DNA from: Tribonema minus
Taxonomy: Eukaryota; Sar; Xanthophyceae; Tribonematales; Tribonemataceae
Assembly (NCBI GenBank): GCA_017506865.1
Contig: JAFCMP010000532.1
Location: forward strand, 62,001-126,000
Reading direction: 5' to 3'
DNA length: 64,000 bases
Below are positions 1 through 64,000 of this stretch, piece after piece. The position numbers and the translations under genes are program-made. Within the stretch, counting starts at the first letter, position 1. Each line of letters starts with the position of its first letter. The notes under the pieces are model-generated. The model saw only the letters and a list, made by a program, of their open reading frames with translations, made no database searches and was not told the DNA's origin.

Positions 1-819
1 CAGTGAAGATGTGGCGGCAGCCTGTCCGGCACTGCGTCCCGTCATCCAGGAGCAGCGTCAGGTCTGTGACATGATCCCAGGCTGCGCCTTCCTGGATCTC
101 GCCCATGGCGGTAGCGAGACCCGGCTGTGTGATGATTGTGTCGAGGTGCAGGCTCTCCACTAAGCAGTAGGAAAAGATACCAACTAGCGCCGGCGCTGGC
201 GTATCCTCCGCACCGGAAGCGGCCACTCTCAGAGGCTGCTGCATGGTGAGCCTCAGGCGCACAAGGGACGCCAGTGTCAGATGTGTACAACGAAAGTGGC
301 AATTTAGGTGAAAATGAGCACGCAACCTGCTTATGGCGGCCTCTCATACAAGACACTGCACTATCGCACCGACCATGACACATGCAGCCAACATACAGGT
401 GGAAGGCAGCAGCCATGCTAAGGGTGCTGCAAGACGGCAGTAGCTGATGAACACTTACAGCAAGGCCAGGCAGCACTGAGAGCCGGGGGTGTGAGGCAGT
501 TACGCAGGCAGCAGCTAATGCACTCTCACAACAATAAAACACGGCCACTGCGCTTACCTGCTCATTTCCCTGAACTCCTTCGGCAGGAAGCGCTACTTGC
601 AAAGCAGCCGCTCATGTCCTCCGGCGTGACAGGTGCGCTGTCGGGGAGCACGGGAAAAGAGAGAGCGATATGAGCGTCACTGGAGAGAGTCTCGGTAAAA
701 TGCAGCAGGATGCGCAGCAGCATGCAGAGCCAGTGTGCAGCGGAATATGTGCTCACGTCGGTAGCTGGGTCTTCCTGCAAACGCTGCTTCCTCTCCCGGA
801 GGCGCTGCTGCTCCTCGTC
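1..819 (-). CDS. Partial three-exon gene, 3' end outside the window
   Basis: I do not recognise the family. Three minus-strand exons join in phase: 819-757 (21 codons, charged and probably helical, ending in EDPATD), 592-558 (RFLPKEFREMS, ending after two bases of a codon) and 227 to beyond 1. All three have GT-AG borders: donors gtgagc and gtaagc, acceptors gtgag, aagtag and ctctgag. The last exon encodes about 75 residues, including GIFSYCLVESLHLD and HVTDLTLLLDDGTQ. The second segment faintly resembles the start of a BTB/POZ fold (DLTLLLDDGT, compare DVTLVLEDGT), and the preceding helices could be armadillo-like; both readings are guesses. No start codon is assigned, and upstream exons probably lie above 819. 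The second-exon donor is 331 bases from the third-exon acceptor. An alternative start for the last exon is the ATG at 244. Confidence 0.45.
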
Positions 820-1673
820 CTCACCGGCATCATGTTAAGCGGCAATGCTACTGCTGGGGTGGTGAGAGCTGTGATGCGTTGCTGTCAGTGAACTGATGAC
901 CGCGTGTGTGAGACGGAAATGTGCTCATTCGCAGTTCAAGTTAAAGGCAGTTTTTAAACCGTTGAAGTAGGTGCTTGAAGTGCGTTCGCCGACTGCTTTT
1001 TTTGCGCACGCTGCTGCTCTGCTGCTGCTGCTGCTGCTGTCGCTGTTGCTACTGTGATGCTGCTGTCGCTGTGACTGGAGACTGGCATGAGACTGGAGAA
1101 TGGAATGTGACTGGAGCATGAATTGGAAGGTTGGTGTGTGCGTGCTGACGATGTATCTTTGATGTTGCGTCTTTGCTCGCCTTACTTACCAGAAGCGGGC
1201 TTGTCACTGAAGCCTCTGCTAGTATAGCCATGACACTTGATCCGAAACCCCTACAAAAACACCCTCGACAGATCAACAGATTCGAACATGGAAGCGTGAC
1301 GCTTGATCCGAATCCCTACAGTAAGATCTTCAACTTGACGTGCAGATCAAACAGGTTTGATAGTGGAAGCGTGACACTTGATCCGAATCCCGTAATTTGC
1401 TGGCGTTGAATCGTTTGGCAATCATCCGTAAAGAACAGATATCCGTCTTGCTGATCGCTCATGTTACTTGTCAAGCAGCGAGCAAGCAAAAGGTCTAGCG
1501 GACTCAAGATCAAATGCATCACCAAAGCATTTGCCCTTCCACCATACTGTTGTCTACCTGGTCTTGTGAAGTTAAACTCAAGTTGCTCAAGTTGTAAACC
1601 AGTACAGGCCAGCATAGATCACTCTGGTATGGGCCTAAGCTTGCCCTGCTGACCTGACTGTGTTTAAATCATA
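820..1673. other. Gene-free stretch with short repeats
   Basis: I see no supported exon. The stretch holds a CTG-rich microsatellite at about 1,019-1,050 and the ~72-bp tandem repeat listed separately. The open frames here are short and low in complexity. Confidence 0.5.
1228..1393. repeat. Imperfect ~72-bp tandem repeat, three copies
   Basis: The block ACTTGATCCGAA with its flanks recurs near 1,230, 1,300 and 1,376. The last two copies are preceded by GGAAGCGTGAC. No coding role is apparent. Confidence 0.6.
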
Positions 1674-1714
1674 TTGAAGTTTATACTTGAACTCCCATTC
1701 CAACGGCTGCCTCA

Positions 1715-1860
1715 GATTTTAATTTTTTCAAAGAGGCTGGCCCAAAATGGCGCCGCTACGGCGCTCGGTGGACTTCCGTTGCTTTGCGCTTTATTATTTG
1801 GAAGCACCCAAAAGCTCAGCTCACTAGGTGATAAGCGATTCATTCAGAGTAGGACAGGCC
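1715..1860 (-). repeat. Diverged inverted copy of the ~444-bp repeat unit
   Basis: Read on the minus strand this stretch matches the part of the downstream repeat unit that runs from CTGGCC to the GCCTCTTTGAA block. Both share TTTATTATTTGGAA and the C/G-poor surroundings. It lies head to head with the direct array that starts near 2,290. Confidence 0.65.
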
Positions 1861-1866
1861 TTTATC

Positions 1867-2143
1867 GTGAAAGTCCCCTACATGCCATCTCACTATACTG
1901 TAGGGTGTTGAGCGTTTTTAAGCTATTGTGTAAACGTTCTATAGCAGCGCAAGCCAGTGTGCTATACTGTGTGTTGCTTACTTGAAGTCTTACTACCCAT
2001 GAAAGTTGCCTACATGCCATCTCATGCTATTGTAGTCTGTTGAGTCTTATAATGCCATTGTGCAAACGTTCTAGAGCAGCGCAAGCCAGCGTGCTATCTG
2101 ATACTGTCTGTGCATTGCTTACTTGAAGTCTTACTACCCTATG
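1867..2143. repeat. Tandem duplication of ~130-145 bp
   Basis: Two adjacent copies, about 1,867-1,996 and 1,998-2,143, share CTACATGCCATCTCA, AGCAGCGCAAGCCAG and TTACTTGAAGTCTTAC. No gene is seen. Confidence 0.7.
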
Positions 2144-4140
2144 CCAACATGCATCACTATTGCACTGCATAAGCATGCTGTTGTCATCTGGTCTAAAGCT
2201 CATGAACTTTATTGAAGTTTTTACTTAAGCTTGCCCTGTATGCAACCACGCATCTCGACCGACTGTCACTGACCTGGAGGTCATACAATGTGGTGTGGTG
2301 CACGCCTGTTTGGCAGCATTCACGGCTCTGGCCTTTCTGTACAATTCGGTTTTCACCGAGTGATTCAACATCTAAAAGGATTCCAAATAATAAAGTGCAA
2401 AGCAACAAAAACCAAACGAGCGTCGTACCTGCGCCAATTTGGGTCAGCCTCTTTGGAAAAGTAATATCTGAGAGATGGCCGTTGCAGGTTCAAGAATTAA
2501 CTTCAATTTAACTGAAACCCAGTTGTAGAACAGGACAGCAGCATGCAGGCTAAGCTTAGGCTATACAAGAGTGTCTGATGCAGGCCGTAGCTGTGTAGAC
2601 CTTAATTATAACTTGATGAGTATACAACAGTATGACAGATAGTACACTGTACAGTAAGGCAGCGTGTAGGTAACCTTAAACACTCAACTTATTGACTCAG
2701 TACTCGTATAGTGGTATTACTCAGTACACAGCAACATAGTGTGGCAGCATGTAGGCAACATTCATGGCTCTGGCCTTTCTGTGAAGGATTCGGTTCTCAC
2801 CTAGTGATTCAACATCTGAAAAGATTCCAAATAATAAAGTGCAAAGCAACAAAAACCAAACGAGCGTCGTACCTGCGCCATTTTGGGTCAGCCTCTTTGG
2901 AAAAGTAATATCTGAGAGACGGCCGTTGCAGGTTCGAAAATTAACTTCAATTCAACTGAAACCCAGTTGTAGGACAGGACAGCAGCATGCAGGCCAAGCT
3001 TAGGCTATACAAGAGTGTCCGATGCAGGCCGTAGCTGTGTAGACCTTAATTATAACTTGATGAGTATACAACAGTATGACGAGATAGTACACTGTACAGT
3101 AAGGCAGCGTGTAGGTAACCTTGAACACTCAACTTATTGACTCAGTACTCGTATAGTGGTATTACTCAGTACACAGCAACATAGTGTGGCAGCATGTAGG
3201 CAACATTCATGGCTCTGGCCTTTCTGTGAAGGATTCGGTTCTCACCTAGTGATTCAACATCTGAAAGATTCCAAATAATAAAGTGCAAAGCAACAAAAAC
3301 CAAACGAGCGTCGTACCTGCGCCATTTTGGGTCAGCCTCTTTGGATAGGTAACATCTGAGAGACGGCCGTTGCAGGTTCAAGAATTAACTTCAATTCAAC
3401 TGAAACCCAGTTGTAGGACAGGACAGCAGCATGCAGGCCAAGCTTAGGCTATACATGAGTGTCCGATGCAGGCCGTAGCTGTGTAGACCTTGATTATAAC
3501 TTGATGCGTATACAACAGTATGACAGATAGTACACTGTACAGTAAGGCAGCGTGTAGGTAACCTTGAACACTCAACTTATTGACTCAGTACTCGTATAGT
3601 GGTATTACTCAGTACACAGCAACATAGTGTGGCAGCATGTAGGCAACATTCATGGCTCTGGCCTTTCTGTGAAGGATTCGGTTCTCACCTAGTGATTCAA
3701 CATCTGAAAAGATTCCAAATAATAAAGTGCAAAGCAACAAAAACCAAACGAGCGTCGTACCTGCGCCATTTTGGGTCAGCCTCTTTGGAGAAGTAATATC
3801 TGAGAGACGGCCGTTGCAGATTCAAAAATTAACTTCAATTCAACTGAAACCCAGTTGTAGGACAGGACAGCAGCATGCAGGCCAAGCTTAGGCTATACAA
3901 GATTGTCCGATGCAGGCCGTAGCTGTGTAGACCTTGATTATAACTTGATGAGTATACAACAGTATGACAGATAGTACACTGTACAGTAAGGCAGCGTGTA
4001 GGTAACCTTGAACACTCAACTTATTGACTCAGTACTCGTATAGTGGTATTACTCAGTACACAGCATCATAGTGTGGCAGCATGTAGGCAACATTCATGGC
4101 TCTGGCCTTTCTGTGAAGGATTCGGTTCTCACCTAGTGAT

Positions 4141-5235
4141 TCAACATCTGAAAAGATTCCAAATAATCAAGTGCAAAGCAACAAAAACCAAACGAGCGTC
4201 GTACCTGCGCCATTTTGGGTCAGCCTCTTTGAAAAGTAATATCTGAGAGACGGCCGTTGCAAATTCAAGTATAAACAGTAACGTCTTGGCCGTGCAGGCA
4301 CGAGGAGGATAGGTGGCCGCATCGCCCTCTCCGTCTCTAACACCTTTATGCTGCGCCTCGCGTCTGGCCGCGTAAGATCCCTTCGCCGGCGGACTGCCAT
4401 TGCGTTTGCTACGGCACTCTTTCTCCTTGTGTCCCACCCTGGAGCACCAGCCGCAGATGCCACCGAAACTTGGTATGGCAGATGTTGACGCAGGCCTCGC
4501 CTTCGCTTGAGCTGTCCAAGCTGCTGCCGCTGACCGCTGCTGCTGCTGCTTGCTGATCAGGCTGCTGGAGAGGTTCTCGTAGTTGCTGTTGAAGTTGTAG
4601 TCGTAGTGCGCACGAAGCATGCGCCGCAGCTCCTTGTTGCTGATGGTGTCCTGAACCTGAATAATCGCGCGCACTGACTCGAACTCTGGTGGCAGGCTGT
4701 TGATGATGAAGCCGCGAAGCATCAGATCGCCGACTGGCTCCCCGAGCAGCTTGAGCTGACGCTGGATGTACTCCGCACGCAGGAAGAACTTGTCGAAGTC
4801 GGTGCTGACGTCATAACGCATGTTGATCAACTCCAACATCAGCTCCAATGCCCGAGCTTGTGTACGTGCTGCGAACTTCTCCTTGAGCTCCAGCCAAGCC
4901 TGCCTGCCGTCCCAGTCTGCCACGCTTGCCACGATAGCATTGGCAAGACCCTTGGTGGACAAGAGCAGCTGCCTGTAGAGCTTGGCATTCTCTGACGCCA
5001 ACCTTGCCAGTTCTGCCTCCGTTATCGCTGCTGGGTCGATGAGAGAAGCCTTGATTGATGCTGGTAGCAGTGCCAGGAACTTGCCGCTCCACTCGTGGAA
5101 ATCGTCGGCGCGCTTGCCGGAAAATACTACCGTCTTGAATGAAACCAGGGACAGCTTGTCAGTTTCGCTCTCGCTACTGCTGACATCTCCTTTCTCCTCC
5201 TCCTCAGTACGCTGCTTCTGTGCCTTGGGTGGCAT
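4141..5235 (-). CDS. gag: Copia-type Gag (UBN2 family) fossil with zinc knuckle
   Basis: The open frame encodes an acidic N-terminus, a helical UBN2/Retrotran_gag-type body and a CX2CX4HX4C zinc knuckle. The body carries the typical pattern of DWDGRQAWLELKEKF, then LRAEYIQRQL, then INSLPPEFES. The knuckle is CGWCSRVGHKEKEC, near residues 264-277. In living Copia elements this protein forms the particle and binds RNA. A glutamine run precedes the knuckle. The last ~65 residues read into the surrounding ~444-bp repeat and are probably not original Gag. No protease, integrase or reverse transcriptase follows. It is treated here as a retroelement remnant; domestication is possible but not shown. 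Confidence 0.8.
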   Translation of the reverse strand: MPPKAQKQRTEEEEKGDVSSSESETDKLSLVSFKTVVFSGKRADDFHEWSGKFLALLPASIKASLIDPAAITEAELARLASENAKLYRQLLLSTKGLANAIVASVADWDGRQAWLELKEKFAARTQARALELMLELINMRYDVSTDFDKFFLRAEYIQRQLKLLGEPVGDLMLRGFIINSLPPEFESVRAIIQVQDTISNKELRRMLRAHYDYNFNSNYENLSSSLISKQQQQRSAAAAWTAQAKARPASTSAIPSFGGICGWCSRVGHKEKECRSKRNGSPPAKGSYAARREAQHKGVRDGEGDAATYPPRACTAKTLLFILEFATAVSQILLFKEADPKWRRYDARLVFVALHLIIWNLFRC

Positions 5236-5602
5236 CTTCTGCAGGGACTCCTTTTGCTGAGCAGCTGCGCGTTATAGGCTCATAACCGATGGAAAATCAC
5301 GCGTGCAGGCTAGCACACCGTGCCAATGCAAGGCAGCAGAGGCAGCTGAACAGCAACACAGAGATTCTGTGATGAAAGGAAGTGATTATTATGCAGTGGT
5401 GCTTGAAAGCACATGTTCCAGAACATAGAACACCCAAGCGCGCTGGAACAGAACATATCAATTGCTCTGGAACAAAGTACACTGGTGTGGAACACTATGT
5501 GTGTTCTAGACCATCTCAGCAGCTGGGGTAGGTATGCTTGTTTGGCACACTAAACATGAGCCCGTTACATAGAGAACCGCGCTCATTTCAACAAGTATAA
5601 AC
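4266..5602 (-). mobile_element. Gag-bearing insert flanked by an 11-bp direct repeat (fossil)
   Basis: A ~1.3-kb segment interrupts the tandem repeat unit. The 11-mer CAAGTATAAAC occurs exactly at 4,266-4,276 and 5,592-5,602, and the repeat unit continues across the two ends. The insert carries a Copia-type gag on the minus strand and no pol region. An 11-bp flanking duplication is longer than the ~5 bp usual for LTR integrase. RNA-mediated copying of a gag transcript by another machinery is therefore one possible explanation, although I see no poly-A tail. The element looks partial. Confidence 0.6.
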
Positions 5603-5603
5603 T
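5236..5603. other. Upstream part of the gag insert
   Basis: This is the region 5' of the gag start on the minus strand, up to the flanking direct repeat at 5,592-5,602. It contains the repeated words GTTCCAGAACATAGAAC and TGGAACA between about 5,410 and 5,500. I see no gene. Confidence 0.4.
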
Positions 5604-5709
5604 TCAATCTAACTGAAACACAGTCGTAGGACAGGACAGTAGCATGCAGGCCAAGTTTAGGCTATAAAAGAGTGTCCAACGCAGCCCTTGATCATAACTT
5701 GATGAGTAT

Positions 5710-5967
5710 TGCGGTGATTCTGGATATGAATCACTCAGTGACTCCTGTCTCAGCACATGCAACTGTTCAGACAGTGTGTCAACAGTCATCTTCATGCTGC
5801 CAGTCAGTTTCGCACAAGTGTAACTCGAATGTGTGTGTGCACCTTGCTCGCAACAAGAGCAGAGACCTGAATACCCACACAGCCCGTACGGCAGCAGGTT
5901 CTGGTGTGTCAGTGTTTGCTGTTTGTCGTTTGCCACGGGCAAATACTCAGGGTGCAAGGGCGCCACA
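5710..5967 (+). repeat. 5' LTR
   Basis: This is the direct partner of 10,772-11,036. It starts TGCGGTGATT and ends GCGCCACA. The base before it belongs to the ~444-bp repeat unit (GATGAGTAT), so the element inserted into that array. Confidence 0.75.
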
Positions 5968-6234
5968 CTTGGTTCCGGTACGGTAAGGGGAGGTCGGTCC
6001 TAAGGAGCTCGCCACTCCTGGGCAACGACGCCCTTGATCGTCAGCAGCAAGGGCTGTGCGCGATTCGCTCCTTGTCGAGGACTGCAAAGGCAAGCCACGC
6101 CGCCGCAGACCTCATCGCAGTTGGGGCCCCACTGGAGCCCACAGCTGCAACCGGCACCCTAGCTCTGCAGGCTGCTGCCCTCTCCCCCATCGTGGCCTTG
6201 ATGGAGGCGACTGGCGGCGCTGGCAGGAGCTTAA

Positions 6235-8284
6235 GTGACCTTGAGCCCTCTGACGCAGCTGACGCCCTCGAAGCGTCGGACAGCAGTCATGGCAAAGCGT
6301 CGTCGCCCTCATGGCACTCATGGCTTGGCCGCTAGGGAGGAAGGCAATGACGCATCGGTGGCCTCGGAGCCACCTCTCAGCCCGATCATGCCACACACGA
6401 CCGCCAGTACCATCGGCGGCATCAGCGTGCCGTCCAACGCTCCGCGCAGGGGGGGTGACTTGGGGTTGCGGCAGCACCCCACTTACACTGTCAGGCAGCG
6501 GACCTCCAGCTCGCCATCGCACGCGAAGTCAGCGCACAGCTGCGCTGCCTCGACCTGCGAGTGGCAGCGGTTGAACGCACCGCCGACACGCTCCGGCGCC
6601 GTTACAACAACACTGACGCGGACCTGCACACCCTGCACGTCAGCATGCGAGACATGGCCGCCGACCTGCGAGCGACAGCGCCATCACGGCGCACGGCGCC
6701 GCTCCATGCGACGCGCGACAACCAGGCGCCCAGCGGCGCGACGCGTGACAGCGCGGCGCCCAGTGTCGTGGCGGGCAGAAGCGCCGCGCTCAGCGGCGCG
6801 GCGCGGCGCGCAGCAGCGAGCAAGGTACAGCGCGCTCGCAGGAGGCGTGGCAAAATCGCGAGACCATGGAGGCCACCGCTCAGGCGCACGCCCGCACGCG
6901 TCTGCAGCAGGAGTGGGCCGCGCCCGACACCGCGCTTGCGGCGCGCGCAGCCACTTCAGGCGCTCTGGCGCCCCGGCCGCAGCGCTCTACGGAGCAGCTG
7001 CCGGCACAAAACCTCTTGCAGCGCAGCGGCGGGGGCAGGCACAGGCGGATGCCGCACGCGCGGCCGCCGCGGCCGCGGCGCTGGCACTGGCGGCCGCGCC
7101 AATGTTCATGGCGGACCGCTGCTAGCGGCGCGCATGGAGGCTGTCGCTGCAAAGGAGCAACGCAGCGCGCGAGGTGGAGGCGCGCCAGCAGGCGCAGCAG
7201 GCGCTGTTGAGCACGTCCGGAGCAAGGCTGCTGCAAGCATCGCCGGCGGCGACACTTGCAGCACGCCTCGTCGCGGCATCCCTGCAGGCGCGCCTGACGG
7301 CAGCGGCCGCGGCAGCGGCAGCGGCAGCAGTTCCCCCACCGGCGACGCCAGCCGCGCTGGCAGTGTTGCCGGCGGCGGCAGCCGCGGCGGCACAGGCTGC
7401 CGCGGCGACGGTGGCAGGCCGCCCGGCGGCGCGCCTGATGGCGGCGGCGGCGGCGGCACTCCTGCCAGCGCGCTGCCGCGCCCGGACCTGCCCGGCAGGC
7501 CCGAGGCTCTGCCAGCAATGGCCTGGTTCGACGAGCGCGGCAACGCACTCACGCGCATCCCAGTCGAGTACAAGCCCGGCGTGCTGCCCAAGACTGTCGT
7601 AGACGGCACCTCCCTGACACCGTTGGTCAACCTGCAGAAGATGCTGCCTAGCCTCATTCGCACCAAGACCGCCGTCAAGCGCCTCATGATGCGGCCCCAG
7701 GGCATGTGGCCCACGCTGCCGGCCGCGGAGGACTTCGACGCCGAGTGGGTGGAGCAGACAGTGCGTGCTGTGGTCAGCAGCATTGTGGAGGGCGGCGGCT
7801 CGCACTACCGCATCCCCTCTTTGCAGGGCGAGGCCGCGGAGTGGGCCACGCGTGCGGAGGCGACACGGTCGAGGGGCGCGAGGCGTCCGACCAGGAGCGG
7901 CTGGACTGGTTCTTCACTCGCTTGGCGAAGTTCTTAGAGCTACGCCGCCCCTCGGAGCTCGCTGCGGAGCTCGTCTCGTGGTGCATGCGTGCCGGCACCC
8001 CCCTGCGTGAACTCGTGTACGCATTCAACGTGGCGGCAACCAACATGCTGTCGGCTGACGCGAGACAGGACCAGCTCTGCCTGTTCGCCCTGTTAGAGAT
8101 ACTCCGCCAGCAGTACGGCTCCACATCGGCGCTGTGGGCCGCCATCGACGACGAGCCAAGCAACTACACCACCCGTCGGTTGCTAGAGCACGCCCGCCAC
8201 CGCACGCAGCGACGACACGCCTGTCTTCCCGGCAGACCTCGCGACGTATGCGCACTCGAGCGCGCCACGCGCCGTCGATGCTGA
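6235..8284 (+). CDS. Gag-like coding remnant inside the LTR element
   Basis: This GC-rich coding-like stretch begins with low-complexity, arginine/alanine-rich sequence. It then gives a plausible structural-protein segment with VEYKPGVLPKTVV and LRRPSELAAELVSWC. The helical, tryptophan- and leucine-spaced character of this segment is Gag/capsid-like. Its position directly after the 5' LTR and primer site supports a gag role. I do not recognise a family with certainty. It is treated as a fossil. Confidence 0.4.
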
Positions 8285-10771
8285 CTGCGACAGCTGCATC
8301 AGTAAATATGCCAGCCACGCCAGCAACTGCGCCGATGACGACGGCTGCGGTAGTGAGTACACCCAAGTCACCACCGAGAGCGACTTGCAGTACGCATCGG
8401 CGGTCGTCGCCTCAGGCGGCGACGGATTGCAAGGCATCATGTCGGATTGGGGCGGGTCCGAGCTCAGCTCTGGAGGCGAGGAGGAGGTGCTGGGGGCGGG
8501 CGCGCTTGACGGCGAGGCAGGCGGGCCAGAAGACCGGTGCAGCCCTGCGCCCGCCCTCGGCGCAGGGGTAGTACTCGGGGGCCCCAACGTCCATGGAAGC
8601 GGCAGTGACGCCCCGCTTCCGACGACAGTCAGCGCGCCCGGCGCGTAACTGGCGCCTTCGGCAGCCGCTCAGCCGCACGAGCCCCCGGCGGACGCAGCAG
8701 CTGCTCAACAGCAGCATCTCACGCCCACCTTTGCAGTTGCTGCTCTACAGTGCAACCAGCTCTTTTTGCAGCAGCGTTCGAACGCAGCAAGCGAGCATGG
8801 TGTTCTGCGTTTCAGCAGGCGCAGACTGGTGCGGCGGCAGCTCCACAGCAGCAGCGGTTGGTTTCAGCAGCAGCACCTGAGTTTGCCAGCAGCAGCTTGT
8901 CAGCAGCAGCAGGTACACTCTTCGGCCGCAGCTGCATCGCAGCAGCAGCAGATCTCTCTTTCTCCGCACGCAGGTGGCGAGCTAGCGTCGCCATCTTCAG
9001 CAACGGCGCGCAGCGGCGCGGCGCGCAGCGGCGCGGCGTCCAGCGGCGCAGCGCGCGGCAGCGCGGCGCTTAGCGGCGTGGCGCACAGCAGCGCGGCGCC
9101 CAGCGGAGCGGCACATGGCGGCGCAGCACACGTCGACACGGCGTTCGCGGCCATCTACTTTGCAGCGGCTTTAGTGCCGTGCGAGACAGCCGCGCCCGCG
9201 CGCGTCAAACAGGCGCGGCGCTTTTATTCGCACCCGGCGCCGGCGACGGGGGTACGTCACAGCAAGGGGGGGTGGAGAGCTGCTCAGCAGCTGTGGCGCC
9301 TATGGACGCGGCGCACGACAGGCACACCTCTCTTTGCTGCTCAGCAGCTGTGGCACCTATGGACGCGGCGCACAGCGCGCCCACCTCTCTCTCTCTCTTT
9401 TGGCGCGCACGGCGCTCAGCGGCGCGGCGCGCGGCAGCGCGGCGCCCAGCGCGGCGCCTAGCGGAGCGGCGCATGACGGCGCGCCCGCATCTCTCTCGGC
9501 GCACGACGCGCCCACTTCTCTTTCTGCGCCCTCTTCGGCAGCGGCGCAACCGTCTGCGGGCGCTTGCAGCAACGCAGCTTTCTACTTATGCGCTCGCTCC
9601 GGCAGCGGCGCATGCGCCAGCAATGACGCCTCCCTTCTCTTCTGCGCCCGCTTCGGCAGCGGCGCGCGCGCCCTCAGTGGTGCACTTTTCTGCGACGCCT
9701 TCGGCAACGCCAGCGGCGACGGACGCGGCCCACGCGCTACCCACAGCGCCTGCGTCTACTGCGCCTTCGGTGACGCCCATGTTGGCGCCCACAACTTCTG
9801 GCGATTTCATCTCACGCGCTTCAACTTCCACTTAAACTCCGTCAACTGCAACATCTACGCACAGCGCAGGCGCCATGGTCTGTTCCGCGGCTGCACCGGC
9901 GCCAGCATCGTTCCTTGCGCGCAGCGCGCGCCGCGCCCTGTGTGGCGGCGGCGCGCCCCTCGGCGCACTGCTCGCGCATCGCGACGCTTGTCGCGGCTGC
10001 GCTCATGCCGGCACCTCCAACCGTGAGCATCGTGCGCGTCGCGGCTTCCGCCCTGGCATCATCTGCGCTGGCGAGCCCCCATGCGACCATCGCATGCTCA
10101 GCAGCCCACACCGCACCTGCGTCTGCGCTGGCATTCCAGCCATGCGCGCCGCACCGGCGTCTTCAGTGACACCCATCGACAGCGAACGCGCCCTCGGCGG
10201 CGACGACGCTCCCGGCATCGAGCGCCGGCGTATGCGGTGCCATACAGCAACAGCGGCCCAGCACTGGCAGCCTGCTCAGCTCACCATCCTGCACCACTTC
10301 CAGTCCACTTGGCACCTTTTTGGGCCATCCGCTTTCCAACGCGGGGCCCACCCGTTATTTCACTTGCACAGCTCCTGGCGCACGGAGGGTGTTCTGATCA
10401 AGCGCACATCTGGTGGCGTACTGACGCGAAGCAGCTGGAATCAGGGGTTGGGCCTACGTAAGGGCATAGTGGGGTCACAGGTAGGTGCCCTGGCAGCGAA
10501 GCGCGCTGGACTCTGCGGCTTGTAATAATGCTTGTAGCTACAGCAGCAGTAGTTGCATAATGTGCAGCAGGAGCATTTAGATATGGCATTGTAAGTGTTA
10601 GTGCAGAATATTTGCATAGCATATGTGTGACTGCTTGGCCTCAGTGCCATTTGTGAGAGGCAGTATGCATATGTGTTGTGTATTGGCAGTCTTGCAGTGC
10701 AGCGTTGTAGTCTGTGGGAAGTCATCGGCTTCCCCTTGTCGGGTGATGCTTCACCCTAGGGGGGGGGCGAC
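8285..10771 (+). other. GC-rich low-complexity interior of the LTR element
   Basis: This stretch is dominated by CAG/CTG runs (8,700-8,960) and by a GCGGCGC/AGCGGCGCGG minisatellite (about 9,000-9,130 and 9,410-9,480). Ala/Ser/Pro/Thr-rich open frames of no clear meaning follow to about 10,100. Frames are open on both strands because of composition. No pol-type motif is visible. Confidence 0.5.
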
Positions 10772-11036
10772 TGTGGTGATTCTGGGTATGAATCACCCAG
10801 TCACTGGGCCAGTGACTCTCCTGCTTCAGCACTTGCAACTGTTCACACAGTGTGCCAGCAGTCATCTTCATACTACCAGTCAGTTTCGCACAAGTGTAAC
10901 TGCAATGTGTGTGTGCACCTTGCTCACAACAAGAGCAGAGACCTGAATACCAACACAGCCTGTACTGCAGCAGGTTTTGGTTTGTCAATGTTTGCTGTTT
11001 GTCATCGCCAAGCGCCTAGGGTGCAAGGGCACCACA
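10772..11036 (+). repeat. 3' LTR
   Basis: This is the direct partner of 5,710-5,967, preceded by a G-rich purine tract at about 10,757-10,769. It starts TGTGGTGATT and ends GGCACCACA. GTAT occurs just outside both ends (5,706-5,709 and 11,040-11,043) if the terminus is taken as ACA at 11,039. That would be a weak 4-bp target duplication. Confidence 0.75.
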
Positions 11037-14000
11037 ACAGTATGCTATCTCACCAGACAGTTGTATGCTTCGTCTTATAAAGGCAAAGTTGTACGCATCG
11101 TCGCAAAGGAGGCCGACGGTGGCCCGAAGCCAGTAGTTGCGCCGTAGCCTGGTGCGACCCAACGGGGCGGTCCCCAACGTAAAATCCTCGAGTGCGGGCA
11201 CATCAACGTTCAACGAACAAAAGCCGATGCACTTAAACTGGCGCGATCGGAATGCACACTGCTCAGGTCGAGGCTGTCGAAGAGCATCACTACGGGTGCG
11301 CTGCTAAGTGCCGACGGCCGTGCTAGCGCCAGCAGTGTAACCCTCCCCTGTAAAAAGAACCGCACGCGAGTGCTGGTGGTGCCAGGAGGGCTATCTGGCC
11401 AGCCCGCAACCACACAGGATGCCGCACTGCTTCAGTCGAGGCCGTGGCAGCGCAGCGCTACGGGTGCGCTGCTAGCTGCCACCAGCCGTGCTAGCGCCTG
11501 CAGTGCAGCAGCATCAAATGAGCACCGCAGGCGAGCGCTAAGCTCAAGGAGACTCGGAGAGCCCATGACGGCCACCACTACAGCAGCCGCGCAATGCCAG
11601 CCTGAGGGCAAGGTCGTCAGTGGTACTCCAAGGGGAGGTCATGGCATCGTGCGTGCAGCCGGCATCTTGACGCGCACGCCCGACGCTCTCGCCGCGCACC
11701 GGTCTGCCCTATGGCAGCCTCTGAGCCGGTGGCGCAGGCAGATAGCAAACAAGCTGCTGTCGGCGTCGGCACCAGTAGGCACTTTGCAGATCCGCACCGC
11801 CTACATCAGCAGCATACTACCGTTGACTATTCCCGCAGCCGCATCGGCCGCTATCGGACGTGACCGCCAAGGTCACTATGACCTGGTGGCGGCAGGCATC
11901 CCGGCCACAGCCTCGGCCGCAACAGATCCCGATGCTGCGACGCTTTAGCGGCCCGACAGGTTGCCGATGAAGTCGCTGATGCGTCCCACTGCAGGCCCCA
12001 TTGACACACCAACCAGAACCCACTGGCAACTCGCCGTCGACCGGCCCGGGGGCAACGTGCTCGCCACTGCCAGGCCGAAAGGCAGCGCAGCAATCAATGC
12101 TGTGCGACAGTCGACGCCGCACAACCCTCCGTCCATAGCACACGAGGTGCAACGGCACCTCAGCGCACGACCGCATTTGCAACGCGGCCACAGGCAGTGC
12201 CGCAAGGAGGCGCATCTGGCAGTCGCACGGCAGTGCCACCGCGCACCACCGGCACAGCCCGACCAACGCCTACTGACGGCAGTGCGCCCTCGCCACAAAC
12301 TTCGAAGCAGTGGCGCACAATCCTGCACGAACGGCAGAGTACTGCTTCCCGACGATTTCAGAAGCTCGTGGTCATATTCAGACAAGAGGTTACAGTGAGC
12401 GTGTTTGCCACCAGACGCTACGCGCTTGAGTATGAGAGAAGTGAGAGCCTCGAGTACGTTTTGTACATGATGATATTTGAAGTTGCCGATCCCACAGCAC
12501 ACAAAAGCACCTTGGCACTTTCTCATGAGAGTCCATGTCCACCAATGTCCCCAGCAGCCGCGGCAGCAGCAGCATGTGTGCACAGCCGGAAGGCAACGTG
12601 AACCAAACGCATCTAATGCTATGGCCCAATCAACCAATCGAGCTGCATCTTGGCACTTAATTCACATGATGCGCACTGCTTTGCCAGGGTGGCAAGGCTG
12701 CCCCTGACCATGCTGCCTGTCTCGTGCTGCTTCAACGACTTTGGTAAGCGCCAACCCATGCTACCTTCATCTTCATTCATTGCGTATCAAATTTGAAGAT
12801 GCAATGCTGCTCGAGAAGACATTTGCCCTTTGCTATGTGGTCAGCCATGGCGATAAGGTTAACAACGGTAAGGTCTCCGCAAAAGGGCTTTAGTGATGCT
12901 GAGGGTGTGCACCATGGTTGAGGAGCTGAGGAAAGCATAAAAGTATGCAGACAACATACAAGACATTTGTAAGGTCCTCTTCTGCCTCTTACACAAGCAT
13001 GCAAGCCTCTTTCCACGATGTAAAACTCACAGCTTTCACAATGACAGCAGTACATTGATGATGCTACCGTTGTGTCAGCGGCATGCAGAGCTTCTCACAG
13101 ACACAACCCGACAAAATGTGTGCGTTGTGGCAGCCTACTTTGACACTTTGCATTCTTCTGCCTCACGTGCAAACTAAACAGCAGGCAAGAGATACACCAG
13201 TACATCTAGCAATCATCACAGAGCCCAGGGGTCGATGTACAGGGCAGTGCATGTCTCCTAATTGCCATCAAGTGGAGTTAACTTAACACCTGCGGCAGAG
13301 TGGTGGCAAATCACGCCGCACAAACTGGCCTAAAAGTCTTGCCATGGATGGTGCCTGGCTACGAATAGCGCAGCTGTGTGCGTGCGGCACTGCGTTCACC
13401 CCCATAAACTTTGACAACGGTGATGAGCCTAGCCTTGTGCGCATGCTGTTTGCTATTTGCATATAAGCTGCCGTCAGCCGATGTACCCACCTCCCCACCT
13501 CCCCCTTTCCCGCCCCAAATACATTGAGCAGCACCGAAGGGGCAGTTGGAGCTAGTGTGAAGGTTTGCATAAATACTCGTGTACCATCTGGTGGTGAGAC
13601 GTGGTACACCTTCTTAGAAAGCTGCAGACAAGGCACATGGCGCTCTCAGTCCTAGCGGCAAGCGATTAACTTGAAGGCATCAAGTGCTCTACAAAGAAGT
13701 ACCATGAGCGTGACTGGATGACGTCGAAGACTGTGCGGTTCAAAGTGCCCGTGGAGGTTCTTAAGAAACAAGCGTGGGCACAAGCTCAGTCTGGTGAGCA
13801 ATAGAGCGTCAGGAGATAGCATGAGCTTAGGGATAGCATGTACTTATACCCGTAGTGTGACGTTTAGGGGTTACGAGACCTTAACGGTTGCGCCAAGGGG
13901 TGCCCATTTGCTCCATTTGCGCCAGATCGCAGCGCGTCATCGAACGGCTGAGCGATAAGTTCGCCAGCAGTAGCTGCAGTTGCGCTTGTTGTTCCGTACA

Positions 14001-14058
14001 TGTACATGTGAAGCGCTCACGTCTCCTAGCTAGTCACTGGCTGGGCCAAGCAACAATC
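11037..14058. other. No supported gene
   Basis: Several open frames exist around 11,370-12,640 on both strands, but none shows a family pattern or splice-consistent structure. The phrase GAGAGAAGYGAGAGCCTC occurs at about 12,436 and again in the kinase intron at about 15,096, so some sequence here is a dispersed repeat. Confidence 0.4.
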
Positions 14059-17000
14059 ATGTGGCCCGGAGATCAAGCTGCGGTCTTCTGCATCGCTTCG
14101 ACCGCGGCAGTAGAAGCGTGTCAGATTGATGGCTGGCAACCCAGACAGCAGACAGGTGTAATGGACTGGAATCACCGCCTGTACGAGCTGTTTGACCGGG
14201 ACTGGAGCGGGCCTCCAAGTTTTGAGACAGACTTCGTCTCAAAATTACACTCAGATGATCGTGGCATGGTCAAGAGGCTAGCAGACGCGGCTGCAAGCAC
14301 CAACAGCAAATTTTCGGCAAACTACCGCGTATTGAGACGTGATGGTTCTGTGCTGCTCATTAAGGCCAGTGCAGACTTCACGCGCCAACTCGACTGCTTA
14401 GCTGCACTGACCAGCTCAATGTGTCGAATAGACGTCGCGACGATCTTCGCCGAATCCTTGGGCGCTGTCCAGCCACCATGTGCGGAACACAAGAGAGTGA
14501 CATCGCCACCGGCGATTTGGCGTTTGGACTGCGAGGAGGAGTGTGTGAGAAGCAGGAGGGTCAGCAGCAGCGGCGCCGCCAGTACGATAGGCGATGAGTC
14601 CTTGAGATCAGTGATCCAACCGGGTAAATGGAGACTTGGGCCGCGGATAGGAGCGGGATCTTTTGGCGTCGTGCACCAGGGCCTCGACCAGGTCACCGGC
14701 CAGCTCATCGCAGTAAGTTCACATTTCAACGTAGTCGTGCTTTTAACTTTGACGAGGCTTCGGTCCACCCCCTTGGTCTCTAACCATGTGTACCTGTATG
14801 CCAGAAAGGACGTGGTCGGAATCCGAGTACAGTGCAAGCGCTTGAGACCGACACCGCGAGGTTTGATGAGCTTGGGTCGCCATGCACCACGAGCTTTAGC
14901 AACCGCCATCACAGGCAGCTCAGCAATTATGCTCGTGCTTTAGGTGATGTGGCTTGTGCCGAAGAGTGTACCGCGCTTGTCCAGGATGGTAGTTTTGCCT
15001 ACATGCATCTCCTACGCTGGTTCGTTATTCTGGCAAAAGCTTGAGGTTAGCGATGGTAAGCATTAGCTTGCAGAAGCATGTGCTTGCGCGTAAGAGAGAA
15101 GCGAGAGCCTCACGCACTTCATGTACCCTGACGGTTTTCCGTAGTACTTGACCATTGTTGAAGCTTGTTGACGCAAGTGCTGCTTGATGTCTCTGCGTCC
15201 ACTCGATCTATGGTTATGAGACACCGCTTGCATCTGGAAGGTCAAACGCTCCTGGCTTTAGATGGTGAGGAGCAGGATGTAGGCCTACACGGACTTTGTT
15301 GCTTTCCATACGCTACTACTAGTACATGCACGTGCTTCGAAGGTATGTACTACACAGTTACTGTGTAGCAGTACACCAAAGTGTCTGTCTATAGATGTAT
15401 AATACGTATAAAAGCAATGAGCCTGGCCGTCAACGCAACCCATGCTAGACAAATGCTACAGTATTTGCATGCTTCTACTCCGCACACGAACAAATTGAAA
15501 AAACGTCAGCGCTCGTATTATTGTACTACGATGGGCCACACTCAATGGTAGATGAAGCTTACATGCATGCGCACATTGTGATTGAATCCTGCTTGTACTG
15601 CCCATAACGACTTTAACAATCAAGCAAGCACCATGGAGTTGTGCGCCTAACAATCGTGTTAATTAAAGTATGTACAGGGTCGCGAGGGCAGCCGACATCG
15701 TGACTGTGCAAACATCGAAACCTGAGGGTTTATCGAGGCATACTCAGTGGTAAAACCTGACTGATTGTTGGCTTCAAGCCTTGCTTGCGCGAGGCTGCAT
15801 GTGTGCCAGATTTCATGCAGAACGTTCGCAAGAACTGCATGTCCAATATGTACTGCCGCAGCTGCCAGCACTAAAGTCTGCAGGGGCGCAACCCCTGCGT
15901 CACACTCACAGCCAGTGCCGACTATTGGAGAGAGACGCATCCACCACAAACACAACAACTCTTCATGTGTAGGTCCTCAGCAGGTGCTGTCTTCAGCAGG
16001 GAAAGCAGAAAACCTTGCATCTGACAAAAGCCGTGCTGCCCGCGTTGAAACCGTTATGCCCAGGTGAAAGTGTGCTCCATGCCCAACAACGAGAAGGGGC
16101 AGCGCCAGGTGCTGCAGGAGGTGGCTATGATGAAACGTTTGCGCCACCGCAACATTGTCTGCTACCTGGGTGCGGAGCTCCATGGATCCCAGCTCTTCAT
16201 TCATGAGCAGTTCATTGCTGGCGGCAGCCTTGAAGCAGTTCTGCGGACATTCGGAGCTATCACAGTTTCCGTTGTGCGGCGCTACACGCTGCAGATACTG
16301 GAAGGCATCAGCTACCTCCACTCCTGCGGTGTCGTGCATCGCGACCTAAAGGCCGCAAACGTAAGTGCTTGCGTTGAGTTTGGTGCTGCTCAAATGCTGA
16401 ACCTGATCATCGACGCAGTAACTTCATAACTACGCGTGTTACCGTAGAAATCCACAGGACTCTCAGACCCTGTGGAAAGTGATACATGCTCCAGAAATGT
16501 CACCTGCATATTGAAACGTAAGTCTAAGATGGTGTGGATATTACCATGACAATCTACAGTACTTTCAAACCCGTGAAAACTCATACCTCTCCGTCCCAGA
16601 ACACAGCACGTTGACCCAATAACAGGTCACTAGTTGCGGGTTTGACTTGTACATGTCTGCTCTTTATATGAAAACAATTGCTGACGGCGCAAGCTTTTTG
16701 GCACTATGCTAAAGCAAAATCATGTGACTTACTCTTCATCTTTGAAGTAGAGCGAACTTCAAGTTTCCAGATTCCAAAGTCAAACTGAGGCCGAAATTTC
16801 ACAAAAAGTCAACTTGTCGTGGCGCCTGAACCATTGTCGGCGCCGCGGGCAGCACACGCCCCTGCAGGACAGTGCTTGCTCACAGCTGCTAATGATGACG
16901 TTATTTCCACGTTTGCTGAGTGCACCACCTGGCCTGGTGGTGCCTAGGGGTGGCAAGCCGAATTTATGCCTGGAGGTCACCACCTAGCATGCGCCAGGCA

Positions 17001-18696
17001 CTCGTCATCCCTTCCAGCAGCAGCAAAGATGACGTGCCGTGGCAGGCGAACCTCCTGGTGTGCTGTGTACGTTGTGCTGCAAGTGTGCTGGGGAGTGCAG
17101 CAGCACCCATTGCAATTCCGCAAAGGGGCTGGGTGCACCTCATGTACCGTGAGCCTAGGCGAGATGTCCACCGATCCTGGCGTTCTATTGCCACTACTTC
17201 CGCTATAGCAGCAACCCATACACCAGCTTGTCCGTACAAGGTGCCTTGTAGGCCTTGCTTAGTGTCTGAGGTGGCACGTCATATACGTCTGGGTGGAGCA
17301 CGGTGTTGACCAACACCTTGTCGATGTGGTTGGAAGCTCAAGCTTGCTTGAGTCGCCCGACTACTTTTACATATGGTATGATTGCATTGCTGCCCATGCG
17401 ATGTGCGTGTAAGGCTTGCTGTGCTGGTCGGCACTTCGTAGTGCGAAAATGAGGCTAGACCAGCACAGTATGCACCGCGGCCTCGAGCAGCATATGCCGT
17501 GCCTGCTCAGTCATATGATGTAGCGAGATGTTTGCTGCAGCTTGCCTTACCTGCCCATGACGACATACTGGTAGGCCACATGCATGCAAGTTGATGTACC
17601 CTCCTAAAGTGGCAGCCAGCCAGCAGCGTATGTTGCTGCCGTGTGGTGTATGAATGCCTGTTTGGCTGAAAATGTCGCGCACAAGTTAACAAGCTGTTGA
17701 CCTGTGTATCAAGGACTTGTGAGCCGAGAATTTGACTTGCAAAAGAGCTACTGCATCTGATGAACAAGTTTTGTTATTAGTTTTTACTCTTCTTGTTGAT
17801 GGTATATGTACTGGGTCAGTCTGTAGAACGGTCAACATACTTATGGGACCGGAAAAGTACATATTCCAAGAATTTTAAATGCACATCGGAAAGCTCAAAC
17901 ATGCCTTCGTGCGATCTTGTATCAGGTCCTCATCGACACGTGCGGCACCCCGCGGATCTCCGACTTCGGCACCAGCTGCATCAACTTGGACCAATCATCC
18001 ACGTCCATGGCCGGCACGCCCCAGTTCATGGCACCAGAGGTGCTCCAGCGCCTCGACTGCGGCATGCCCGTGGACATCTGGGGCTTTGGCTGCACGTTAA
18101 TACAGATGATTACCGGGCACTCGCCATGGCACGGCCTGAAGCTTCGCACGCTGCCGGCACTCCTCGCGGCCCTGAACAGAGCTGAGGGGCGCATGCCGCC
18201 GCTGCCACCGGGCCTGGACCCCGCGTTGCACGTCCTGCTCGTCAGCTGCTTCCAGTGGGAACCGGCGCAGCGCCCCACTTCTCAGCAGCTGCTGCTCAGC
18301 AACTTCTTCTCCGACGCGCAGGCCGGCGCGTGCGGCGGGGGCAACGGCGACATCGAGAGTCCCTGCGCCAGCAGGCAGCCAAGACCGCCGCCCGTGTCGC
18401 GCTGGTTTGGCACACCTCTTTGGAAGAGTCGGTTGCTCCACATTTTGGGAGTGCACGTCTTCGGCGATTCCATATCTCTGCAGGTGCACAGGAACAGCTC
18501 CGTCACCAGCGTCCGAGGCTCCGGCAGGGACGATACAGGGTACTCGCCGCAGCGTTCCAGGTCGATTCGTCGCGGTGTTCCTGCTGTGGTGAACCCGTTT
18601 GCAGCGCGAAGCCGGTGCGCTGCAGCTGTCGCCCCCCCTATGCCTTTGTGCAGAACCACGCAAGTGGCAAATGCAGCAGCGCCATGTGGAGGCTAG
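14059..18696 (+). CDS. PAS-domain protein kinase, MAP3K/STE11-like
   Basis: Three exons, 14,059-14,712, 16,064-16,360 and 17,926-18,696, join in phase 0. The donors are gtaagt and gtaagt and the acceptors are cccag and atcag. The product is about 573 residues. Residues ~33-110 resemble a PAS_3 sensor fold (WNHRLYELF, then LHSDDRGMV, then YRVLRRDGSV). The kinase domain spans ~190-450. It has glycine loop GAGSFGVV, lysine K220 formed exactly across intron 1 (LIA|VKV), helix-C glutamate E237, HRDLKAAN (310-317), DFG (330-332) and GTPQFMAPE (347-355). The last pattern is typical of MEKK-type Ser/Thr kinases that start MAP-kinase cascades. All residues needed for catalysis are present. The ~120-residue tail after SNFF is basic and unrecognised. 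ATG 14,059 is the first in frame, but an upstream exon cannot be excluded. The ligand for PAS is unknown. Confidence 0.88.
14713..16063 (+). other. Kinase intron 1
   Basis: This 1,351-bp GT-AG intron begins gtaagttc and ends gttatgcccag. It holds no gene I can see. Confidence 0.8.
16361..17925 (+). other. Kinase intron 2
   Basis: This 1,565-bp GT-AG intron begins gtaagtgc and ends cttgtatcag. Both borders preserve the kinase frame (KAAN|VLID). No nested gene is supported. Confidence 0.8.
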
Positions 18697-20425
18697 GGTT
18701 GTTGTAGTTGGAGCTGCTTGCCGTCATAGGCACAGCAGAGGTGCGCGTGAATCACAGCAGTATAAGGATACAACCTTGGTCTATCGAAATTATCCGTTCG
18801 GCGCAAGAGCAGCGTGCAAGTAGACTCAGCGAGGGTTGACGCAGTCACCTTGCTCCATCGCCGTTTTGCCGTTGCTCCTATTTTCCAGCGCTCTTGTTTA
18901 CGTTAAGTTACTGGTGTTCTCAAGCTGGTGTCGGGAGACTCGTAGGTGGAATCTAGTGGTGCAGCTGTCGGCAGACACGCTTTCTTCCTCCTTCTTGTTA
19001 CAGTCCCTTTCCAACTCAGTCCCACGCCTGGGTTACAAGACCTGCCGCATGCTTGCGGGCAAACTGTGCGTCACCTGTGTGGTCGTTCGACTCCTTGATG
19101 TACACGGTGACCTAGAACTGCATTCATAGATGACACCATGGTATGAACGTTTGTCGGACGCACTGTCACCTGTTTCCTTGCATTGTGTGGCATTGGTGCT
19201 CACCTTCGAGTTGCTGTCTTTAGAGTGGCATACATGGTACACGGCGTAGACGATAGCAATCCATACACGCACGCAGCCAACGGTATGCGGCTCTGATTGA
19301 GCTGATTGGATTAAAAAAAGTGCTTCGGAAGCACCAATCAAAGGCACTTTAAGCCTGCCGCTTTCCAGTTCCTCCAAATTCGCTGATAGCATGAGGATTA
19401 CGTCCCGGTCACCGTGTGCGGCATCGGAATGATATTTGGCTGAGCATATATATACATACCGGTTTTGGGGTGCATGACAGGCTTTTGATAGCTATTGCAG
19501 TGTATATGTCATGCGGTCAGTCATCTGAAATGTGAGAAACTCGGACATTGCACAAGGATATGTTGTTGTCACGGCACATCTGGACATCCAAGTCTGGTAA
19601 CTCCTGAACATGTGATCAGACAACTCCTGAACATTCAACTGAACACACCACCAGATATTAGATGAGACCACTCTGAAACAGTGGACAAATTTCTGTTGCA
19701 CCGCACCTTTCAAGTGGAGGGCGGTTGTATCTACGGCTACATTGGCAAACAGTTCCTGCATGTGGCGACACTTTGCACCTGTATCTGGCCGGCTTGGCGC
19801 GAACCGCACCGCCTAAGACATGGAGCAGAAGCGGGGCGATTGCCGCTGATGATGTGACTGGGATACTCAATTGTGACCGTCCAGCTGATGAGCTAGATTT
19901 TTAACTTCTCAGCCTCATGGATGCACAACGATACTGAGTTGGCTACTGCCAACTTGCCCGTTCGGCAGCAGTTGGTATTGCAGGACTTTACTCGACTGAC
20001 GACATGTTGAGGCAAGCAGCATGGCACGGAGACGAAGAGATGCCATTGCTTCTTGCACACGCTCAAATACTGCAAGCGTCTACGAATGACTTCTGGCGAG
20101 AGAACATACACCAGATGCTCAACTGGTTGCACGGCGCTGCTGCTGCTGCAGCTGTATCATCAAGGGGGCAAGCATTGTGACCTTGAGGACACCTCAGCTC
20201 GATACGAGTCCAACGCGAAGATTCGTGGCTTGTACTCGCTTTTACGCTATAAAAGCTTATTGAAGCCGAAAGATTCATTCATTGAAGCATGTGTGCAATT
20301 GAATGTCATATGCAGGCACGGTGTGCTCGCAGCACGCTCAAACTCGAAGTACGACCAACCAACTCGTGCCCTCAAACACACAAACTTGCTGCTTGCGACC
20401 GCAACACGTGGGAATCTGACTCAGC
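18697..20425. other. Intergenic, no gene seen
   Basis: This is the convergent space between the kinase gene and the broken repeat gene. From about 20,290 onward the sequence is homologous to 22,460 onward and belongs to the duplicated block of the next two genes. Confidence 0.5.
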
Positions 20426-21491
20426 TCAACTTTGTGCAACAATTTTGCGTGAGTACATGCATGCGTTCACATCTTTGCAATGCATGCCGCCTTGCCACAT
20501 ATTCGCACGCTCGTCCCAGTCGATGAGGTGCTGCATATTGTCCACGACATGCGGCTCAGGGAACCCAAAGGCACGCGCTGCCATCTCCTCTGCCTGAAAT
20601 GCAATGAATGCGTCGCAGGGGCAGCCATTGGCGCGTGCCCATCGCAGCACCTCCAGGTGCCCGCCGCACGCCGCTTTGTAGCAAGTCCTGTCATCCCAGG
20701 GGCAGCCACGAGCGCGGACCCACTGCAGCATCTGAAGGTCGCCTCGCTGCGCAGCAGATGCGCAGGTGCGCTCGTCCCAAGCGCACCCGTTGGCGTGCGC
20801 CCACTGCAGTACCTCCAGGCGCCCAGCTCTTGCGGCAGTGCTGCACACCTCCGAGCTTCAGGGGCAGCCGTTGATGCCCACTGCAGCACCTCCAACTGCC
20901 CGTTTGCCGCCGCCCCTGAACAGCCCCCTGGCCCCAGGGGCAACCGTTGGCGTGCGCCCACTGCAGCACGTCCAAACGTCCTTGTTCGGCCGCAGCCGAG
21001 CATGTGAGACTGTTCCACGTGCTGCCAGTTTGGCGCAGCCACTGCAGCGCTTCCAGCTGCCCTCCCTCGGCGGCAGAGCGGCATACGTCCGCATCGCGGC
21101 GAGACGCGCAGCCCTGCTCGAACAGGTACTGAAGCATCCGCACTTGGCCGCTTCTGGCGGCACAATAAGCGTGGGCGGGTAGCAGCGACAGGCCGTAATG
21201 GTTGAGGAGCAGCTGCAGTCCTTCTATGTCGCCAAGGCAGATGCAAGAGATCTGCGCCAGTGTGGGGCTCAAGCCGTTGTCTACAGCCCAACACACTAGA
21301 CCGGTGCTGCAGGTGGCTTCGCGTATCACTGTCTGGTGCTTCTCTGGGGCTTCGTGTCTCTCAGTAGCGCTGTTGAAAGTCCTACATGTGCTCCTGAGCA
21401 TGAGGGACGGCCGTAGAAAGGCCAGGATGTGGGGAGTCAGGGAACCGTCCAGAATAGGGCTATCCCCATCGGTACGCTGTTGTTTCGCCAT
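20426..21491 (-). pseudogene. Broken F-box/ankyrin-type repeat gene, paralogue of 22,695-23,858
   Basis: The start at 21,491 (MAKQQRTDGDSP) aligns with the start of the intact neighbour. An F-box-like segment follows (LTPHILAFLRPSLML, then STCRTF) and then ~26-residue repeats of the form LQWAHANGCPW. Against the neighbour, one base is missing at about 20,919-20,935 and four bases at about 20,874. The repeats are readable in three frames in turn: to about 20,930, then to about 20,870, then to a stop at 20,426. The last frame has the expected repeats (RLEVLQWAHANGC) but a different tail. Both lesions are indels, not multiples of three. Loss of function is likely unless these are assembly errors. 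Such F-box/repeat proteins usually select substrates for ubiquitination. Confidence 0.75.
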
Positions 21492-22694
21492 GCCGGTCTC
21501 TAAACGATGCCTGGTGGAGGCTGCTGGCTGACTGCGATGCCTGTCACCCATCAAATTGATGGCATGTTGAAGGCGCTTGTCCTTCGCACGTTACTGTGGC
21601 ACCGAGAGCTGCGGCAGCGCTTGCGGGTGGCGCTGATGGCGTGGGTGCAACATGCAGCAAGAGGAGCGAAGTTGCTGGCTCTGCCCCAGTGTTTGGGTCA
21701 CGTCAAAACACTTTTTATCAGTTGAAAAAACTACTCCCCCGGTTCGCTGCTGCCGTCCGCTCTGTGTTGCGCCAGCCGTAGGTGCCGCGCCTCACAAGAT
21801 GTGGCCAGCCGCAGCCTCTCCGTGTCTCTCCCGTTCATCTGCGCGCAAAAAATCGCTTTTGTCCAAACCCTCTTTTTTATCAGTTGAAGCAGGCGAGTCT
21901 CCGTGAAGGCTTGCAGTTACTCGCCTTCATAAATCGTCCTGAATTGCAGTTGCTACTGTGCAAAGCGTGCCTCCTGTGTGGTGCTCACCATGAACATTGG
22001 TGTGTTTGTTTACGAACTAACTTACATGACCAGCATTTGACACTGCTGCTTCGTCCCATTTGACAACGTTGACCGAAGCATGAGCACTATAGTCTATATG
22101 AGGTGTGCATGTATGAAAACACTGATGCCAGGCAGATATTGGCGCGCGCATGCTGTCCCACGTGCATGTACTAGAGGCACAAGCCGCTGAGAACACAGCA
22201 TGCCGACCGGAACATGTGATACAAATGACCACAATGTCAACCTAACCTTGACGCGATGATGCAATCATGGTGCTCACCATTGCGTGATGGGAGCACAAGG
22301 CCATTCAAACAGCACAACGCAGCAGCGGAGGCATGTGATGATGATGCAATCTCGGTGCTCAGCATTGTGTGAAGGGAGCATCAGGCCATTCGAACAGCAC
22401 ACAGCAGCAGTGGACCCACTCATCACGTGCGCCTGGCATTACCGTTGCTCATTCATTTAAGCATATCTGCAATTGAAGGCATGCAGGGATGGTGTGCTTG
22501 CAGCACGCTCCTACTCATGTATGACCAAACAGCTTTGAGCGCTCAGGCACACACGCTTGCTGCCTGCCACCGCAACATGTGGGGCCCAGGCTCAAGTCAC
22601 GCCTTATGCAACTATTTTGTTCAAACTCGCGCATGCGTGTTGCGTCCTGGTGATGCAGGACCTTGCAGCATGGATCACAACCTGACTCACCATC
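21492..22694. other. Region between the duplicated repeat genes
   Basis: From 21,492 to about 21,900 this is the upstream region of the broken gene. It is homologous to 23,859-24,130 upstream of the intact one (shared GCGCTTGCGGGTGGCGCTG). From about 22,460 it is homologous to the 3' flank of the first copy. Between these I see no gene. Confidence 0.55.
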
Positions 22695-24130
22695 TCACCA
22701 CATGAACTCAGAAGCGCCGTCCTCGCTGCCGGAGTCCGCATGCTCGTCCAAATTGAAGAGGTTCTGCACATCGCCCCCAACACGCGGCAGCGGGAGCCCA
22801 GTAACGTGCCCCCACATATCAAACATGGCGGGAGCGTCCCGATTGGCACGCATTGCCGCCATCTCTTCCGCGAAAAGGAATGAACTGAAATCATCGCAGG
22901 GGCAGCCGTTGGCGCGTGCCCACTGCCACAGCTCCAAGTGTTTGCGCTCCTCTGCAGCGTCACATGTCCGCTCATCCCAAGGGCAACCCTGCGCGCGGGC
23001 CCACTGCACCATCTGAAGGTCCCCTCGCTCGGCAGCAGATGCGCAGGTGCGCTCGTCCCAAGCGTACCCGCTGGCGCGCGCCCACTGCAGTACCTCCAGG
23101 CGCCCAGCCCTCGCAGCGATGTTGCACATCTCCGTGCTGCATGGGCAGCCATTGACGCGCGCCCACTGCAGCACCTGCAAGTGCCCTTGCTTGGCAGCAG
23201 CACTGCAGGTCCGCTCGTCCCAGGGGCAGCCGTTGGCACGGGCCCACTGCAGCACTGCTAGGTGCCCGCCTGCCGCTGCCCCCGAACACACTGTGTTGCT
23301 CCAGCGGCAGCAGTTGGCACGCGCCCACTGCAGCACCTCCAAGTGTCCTTGTTCCGCTGCAGCGGAGCATGTGAAACTGTTCCACGAGCTGCCAGTTTGG
23401 CGCAGCCACTGCAGCGCTTCCAGGTGCCCTCCCTCGGCGGCAAAGCGGCATACGTCCGCATCATGGCGAGAAGCACAACGCTGCCCCAGCAGCCACCGCA
23501 GCATCCGCACATGGCCCCTCCTGGCGGCGCAATAAGCGTGGTCGAGGTGCAGCGGCAGATCGTAATGGTTGCGGAGCAGCAGCAGTCCATCTAGGTCGCC
23601 ACGGCTGATGCAGGATTTGTGCGCCATTTGCGGGTGCATGCCGTTCCGTACGGCCCAGCGGAGCAGACTGATGCTGGAAGTGGATTCCTGCGCTACAGTC
23701 CGGAGCTTCTCTGGGGCGTCGTGTCTTCCGACAGCGCCATTAAAAGCCCGGCATGTGCTCCTGAGCATGAGGGACGGGAGAAGGAAGCCCAGGATGTGGG
23801 GAGCAAGGGAAGCATCCAGAATGGGGCTATCACCAGCGGCATGCTGCTGCTGCGCCATGTTATTCTGTAAACGAGCCTGATAGAGGCTGAACTGCTGAAG
23901 GCCTGTCACCACTCAAGTTGAATGTTGAAATAGGCGTCGTGTCCTTTGCATTGCTCGTTTGCTCCGAGAGGTGCGACAGCGCTTGCGGGTGGCGCTGATG
24001 GCGTGGGTGCACAAGCAGCAAGAGTAGCGAGGTTGCTGGCTCTGCCCGTGTGTGTGTGTGTTTGTGTCACGTTCCTTGTTGAAGCAGGCGTGTCCCCGTT
24101 TGAAGCAGGCAGCAGGTCCCTTCCCTTATG
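22460..24130. repeat. Second copy of a tandem gene duplication (first copy about 20,290-21,900)
   Basis: Homology covers 3' flank, coding region and ~270 bp of upstream sequence. Offset is constant at about 2,367 bp between the two start codons. Conservation of the upstream part suggests the promoter was duplicated too. Confidence 0.75.
22695..23858 (-). CDS. F-box/ankyrin-type repeat protein
   Basis: This single-exon gene encodes 387 residues. The ATG at 23,858 (MAQQQHAAGDSP) is chosen because the paralogue starts at the equivalent codon and upstream frames have no ATG. Residues ~13-45 read as an F-box (LAPHILGFLLPSLML, then STCRAF). Residues ~75-330 are about ten repeats of roughly 26 residues with core HLEVLQWARANGCPW and a following ERTCSAAA. 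This is the degenerate ankyrin-like type common in large protist families and in giant viruses. The C-terminal ~50 residues are acidic and non-repetitive. By family the role would be a substrate receptor for an SCF ubiquitin ligase, but neither partner nor substrate can be seen. It lies in a ~1.6-1.7-kb tandem duplication, spaced ~2.37 kb from its broken copy. Confidence 0.82.
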   Translation of the reverse strand: MAQQQHAAGDSPILDASLAPHILGFLLPSLMLRSTCRAFNGAVGRHDAPEKLRTVAQESTSSISLLRWAVRNGMHPQMAHKSCISRGDLDGLLLLRNHYDLPLHLDHAYCAARRGHVRMLRWLLGQRCASRHDADVCRFAAEGGHLEALQWLRQTGSSWNSFTCSAAAEQGHLEVLQWARANCCRWSNTVCSGAAAGGHLAVLQWARANGCPWDERTCSAAAKQGHLQVLQWARVNGCPCSTEMCNIAARAGRLEVLQWARASGYAWDERTCASAAERGDLQMVQWARAQGCPWDERTCDAAEERKHLELWQWARANGCPCDDFSSFLFAEEMAAMRANRDAPAMFDMWGHVTGLPLPRVGGDVQNLFNLDEHADSGSEDGASEFMW

Positions 24131-27100
24131 GGCTGACATAGGACTGGACATCAAGACTGTAGGGCAGATATAAGCGAGACTGTAGGGCAGATATAAGCGA
24201 GCATCGAAGACTGCATTGAAATGGCGAGTTCATGAACCATTGCGGCAGCAGCCTACTGAATTGCTGGGAAAGTTGGTGGTCAAGGGGTATCCTGACACCC
24301 AGAAGGGGCACAGCTATGCACTGCAAGTGTGCATAAGCTTCCTAAGCAGTGTTCTATTTAATTTTTAGCCAGAGTCACCTCACTAGTCGGCGCGAGCTGC
24401 AGACAGCTGTCAGACGTCGCACTGAACTCCTATAGGCAAAGGCGATGCTGTTGTATGCTGCCAAGTGTCATTAAAATAAATGCATCAGGGATGGCGCAAG
24501 GACAAGGCGCCGTTATCACATGCTTGTCACCAGCACCCCTATGGCTCCTGATCTCTCCATTGCATCCCATGGTGATTGCACACAATGCATTTAACTTTTT
24601 GCTTTGCAAACATAGACTTCATTAATGAATGAAGTCTTACTTCATCAGTGCCTTGCACCTGCACGTGCTGAGGTCATGTTGACAATGCACATGCGTCACC
24701 AGTCTGTTCAAAGTTGTGCATCCAAATGTTGCAACTGCGAATGAACAAGCTACAGAACAAGCACGGTCAAACACGCAGCATGACAGACTGCAGTGGGCTA
24801 CTGCCAAGTCCTTGCCATACAGTGCTCCGCCTGCGTGCACCCAGCACACCAGAGACTGTACCCCATGAAACAAGAAACTCATTCCTGTGTCATGTTTAAT
24901 ACTTGCAGCATTAGTGCGTCCACAAGCAGAGTTCACAGGAAAACGATGGCAGAGCAACAAAGCACGACGCGTGCCCGCATCAATCAGTCAGCAGCAACTG
25001 CTTGAACCCTCATGACGAACCCAAAGCACAAACGTCCATCTGAGTCCACGTGGAAACATGTGGGTGCAGCCATACGTTTCAGCATATGTACTGCTGCCCG
25101 CAAAACCGTGCATGCATACATGGAGGCACCACTGGCAGGCAGCTCCACTGCGCTTGCTAGATGTCCAGCCACGAATCCGGCCGCTGACCAGCACGGTACG
25201 CCATAGGCCCGTCAAGTGCCACGACGTATCAAGTGTCACCATTCAGGGCCACTTCAATGGCGACACCCAGTCAACCGTGTGCTGCATTGGCAGCAATCAG
25301 TCTCATCAGCTGGTGCTTTCAGTGGTCCGAGATGGCAGAGTGTTGGGATTTCTGCATGTTTGGTGAGGCATTCCACTGCACAGTGCAGACCCAGCTACTG
25401 GTAGGTGCAAAGCGACAGAGGAGCGTTCCGTGAGATGTATCTTGTATGGTCTGGTCCAGTAGCTGTTCTGGCAACTCAAAGTGCTGGTGCTCTGCCATTG
25501 CGTGGGGAACCAACCGCATTGCGGGGTGGCTGAAACACCTCCGACAGGCCCAGATTTCCGCTGAACCGCTGCATCATCGGCTGCCCATGCACGCACGTGC
25601 GGCGCCCATCAGTGCTCGTACACCACGCGCATACAAAACCCACTGCCACGACCATGCCCTGCAGACAAGTAGTGACCTTCAGTTGATGCCACCCCCCTGT
25701 ACATGCAATGCGCACGCTACGCAGTTTGTCGGATTCACCAACACATTCAGTAATACTGGTCAATGCGGGCAGCGGATGGCCTGGCGCACGCGCTGTCGTC
25801 CATCACTGCGGTGAGTACTGCGCTAGTTAGCGGCCCATCAATCATTCGTGCAGCGCTAATGTCATGAGTAGACCGCCATATTGTGCTGCTGCCAGTCACT
25901 AGGTGCTGAACCCAGCAGATCGCCCCATCTGCACCGGAAAACAGATGGCTGCGCCTCATTTGTAACAAGCGCTCTCGCTGTCAAGCGTCAGCCTTACACC
26001 GCAAGATCATTTGGCCGGTGCAGTTGCAGTAGGCGCCTAATGCAGTGCTCGCAGGATAGCCATACAGATGTATTCAGCGCCATACAGTTGTGTGCCGCTG
26101 CAAGACGCCACGGCAGACGACGGCCACATCACAGTGTGCCGCCACGAATCGCCGCGGCAGCTGTTGCTCTCAACTCTACACTGCCGCGTGTGCCGCCGCA
26201 CATCGCCGCAGCAGACCGTGCGCCCAATCGCATGCCAATTGTAAGTTGATGTGCCTGGCGCCAATGGGCCAGCTGCTCCCCGTGTGTCACTGCAGCTATT
26301 GCAAGCTTTTGATCTACACGGCAAGCCCGCCATCTTGCCACGCATGCGTCATTGATGCAAATTCCATCTAATCGACTTCCATTCATCCAACTCCTGGCCA
26401 AGGTGAGCAAGTGTTGTTGCTGATCAGGCCAGCCTGGCAGTGCATGCATGGTGGCAATTGGCACCACATTGGCAAGGAGTTCTGCAAGTAGACCCTACAA
26501 GAGTTCTTTGGCAGTATGTATACTTTTGTGAGCAGTACAAGAGGCAGATGCAGCTGCTGTGATGACCATGCTAGCAGTGGTGCTACACAAGCTTGTACTA
26601 TTGGACTGCTTACTGTAGAAATACTTGCAAACATGGTGCAACAAATCAGGAGCTTTTGCACCAGTGAACTTGCAGTTGAATACTGTTGACCTGTAGGCCT
26701 ATTGAACAAAACTTCATCAGGAGGGCACCAGGCCAATGGTACTGGTGTTCCCTCACCATGAAATGCATCACCTGTGGTTGAAGGCCAGGCTCAAGCAGAA
26801 TCATCCCGGCATCCATCCCTCTCCAGTTCACTGCAGTTGGTGGAGCACCAGCTCACCAGGTGGTCCCCCACAGTCACCCTCCTTCTCTCCTCTCTCCTTC
26901 GCCTTCTCCCTCAAAAGCTAACCTCCAGCTTTGTGTAGAGCCCACCAGAAAGATGACACTGCAGAACAAACCAGAGTCTTCATCATCAATTCGGCTCCAT
27001 TTTCAATGTGCTGCATGCGCTGCCAGACGTACAGCATGAGCTCCTGACCCACAACAATGACAGCACTCTTTGGCAGTCATGGATCGCCTCACGCAGCAGT

Positions 27101-28416
27101 GAAGACCTTCTGTGCGTAGGCTGGCTCTCAGTGCAAGTTTATCATAGTGCCCCCGAGCAGTTTCACCAAGAGCTTTCTGTTTTGCTCGGCAAATTGCTCA
27201 CGTGCGGTCATGTCACTGCGTGCTACAGCTGAACATGAGCCTGGCGCACCTGTCTGCAACGTATCGCCGGCACCGACTGCTTGCAGGCAGCGATCTGTTG
27301 GCACACGAGCGATGCGCACCCGCAGGTTGCAGAACTGGGAGCTGCCTGGCTGCGACGTACGTAGATCCTGTGCGTCCAGAGAAGATCGCAAAGCTCTCCC
27401 AAGCTCTCCCATACACTCGCATGCACAGCATGTCGCTCGGCTGCTGGAAGTCACCTGTGCAGCTGTGGTGTGAAGCTCCTGGTGGTGGCCTTGTGTCGCT
27501 GCCAGAGCTGCGCACTCCTCGGGACAGGAAGCGCTGCCTGGATACTGTGCCGCTTCGAGCCAGAGCTGGCGCTGCGCGAAGGAGATGGCAGCATGGCGCT
27601 TGTGTGTGCAGTGCAGTGGCTGGAGTGTGCAAGAGCACGTTGCAGTGTCTTTCCCCTCCCCAAAAGCACGGCTCAATTTTGTCGTGAAGCATAAACACTC
27701 ATTTCAACACACGGCGATAGCAAGGTGAGTGTGTGTCGCGGCTGCGCGTTGCGGCGGCGCGGATGAGGTCTATGTACTATATATAGCAGAGCCGCGGCAT
27801 CTCAGACGCCGCCGGTGGCCTTCACGCAGCGCCACGGGTCATCTTAGTCGGCACCAGATTTTCATGCAGAGGGGCGCGCAGGATATCTTGGCAGGCTTGG
27901 CCTGGCGCGGCGCGGTTGTGGCTGTCAGAGTATCGGATATGCGTAGTCTGCGCCCTGTCGCCGGCCCCCCCTTCGCCAGCTGCCGCGTGTGCGAGCATCA
28001 CCCTCCCTCTGCAGCCCCTTCCATGACTTTCGAAGGGCGAAAGAGCGCGTGAGCGATGGCGATCCCGTGAGCGCTCCGGAGCGAGTGGGCCTATCTCACT
28101 TCTGCTGCCCCCTCACCTCTGCAAAACCTCCATGCCCCTTGAAGACCTTTAGATGGTCAACACAGTGTACTTCAACCAGGCAGCCTATGACTCCACTCTG
28201 CAAAAGTCCAGAATGGCATGGCTGCTTCACTGGGGAGCTGTGATGTGGATGTTAGCTGACCTCTGCTTCATCAAATTGCCTGCATGTTTTTCTCAGGTGC
28301 AAGAACAAGCTTTTTGGGAAGAAGAACAGAACTGGAGCAAAGAAAAACACAAAAAACAAAAACAAAAACAGCATAGCATAGCATAGCAATAGCATTGGTG
28401 ACAGCATTGGTCAACC
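23859..28416. other. Long stretch with no supported gene
   Basis: The first ~270 bp is the duplicated upstream region of the repeat gene. A perfect 24-bp doublet containing AGACTGTAGGGCAGATATAA lies at about 24,153-24,201. Open frames of 150-180 codons overlap on both strands at 27,128-27,698, without family motifs or splice context. Just before the next gene, 28,348-28,390 is A-rich with CATAGCATAGCAATAGCATT repeats. Confidence 0.45.
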
Positions 28417-30590
28417 ATGGCGCGTCTCAGGGGGCACGAGGCCACCCTGGTGATCCTTCCGGATGGGACTGTGCGCTTGGGCGCGCGCACCGGTAAGTGC
28501 CATTTGTGTTTATGATGTCTGAGACTCTCCATCGTGTACTCGCCCTGTACATGTGTACTCACCTTGTGCTTTTATTATATTCCACTTGTGGCTGTGGAAA
28601 TGCCATGTTGTAGGTGTGTCGCCTTGTTCTCACTCTTGGATGTAGCATGCAAAGCTTGCACGCCAAACCCCGCCCCCCACATCACCCCCAACAAAGCACT
28701 CGCAAGCGATTGTCCCCCACATACTAGCAGGGATACCAAACAAAGCTACAAGACTCTCCCCCCACAGACAGACCCGTCTTAGGGCCACCCAGCTTGTACT
28801 TTTTATTAATTCTCGCTCAGGGCGCGAAAAAGCCCAGATGATTGGCATCTAGCTGTAAGGAATCTACATGTCCTATAGTAGCATGAGCCCGTACATACAT
28901 GTTATGTGAACACGGCTGTTGGATCTGCCCACTGCACGCCATCGCATTGATGATGCCTGAACCATCACAAACTTTGCACATACATCGTCATCCCGCACGT
29001 GTGCCTCTCTGAGACCATGCATGCTACCGTCAGCACTGCTCAACACAAGCATCACCCGTGTCGCGTGCGCAGGTCCGGCCATTGTCGAGAACAGGGGCAG
29101 GAAGGCCTGCCACCTGGCGTGTGCGACGGCGACCGCGGCGCTGGCGCCAGCTGTGCTGGGCAGCCGGTCGCTGGGCGCATGGAACGGAGTGCTGCTGATC
29201 AGCGGCTTTGTCGTCGGCATGGGCGCCTTCCACGTTGTGGTGGTTGAGTGGGGTGAGTACATTGATTGCTTGTGCACAATGCTTGTCTCCCATGCTGAGC
29301 ATCCACAAATGGACATATGGCTTTGTGTCAAGTGATGTTGCGCTTGGTTTCGCACACCCGCAGGTGAGCATGGTGACGTCGATGAAACGTCAGAACATAC
29401 GTGGTATAGCAGCACTCCCGTTCACAATTCTACTTGCGAGGCACGTGGTTGCTTCATGTCACTATCCAGTCAACTTGTCACAGCGCCACCTACAAATGAC
29501 GTGGCGCAGAATCTGCACCGGCATGACCGCATGCATCCAGCTGTCAGTGTGTTAAAGGACTGCCATATGCCATACTCCTGACGTTTTCACAGGCGGCGCT
29601 GTCCGAGACACGTGGGCGAAGACCATGGCAGGTACGTCCCCACAAGAACGACGCCTGCAAACTAATGTACCAATAGTGTACACCACTGCACTGCGGTAAT
29701 AACACACAAATTTGAGCAACGAGTGGCAGTCGTAAAGTCGCAAACAATTCCAGCACACGGTCCTCAGCAACACAGCACACCAGAACCGCTTGCAGAGCAG
29801 TAGGTGGCGCGCCACGCCGTGCAACATGCGCATGCAGCAGCGACTGCTCCTTGCAAATATACAGGTAAGTCGATCTGCTAGCGGCGCCATCGCAGTTGCA
29901 CACTCATCATCGCCTGCGCGGCGGGCTGCGTCTAAACGCTGTTGTCATGTCATGTCAAAGCTTGTGCTCAAGCTATGTGCCCTGTTGCGCTCTGGGATGC
30001 GCGCCGCCGTCGCCATCGCTATCGCCACACAGGTACCGTTGTCACATCAGCATATCGAAAGTTACCTTTGTTTTCTGATCCCGAAAGTTGGCACCAGCAC
30101 CGATGGCCGTGCGCCAGCAGCTTGCTGTGCATTCGCTCCAAGTCCGCGCCGCCACGGCTTGCCATCCCGTCAAGCGCTCTTCTACAATGTACCTGTGCGT
30201 GACGCCACCGCACTCTGGCAGCCCTTAGACAGAGCGCGCTTACGCGCCGCCTCGCGCCGCCCGCGCCGCCCCCCCCCCCGCCGCTGAGCCGTGCCCCTGC
30301 TCTCTCATGTCTCCATCAGCTGCTGCGCGCCCTGCTGCTCTGCTGCATGTCGCTCCTTGCCCTTGAGTTTGTCTTTGCAGCAGCAGCCTCTGCTGTGCGC
30401 GCCTTGCTGCTTCAGCTTACATGCAGATGTGTCTCCCAAATGCCACATACTGCACACACCCTCCCCTTCCCCGCAGCTCAGCCCCCGTTGCTGTGACGCT
30501 GCTGCAGCAGTCCTGCTGAGCGCCCTGTCAGATCACCCCTTTGCTGTCAAGAAGGCAGCAACAGCAGCCATCGCTGCAGAACTACAATAA
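28417..30590 (+). CDS. Multi-exon membrane-protein gene, or 5' part of the giant gene downstream
   Basis: The ATG at 28,417 in context accATGg opens exon 1 (28,417-28,492; MARLRGHEATLVILPDGT). Phase-consistent exons follow at 29,073-29,252, 29,593-29,631, 29,776-29,864, 29,961-30,032, 30,320-30,394 and 30,477-30,590, where a TAA ends the frame. The first three exons are strong (GT-AG, phase 1-1-1). The later four are chosen because they keep phase and encode hydrophobic helices such as LLISGFVVGMGAF, AAVAIAIATQ and LLCCMSLLALEFVF. The composition (Ala, Val, Leu with scattered Arg/Lys) is the same as in the exons from 32,222, and the final segment FAVKKAATAAIAAELQ recalls them too. It could therefore be the N-terminal part of that gene with a missed exon, or a separate small membrane protein. 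No known family is recognised. Confidence 0.5.
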
Positions 30591-31279
30591 CAGCATCCCA
30601 CGTTGAGCGCGCCACTTCCTCTGTCCCCCGCAGCTCCTCGCCAACTTTGAATACGAGAAAGCTGCATTCGAATGATACAAAACTGCCGTTTATGTGCACA
30701 CAGAGCTCTGGCGCTGTTGCTCTGGCGCCGTTGTTGAGGCTTTGGTGTCTGTCTTGTGTCGGCTGTGAAGAACAAGCTGCGAAGAACGAGCTGTGAACGG
30801 GCAGCCTCAAAGCTGCAGCCAAGCTCTGCTGCCACTGTTGCATTTTTCGCCTCGCCGCAAGGCCCGCGGCGGCATTGCAGCAGTTCGTCCTGTAGGGACT
30901 GGCTTTGCACTCAGGGTGCCGCTGCCAACGACGCTAGAGATTGAGCTGCATCAGAGGAGTCCGGCTGAAGCTGCAGTAGAACACACGATGATCGTCGTGT
31001 CCCTCCCGCCGAGCAGTAGTTGAGACCCAGCCGCCAGCGCGCCGCATTTGCCTTCCACCCAGTCAGCATGAGCCCTATAGCAGGAGCCAGCGCCAGCAGT
31101 AAATCCAGTGGCAATTTAATCCACACATCCTGAGCTCGAGCTTTGGCGCATGTCCTATCTTTGAAAAAAAAGAAATATAGTGGTTCCACAGTTGTTATTA
31201 AGGACTATTATGCTTACACACAGGGTTAGGTTAGGATGTAGGGTTTAACCCCCCATTTAGGCCCCCTAACCCTAGGCAA

Positions 31280-31303
31280 GACTCGTGAGTAGACTCACGA
31301 GTC
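31280..31303. other. Perfect 11-bp hairpin
   Basis: GACTCGTGAGT and ACTCACGAGTC are separated by two bases. No T-run follows, and a function is not apparent. Confidence 0.6.
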
Positions 31304-31534
31304 AACTTGCGCATCAACAATGACTTGGTAGCGAGTTGTGCCAGCTGTGCCGTGAGAGGTCGACCCTCGTCCAGGCGAATCACCAGGCAAAAGCCTACGG
31401 TACAGGACAGGGAGGCCATAGGGTTTGAAGTTAGGCTGTGCCAGGAGTCCTTGCGCTAGTAGGGTTTACGATTATTTACCATGTCAGTGCCCCCCCCCCC
31501 CCCCCGCCGTCTCCCCCCGTTCTAGTAGAGTTCG

Positions 31535-31690
31535 GTGTTACTGCACGCGAGCGCTGACTCCGTCAGCACCGCTCCGCACTTGAAGATGGCCACCGTCACG
31601 AGCGTGAACTTCTTGACGATGACAATGATGCGGCGGGGCGTGCGCGTCGCCGCCGTGCCTGCGCCGGGCAGCACCAGCGCCGCGTCCATT
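31535..31690 (-). pseudogene. Inverted fragment of the 32,222-32,623 exon
   Basis: Read on the minus strand it encodes an Ala/Val-rich peptide with KCGAVLTESALAC. This is identical at that point to the plus-strand exon, and the two DNA blocks share GTGCGGAGCGGTGCTGACGG. The match fades at both ends. It is an exon fragment copied in reverse orientation. Confidence 0.75.
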
Positions 31691-31704
31691 TGCTGCGCAA
31701 TGTT

Positions 31705-31910
31705 TCAAGTCCCTCGTGCTTTGCATAGTTTGTTCCCACTGTTCTCTGCACAGATCTCCGCGGTTTGTACTTCATGCTGTGTGACCACCATCCGCTATGC
31801 GTGTGCACGCGTGCGGTGAAACACTATCATCAGACATCAGCACCTTGCCCCCCCCCCCATCAGATACCACCCCCCTCCCCCCCCCCCCTGCTCTTATCGC
31901 TTCCCTTTGT
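31705..31910 (+). repeat. Direct copy of intron sequence from 32,805-32,990
   Basis: Shared features include TCCCTCGTGC, TGTGCGGTGAAAC-like text and CATCAGATAC followed by long C runs. Together with the adjacent inverted exon piece it forms a composite duplication. Confidence 0.65.
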
Positions 31911-32221
31911 TGCGTGATACCGGCTTCGGTTATACTGTGCCGGCTGCACGCTCACAATTGTGTCAGTACTTGAAGTTGGCAATAATGACAAGGGGCAGAC
32001 CCACCAGCTGACACAGTTGCTCCTACCGCGCTTCCTCGCACGTCTCAACTCACTCTCACACACATCCATAACCGAAGTATGAAGTCAATGCGTATCTGTT
32101 GATATAGTTTCATCTACTTTTAGGGGAAGGGCTAGTGTGAGGGTTGGTATCAGATATGGGATTGGGGTTAGACACTGTATCCTGACCTTGCTTGTTGCTT
32201 GCGCCCCCTGCCCTCTTGTAG

Positions 32222-35200
32222 AGCTGGACGACCTTGATACCGCCACAGCGACGGCAATGGCGGAGGAACTCATCGTGGCGCCTGCAGCGGACACGGCGCT
32301 GGCGCTGACCGGCGCGGGAACGGCGGCGACGCGCGCGCACGGCCGCATCTACATCATCGCCAAGAAGTTTGCCGTGGTGACGGTGGCAGTGCTCAAGTGC
32401 GGAGCGGTGCTGACGGAGTCAGCGCTCGCGTGCGTCCAGCGCGTGGTGACTGCCGTCGTGACGGTGGCGGTCGGCGCGCTGCAGTGGACCGCGGCGGCGG
32501 CGGCGACGGCGGTCGTGGTGTACCAGCACGGCGCAGAGGCGGCGTCGTTCGCGGCGCAAATCGTCATGGCAGCGGCGGTCTCGGCCGCGGTGTTGGCGGC
32601 AATGCTCGCAGCAGCTCAACTAGGTACTGCAGTTGAAACTGACTTAGCTGATAATTACATGTTTCTGTTTTCTCTGACCATGGCCTTGATAGCATGTGCC
32701 GATTGGGCTGTGTCCGGCGCACTTGCTTTTGTGTGTGCACCGTCTGCTCCACGAGCTACCCTCTACAGCCTTCTCCCTGTGCTGGAGCTGTGCATTTGCT
32801 GCCTCAAATCCCTCGTGCGCAGCATGTTTTGTTCCCAGTGAACCTCCGTGTGCCATTTGCACTCCATGCTGTATTCCCACCCTCCATGCGCGCAGGCACG
32901 TGTGCGGTGAAACGCAATCATCCGACGCCATCATCCCCCCTCCCCCCAATCAGATACCTACCCCCCCCCCCCCCACACCCCTTCTCCTTCGCTTCACCTC
33001 GTGCAGGGGTGCTCATTGTCAGCTTCGCCGCCGCCTGCGAGGCCAGGGCGCGCGACACCGCGACAGCGGCGCAGCGCTCCATCCGCGCGGCCGCCACGGC
33101 CGCCGTCAACACCACCACCACCAGCGCGCGCCGCGCTGCAGCAACTTGCGCGGCCAAGACGCGTGCGGGCGCGGCAGCGGCGCAGCGCTCCATCCGCGCG
33201 GCCGGCATAGCCGCCGCCGACGCCACCATCACCGGCGCGCGCCGCGCTGCAGCAGCTTGCTCGGCCAAGACATGCGCGGCCGCGGCAGCGGCGCAGTGCG
33301 CCATCCGCGTCGCCGGCACAGCCGTCGTAGACGCCACCACCACCGGCGCGCGCCGCGCCGCTGCGGCGCTGTCGTGCGGCGCGGCGGCGCTGTCGTGGGG
33401 CGCGGCGGCGCTGTGCTGCTGGCTGCTGCACGCGCTGCGCAGTGGCGTGCTCGCCGTCGGCAGCGCCATGCGGAGCGCTGCCGTCGCCACCAAGAACGGC
33501 GCCGTGACGTGCGTTTGCAAGCTGCGCGGCGCCGCGGCGGCGGCGGGTCGAGCGCTGCTGCGGAGAGCGCGCGACGCCGCGAGCGCGACGGTCGAGTGGG
33601 TCGCCAGCGCGTGGGCGCATGTGTGGATCTCGGCGTACGTGGCGTGGGCGCGCGCCAAGTATGCGGTGAGTGATGGGTTGTGGTACTTCAACTTGAAGTA
33701 CTGTGGAGGGCGATGATGCTGCGGACTGTGCTGTGGGCGTTTGACTCGTTGGCTAGTGTGGCGTCAGGGGAGGGGATGGGGTGTCCACGCATTCAAGCGA
33801 CGAGACAGATGCTTCTGCTAAGCAGTACAGGCCTCGTACGCAAGGCCCCGATGCCATAGGACCTACTCAACTACTTGAAGTACGCTACTTCAACAACACA
33901 ATCTCACTCCCTACGCGCGCACCGCCGCCCCGCACTTCGCTCTCCACCGTGAGCTGCAGGCCATGATCGCCGCGCGTCTGCTCGTGCCTTCCGCGGCCAC
34001 TCACCTGGCGTACATGCCGGCCCGCACCATCGTCATCCCCGCCTGCGCGCGCGCGCTCGCCGCCACCGGCCTGGGCCCCCTGCTCTACGCATACCTGCCG
34101 TCGTGGGACGCGGTCGTGACGTTCACGCTGGCCCTCGCATGCCTGCAGCTGCTGGGCATCTGGTGCAGCGCGCTCTGGGGCAGCTGCGTGGGCGCAGGTG
34201 AGCGCTGACTGCATCATGTCACGGCTCAGCAGCGGCTGCGTTGCGTCTACTTGGTGCCAGTTTCAGTTTGAGGTTGTCTTCCCCAATTGCTGTTGCGCGG
34301 GAAGCGAGTCGCCTCTCGTTGAAGTGTAAAGCGGCGCTGTGTGCACGCCACCTAGGGGGGGGGGGGCGGCGTCAAGTTCAAGTGTTGCAAATTGAAGTGT
34401 TGACGCAAATTTGGCCATGTTGAACCTTGTACGCCATGCGGTGTGTGTTTGACGGCAAGTGAAGCGTCTGATCAGGGACAAATGTCTCTATGATATGGTG
34501 ATGTCAAGGGCTTATGTGGGCTGCTTGAACACATCAGGCAATCGTTTGTACAACAAGCTTACGAAGAAAGCATCCAACCTGCCTCAACGTCAACTGCAGT
34601 ACATGGCTGAAGCCACCGCATCGCGCGCCCAAAATCGGCATACATGAAGCTGCGTTCCCCTGCAGTATACGGCTGCATGCTCAACATAACACGTGTTGCG
34701 CTTCTGCTTGCCGCCATGCATCGCAGCGATCCGCAAGATCTGCCGCTTTGTGGCTCCAGCGGTGGTGGGCTTCCTCACGCTGGAACTCGCTGCATTCGCT
34801 CTGCTTCAGGTATGCACCCAGACTACATAGAAGTATATTGAGGCCCGACGTGGGATGCGTACAGATGATCCAGAAGCCGCCGTGTGACGTGCCATTGGCG
34901 ATCAACTTCAAGTGCCGGGAGCTCCCATGAATTTGCATGCCGCACTTATCCTACAGCAGCGTTCAGCAGCTGATTGACGGTCGAAGTTGTCATGCACTCC
35001 AGCGCCCTGATCCCACAACGCTCAAAGCCATAGAACTGATCGATGCCTTATTATCGTGACCCCGCTGCAGCTGGTCGGCCTGTACGTCCCTATGACGGTG
35101 TTCAGCGTGTGGGGCCTTCCGAGCTGCCTGCTGGGATGGGACTCTGCCATCGCCGTCTACAAGCTGATGGAGCCCTGGCTGAGCGTTGCTGCCAAGATGC

Positions 35201-38043
35201 TCGCGGATGGCTGGGTCCTGCGCACTAACCGGGGCGACGGCAGGCGCGCGGGTGAGTGGATGCTCAGCTTGCGCATGGATTCGGGGGCATTGTTGACGTC
35301 ATTTGTTGTGAACACGCGGCGCGGCGTGACAGATGCAGCGCAGCCATGTTTCGTGGAGTGCTCTCAGGCTGTGACACCGTCACGTCATCTGCAGCAACTT
35401 CAGATTTCGCTCTTACACACGTACCACTTGCCCGGCCTCACCACCTACGTTCCGTGTGTATCCTGCGTGGCACGCCTCGAGCACATTTCAAGCACGTTTC
35501 ATTCATCAACAGGCCGCGTGCAAGCGTCACTGCGTCTGTAGTACCTTCAAGTGTTGTCTCAAAAGCATATCGCCCCCCGTGCTCACCCATGTCCCACGCG
35601 CGTCGCGCACGCCTCTCAGCGCGCCGCTTCAGGTACAGGGGAGGCAGGCGGCGGCACTGCGGCGGCCGCTTGGGCACGCTGTACCGCCGCCGCCGCCGCG
35701 TCGGACGTTGTCGCCTCCGCCGCCGCGCTCGCGGACGTCTGCACGGTACGTGCCAATGCCACCGTCAGTACCTTTACTCTGTGTGGATGCTGTTACGGAG
35801 TAGCGCAGGGCAGATGTGCTTTGGATGTAGGTTAGATGTGCTTCATGAGCGGCGCATGGGCGTGGAGGTTGCAGCAGCGCGGCGACTCGCACAAGGTACA
35901 GCGGTGGCCGCTCGCAGTGACAGGAGCATCTGCGGTGCTGTTGTGGAAGAACCAGTGTGCTGCTGAAGCAAGTTGTGGTGTTGTGAGGGTGCAGAAAGGC
36001 GAGCAGTTTGGTGCACTTGAAGTGCGAGCGTGAACAGTGGCGGTACCCGCCCGGCCGTGCCATCAGGTTTCAGATGGTCACACTCCATACTGCAATGACT
36101 CTTGCAGGACTGGAGTGTGGTTGTACTCAAGTGTGCGTTCTGTCGTTTCACCGTCTACGCCGCACCTGCAGGCACCCAACCATTTGCAGCGCTGCACAAC
36201 GCATGTGCACAAAGTGCACTCTCCCAACTTGCGTTGCACGCCTACATGTGCTGCGCACATGCCCCTATGCTCTGCCTACTAACCTGCAAAGCGCCTCACC
36301 CAACCACGAACGCCCACCGCGCCTCAGGCCTCATGCGCGCCTACGTTCTTGGCACCACCCGCATCATCACGGCTCTACTCAATGCCGGCTGGACGGCTGC
36401 GTCTGCGTGCACGTCGTCGCTGCTTTCGTGCGCGGCTGCTCTTCCCCCACCCTGCCGTGCGGTGAGTGCACTGGCTTGATCGCATTGTCCTCATGCACGC
36501 TATTATGCCACTTCACAATGGCAAGAAATGGCATGTGCTGTCGCCCTACGCAGGCCGTTGCTTCACATTTCATGCGCACTTGGAGGCACACCGAAGTTGA
36601 GCACCAAACCGGCCTCTGTGCTAGGCCTCATGGCCACATGCACTTCAAGTTGATGTTCAAGTTGATGTTGAACTCACCTCAACTTCAACTCCATGTTCAG
36701 TCCATTGACACCGCGGCAAAGGACATTGGTTTGATTCTGGCATGTCTAGCCCAGGTATGCATCCACGTAGATGTTGAAGTTATGTAGCGGTGAGCTCTTC
36801 ACACCGGCAGTTCGTACCAGGAGACCATGCTGCAGCGATGGACGCACGCTTTCAAAGGTGCCTGGCTTTGACCTGTTTCACTCACATGATGTGCTGTGCA
36901 ACTGTTGCTACTTGCGCTCAAACCTTACATATCTTGTATCATGTTTTATCTGCCTCTGTATCTTACATCAAGTCGCAGCTAAGGCTACTGAGGGTGACAC
37001 TCCAAAACAAAACAAGACATCTTACTCAATGTGGCAACCGCTGGTGCCTGACTGGCGATGCTGTGCAGGCGGCCTTTGCGGCAGTGACTGCGGCTGCATC
37101 TTCAGAGTTCACAACGGGCGGCCTGCCACGAAGCGTCCAGCGCTTTGCGAACGACTACTTGGCGATGTACATGGCCTGCAGGCTCGTGAGCTGGGCGCTG
37201 ACGCTGACCACCACGCCAGGTATGTATGTATGACCTGTTTTTGTGAAGGGGAAACTTCAAGCGTAAGCATGTACATGTGCGTATCAGCAATGATTGTGCC
37301 GGCACTGATGGAGGCGATGCTGGCTGTCATCAATGTAGACAAGATAGTGCCTGCCGTTCAGAAATAGTGATAGGAACAAAGCAGTCGCCAGTACACCGGT
37401 GTAGTTGTACTGTACTCTTCCTGTACTGCAGGCGCATCCCGACTGTAGTTGTCTGCCTATGCTTTCAAATTGGTGGTCATGGTGGATTGAAGGGCGCGTG
37501 TACTATTGAAGAATGGCACTGTCATCAACAGATCAATTCGCGCGACTGAACCTGCTAAATTTTATACACTGAGGAGGTGAAGGCGGAGGTCAAGCGTCAT
37601 GGAGAAAGCGCGTATTTTGGCCATGGAGCAAGTGCGTGCCTTGAACTACAGCTGGCATTTCATGTGAATTTTCAATGCTGTAACTTCGACACCACTGCTC
37701 CCTGGTGCATTCCGTTCGCCTTGGAGTTCAACTACATTCGCAGCACTGCTTCGCTTGCAGCCTCGTATCTCACCTAAAATGGCCAGGCGCAGCCGCGAAT
37801 GCTGTGCGCAGCCACAATCGCACTGACACCATGTTCAAGTTTGCATTTGCGTCGTGTTGCCATCCATGCAGGCCGTTTCGAGGACTCCGTGCGCACCGCG
37901 CAGGCATGGCTGTTCCTGTCCAGGGCCGTTGTGATCGTTGGCGCGCGACGGATGCGGGCCAAGCTGCGCGCCAGGCGCAACGTGCTGCGGCAGCGCGCCG
38001 CGATGGCGCGCGCCCGCGGACGCCGCGCTGCGAGAATGGTGAG

Positions 38044-38086
<43 letters not shown>

Positions 38087-40676
38087 GCGCATAGATGAGC
38101 CCGCAGAGCGCTGCTGCATGCCTGGCACTGGCGCGTTGGCACGTGGCAGAGTGCATCGAGGTGTGAACAGAAAGCAGTGTTGAGCGCTACGATGTGAGTT
38201 CACTGCAATCGTGGATCTGCGCTGCGAGGATGGTGAGTGCTGCTGCTGCTGCTGCCAAGCAGAGAGAGACGAGCACGCGGCGCATTGGTGTCAGTGCATG
38301 CAGCCGCGCTGGCGCGTTGCCACGTGGCAGCGGTGTATCAAACCGTACTTTGCAGTATGCTGCGAGGAGTGTTGAGTTTGGTGGCGAGTGTGCACATGGA
38401 CATCATGAAATTGAAGTTGAAGTCGGCGCGCTGGCACGCAGCAGCGGTGCATTGAAGCGCATGTAGAAAGAGGCAGTGAGCACTTTGATCAAAGTTGAAG
38501 TTGAGGCCAGCATGCTGCTGCATGCCTTCGCGCCTCGCGCCTTTATGTTGGCACGTGACAGCGTTTTTTGTAGAAATGAGGATGAGCGTTGTGGCAAGAT
38601 TGAACTTCATGGTGCAGATGGAGTTAAAAAAGGCGCGCGGCTGCTTACATCCCCTCGCGCCAGCATGTTGGCACGAGATGTCTGTAGAGAGCAGCGTTAG
38701 CACTGTGACCAGAGTGAACTTCATTTTTAAGTTGAATTTCAAGTTGAGATTTTGTTTTGTGTTGAAGTTGAGGTTGTGCGATGCTCAGCACCGCTCTCAG
38801 TCGAGATTGAGTTCTACGCAAAAGTGGGGAATGCTCAGCGGGCTGCACCGAGCGATGCTGCGTGCGCATTGTTATGCCAATAAGCGCTGGTGATGAAAAA
38901 AAAACAAAAAACTGAAATCTGTCGGAGGCGTCTGCGATGTCGGCGTGCGTACCACTAAGCCCACGTGCACGCCCCCTGCCTCTGCGAGCTCGCCACAGCG
39001 TTCTCCGCTCAACTTCAAGTTTGAGCGCTGCCGTAATGGCAACGCTCGACACTGCTGACCGCGCTGCACTGCGCCAGAGCCCTCAGATAGTACTTTGAGA
39101 TTTTGCTTCATCACATACTCACCGCACCCTGACCTGACGATTCCACACATGCGCCGATGCTGCTGCTGCTCAGGTGGCGGCGTTGTCCAAGGTGGTGGGG
39201 CCTCCGTACGCGGCGCGAGCACTGTGGCGCTTCTACCGCAGCGCCCTCTTCCCCGAGCTGATCGCTGCTGCTGCGCCGGTCGTCAAGTACATGGGCCTCG
39301 CGTGCCGCCTCTGGGCGCTGCTGAAGGTGGCAAGGGCGCTGCGCCGCGCATACGTCGGCGCGGATCCAGGTGCGGTCTTTGTAGTGGTCACTATGGAATG
39401 ACTTCGAAGTAGGTGTGTGCAGTGGTCGCTATGGAACAGTTTTGAAAGGAGCCCAGTGGCAGTGGTAAAGCCGAGTTCTTAGGTGCACATGGTTATTGGA
39501 CTTCGGAGCTGAGGCAGAGCTGTGATGGAGGAGCGAGGCCTTGAAGACAAAGTGCCGTCGTGCGCCTGCAGGCCAGGCACCGCCTGTGCCATAGACCCAG
39601 CATACCCGGGGCCCTGCGGGAACATGCACGCACGCAGCGCATGAGTTCACCTGCATCACGTGTAAACCACTTGCATGATGCGTTTTGTTGGACACTTTAA
39701 GTTTGCTGTTGAAGTAGGTGCTACGACTACGGAGTTGCGCAGCGATGCACCCAGTATTCCATCCTTGAAGCGTGTGCAATCACGCCTGATGCACGCTCAT
39801 GAGAATGCATCTGTGTATCTCGGTGCTGCGCGCTGTACCTGCAGCCGTTCGTGCCAAGGTCGACTCCCTTCTCTTGTTGCTGCGTGCGATTTGGATCAAG
39901 CCGCTGCTGGGGCAGGCTCTCGTGTGGGCATCACTTCAGGCAAGCCCACCGCTGATGGAACCGCCGCGCTGGATTTGAAGTGTGTCTGTCTTGTACTGGT
40001 TATGTACTCATTGTGTACTCGTCATGCGGTGGCCTGTACAGCTGAAGCGTACCCATACAATGCCTGTACCCACCTTGCTAGCTCACACGCTGACCATGTG
40101 TCGGAGATGCAGGCTGTCACGTCAAAAGCTGCGTTATGACCACTGACCATACTCGCGTCATTCGTTGGCGTAATGCAGTATGCCTTACTATGCCGCGCGT
40201 TCGCCTGTGGAGGAACAGAGTTTGGCAGCACTTCAGCCATACGATCTTCAAGCTCTCTCATCTCAGACGCACAAAAGCAGCAGCATGTGCGACGCCGTAC
40301 ATGCAGCTTCTTGAAGAGCTGCTTGGCAGCAAGCATAAGGAGCTGCTGTGACGGCCTGCACTCATGGTCCACACCCGCTGCGGCTGCTTGAAATATGGTG
40401 TGATCCGATCGCGGTGATCATTTCTGCGGTTGCCACATCAACAGCACCATAGCATCTGGTGGGGACCTGTGTAACTCGGCCGGCTCAACCTCTCGCACGT
40501 CATGTGCTCGCTGCTGCAGCTTCCGGCGCTGATGGGCATCTACGTCAGCCCCCGCTTCGCGATCATCGCGCCGGTGGCGTGGGACGATCTCTTGCCCATT
40601 TCCACCGTCTGCTGCTGCGCATGCACGGTCATGGTCGCGTACGGGGAGCTGTGCGAGTACCTGCGCCGCGCTGAAG
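32222..40676 (+). CDS. Membrane-segment half of the giant gene (13 exons)
   Basis: Exons are 32,222-32,623; 33,007-33,665; 33,960-34,197; 34,727-34,809; 35,071-35,251; 35,633-35,745; 36,108-36,461; 36,701-36,754; 37,069-37,219; 37,872-38,038; 39,174-39,369; 39,845-39,939; 40,520-40,676. Phases chain as 1,0,1,0,1,0,0,0,1,0,1,0,1. Donors are mostly gtgagt, gtgcgg or gtatgt. Many exons encode one likely membrane span, for example IYIIAKKFAVVTVAVLK, FTLALACLQLLGIWC, VVGFLTLELAAFALLQ, LVGLYVPMTVFSVWG and LPALMGIYVSPRFAIIAPVA. Basic Arg-rich stretches lie between them. No transporter, channel or receptor signature is recognised. The 5' border of the 36,108 exon and the small 36,701 exon are the least certain. 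Confidence 0.55.
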
Positions 40677-43600
40677 GTGCGTCAACCGCAACTTGAACTT
40701 TAGCGCGCCCTCCTGCTCAGTTTCTGCACAAGCGCAGCGATGCTCGGTGCTTCGATGTCGCCCTTTGTAAAATTCATCAAGAATGGGAAGCACTGGTGAT
40801 TCACAGTAGATGGTACATGATGGCTACTCAATTGCGGGCTCGGCGCACCAGCATGGCTGGCGCTCATTATATGCTCCCCCCCCCCTGGCGTATCCAACAA
40901 GGAACCAGGTCGCTCAAGTGTGGCTGTGACGAATGCAGCTTGATGAGCAGCGCACTGCGGCGCATTGACTTCAGCAAAGAGCCTCGGTGACATGCGTACA
41001 CTTTACATTTGCGGCAGAGTCAAAGTGCCCGCGCGAGCTACTGTTGCGCTTTTGCCCCTGTGTGACATACCCCCCGCCCGTTGCACGACATGTCAGCGTG
41101 TTGAGTGCGCTAATTCTGCCAGAGCAGGCACTGCTCACAAACGCGCATCGCGTCTACGCGTACCGTGAGCGCCCTCTTGAGCACTGTCGTGAACAACACT
41201 TATTTTGCACAGAGGGAATCACACCGCGCTGCGTCTCTGTGCACTGCCCACGCCGCCCCTGTCTGACCGCAGCGCCAGCGCCTCTTTTAAGCACCATCAT
41301 CAACATCACTTGAACATAAGGACTCACGATGCGCTGCGCCTCTATGCACTGCCCACGCCGCCCCTGTCTGACGGCAGCGCCAGCCCCTCTCTTGAGCACC
41401 GTCATCGGCAACATTTGTTCTGCAAAGAGGGACTCACACTGCCCTGATCCTCAGCACACTGCCTTTGCCGCCACTGTTTGACCGCAGCGCGAGCATGAGC
41501 AACACTTGCACAAGAGGACTCGTACCGCTCTGCGCATCTGCGCGCTGCCCACGCCGCCCCTGTCTGACCGCAGCGCCAGCGCCTCTTTTGAGCACTGTCA
41601 TAAACAACACTTGCACACAAAGAAACTCACACCGCGCTGCGCCTCTATGCACTGCCTGCGCGCCACTGTCTGACCGCGACGCAAGCGCCGCTTTTGAGCA
41701 CTGTCACAAACAAGATTTCCACACATAGGGACTTACACTGCCCCGAGCCTCTGCACACTGCCTTCGCCGCCACTGCCTGACCGCAGAACGAGCATGTACA
41801 ACACTTGCACAAGAGACCTGACACCGCTCTGCGCATCTGTGCACTGCCTACGCCGCCCCTGTCTGACCGCAGCGCCAGCCCCTCTTCTGAGCACCGCCAT
41901 CAGCAACACTTGCTTTTGCACATAGGGACTCACACTGCCCTGCGCCTCTCACGCCGCCCCTGTCTGACCGCAGCGCAAGCGCCACTGCCCGCCGCACCTG
42001 CGCTGGTCGTCATCGAAGCGCCAGAGCCTGCAGCCGTAGGCGCGGCTCTGGTGCGACCGCCGCCGCCGCCGCCGCGCTGGCAGTGGTACACGAACGGCGG
42101 CGTCGCTCGGCGGTTGATACGCGCGCCGGGACACCCACGCGAGTGGAACGGTCAGGTGCTGAGCATGGAGTCGGTGGTGCGGCGCAGCGACGTTCCAGTG
42201 CGCGCGGAGGTACTGCAGGGCATGACCAGGTATGCATGCGCTGATGTTTTTCTTCATTTTCTTAAATGTTTTTGCTTTGCGCTCGTGGCGCGCTTGCGGC
42301 CATGCGTCGCAGACAGTACGTCATGATAGGGGTCTGCAGCCGGTGTTGAGCGACTATCACGCACCCGGTGGCACGCGGCGCTTGCGCGCGCCGTTTGCCA
42401 TCCAGCTCACGACCATATGATATCATCGGGGCGCACGTCGAGGCACCACTTGACACTGCGCAAGCCTCCAGGAATTCCATTTCACACAGCGCGTGGGATT
42501 TGAAGCACCTGTTGAGGTTCGGGACCCACACGCCATCATTTCACAGGAACAGGGCGCCGCCTGCAAGATGACGAGAACCTCTGATCGCTAGGAAGTTGAG
42601 GTTGGCAATTCACACATGCGCTCGCAGATTCACAGCATGAGCGGGCTCCCATGCAGTGAACTGAACGCATTGGCAACGTTGACATCAGCCCGCATGCACA
42701 CGCTGTTCACTCCGCCCTGACTTCAACTTCAATCTGCCTTTTAGAGTACCCACGGTATGCACACCTCACCGCTATACACACCGGTGCCTCGCTGATCACG
42801 CATACATACATACCCCCTGCGCGCCGCACGCAGCTGCGACGCCGCGGCACTATACATACCAGTAAATCGTTGATCACACATACATGCATACTCTCTGCGC
42901 GCCGCACGCACCTTCGACGCCGCGGCACTATACATACCAGTACATCGTTGATCACACCTACATACATACATACCCTCTGCGCGCCGCGCGCAGCTTCGAC
43001 GCGGCCTTCACGCGGCTCATGCTGGCCCACCCCGACCGGCACATCGTCTTGGCTGGGTCGGACCCTCAAGGGCTCATGCTCGCGGGGTGGAACGCCCAAG
43101 GCTTGACGCGCGCGGTGTGGGCGGCAGTGCTCACGTCCGTCGACGCGGCTCAGCCGGGGCTGCAAGTGCTGTTCGTGGCCTCGGGAGACGGCACCAGGGA
43201 CTTTGATGACCTCCGAAAGCTGCGGCGCGCCTGGCCGGCGTTGGCTCGTCGCGAAGTGAAGGTCAGGGCGCCGCAGCTTGCGCTTGCTCCTCGTTTCGTA
43301 CTGCAGTCGGCAGGTAGAGCTGGCTCGCGTGCACGGCACGGGAGAGAGGTACTGCTGCTCCGTACGTGGCCGTGTACGCAAGTTGAAGTTGTGGATGCCA
43401 TGCGCAAGTGACAGGGCTCAGGCGGGGCTGCAAGTGCTGTTCGTGGCTTCGGGAGATGGTATCAGGGACTTCAGCGACTTCCAAAAGCTGCGGCGCACAT
43501 GGCCGGCATTTGCTTCTCAACGAGTGAAGGTGCGAGGCCCTGCGGGCACGGCCGCTTGCTCCTCATTTCGCACTCGAGAAACGAGGAGCAAGCGGCCGTG

Positions 43601-46600
43601 CCCGCACCTTCACTCGTGGACGAGCAAACGCCGGCCATGCGCGCCGCAGCTTTCGGAAATCATCGAAGTCCCTGAAGCCATCGTCTGAAGCCACAAAACG
43701 CACTTGCAGCCCCGCCTGAGCCGTGTCAACGGAGTTGAGCACTGCTGTCGGCAGGCGGTCGCAGACGGGAACGCGTGCGTCTCGATGGCTAGAATGGTTT
43801 TTTCACACTGGTCGTGTGCGCAAGTTGAAGTTGTAAATGCCATTGAAAGTGCACAAGGGCAGAGGGCGTGTCTTATGCATGCGCACCGTGCGCGCAGCGT
43901 CATGCAACGTTGCTCCATGTGGTGCGGTGGCTGTCAGCGTCTAGCTGAGTATTCTTCTGCGAGCACTGATTCAATTATCAAGCACTGAGTGAATCATTGG
44001 CGTTCCCGGGCACTTGCCGGGGCGGGCCTGCGCTGGCAACAGCACATAGTCGCATTGTTCAGCTACATTTCTGGGAGCAGTTCTTGCGGATTCCTGCGGC
44101 ATGCCTGGATGTGCTTGAAGCAAACCTGTCAAGCAGAGATTGGTGGTCTAAACTGCTGCTGCTTGTGTGACGTGTCGCCTCGTGTTGCTATGGACTGCCT
44201 TTGCTGCAGGTCGCGTTTATCAATTGGCGCAGTCTTCACACCGAAGAGCTGCATGCCGCGCATGTTGTGGTGGGCTCTGCACTTATGGTGAGCGCATTCG
44301 TAGGGCCTTTAGTACCTGAACTTCAATGTTGAAGTGAGCTCTTGTGCTACTCAGCCTTGGATCTGCTGCACCCAGTCGCCTAGTGTCGCTGCGCTCAAGT
44401 GACACATGATGCACACCGCTGCTGCTGCCCCCCCCCCCTGTCTCTCAGCATTGCGATCGTTCGACTGAGTCTTGGCCTTGTGTGCTTCGTGGCGGCATGT
44501 CAGAACACTAAGTCGCTCGATGGGGGTGCTGCTTAGGGTTAACCCTAACCCTAACCCTAACCCTAAACCTAACCCTACCCTAACTCTAACCCTAAACCAA
44601 CAGTGACGATCCCCCGAGTACCTACCCTGTGTCTGGCGGGCATCTGTGTTGCGCTGAGGAGTCGGGGTGCAACAGTTAAGCAGATGCTCAACAACGCATT
44701 GATGCATCCCATGCGTGCATTTGCTGGGCTTGCGTGCTAGAGACGCAGCTCCCCTGCTATGCTGCACGCCTGCCTTCCTCTCCGCACACAAAACTACGAG
44801 CCGATGTAGACAACTTGCATGCGCGTCTTGCTTAGCCTGCACCATTGCGGCGACGCACGCACCCGTCACAATCTCTCTGTTCTCATACCCAAACCGCGCA
44901 CGACTCTTGGTGCATGTGCAGGTGACTCTCTTCCTGAGTTCGCGCCAAGGCAATAACCCGAACCCCCCACACACCCTCGTCATCCACCGCCTGGACAACG
45001 CCAGCTTTCTCGTGCCAGAACCGCGAGAGGGGGGGGTCGGCATGGGGGCGGCAATCTTCACCAGGCTGAGGCAGGAGTTGAGGTGAGGTCACAATGCGGC
45101 TGCTGTGGCATCTGTGCTTTGTCAGCGTGCTTTGACTGTGATCGTGCTTTGACTGTGATTGTGCTTACCAGCGGGACACCACTGCGCGATGTGCGACCGA
45201 CTACCTTGGATGCGCAATGCCAGACCTTAGTTTGCGATGGCAGATTGCTGCTCACTGAAAGCGGTTGGAAGCGTCGGAAACTGTTGGTCCAAGCCTTTGC
45301 AACCTTCGTTCTGATGGCTTACAGACACAGTGCTGAGTCGCTTGATCCAAGTGGGTTGGTGTGCGTCCCGGGTAGTGCGTACATGAGATGGGCGATGTAC
45401 AGTAGTAGGCGTGGAAGTGCCATCAGTGCGAGTTTGCCTGTACTTGAAGTAGAGGCATTCGATTGTTTGCCGCGATGCAGGTCGAATGAACGTACTTCTA
45501 GATGCTGACTCACACCCTTGTTATTATCGTGACCCTAACCCTTACCCTAACGGATGTTTGTCCATCCATTGCTACATAGATCCTCACGTGACACCTGAGG
45601 CCATGTAGCGGCTCATGATCCACACGCTGTCCTCTATCATCCCCATGTCAATTCACCTCTCAGCAGCTCATGGAAATGGCATTCACGAAATGAAACCGAA
45701 CAGCTCATCGTGACTTGAAACCCTATTAGTAGGGCTAGGGTTAGCCCAGGGCTTGCCCTAACCCTAGTGAAGCGCAAGGACGATATAAGAGTGGTCACAC
45801 TGTACGAGCGGTGGGGCTGACGGGACGGACTCGCTCTTGTATCGTAGCCGTTGCTACATTGCAATCCCATTGCTCCCCTCGTACGGCAGCGACATGCAAA
45901 CTCCGCGTCCCCGCGCGCCCCGCGCGCCGCTCCTATGTTGACCCCCCTTTGCACTGCTGCTGTGCCCCCCCCCCATCCCTCAGATGCCGCACCGCGGTGA
46001 CAGCGCAGTGTTGGCACGAGCAGCAGCTTGCGGACATTGCCCCAGTTATCGAACGGCTGACCCCGGCTCCCACGCAAACGCTGCACGTCTGGAGGAACTT
46101 CAATGAGGTGAGGCACGCGTAGGGTTACGTCATGCGTCGGCTTCTAACGGTCGGCACTTTGCTGAGCATCTCATGTAATGTCTGCACAGGGGCGCCCGTG
46201 CACGTGTGCATGTCCTTGCTACTAGTTTTCCTGCAGAATACACTTGTCGCTGCTGTGCGTCTCCTCAGTGCTCAGAATCGGTGTGGCGCTGGCGATGCTC
46301 ACACTTTGCTGACGTCCGCCCTCCCCGCTTGCAGCCGGAATCGCTCTGGGCACCGCCGCCACCAGCACCCCTTGGCCTTCCTGCAGACGCACCCGCCGAC
46401 GACAACGACGGCAACGCTCAGGCAAACGGTGCACGCGCCGCCGCTGCCGCCGCCGCTGCCGCTGGGGTCGTCATCGCTGCTCGCCGCTGCTACGCTGCCG
46501 CCGTCGCTATCACCGCCGCCGCCGCTGCTCGCCCCCGCCTCGCTGCCGCCGAAGCCGCCATCGCTTGCCGCCGCCGCGCCGGGGAGGTCGCCGCCGCCGC

Positions 46601-46931
46601 CGCCGTCGCCGCTGACGCCGCCGCCGCCGCTGCCGCCACCGCCGCCGCTGCTGACGCGGCTGCCCGTGCTGCCGTCCTCGCTGCCCGCCGCCGGGAATTC
46701 CTCAGAATCGCTGCCGCCAACAGCAACTCTGCGGCTGCGGAGCGCGCTGCGGCGGCGCGGCGGAGCGTCCAGCGGCCGGAGGTTGAGTGGAAGTACGAGA
46801 GCATCGCCGAAGGCGCCGCGGCGCCGCACCGCAGCTGCATGGGGGTGCTCACAGCGGCGCAGGAGCGCGTGCTGAGCGACCTCGCCCGCCTGCAACAACC
46901 CCCGACAACCTGGTGCGTGTGTGTGCGTGTA

Positions 46932-46964
<33 letters not shown>

Positions 46965-49900
46965 GTTGCTGCACAGGGGGGGGGGGGGGGCTTAGCGCAG
47001 GCGTCGTGCATGATGGCAGGAATGAAATCTGAGCGGAGGGCACCGGTCGCCGTGCGGTCTTTGGCTTTTGCGCAGCGCGCTTTGATGATTTGACTTCCAT
47101 TGCTAACGGCGAGCGCCTGTATCATGTAGCGGATCTCACGCCTAAACACGGTCCCCCCCTGTTGCGATGCGTGTATGCATGCGCAGCTCGCACGCCGTGG
47201 GGCATGACATTCATCGCCTTGCCCTGACCAGTGTGCAGCCCCTCGCCACAGACAGCGCCGTCATCGCTGCCAAGACTCTGCACGCAGCCTCCGCTCGCAT
47301 GGGCGCGACTCCAAACTTCAACAGTCGCTGCTGCACCCGCGCGCGCGCACGTGCAGGTTCCAGATGCGGGCGGCGCTGCACGCCGGCAGCGTCCTGGATC
47401 GCCGTGTGCGAGGCCTCGTGACGGGAGGAGCGCGGCTCGCGGCGGCGGCGCCCGCGATGCTCGTCGCCGCGCTGCGGAGCGTCAACACGCGCAAAGCGCA
47501 ACCGCAAGTGCTGGTGGTGGCCGTCGAGGAGGAGGTGCAGCCGCTCTTCGAGATGCTCGAGAGGGCCGCCGCCGCGATCGCCGGCGGCGGCGCGCAGCCG
47601 GGACAGTCCCCGACGAACGGCGGCGTCACGGTGAGACGCACTGTCGAGACGCGATTGGGGGGGTTAGGTTCACGGCGGGGGGGGAGACAAGGGTTAAAGT
47701 TAGGGCTATGTTTATAGATGTAGTAGAGGTATTGTTAGGTTCAGGTTAGAGTTAGGGTTTCGAGTTGGGGCTAGGGTCAGGGTTAGGATAGGTTTAGGTT
47801 TGTGAGGGGCTGCACCTGTCATAGTTTGCTGATGTGCAGCGGGCGCGTGCAGCTTAGGGTTAGGGTTGGGATTAGGGTAAGGGTCAGGGCTAGGATTAGG
47901 GTCGGGGTTAGGGTTAGGGCAGAGCCCCGTCCTCCTATGTAGCAAGTCGGGCCGGGGTCAGCCAGTTGATGCCTGTGCCGTGCAAGGGGGTATGCGTGGC
48001 GCATGGCCCTGTATGCGCCTCTTGTCGAAGTGACAGCGCGCGCCATGTGTGCTTGCGGATAATGGAGCCTCGGTCACTAGATGCGGCCAAGCCTGAATGC
48101 ATAGTGTGAAGTGTGGTGGTAAAAGCCAGCTGTTGCGGTGCCCACGGCCGTATGAGCCTTGTGCGCAGGTGCTGTGATCAACGGTGTGATCGGAGCGGTA
48201 TGTGTGAACTTCAAGTGCTGACAGACAGCAGCGTCACACATGAAGTTGACTGGTGACATGACATGATGCCCCGTGCAGCAGGACGCACCTGACTGCACGA
48301 GGCATGGCTGCCTGTGTGCGTGTCGCGCCAGTTTCCGGTGAAAGCGCGCATGCGGCGCATCGTAACCCTAGTGGAGGGCGCCAAACCCTATATCACATGG
48401 GTCACGCATGTATGATGCATTTCGACTGGTACAAGCGCATACAGTACAGTTCTTGACGGACTGTTAGTCACCAAATCTGACTGTGCGCTCCCTCCTCATA
48501 GGTGTGCACCCCATGGACGTTTGGCCAGGAACAGACGCCGGTGACGCAGCACGTTGTCGTGGGCACCTGCTACGAGGTATGTACGTGGTTCGCATCAGCC
48601 GCACGGACCGCATGGTGCCTCAACGTTACGCTCACATACAGTGCCGTTACAACTGTAAGTGCCACGTGCATGCCATCGGCGAGGTGACAGTGGCTGTTTT
48701 GTTAAGGCGGTCGTGCTCTGTCAGCTCAAGTATGGGTCTGTCACCCATCTCAATCAGTTGTTGCAGCACACGGTGGCCAGTCACTGCGTTGGCCTGAAGT
48801 TTGACCGCTGCGCACCCGAGAGAAGTTCAATGTTGAAGAATGCAACTGGGCCCCAGCACTGCGGTACAATCCTGTCATAGTGCTGTGTGCGTGCCGTGCT
48901 CAAGCGCGCCCGTGCTGCATCACTAGGCCGCACAGCGCACCAGGTATGTACACCAACGGCAGAGCGTCGCACGGCTGCTGCATATGCCATCGGTAGCTGT
49001 CACTGGCATCACACTGGCGCTCCTTTCGTACACGCTGTGTGCAGCTGGAATGGTGGCTGCGCCGGGGCTACGTGGCCGCCTCCGACGTCGCCATGCTGGT
49101 GGTGGCGAGCGCTGATAAAGTGCTTCTGGCAATGAACGCGGCGGAGGACCTGATGTTCATCAGTGATTGCGCGAGGTGAGCACATGCGCGCTCGGCAGCA
49201 GCAATGCGCCGCGCTCGCACACACCGCTTCATGTGACCGCCTGTGAACAAAGTTGAAGTTGAGTTTGCGGTTGAAGTGCGCCCTCGGCGAGTCTGCGAGC
49301 GAAACCGTGAAGTGGATGGTTTTTGAAGTATCATCAGGATCTGATCAGCCAGCACACGCTAAGCTCTCTCCAGCAATCCGAGTCGTACCTGCCGCATTTG
49401 ACTTGATGTAGTCTCAAAGCTCCTGTGCAGAAGTGAGGGCCAGAATGACATAGGTATGGCGGATTCGAGGTTGGCACTTGTGCACTCTGTTTCCCCCTCC
49501 AACACCTGCATCCAGATCACACTGTCAGGCAGAACAGCATACAAAACGCACAGGGTACACACGGCCACGACATCAGGTCGCTTCGATGGGATGCGCCTGC
49601 TGCAGATGGTATTATGCCACAGTCACTCACCTGCCTCCGGGATCCTGGTGCCCTTGTCTACGCAACCGATGACTGTCGCACCCTAAGACACAAGCATGCT
49701 CATCCTCAAGTTTGAGGTTGCAAGACAGCGGCATCGCTTGATGTGGAACGACTGCCCGAGGCCAAGCGATGAGTGCACTGTCACACGTACAGCCTGGCAC
49801 AATCAGCAAGTTCCGCCAGGATTGATTGCAGCTGAGGCATGTGTAAAAAGGGTCAGCTGCGCTCGCGAACGCATAGCAGGTATCACGACCAAGGACTTGG

Positions 49901-52900
49901 CGAGTAGATGTCGTGTGAGGTGAAAGTGCACGACACGAGCGGGAATGTCTCAAGCCACATGTGCAAACACGCCTGCCGGCCGCCGTGGTGCTCGTTGTTG
50001 CCCCGTGTCTGATGCTCGATGAGACACTCACCGCCGGCGCTGCTCTTGCCTGTGTGCGGCAGCGAGGGCCTCTCTCTTCTCGCGTGCTGCGGGGTCCTGC
50101 AGAAGAAGACTGCGGCAGTGCTGGGTCAGCTCGCGCCTGCATCGGGGGACATTGCGTGTCTCATGTTGAGGGAGCCGTCACCGCCGGTGAGCACCCTCTA
50201 TGTACACGCTGCGTACACGCTGCGATTTGCCCTTGTCGACACTGCTAAGTAGGTAGCGTTGAAGGGCTGCCACGAGGTAGCTGATGCCATCACTCGCAAA
50301 CACTACTTACACAGACGGAGAGTCAAGTACGTAGTCTGCTTTCCTGGTCCCTGTAACAGGCGCAAGCTGCACGGGCGGTTGGCTTTCACAGATGCGCACG
50401 ACTTTGACGTTTGTCGCTCTCAAGTTATTATTGGGTACAGCAGACGCCAGTATGGAGTAGCGGCCAAGGTGGCTATGCATGATCGAACACCTTCTAGCGT
50501 TGTGCTGTGTTGTCAGTACTTGGCACGCCGCGCGCGCTTGCAGCAACGTACTTACAGCGCGCGCCTGACCACCGCGTTGTTGAGCTCCGCACTAAACTTC
50601 AAGTTGAGCTTTGTGCTCTTCAAGTCGCGCTTTGTGCTGAGCCCTACGACCAAAATGTGAGCGATGCGTCAAGTAGCTCGAGCTATATGCGTCAAGCGGC
50701 CTGTGACTGCTGCAGCAGCGCTCACCTGTCAACGACGGCCGCTGCGCACGGTGCGCAGGCGCGAGGCCTGCGCGCAGCCGCCGCTGCAGCCGCCGCCGCG
50801 GACGCGGCGCGGCGCGCCGCTCGCGAGCGCAGAGACGCGGTCGCCGCCAACAACGCTGAGGCCGTCGAGCGCGCCGCGGCGGCGCGGCGCAGCGGCCGCC
50901 AGCGCAAGTTCAAGTGGGCGGAGGAGTGCGTGGGTGATGGGGCGGCGGACCCCAGCGTCAACAATGACGTCGAGAAGGAGCAGTGGCGTCTGCTAGAGGA
51001 TCTCGACTGGCAGGGGCGCTTCGTCACCACCAAGTGCGTGCGTCTGTGCATGTGTTGGTGTGTGTGTGTGCGTGCGTGTTGAAGTACATGTGTCTTTGCG
51101 TGCGCGCGTGTGTGTGTGGTGGGAGGGGGCGCAGGGGGTAGAAGGGGGGTCTCGGCGCAGGCATCTCGCATGTGGGATGAGCTCGTAGCGCGCTGATTGC
51201 CGTGCGCTGCCTGTGGCCTTTGTCTTGGCGACTGTCGTGGGTGTACCACGCGGCACACGGCGCGCATGACATCGCCTCGCCCTGACCGATGTGCTGAGCG
51301 TTGATCTTCCTTTCACCAGAAAGCACCAGCAATGCTGACCATGACAACACTCTGTCGCACATCTTTTTGAATGGTATGGCGTGAGACTTGACATCTCCTG
51401 TCGGCTCTTCGCGCCTGCGTGCTTGCACGTGCGTACAGGTATCACCTGCGCGCGGCGCTGCTGGCGGGCCGCATCCTCCACGAGCGACAGGAGAACCGGA
51501 CGCAGGCCGAAGCCGCCGAAAACGCCGAAACCGCCGAAACCGACGGCGACGTCCCGGCGGCCCCGCACGAGAACCTGGTACTGGCAGAGGCTCCGCCCGC
51601 CACGGCTGAGCCCACGCTGCTCGCCGCTGCGCTGCGGAGCGTAAACAGGCACATTGCGCGCACGCAAGTGCTGGTAGTGACTACCGTGGCAGAACAGCGA
51701 GTGGTGGATCTCAAAGACGCTCGGGGAGATGGTCGACATCACGCACGCGGGAGCGCCCGCTCTGACGGTGAGCTGCGCTGTGCGCATTGGCGGTTAGGGT
51801 GAGCAGCAGGACTAGGTAGGGTGAGGGTTAGGGTAGGGTTGGGGTTAGATCAGGGTTAGCGTGAGGGTCAGGGGTAGGGTTAGGGCTAGGTGTAGGGTCG
51901 GGGAGCTGCGCTGTTCGCAAGGGGGTTAGGGTGAGCAGCAGGACTAGGTAGGGTGAGGGTCACGGTTAGGGTTAGGGTTAGATTAGGGTTAGCGTGAGGG
52001 TTAGGGGTAGGGTTACGGCTACGTGTAAGGTCGGGAGCTGCGCAGTTCGCACCGGGTTAGGGTGAGCAGCACGACTAGATAGGGTGAGGGTTAGGGGTAG
52101 CGTTAGGGTTTGATTAGGGTTAGCGTGAAGGGTTAGGGTTAGGGTAGGGTTACGGCTAGGTGTAAGGTCGGGGAGCTGCGCTGTTCGCACGGGGGTTAGG
52201 GTGAGCAGGACTAGGTAGGTGTGGGTTGGGGTTAGGGTTAGCTTAGCAATATAGTTAAGGCTAGGATTAGCGCTAGGGGTGGGGTTGGGGTGGTGTGGGA
52301 TAGGGTTATGGTTAGGGTTAGTGCTGGTGTTGGGGTTAGGGTTTAGGAGACGTTGCGGGTCAGGGTTCCGGTTCACAGGTGATGATTTGCTGGTGAAACT
52401 TGTACACATACTTGCGCCAGGGGCGTGCGTGGCACAGACCCCACTAGGGCCCTCTTGTTGAGCAACATCCCAAGAGAGCTGCAGCCGATGTTTGTCACGC
52501 CTGTGTAGACTTCCACCCTGTACGGACCGTGACATCATCATGGAGGACAACAGAAGACAGATAACCAACGCGTTGCTTTGTCTCCTCCCGTAGGTGTTGA
52601 CAGCAGGGGCGGTGACAGCAAACCAGGCGCCCGCGACGCAGCACATCGTGGTGGGCACCTACAGCCAGGTACATAAGTGCTTCGCATCAGCCGCAACGCC
52701 CGCATGGTGGCCTATCGCAAGTGGCGGCCATCCACTGTGTTGGGCTCATGCGCATTCGCAGCGCTTAGAAGTTCCATTTTGAAAATTGCCGTTGGGCCCT
52801 CTGACGCGCCACCACAGCGGCGTGTTTTTGTCGAGTTGCTGCATGCGCGTCGTGCTCCCGCGCGCCCGCGCTGCATCGTTGAGCGGTCAAGCACACACAC

Positions 52901-55402
52901 CACTCGCAGCAGCGCGCGATCACTACACATGCCATCGGTGACAGGTTGTTGGCGCAACGCTGATGCATCTTTTGTACTTCTACACGCTGTGTGCAGCTGG
53001 CTGCGTGCCTGCGCTCCGGCCACATCCCGGGCGCGGCCGTCAGCACGCTGGTCGTGATGGAGACCGCCGGTTTGCTCAAGGCGCCGAAGGCTGCAGACGC
53101 GTTCATGTTCATCAGGGACTGCTGCGGGTGAGCGTATGCGCGCAGCAGCAACAACGCGGCGCGTTGACCGAGCACTTCACGGCTGATTGTGTGCAATGTT
53201 CAATTGGGGCTGCAGTTGAAGTATGGCGTCCCTGAGTCTTTGCAAAGTTATTTGAAGTAGGTGTATCTAGGAGAACCCAATGGGCAGGTGCAAGGAGCGT
53301 GCTGCGATTTGCGTCGCATATGATGCATTTGCAGCGTGCAGTCCGAGGACACACTGTTGAAGTTAGAGTCAGCACAGCGAGGTGGCGAAGTTCAGGTTGG
53401 GTCATATGCGTCCTGACCATTATGACAATGTCGGTGCGTGTACTTTACTGGCAAGCACAGTTGCACATCACAGATACAGGCTAGGGTCACACCACCAGGT
53501 TGAAGTTGCCTTGAAGGTCGTCTGCTGCACATGCTGTTGTGCAGCGCTCGACTGCGTGGTGCTCTTGTTCAGGCGACCATCGACAACGCACCAGGAGGCA
53601 CAGGTACACCGTTGTCGCTACGTTGCAAAACGGCAACAGGGCAGATTGCAAGTGCATGGCCCATTTGCCATGCGGTAGAGGCTCTGGCGTAAGCAAATGC
53701 AACCGGATGCAAGTACAGATGCAACATGCATTGCTGCGCTGAGTGCAACGCCGCGTAAAGCACAGGGGCAGCAAGACGCCCTGCACGGCATGCGGCAGGC
53801 ACATCGGAACTTGACAGGCGGCTTCTGAGGTTACACCTACTTGCGCACACGCTCGCTGGTCAGCATGCTGCCTGTCGCTGCCGCCGTGCATCCTGCGGCT
53901 CATCAACTCCTCACGCTCGTCCCTTTATCGGCGCTGCTCTTGCCTATTGCAGCGGCAAGGATCTCTGCGTGCTCGCGTGCTACCGGCGCAATGAGCCAAG
54001 TCATGATGCCACTGAGTCAGCGCTCAGGCGGCTCACGCTCCCATTGGCGAACACAGTCTGCCTCAAGCCGGCGCCAACGCCGGTGAGCGTTCTGCACGCT
54101 GAGATCCTCAGTCGTTGATAGTGCTAGTTGGTGTTGAATCGCTGACACAGAGTAGCAGATGCTATCAGCTGCAGAACTGCACAGACGACGAGTCAAGAAG
54201 TCTAAGGAGTCGGATGTAGTGTTGAAGTCTTACTTGAAGTTTAACTCCTGCATGCACGGGGCTCACGACCTCTGCGGCTGCCACTGTGAGTCAAGGGCGT
54301 GCATGCAACAGATGGTGAGCGCCGACTAGCGGCCGTTGACATCACTGTGTGTGTTGGAGTACACAACTTCAAGTGCAGTGTGGGACTGTGACTGGCCGGG
54401 GGGCGTTCCCCTTTGACCGCTGACTGCGGCTGCAGCGGGTCCAATGTACTTGTTAATCTGAGAAAAAGGAGCCCCTGTGGTTTTGCAGAAGCACGGGCAC
54501 GGCTTTGATGCTTGTGGATCTTGACGTGATCTCAGGTAGAGCAGAGATCAGTTTAGTAGCAGGCAAGATGGCGATGCATGATTGACCTCCGTCGCCGCTG
54601 TGGTGTGTCGTCGGTGCATGGCGACTCAGCGTGCGCCTGCGGTAGACGTACCTATGCCGCACGCCTGACACCGCGTTGTTGAGCTCCGCATTGAACTTCA
54701 TGTTGAGCTTTGTGCTGAGCACTGTTGAAAGCACACCATCAGCCACGTGTCCAGTGGCCTTGCGCCGCCGCAGCAGCAGTGCTCGCATCATCATGGCGAC
54801 GGCGATGCTCAGCCCGCGCTGCCGTCCGCTCTCCCCTCTTGTAGTCCGACTTGCCCCAGAGGCCGCCTCTGCACTCGGCACCGTCCGACCCCCCTGCAGT
54901 GGCGGTCCCCCCCCCTGCGACGGCGGCGGTTCGCCCCCCTGCCGCAGCACCGGTGCCACGCGCCACGCACGCCCCCTACTGCGGCGGCGGCTATTCCCAC
55001 GCGTTCACCTCCCACAAGCCGCCGGTCGTCTTCAGCGCGCGCCCGCCAGCTGCGGACCAGAATGCTGCTCCAGGGAACGTTCCTGAGAAGAAGGAGGCGA
55101 CGGCAGCGGCGCCCGCTAAGCCCGACGCGGCTGCTGCGCCGCCGACCAAGCCCTCTCCCGCGCACGACAAGGCGAGCGCTCCCGACGCCAAGGCCCCGCG
55201 CGCAACCAGCGTCGCGAAGCCCCCGCACGAGGAGCGCACCAGCACGGCGACCACCAGTAAGTCTGGCGCGAGCGACAAGAAGTCCGGAGCGGCAGCACTG
55301 CCGCGTGGTGATGCCGCTAAGGCTAGCCGCGGTCAGGCGGACGCAGCCGGGAAGCCCGAGGAGTCGACAGAGCCCGCTCCCCCCGAGACGGTCGGCGACG
55401 GC

Positions 55403-55434
<32 letters not shown>

Positions 55435-58400
55435 CGCTGCCGCCGCCGCCGCTTCCGCCGCCGCCGCTGCCGCCGCCGCCGCGGATGCGGCAAAGGAGCA
55501 CAGGACCGCAGTCGCCGCCAGCAACGCCGCGGCTGTGGAGCGCGCCGCGGCGGCGCGGCGCAGCGGCGACCGGCCGGAATCCAAGTGGGCGGAGGAGCAC
55601 ATGGGCGATGGGGCGGCGGACCGCAGCGTCAACAATGACGTTGAGAAGGAGCAGGCGTGTCTGCTGGACGCCCTCGACCGTCAGGGGTGCCCTGTGACTA
55701 ACAAGTGCGTGCATCTGTGTGTGTGTTGGTGTATGTGTATGTGTGTGTGTATGCGTCTTTGCGCGCGTGTGTGTATGTGTGTGGGGGGGGGGGGGCGGGG
55801 GGGCAAGGAGCAGCCCAGCGCAGGCATCTGTGGGATGAGCTCCTAGCACGCTGATTGGCGTACTGTCTTCGGCCTTTGTGCAGCGCACTTGTGTCATTTG
55901 AGGTCTGCCGTAAGCTGCACATGCCAATATGTAGTAGCGGTGGCCGAGCGCGCGTTTGCTGTCTTGGAGACCGTCATGGGTGTACTGCGCGGCACACCGC
56001 ACATATGACATCGCCTTGGCCTGACCAATGTGCTGAACGCTGACTTCCCTCGCCACAGAGAGCACCAGCAACGTTGACCACTACAAATTGCATCAAACAT
56101 CCGTGTATATGGTTTGGCGTGACCCTTAACGCCTACCGCCGGCTCTTTGCGCCTGCGCGCGTTTGTACGTGTGTACAGATATCAACTGCGCGCGGCGCTG
56201 CTCGCGGGCGGCATCCTCCACGCGCGACAGGAGAACCGGACGCAGGCCGAAACCGCCGGAACCGCCGAAACCGCCAAAACCGACGGCGACGTCCTGCAGG
56301 ACAACCTGGTGCTGGCAGATGCTCCGGTCGCCATGGCCGAAGCCACGCTGCTCACTGCCGCGTTGCAGAGCGTCGACAGGACAAAGGCACGCCCGCAAGT
56401 GCTAGTGGTGGTTTCGAGATTCGCGCTGCGGCAGGTCTTTGAGGCACTCGGGAAGATCATCAGCGACACTCCGCCACCGGGACTGCCCCCTCTGCAGGTG
56501 AGCAGCAGGAGAAGGGGTGACGGTGACACAAAGTTTGGGAGTTGAGGTTAAGGTAGGGTTAGGGTTAGGGTTAGGGTTAGTAAGGGTTAGCGCTACGGTA
56601 AGGGTTGGGGGAATGTTAGGATTAGGGTTCGCATGACGTTCAGAGGTGGCGTAGGGTTTCGATTCGCAGGAGAGGTGCAAGGACCAGGGTAATTGTCAAG
56701 TGCCATTTTGCTGGTGAAACTTACACTTCAAAGTACACACATTGTTGTGCCAGGTCCTTTTGTTCCAGCGATAGCAGTGGTGTTGTCGCAATACGAGCTG
56801 CAGCCGATGCTTGTGTACGCCCGCATCCTGTGCGGTCATGACATCATTGCGGAGGACACACAGTGCACAGATCATCAACGCGTTGCTCTTTCTCGTCGCG
56901 CAGATGGTGGCGACAGCTGCGTTGACAGCGGACCAGGAGCCTGCGACGCAGCATGTCGTGGTCGGCACCTGCGACGAGGTACATGTGTGCCTTTGCGTCA
57001 GCCGCAAAGACGGCATGGTGGCTTGTTGCAGGCGGCAGCTGTAGCGCTGAATGCAGTGCATACAACTTCAATATTGAAGAATGGCATGGGGCCCGACGCG
57101 CGCTCACACGCCAGCGCAGCGGCCTGGTGTCATGGTGCTGCATGCGTATTGTGCTCAAGCCCTCCCTCTTGCTGCGTTGTCCCATGCCAAGAGCCACCAC
57201 TCACAGCAGCGCACCATCACTGCACATGCCATCGGCGACAGTCGTTGGCGTAACACTGATGCATCGCTTGTACACGCTGTGTGCAGATGACTGAGCGCCT
57301 GCGCTCCGGCCACATTTCCGGCGAGGCTGTCGGCATGCTGGTCTTGTTCAACGCCAACAGAGTACTGTGTCCACCGAGGGCGAAGGATCAGCTGGCGTTC
57401 ATCAGGGACTGCTCGAGGTGAGCGCATTCGCGCAGCAGCAGCATTACGGCGCGCTCACAGAGTGCTTCATGGCTGGTGTGTGCAATGTCCAACTGGGTCT
57501 GCGGTAGAAGTGCGACCTCGGTGACTCTTTGAGAAGTACTTCAAGTACTTCGAAATAGGTCGTTGTTGGAGAACGTTGTGTACTGCTGATGGGCATGCGC
57601 CAGAGTGCGCTGCAATCTGCGTCGCATCTGATGCATCAGCAGCGACCAAGGACGCACTGTTGAAGTTAGGGTCGGCATCGACGCAAGAGGTACCACATCA
57701 AAGGCGCAGGCTGCATGTGGTCACACCACCAGGTTGTCCCGAGGGAGCACCTGCTGCACCATGGTGTTGTGCAGCGCCCGCCTGCGCAGTTGTCTTGATA
57801 AGGCGGCCGTTGACAGTGCACCAGACATAGCCATCATCGCTTCATTGCAACGCGGCAACATGGCCCTTGTCTCGCGGTGTGCCGAGCGGCAGTGGCTCTG
57901 GCGCACGCATGCGCGACAGATGCCACATGCACCAGAATGTGTCAGCTTTGCTCCCTACAATTGTGTACAGCAGAGGGGCAGTGAGACAGACGCCTTGCAC
58001 GGCGTGTGGCGGCACGGTGCAACACGACCTGCAACTGCGGAGGTCAAACTCACTCACCAGAACATCATAATGCTACCTGTCACAGCCCCGCATCTTGTGG
58101 CCCATCAAACAAATCACGCCCGTCCCTCTACCGGCGTTGCTCTTGCCCGTTGCAGCCGCGAGGATCGCTGCGTGCTCGTCTGCTGCAAGACACTGACGGA
58201 CTTCACCAAGTCAAAGCTCAAGCAGCTCACGCTTCCATTGGCGTCCACGGTCTGCCTCAGGCTGACGCCACCACCGGTGAGCATTCTGCGCCCTGCGATC
58301 CTCAGTCATTGAGAGTACTAGCTGGTGTCGAATCGCTGTCACAAAAGTGGCAGATGCTATCAGCTGCAGAACTACACAGATGGGGAGTCCAGTATGGAGA

Positions 58401-59101
58401 TCTGCAGTTGTGGTCTTATTGCAGGCGCAGACACGACAGGTGGCCGGCTTCGTAGTGACATGTGTGATGTAACGATCGGCAGCAGCCATGGCGTCAACGT
58501 CGTGCAAAGGCCGGTTACGCAATGGCTGGTGTCCAAACGACAAGGGTAAAGGCCTCGTTGACTGGCCTCATCAACTGCATCTAGCGAGCGGAATGCCTGC
58601 TTGTGATGTCAACTTGTTTTGATGTTGATCGTTTGAGCCGTGAGCATCAATGCGCGCACCGCTCAACGAGCGCTGCTTGGGAGGGGAGCGCGCAGCCACG
58701 CAGCGCAGTACTCATACGGCATATGCTTGTTGGTAGCCTTTACTAGTAAGCGTTGCTCATCACTGACGCTGCATTGTCTTCAGAAGGCACACAGCCTGCA
58801 GGTACATATGCACAAGCAAGAGATATACTTCTAAAGAGGTACCTCTTTTGATGGAAGGCGAGCATAACCTGCAGTATGTCTGTCTGGCTGTAAGAGCAGA
58901 GCTGCACTGAAGTGGGGCTGGCCCGCAGCAGCCTGCACCATTTGCCAGCATCATCATCATACAGCAGTCATTTACAAGCCCATGTGCCAGCTGGCAAGTG
59001 GCCGCCACTGCTCACAACGTCTGCGGTGGCGTGTTCTCATTGCCACAGGAGGAGCGCAGCGCGGGCTTGGGTGTCGCAAGTCAGCACCTGCAGCAGCGGA
59101 C

Positions 59102-59140
<39 letters not shown>

Positions 59141-60766
59141 CCAAAAGCGGGGGCGGCAGCAGCAGCAGCAGCAGCAGCAGCCGCAGCAGCAGCAGCACCA
59201 AGAGCAGGGGCAGCAGCAGCAGCAGCCGTTGCATGTATTCAGTGCGGCGGCGCCTCAGCAGCAGCAGCAAGCGCGTCGCGTCAGTGCTCGTGGAGCTGGG
59301 CAGCGCAAGTCCGGGAGCCGCCATGGAGGCCGAGCGCAGCAGGCTTCAACGACCAACGCTACAGCAACTTCGACCATGCACGCGCTGCCCCCCTCGGCAC
59401 TGCCTTCAGCACTGCCTTCAGCAGCGCCTTCGACGGCAACGTCAGCGGCAGCAGCAGCGGCAGCAGCGGCGGCGGCCGCGCCGGCAAGCGCGGCGCCATC
59501 CACGGTGCCTGCGACCTCAGCGCCTGCTACATCAGCGGCTATGGCTTTGGTGCATCATCGCCTGCTACATCAGCGGCTATGGCTTTGGTGGCTGCATTCA
59601 GTAGTAGCTCCGACAGCGAAGGTGCCTCCAGTGCTCAGCAGCAGCGTCGGCAAGTGCGCCCTCGTCTCCGGCAGCAGCCAAACACCGCCGCGCCCGCGCC
59701 AGTCAGCGCGGCACCTTCCATGCCATCTGTCACCCCAGTGCCTGGCACGGCGGCGGCGGCGGCAGCAGCGGCGGCAGCGGCAGCGGCAGCGGTGGCGCCA
59801 TCCATGCCGTCTGTCGCCCCGGTGCCTGGCACGGCGGCGGCGGCGGCAGCAGCGGCGGCAGCGGCGGCGGCGGCGGCACCGACAGTGCCCAGCTTCACTG
59901 GAAGCTCTCGCAGTGCAGCGGGGGCCTCCTCCGTCGCGCAGCAGGGTCCGCCACGCGCGCGCCTGAAGCAGCGAGCGGCAGCCGTAACGCCGCATGCAGC
60001 AGCCAGCGCCAGCAGCACTCGCCAGGCGGCGGCGCCCACGCCGGTGGCGCCAGCAGCAGCAGCTGCGGCGTTTGGCGCTCGGCGACCAGCGAGCGCCGGC
60101 TTTGCGGCTGCGGCGCCAGCAGGCGGAGCGCGCGCGCAGTCGAATATCGTCAGCGACGACAGCGCAGACTCATCCGGTATGGACACGGACACCATGCGCC
60201 CGTCCAAGCGTGCGGTGCGCGCACGGAGCGGCGCCGCTACTGCTGCTGCGAGCTCCGATCAGCAGCGCGCGACTGCAGGGACGCCTCACGCAGCAGCTGG
60301 CGCTGCCATCAACTCTCAGTAGCCGGCGGCCACGCGCGGCAGCGGCGGCGGCGGCGGCGCGCTGCACCCGGGGGTGCGGCTGTGGATGGGCAGCGCCGCC
60401 GCCGCCGCCCCCGGCTCGTTCACGTGGCTGTTCCAGCCGATGATCCTGGACGCCATCGGCGAGAACGAGGGACTGCCGCGCCCGCGCGGCGTGCGCGCGG
60501 AGGGGTGGTGGGCGTTCGTCGAGGCGTACGCGCGCGCGTTCGCGCACAACAACATCGGGCGCGCGGACCTCATCTTCGCCGACACCGCTGCGCAGCACCC
60601 GCCCCTGCGCGAGGACGTTCAAGCGCGGCTCATGGCGATGTCGCGCGAGCACCACACCGCGCTGCTCGCGTACGCCGCGCGCGCGCGCAACGCCATGACC
60701 GACCCCACCCGGCGCGCGCAGCCGCCGCTGCGGCTCTCGCTGGACCTTAGCACCTACCGGTGCTGA
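32222..60766 (+). CDS. Giant gene: membrane half plus four degenerate DEAD-box-like modules
   Basis: Thirty-three exons join without any phase conflict from 32,222 to 58,276. A last exon or exons run to the TGA at 60,764-60,766. The coding sum is about 7.4 kb to 58,276 and up to ~9 kb in total, or 2,450-3,000 residues. All introns are GT-AG except one GC-AG. Part 1 (32,222-40,676) encodes alanine-rich hydrophobic helices. Part 2 (41,974-58,276) is a five-exon module repeated four times, each copy resembling the first RecA domain of an eIF4A/DEAD-box helicase with all ATPase motifs lost. Part 3 (59,049-60,766) is Q/A-rich and ends in an unrecognised domain. The 5' end is uncertain: 32,222 follows a good acceptor (pyrimidine tract, ttgtag), while ATG 32,257 is an alternative start. 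One module has a frameshift. Splitting into two or more genes remains possible, but the phase continuity argues for one. Confidence 0.6.
33071..33403 (+). repeat. Three 111-bp coding repeats (37 residues each)
   Basis: Inside the second exon the peptide pattern AQRSIRAA, then TTTSARRAAA, recurs with starts at 33,071, 33,182 and 33,293. The repeats keep frame and are alanine/arginine-rich, so they are a coding expansion of an amphipathic helix. Confidence 0.75.
38039..39173 (+). repeat. Intron with degenerate internal repeats
   Basis: The intron opens with a (CTG)n run at 38,044-38,085. A second, exon-end-like copy GCGCTGCGAGGATGGTGAGTG lies at about 38,218-38,238, including its own pseudo-donor. 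Elements resembling GCGCGTTGGCACGTGGCAG recur near 38,130, 38,310, 38,428, 38,550 and 38,660. Confidence 0.6.
41160..41973 (+). repeat. Intronic minisatellite that repeats a splice acceptor
   Basis: About eight ~100-bp units, arranged in a ~298-bp three-unit higher-order pattern, end directly at an exon. Each carries a version of CCCTGTCTGACCGCAGCGCC, at about 41,264, 41,367, 41,475, 41,560, 41,665, 41,775, 41,859 and 41,963. The last copy supplies the acceptor of exon 41,974. Confidence 0.8.
41974..46107 (+). CDS. Module A: degenerate DEAD-box RecA1-like domain (five exons)
   Basis: Exons are 41,974-42,229; 42,994-43,255; 44,210-44,287; 44,922-45,082; 45,984-46,107 (entry/exit phases 1-2, 2-0, 0-0, 0-2, 2-0). 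A proline run and a tryptophan-rich stretch lead in. Compared with eIF4A, HIVLAGSDPQG stands where the P-loop DVIAQAQSGTGKT belongs, and LQVLFVASGDG stands at motif Ia (ALVLAPTREL). AHVVVGSALM stands at motif Ib (HIIVGTPGR), TLVIHRLDNA at motif II (FVLDEADE), and RTAVTAQCWHEQ at motif III (VVLLSATMP). The spacing between them matches. None of the catalytic residues (GKT, DEAD, SAT) is kept, so ATPase activity is not expected. The donor of exon 2 could also be 43,262. This is the most diverged of the four modules. Confidence 0.6.
43417..43740. repeat. Inverted repeat of a duplicated exon fragment in an intron
   Basis: The end of the preceding exon (LQVLFVASGDG, then LRKLRRAWPA) is copied directly at 43,417-43,560 and again in reverse at about 43,590-43,740. 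The arms meet at about 43,565-43,575 around CTCGAG and share GGGCACGGCCGCTTGCTCCTC. The transcript could fold into a hairpin of about 150 bp. Confidence 0.8.
44533..44598. repeat. Interstitial telomere-type repeat (CCCTAA)n
   Basis: About ten near-perfect CCCTAA units lie in the module A intron between exons 3 and 4. Shorter pieces lie at 45,531-45,552 and 45,739-45,770. Exons on both sides exclude a chromosome end here. Confidence 0.85.
46335..50186 (+). CDS. Module B: degenerate DEAD-box RecA1-like domain (five exons)
   Basis: Exons are 46,335-46,912; 47,357-47,630; 48,502-48,576; 49,045-49,175; 50,063-50,186 (phases 0-2, 2-0, 0-0, 0-2, 2-0). Exon 1 starts with a Pro/Ala-rich linker of ~140 residues (poly-Ala runs), then AAARRSVQRPEVEWKYES. 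The fold-equivalent segments are QPQVLVVAVEEEV (motif Ia position), TQHVVVGTCYE (Ib), VAMLVVASADKVL (II) and GLSLLACCGVL (III). They keep the hydrophobic strands of the RecA core but not the catalytic residues. Exon 3 (75 nt), exon 4 (131 nt) and exon 5 (124 nt) have the same length as, or nearly that of, their counterparts in the other modules. The poly-Ala linker suggests the domains are beads on a flexible string. Confidence 0.62.
46913..46990 (+). repeat. (TG)n and G-run at the module B exon 1 donor
   Basis: The donor gtgcgtgt grades directly into a (TG)n microsatellite and then a 12-G run. The same layout occurs at 51,034-51,118 and 55,705-55,797 in modules C and D. Confidence 0.8.
47660..47930 (+). 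repeat. Degenerate TTAGGG-type repeat in the module B intron
   Basis: GGGTTAGGGTTGGGATTAGGG-like text with many variants lies just after exon 2 of the module, the same place as in modules C and D. Confidence 0.75.
50759..54082 (+). CDS. Module C: degenerate DEAD-box RecA1-like domain, with a frameshift
   Basis: Exons are 50,759-51,033; 51,439-51,767; 52,594-52,668; 52,997-53,127; 53,953-54,082. The 5' border of exon 1 could instead be 50,789. Segments equivalent to helicase motifs are ENLVLAEAPPATAEPT (P-loop position), TQVLVVTTVAEQ (Ia), TQHIVVGTYSQ (Ib), STLVVMETAGLL (II) and LCVLACYRRNEP (III). As written, exon 2 leaves the module frame near 51,714 (CTCAAAG). From there the frame one base over reads TLGEMVDITHAGAPALT, which matches module D and restores the expected phase-0 exit. 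This looks like a single-base insertion, an error in the sequence, or an undetected splice. The exon lengths 75 and 131 are identical to those in modules B and D. Confidence 0.6.
51788..52360 (+). repeat. TTAGGG-rich higher-order repeat in the module C intron
   Basis: Four units of about 128-137 bp start near 51,800, 51,928, 52,062 and 52,199. Each contains GTGAGCAGCA-GACTAG, TTAGGG variants and GGGGAGCTGCGC. The unit includes text from just after the exon 2 donor, so the splice-site neighbourhood itself was amplified. Confidence 0.8.
54845..58276 (+). CDS. Module D: degenerate DEAD-box RecA1-like domain with long linker
   Basis: Exons are 54,845-55,704; 56,179-56,497; 56,904-56,978; 57,287-57,417; 58,156-58,276 (phases 0-2, 2-0, 0-0, 0-2, 2-0). 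Exon 1 begins with a ~190-residue disordered Pro/Ala/Lys linker and an alanine run, then RRSGDRPESKWAEEHMGD. Helicase-like positions are QLRAALLAGGIL (the Q-motif neighbourhood, CPVTNKYQ), DNLVLADAPVAMAEAT (P-loop position), PQVLVVVSRFALRQ (Ia), TQHVVVGTCDE (Ib), GMLVLFNANRVL (II) and RCVLVCCKTLTD (III). It is the cleanest copy: the whole module is open and all borders are consensus. Introns after exons 1 and 2 closely resemble those of module C, so C and D are the youngest pair. Confidence 0.65.
56547..56640 (+). repeat. TTAGGG-type repeat in the module D intron
   Basis: GGTTAGGGTTAGGGTTAGGG and variants lie just after exon 2, homologous in position to the arrays of modules B and C but much shorter. 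Confidence 0.8.
59049..60766 (+). CDS. 3' end of the giant gene: Q/A-rich region and C-terminal domain
   Basis: The acceptor tgccacag at 59,048 fits the phase-0 exit of module D and opens a glutamine-rich frame. The same DNA read in another frame gives long alanine runs and is open from 58,982 to a TAG at 60,320-60,322. That second frame includes SNIVSDDSADSSGMD and a basic patch RPSKRAVRARS, possibly a nuclear signal. After the TAG, this alanine frame continues without a stop to 60,766. There it encodes a compact, non-repetitive domain (SFTWLFQPMILDAIGE, then WWAFVEAYARAFAHNN, then REHHTALLAYAARARN). A phase-2 acceptor at 60,342 (gcgcggcag) would skip the TAG. The internal splicing is therefore unresolved, but the C-terminal ~135 residues are convincing. 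No family is recognised. Confidence 0.5.
59096..59290 (+). repeat. (CAG)n trinucleotide tracts
   Basis: Several CAG/GCA runs of up to 12 units are interrupted by CACCAAAAGC and similar. They are translatable as poly-Q, poly-A or poly-S depending on frame. Shorter GGCAGC runs recur at 59,750-59,880. Confidence 0.85.
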
Positions 60767-62929
60767 GGCGGCGGCGGCGGCGGCACGCGTGCTGCGCTGG
60801 GGGGGGGACTGGCTGCTGGCGCCGCTGAGCACTGCCGCAGCACTGCCTGCTGGCGGCGGTGTGACGCGGCGCGCGCCGTCCTGCCCCCTGGGGCTGCAGC
60901 TGGAGATGGGCAGGGGGTTTTGTATGCAGACCACAACACGAGCGGAGGTACGAGCGCGCATGTGCATGGGCAGGATCGTGTCATGTGGTACAAAGGTGTG
61001 GTTTGACGCGACTACATACCTGATTCAAAAGCGTTGGTATGAACGACTTCAGCTCAAACGGCGACGCGCAGCATCAAGCGAATGGTACAAGCATCAACCG
61101 CGTTTAGAAGTTACCAGCAGCGCTGTCGTCTGGCATGCGCCCCCGCGTGACAAGTCACCCCTGCGAGAACAGTATTATGAGGCGGCAGGGCAGCCGTCGT
61201 GCATCAGACATTGCTCCGCTGACACCACTATGGGGTGCTCATGCAGGACGCGTCAATCCCCACTCAGCACAGCGCTCAAATATGTGGCGTGCCCACCCAC
61301 TATTAACTTCTTGAAGCAATGTCCTGATGTCATATGCAGGGACGGTAATCCATGACTTCAGCACTGGACCTAACTGTGGAAGTGCTGACACGCGCCGTGC
61401 AGGATAATATCAACGCCTGGGAGAGCAGCTGGACCGGCTGCTGACGCCGCCGAGCACTGCTGCAACACAGCCTGCAGGCGGCGGTGTGAGGCGGTGCGCG
61501 CTGTTCGGCCGCCAATGGCACCTGTACATTATCGAATCCGCCATATCAGGAGGTACGTGTGTGCGCGTCAGTACGTTTGAAGTACGCGTACGCTGGTGTG
61601 TGCGAGCTCGAGTGCATGTGCGTACGTGTGTATGCCGCCCCCGTGTGTGTCGTGTTACTGACACGTGTATGTATGCATGCATCAGTAACTGGGCGTTGCG
61701 TGGCCGGCGGTGACTGGCAAACGGTCTGCTCAGAATGCAGGTCTGCCACCGACGTTCGTCGACACAAGTGCTGGTGCCACAGCACCGCGCGACATGATGC
61801 TGGTGGTGCGGACAATGACTAGCGTGTGGGAGACACAGGAGCGATATTGACTTGCATGTTATCCTTCAACAGCCATCAGCCGCAATGCCGTGAAATCCAA
61901 TGATATCTGGAGGATGTGACGGAGTTTTGCATAGGACCTTCTCCACTGACAGCAGAGACAGGGCGGGTGCACGCAGAGGAGGATGTGTGAATACCGTCTT
62001 CAACTGCAGCACTGTGTAGCTGAGGCCGCGCTTGTTACTGTAGCATGGCCGGTCCTGACCTCGTGTACGCCGTTCCCTTGTCACGCAGGAGCTGCTGCGT
62101 CAACCAGATTACGGTGCGGCGGCGACGACGGCAACGACTAGTCTAGTACTGCATGACAAAAAATGGAAGCCCTGCTCCCATAGTCTAGGAGGGGCGGGTT
62201 TCAACAAAACAAAAAAGGGGTAGGGGTATCTGGTACCATCGTGACAGTGAGTGTTGCAAACGGGAGTAGGCGGCTTGCGATGCAGGACAGACACTGCGTC
62301 AGTCGCTGAGGGTACGGGGGTTAGGTAGGTGGACCCCCACGGGTTGAGGGGGGCCAGTTGCAGTTGCGGAGTCTGCTGCGACGGCCCCGAGCGTTTGCGA
62401 TACCTTCACTATGAGGCCGTCATGATCGGGGGGGGTACAGGGGATGGGGGGGGGGGGGGGGGGGAGTCAGGAGGTTTGCTGGCACTGGGTGCCTAGGAGG
62501 GCGCCAGTAATTGCGTCGCTTGGCCATGGCGGAGCGCTGTGGCTTGCAGCAGTGCTCAGCACGGCATGGGTCAGTTCAGGGGAGATACAGTTTGGCACAG
62601 CAGCATTAAAGCCGGCAGGGTCAGGGGGAGTTTTGACGCTGAGCATTGAGGTATGACCACCAGGAAATGAGATGGGGGGAGGAAGGATGGGGGCAGGGGA
62701 GAGCAGGGAAGGTACATGAAAGCAGAGGCGGCACACAGATGCATAAAACGGCGTGGTGTAGCCAAGACAGAAAGAAAAGCTTCATCAGTTGAGTCGACGG
62801 AGATGGTGTCTAAACAGGTGACCGCCTGCATACCAGCAAACAAGGGGGTACATCAGGCGGTTCGAGGGGAGGTGCAAAGTGGCCGGCAGCGGCCGTCTGC
62901 TGGCCATCGGCACGTCTATGTGCATAGAT

Positions 62930-63960
62930 AGAGTAGCAGGTTTCAACGGCACCAGCAATCAAGGTGTACGTAGTGCAACGACAGCATCTTGTACATAGAG
63001 TAGCAGTTCCCAACGGCACCAGCAACTAGATAGACTTAGAGCATAAACAGCAACAAGATGTACAGCAAAGAGCACCAGCGACGAGGGCGGCAGAACTTGT
63101 CAACAGTACACACGCTCTTCACGGAAGACGACAAGTCACGGCACAAAGAGGGCTACTTCGAGCGATCAAAGCAGGTCAGTACGCAGCCACATTGCTCTGT
63201 GTGCGAGTAGCCTCAAAGCGCATGTGCCTTTTGACAAGCTGTTGCTGGGGAGGGGGCATGAGCAAAAAGTGAAGTTGTGTACCTCATGTGTGACATACCT
63301 GCTGCAGACCACCCATTTATATTCGTTCATTCACTCACTGCAGGTGGCTTTGATGTTTACCACATTGTGTCGAATTGCTCCGGTCCCTTTGGCCAGCGCA
63401 ATTACATAGTTGAAGTAGCTGCATGCACCACGTAAAAACCACTTTGTTGTGGTCAATATGCGCAGTGCAGCCTGCTTGCAGGTGAAGGTTGCAGGCATGA
63501 GCTATACGCCCGTCTGAAGCCACTCTCAGGGTCAGCTGAGCACTGAGTAGCTACTGTAGGTATGTATATGCTCGAACAAGGAGATGTACAAACAGCACCG
63601 TCTCTCAATAATGTCCACGTTTGCACTCTGCCTGTTGGCTGTACACTCTCTGCACGACATTCATCGTGTTAGAGCATCAGCAACGAGGGCGGCAGCTTTC
63701 TGCGCCAGCACATCAATTCATCAAGGAGCACATCAAGTTACAACATTAAGTGGGCCATTTCGAGCAGTCAAAACACGTGTGTGTGAAGCCACAGTGCCCC
63801 GTGTATCAGCAGTTTGAAAGCATTTGTGCGCACAAGCTCCGGCTGATGTGCTTCAGTCAAATGTGAAGATGTGTACTTCCAGGTACTTCATGTGTGACTA
63901 TCCATTCATTCATTTTAAATCATTCAAGTATCCAGTCATTTATGCATTCGGCTTGCTCAC
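62930..63960. repeat. Diverged tandem duplication, ~600 bp apart
   Basis: AGCACCAGCGACGAGGGCGG (near 63,082) pairs with a near match at 63,672. The texts around TACTTCGAGCGATCAAAGCAG and CATTTCGAGCAGTCAAAACA also pair. A smaller 63-bp doublet (AGAGTAGCAG, then AACGGCACCAGCAA) lies at 62,933-63,030. Confidence 0.55.
63058..63174 (+). CDS. Possible first exon of a gene (39 codons)
   Basis: ATG at 63,058 opens MYSKEHQRRGRQNLS, then FTEDDKSRHKEGYFERSKQ, up to a gtcagt donor at 63,175. An acceptor at about 63,343 (ctcactgcag) could lead to either of two short frames. A diverged copy of this segment lies at about 63,665-63,790, where the peptide frame is interrupted. This is a weak gene call that rests on charge composition and one splice donor. 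Confidence 0.25.
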
Positions 63961-64000
63961 TGCACCCGCACCTTTGCATAAGTCCTCAAAGGTTACTCTG

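Follow-up and report, generated by a model that had tools for sequence, protein, structure and literature searches.

A putative gene with four tandem, degenerate DEAD-box RecA1 domains in Tribonema minus

The ATPase site of DEAD-box proteins lies between two RecA domains, and the PTREL and TPGR motifs of these proteins are RNA contacts. More than one helicase unit per chain is found in Brr2, a dual-cassette Ski2-like helicase, and ASCC3 is described as having the same dual-cassette organization. Pseudohelicases, on the other hand, are hardly documented. Utp25/Def is reported as a DEAD-box-derived protein with vestigial motifs that is judged to be no longer a working helicase, and, to its authors' knowledge, as only the second pseudohelicase proposed (PMC9539457). 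Here we analyze a locus within 64,000 nt of Tribonema minus contig JAFCMP010000532.1 (GCA_017506865.1; positions 62,001-126,000, forward strand), hereafter the window.

Cassette array and exon architecture

Between 42.0 and 58.3 kb of the window, the + strand carries four consecutive copies of a five-exon cassette, which are clear for modules B (46.3-50.2 kb), C (50.8-54.1 kb), and D (54.8-58.3 kb) and divergent for module A (42.0-46.1 kb; Table 1). Self-alignment of the DNA joined B, C, and D, with pieces of C and D being 70-77% identical, and neither this alignment nor a comparison of open frames matched module A to the other three. Exon boundaries were placed by eye using reading frames and splice signals. 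Exon lengths modulo 3 followed the series 2,1,0,2,1 in each module and fit 18 of the 19 exons for which both ends are set, a regularity that is partly by construction because we took the phase-keeping option wherever a boundary was ambiguous (5′ ends of B1 and C1, 3′ end of A2); the sole exon off the pattern was C2. In B, C, and D alike, exon 3 measures 75 nt and exon 4 measures 131 nt; the corresponding lengths in A are 78 and 161 nt. The linkers between modules are Ala/Pro-rich and of low complexity. Judging from their common strand, order, and phase, all four modules seem to belong to one putative gene. The initial annotation had proposed four tandem five-exon modules, which was borne out by the self-alignment (for B-D), the exon lengths and phases, and an inverted duplicate of the region described below.

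Table 1. Exons of the four modules, in window coordinates.
Exon	Position	Strand	Content	Remarks
A1	41974..42229	+	N-terminal to module A	GT donor 42230; 95.6% DNA identity with inverted duplicate; 5′ end uncertain (presumed acceptor inside ~100-bp repeat)
A2	42994..43261	+	motif I/Ia region	3′ end uncertain
A3	44210..44287	+	motif Ib region, ..AAHVVVGSALM	
A4	44922..45082	+	motif II region, HTLVIHRLDN	
A5	45984..46107	+	motif III region	
B1	46335..46912	+	Ala-rich linker and exon-1 core	
B2	47357..47630	+	motif I/Ia region	95.6% amino acid identity with duplicate
B3	48502..48576	+	motif Ib, TQHVVVGTCYE	
B4	49045..49175	+	motif II, MLVVASADKVL	ASAD in place of DEAD
B5	50063..50186	+	motif III region	SAT gone
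C1	50759..51033	+	linker and exon-1 core	5′ end tentative
C2	51439..51767	+	motif I/Ia region	frame shift at about 51.7 kb compared with B, D, and duplicate
C3	52594..52668	+	motif Ib, TQHIVVGTYSQ	
C4	52997..53127	+	motif II, TLVVMETAGLL	
C5	53953..54082	+	motif III region	
D1	54845..55704	+	long Ala/Pro-rich linker and exon-1 core	
D2	56179..56497	+	motif I/Ia region	
D3	56904..56978	+	motif Ib, TQHVVVGTCDE	
D4	57287..57417	+	motif II, MLVLFNANRVL	FNAN in place of DEAD
D5	58156..58276	+	motif III region, RCVLVCCKTLT	

Partial copies of exon 2 lie within an intron of module A. A possible fifth module at 39.1-40.7 kb was dropped; its exon-like stretches were by eye hydrophobic and resembled a membrane protein. 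The best other exon-profile match was an exon-5-like stretch at 20.33 kb of the window (E 0.015). Pfam searches of module proteins and of stretches outside the array gave no family above a cut-off, and a scan of viral contigs yielded no relative.

Relationship of the modules to DEAD-box RecA1 domains

When scanned singly, the module proteins gave no Pfam DEAD match (four proteins, with C from exon 3 on only), and a Pfam DEAD search of the organism's own genome listed no match inside the window. Upon combining the eight module copies into one profile, we obtained 71 PDB sequences at E<=10 (best E 2e-6), and the best 60 of these were all DEAD-box RNA helicases. Profiles of the C and D copies alone returned DEAD-box proteins in 27 of 27 PDB rows (best E 0.0067), and those of the B, C, and D copies returned RNA helicases in 47 of 50 (best E 8e-4). 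As a control, the reversed B/C/D profile yielded one row, which was unrelated (E 0.14). The matches were to the RecA1 domain of DEAD-box helicases (eIF4A, Dbp5, DbpA), and HMMER alignments to DEAD-box proteins started at motif I and extended beyond motif II, some of them as far as motif III. Likewise, hhalign aligned the modules with four DEAD-box frames from the organism's own genome at E 4e-7 over 104 columns, starting where motif I ends and reaching motif II, a score attained by 0 of 40 column shuffles. Because the profile rows are nearly all DEAD-box and the reversed profile gave a single unrelated row, a RecA1 origin is well supported, at the level of sequence profiles, for B, C, and D as a group. 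The DEAD-box RecA1 domains in series that had been proposed at the outset are supported for these three modules jointly, with reversed and shuffled controls, but not for A or B alone: A copies gave no helicase match in the profile search and B copies gave Dicer rows only (E 1.8), so that the helicase top match suggested as a check for every module did not appear.

Module A is grouped with B-D on weaker evidence and only through its likeness to them. By hhalign, A aligned to B/C/D with E 8e-4 (probability 24%), colinear across 160 columns, and 0 of 100 shuffles scored as high; against the DEAD-box frames, 1 of 40 shuffles scored higher. An exon-2 profile made from B/C/D only found the A2 of the duplicate at E 1.3e-4 and that of the window at E 0.53. 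With the other B/C/D-only exon profiles, A3 of the window was matched at E 8.9, and A4 and A5 were not found.

Residues at the helicase motifs have changed throughout. At the Walker A place, where Dbp5 has GTGKT, we read VAMAE in D, PATAE in C, and LAAAA in B, and A has no GKT (by eye). DEAD is replaced by FNAN in D, META in C, ASAD in B, and HRLD in A (by eye), SAT by CCK in D, CYR in C, and CCG in B, and TPGR by TCDE in D, TYSQ in C, TCYE in B, and SALM in A. Thus the Walker A lysine, DEAD, SAT, PTREL, and TPGR are kept in none of the four modules (A by eye only). In B, C, and D, few parts are as well conserved as the HVVVGT stretch that precedes motif Ib. Between Ia and Ib, GG is absent from A, C, and D, and doublets in B and in its duplicate might be what is left of the GG motif. 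The order and spacing ascribed to the eIF4A type stood, with 23 residues from Ib (after VGT) to II in both D and the eIF4A-like protein of the same genome and with 28 and 27, respectively, from II to III; the distances first given (about 24 and 31, vs 23 and 28 measured in D) must come from other end points. A Q-motif counterpart had also been claimed and was unsupported: no Q motif was recognized in the modules, and none of the profile matches has its best stretch starting ahead of motif I. The proposal that each module holds RecA1 only agrees with our data, as we saw no RecA2 between modules, where the linkers are Ala/Pro-rich, and found no Helicase_C on the contig among the matches listed, which a strongly diverged RecA2 could escape. 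Since the motif residues are lost and no RecA2 is seen, none of the four modules should, by what is established for the family, be able to build a DEAD-box ATPase site, and the modules look like pseudohelicase domains. The initial annotation was silent on the lost catalytic residues and on the frame shift in C2. Exon D2, folded alone as a single exon, gave no confident model (mean pLDDT 55.9). An intron position that might be common with the eIF4A-like gene had the same phase, lay about three codons off by hand count, and was left unused.

The inverted duplicate and the coding signal

The same contig carries an inverted duplicate of the region, ∼46 kb long, with the same four modules and most splice sites (of 20 each, 18 donors show GT and 19 acceptors show AG). 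Exon profiles run over 42-260 kb of the contig found four modules per locus; the duplicate additionally contains one surplus exon 4, together with a fragment of exon 4 in inverted orientation. Lesions in the duplicate comprise the loss of 1 nt from exon B4, TAG codons lying in frame in C2 and in D5, a frame change in D1, loss of GT at C1, and loss of AG at D5. The sole lesion seen in the window copy is the 1-nt frame shift in C2, which should truncate the protein unless alternative splicing or an assembly error accounts for it. Between the two loci, gaps number 3.5 per kb in exons, where 10 of 15 have lengths divisible by three, and 16.7 per kb in introns, where this applies to 53 of 171. Random substitution predicts 7.5-8.9 stops per lineage. 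In the compared codons, we found two in-frame stops in the duplicate, which is independent of our exon choice, and zero in the window copy, partly by construction because its exons were picked among open frames. GC content by codon position in exons 2-5 is 0.70/0.50/0.80, compared with 0.57 in introns. By these sequence measures, the exons are shown to behave as coding sequence. Comparing the loci gives an overall dN/dS ratio of 0.87 (B, 0.63; D, 1.05), and comparing modules gives 0.69-0.87; the closeness of the between-locus ratio to the value for shifted frames, 0.94, suggests little amino acid constraint.

Interpretation and comparison with known helicases

We favor, at a probability of roughly 0.56, a nuclear gene for four tandem degenerate DEAD-box RecA1 domains with Ala/Pro-rich linkers, acting as an ATP-free scaffold or decoy, with a duplicate that is decaying. 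The cassette would have spread by three duplications within one gene, and the inverted duplicate would be a second copy in decay. The protein would be a multivalent scaffold or decoy, a pseudohelicase working without ATP, whose four beads still have the core of the domain and may serve as binding sites for a partner whose usual docking site is RecA1. That it is a working repeat protein of catalytically dead RecA1 domains, in which exon-cassette duplication turned a helicase half-domain into a tandem scaffold unit, we propose tentatively.

Decay has to be taken seriously as an alternative to a scaffold because of the frame shift in C2, the lesions of the duplicate, and the dN/dS of 0.87 beside 0.94 for shifted frames. 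The locus would then be the relic of a former multi-domain pseudohelicase gene, now drifting as a pseudogene in both copies. We find this somewhat doubtful, as indels per kb are almost five times less frequent in exons than in introns, with most exon indels being multiples of three, and as the duplicate has far fewer in-frame stops than predicted; the open exons and intact splice sites of the window copy also speak against it, with lesser weight because the model was chosen for them. A retained RNA- or nucleotide-binding role, with RecA2 coming from another protein, could be read from the conserved HVVVGT stretch and the GG doublets of B, but is improbable given that PTREL and TPGR are replaced in all modules and that neither the Walker A lysine nor DEAD survives. 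Even less probable is that the DEAD-box likeness arose by chance or by convergence on a generic alpha/beta domain: single proteins do fall below Pfam significance and module A alone lacks helicase likeness, but the combined-profile rows tallied above are nearly all DEAD-box and are colinear, and the likeness vanishes on reversal or shuffling.

Full-text literature searches covering a minority of subscription papers listed no tandem RecA1-only DEAD-box protein, and we know of no described protein that uses the helicase fold as a tandem scaffold unit. If the scaffold or decoy reading is true, a helicase half-domain would be reusable as a modular unit (four RecA1 domains, no catalytic residues, and no visible RecA2), and the cassette, with its matching phases, would illustrate cleanly how duplicated exons can give rise to a repeat protein. 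The modules resemble the RecA1 domains of eIF4A, Dbp5/DDX19, and DbpA in the order and spacing of motifs I, Ia, Ib, II, and III and in their profile matches. They differ from DEAD-box helicases in having lost the catalytic residues and most RNA-contact motifs and in presenting RecA1 only, four in series. In Brr2 and ASCC3, each unit is a whole cassette belonging to another helicase family, whereas those found here would be RecA1 halves. With Utp25/Def the array shares DEAD-box descent and motif loss; Utp25 is reported to be essential and to have both RecA-like domains once (PMC9539457), whereas this locus would encode RecA1 only, four times over.

Anatomy of the module array

The array lies in a 158-Mb assembly (window, C529:62001-126000, C529 being the contig that holds it) where the chlorophyll-binding protein family gives 92 matches, and the genes of the window are spliced; both features indicate a photosynthetic eukaryote. 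Self-comparison revealed that modules B, C, and D are repeated cassettes with corresponding parts spaced 4.0-4.7 kb apart, and that the introns were duplicated with them. Together with the five exons per module obtained from reading frames and GT..AG boundaries, this bears out the initial annotation's observation of four tandem five-exon modules, which we infer to form one gene. Exon boundaries were picked by eye using frame and splice signals; the 5′ ends of A1 and C1 and the 3′ end of A2 are uncertain. Exon length modulo 3 follows 2,1,0,2,1 in 18 of the 19 exons with both ends set (C2 deviates), a pattern that is partly by construction: several boundaries could be drawn at the 5′ ends of B1 and C1 and at the 3′ end of A2, and the phase-keeping one was taken. 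Exons 3 and 4 are equal in length across B, C, and D, and this equality is not by construction.

Phase also ties module A to B-D, and hhalign aligned A to them over 160 colinear columns (E 8e-4, probability 24%) with 0 of 100 shuffles scoring as high. However, exon profiles built from B, C, and D only scored A2 at no better than E 0.53 in the window (E 1.3e-4 in the duplicate) and the window's A3 at E 8.9; A4 and A5 were not found with them. On these comparisons, A is a weakly supported member of the array.

Features of the array, its flanks, and its copies (window positions unless a contig is named)
Feature	Position	Strand	Remark
Exon 5-like stretch	20327-20401		E 0.015
Conserved open stretches	33.9-36.5 kb; 39.15-40.66 kb		resemble membrane-protein exons
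Tandem ~100-bp repeats	41.2-41.95 kb		5′ of A1; several carry splice-acceptor-like CTGTCTGACCGCAG
Modules A to D	41974..58276	+	
Partial A2 copies	43410-43529; 43578-43745	+; -	intron after A2; one inverted
TG-rich tracts	46.9, 51.0, 55.7 kb		3′ of exon 1 in cassettes
TAGGGT-like repeats	47.8, 51.8-52.4, 56.6 kb		intron 2 of cassettes
Long Ala/Ser-rich open frame	within 58868-60760		3′ of D
More ordinary-looking stretch	60.32-60.76 kb		3′ of D
Duplication, window side	C529:87.4-132.6 kb		window 25381-64000 and beyond
Duplication, other side	C529:176.6-223.5 kb		
Extra exon-4 copy	C529:190731-190859	-	L037, duplicate's module D
Solitary exon-1 copy	C124:115939-116092		L045; DNA identity 77% to C1 and D1

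Several of the conserved open stretches show low dN/dS against the duplicate. Their scanned pieces gave no Pfam match above cut-off, and they are possibly a neighboring gene or the N-terminal part of the array gene. Window 58868-60760 likewise had no Pfam match; its stretches may be C-terminal exons of the array gene.

The inverted duplicate and the coding signal

When the same genome was searched at the protein level, a further array appeared on the C529 minus strand, inside an inverted duplication of ~46 kb with a spacer of ~44 kb between its arms. The arms are 76.8-92.7% identical in colinear megablast pieces, and around module A identity falls to 66% in some pieces (sensitive blastn). The duplicate keeps modules A to D in unchanged order. 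Its 20 exons, obtained by alignment, have GT donors in 18 of 20 (the A2 donor is within a gap, the C1 donor is TT) and AG acceptors in 19 of 20. Its exons carry lesions: B4 lacks one nucleotide, C2 and D5 each contain a TAG, the frame changes within D1, and the C1 donor and the D5 acceptor are lost. An inverted exon-4 fragment lies near the extra exon-4 copy in its module D. On C124, the 30 kb read showed no convincing module exon besides the exon-1 copy.

Between the two loci, 10 of 15 exon gaps (4329 aligned bases) are multiples of three, as are 53 of 171 intron gaps (10239 aligned bases). Random substitution at the observed divergence is expected to yield 7.5-8.9 stops per lineage. Among the codons compared, 2 in-frame stops occur in the duplicate, which played no part in exon choice. 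No stop occurs in the window copy, partly by construction because exons were picked among open frames. In exons 2-5, the three codon positions have GC contents of 0.70, 0.50, and 0.80; introns have 0.57. However, dN/dS counts against this coding evidence from gaps, stops, and GC: it is 0.87 between loci for all exons (A 0.87, B 0.63, C 0.82, D 1.05), 0.94 for the same exons in shifted frames, and 0.69-0.87 between modules, although in our judgment a GC3 of 0.80 may lead the simple method to overstate the ratio. The frame was protected more than the residues, and decay of the array is possible.

Profile evidence for a DEAD-box origin

Pfam DEAD had no match in the four proteins scanned (C given as exons 3-5 only). 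A profile of all eight module copies retrieved 71 PDB sequences at E ≤ 10, and the best 60 of 71 were all DEAD-box RNA helicases, including p47, BmVLG, and some other names that we take to be DEAD-box proteins. The top matches were Dbp5 RecA1 (first RecA domain; E 2e-6), then DbpA and eIF4A-I, with alignments spanning motif I to beyond motif II. With A omitted, RNA helicases made up 47 of 50 rows and reached E 8e-4 at best; a sensor kinase, a stress protein, and a protease (E 1.1-1.7) filled the remaining three. The C and D copies gave DEAD-box proteins in 27/27 (best E 0.0067), the B copies three rows, all Dicer (E 1.8), and the A copies five rows, none a helicase. As a control, the reversed B/C/D profile returned a single non-helicase row (E 0.14).

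Profile-profile comparison was also made against four DEAD-box reading frames from this genome, with column shuffles as control. All eight copies scored E 4e-7, C/D E 1e-5, and B E 0.002, each with 0 of 40 shuffles as high (score margin 0.1 for B); A scored E 0.02 with 1 of 40. The aligned stretch begins at the end of motif I and extends to motif II; for A and B it covers the Ib-II part only. Taken together, the PDB profiles, shuffles, and reversal indicate that the main point of the initial annotation, DEAD-box RecA1 domains in series, holds for domains that appear degenerate rather than working, with A weakly supported. No Q motif was recognised, where the initial annotation had listed a counterpart of the Q-motif region for each module.

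Motif loss and known relatives

Motif places in B, C, and D come from a HMMER alignment to Dbp5 carried over to the rows; those of A were placed by eye. Opposite GTGKT we found VAMAE in D, PATAE in C, and LAAAA in B; opposite DEAD, FNAN, META, and ASAD, with HRLD as motif II of A; and at the SAT place, CCK, CYR, and CCG. PTREL and TPGR are lost from the modules. The Ia-Ib interval of A, C, and D has no GG; GG doublets occur there in B and its duplicate and may or may not be the GG motif.

DEAD-box motifs are distributed over two RecA domains (PMC9539457). A Helicase_C search of the same genome for a second RecA domain placed none of the matches listed on C529. The DEAD-box ATPase site sits between two RecA domains; because the motifs are gone and no RecA2 on C529 is among the matches listed, the modules should not hydrolyze ATP, judging from sequence. 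They may instead act as scaffold or decoy.

Full-text searches of a limited literature collection found neither a tandem RecA1-only protein nor a paper on multiple DEAD domains. The closest precedent known to us is Utp25, a DEAD-box-derived protein without working motifs (PMC9539457); unlike the four-module array, it has one set of both RecA-like domains.
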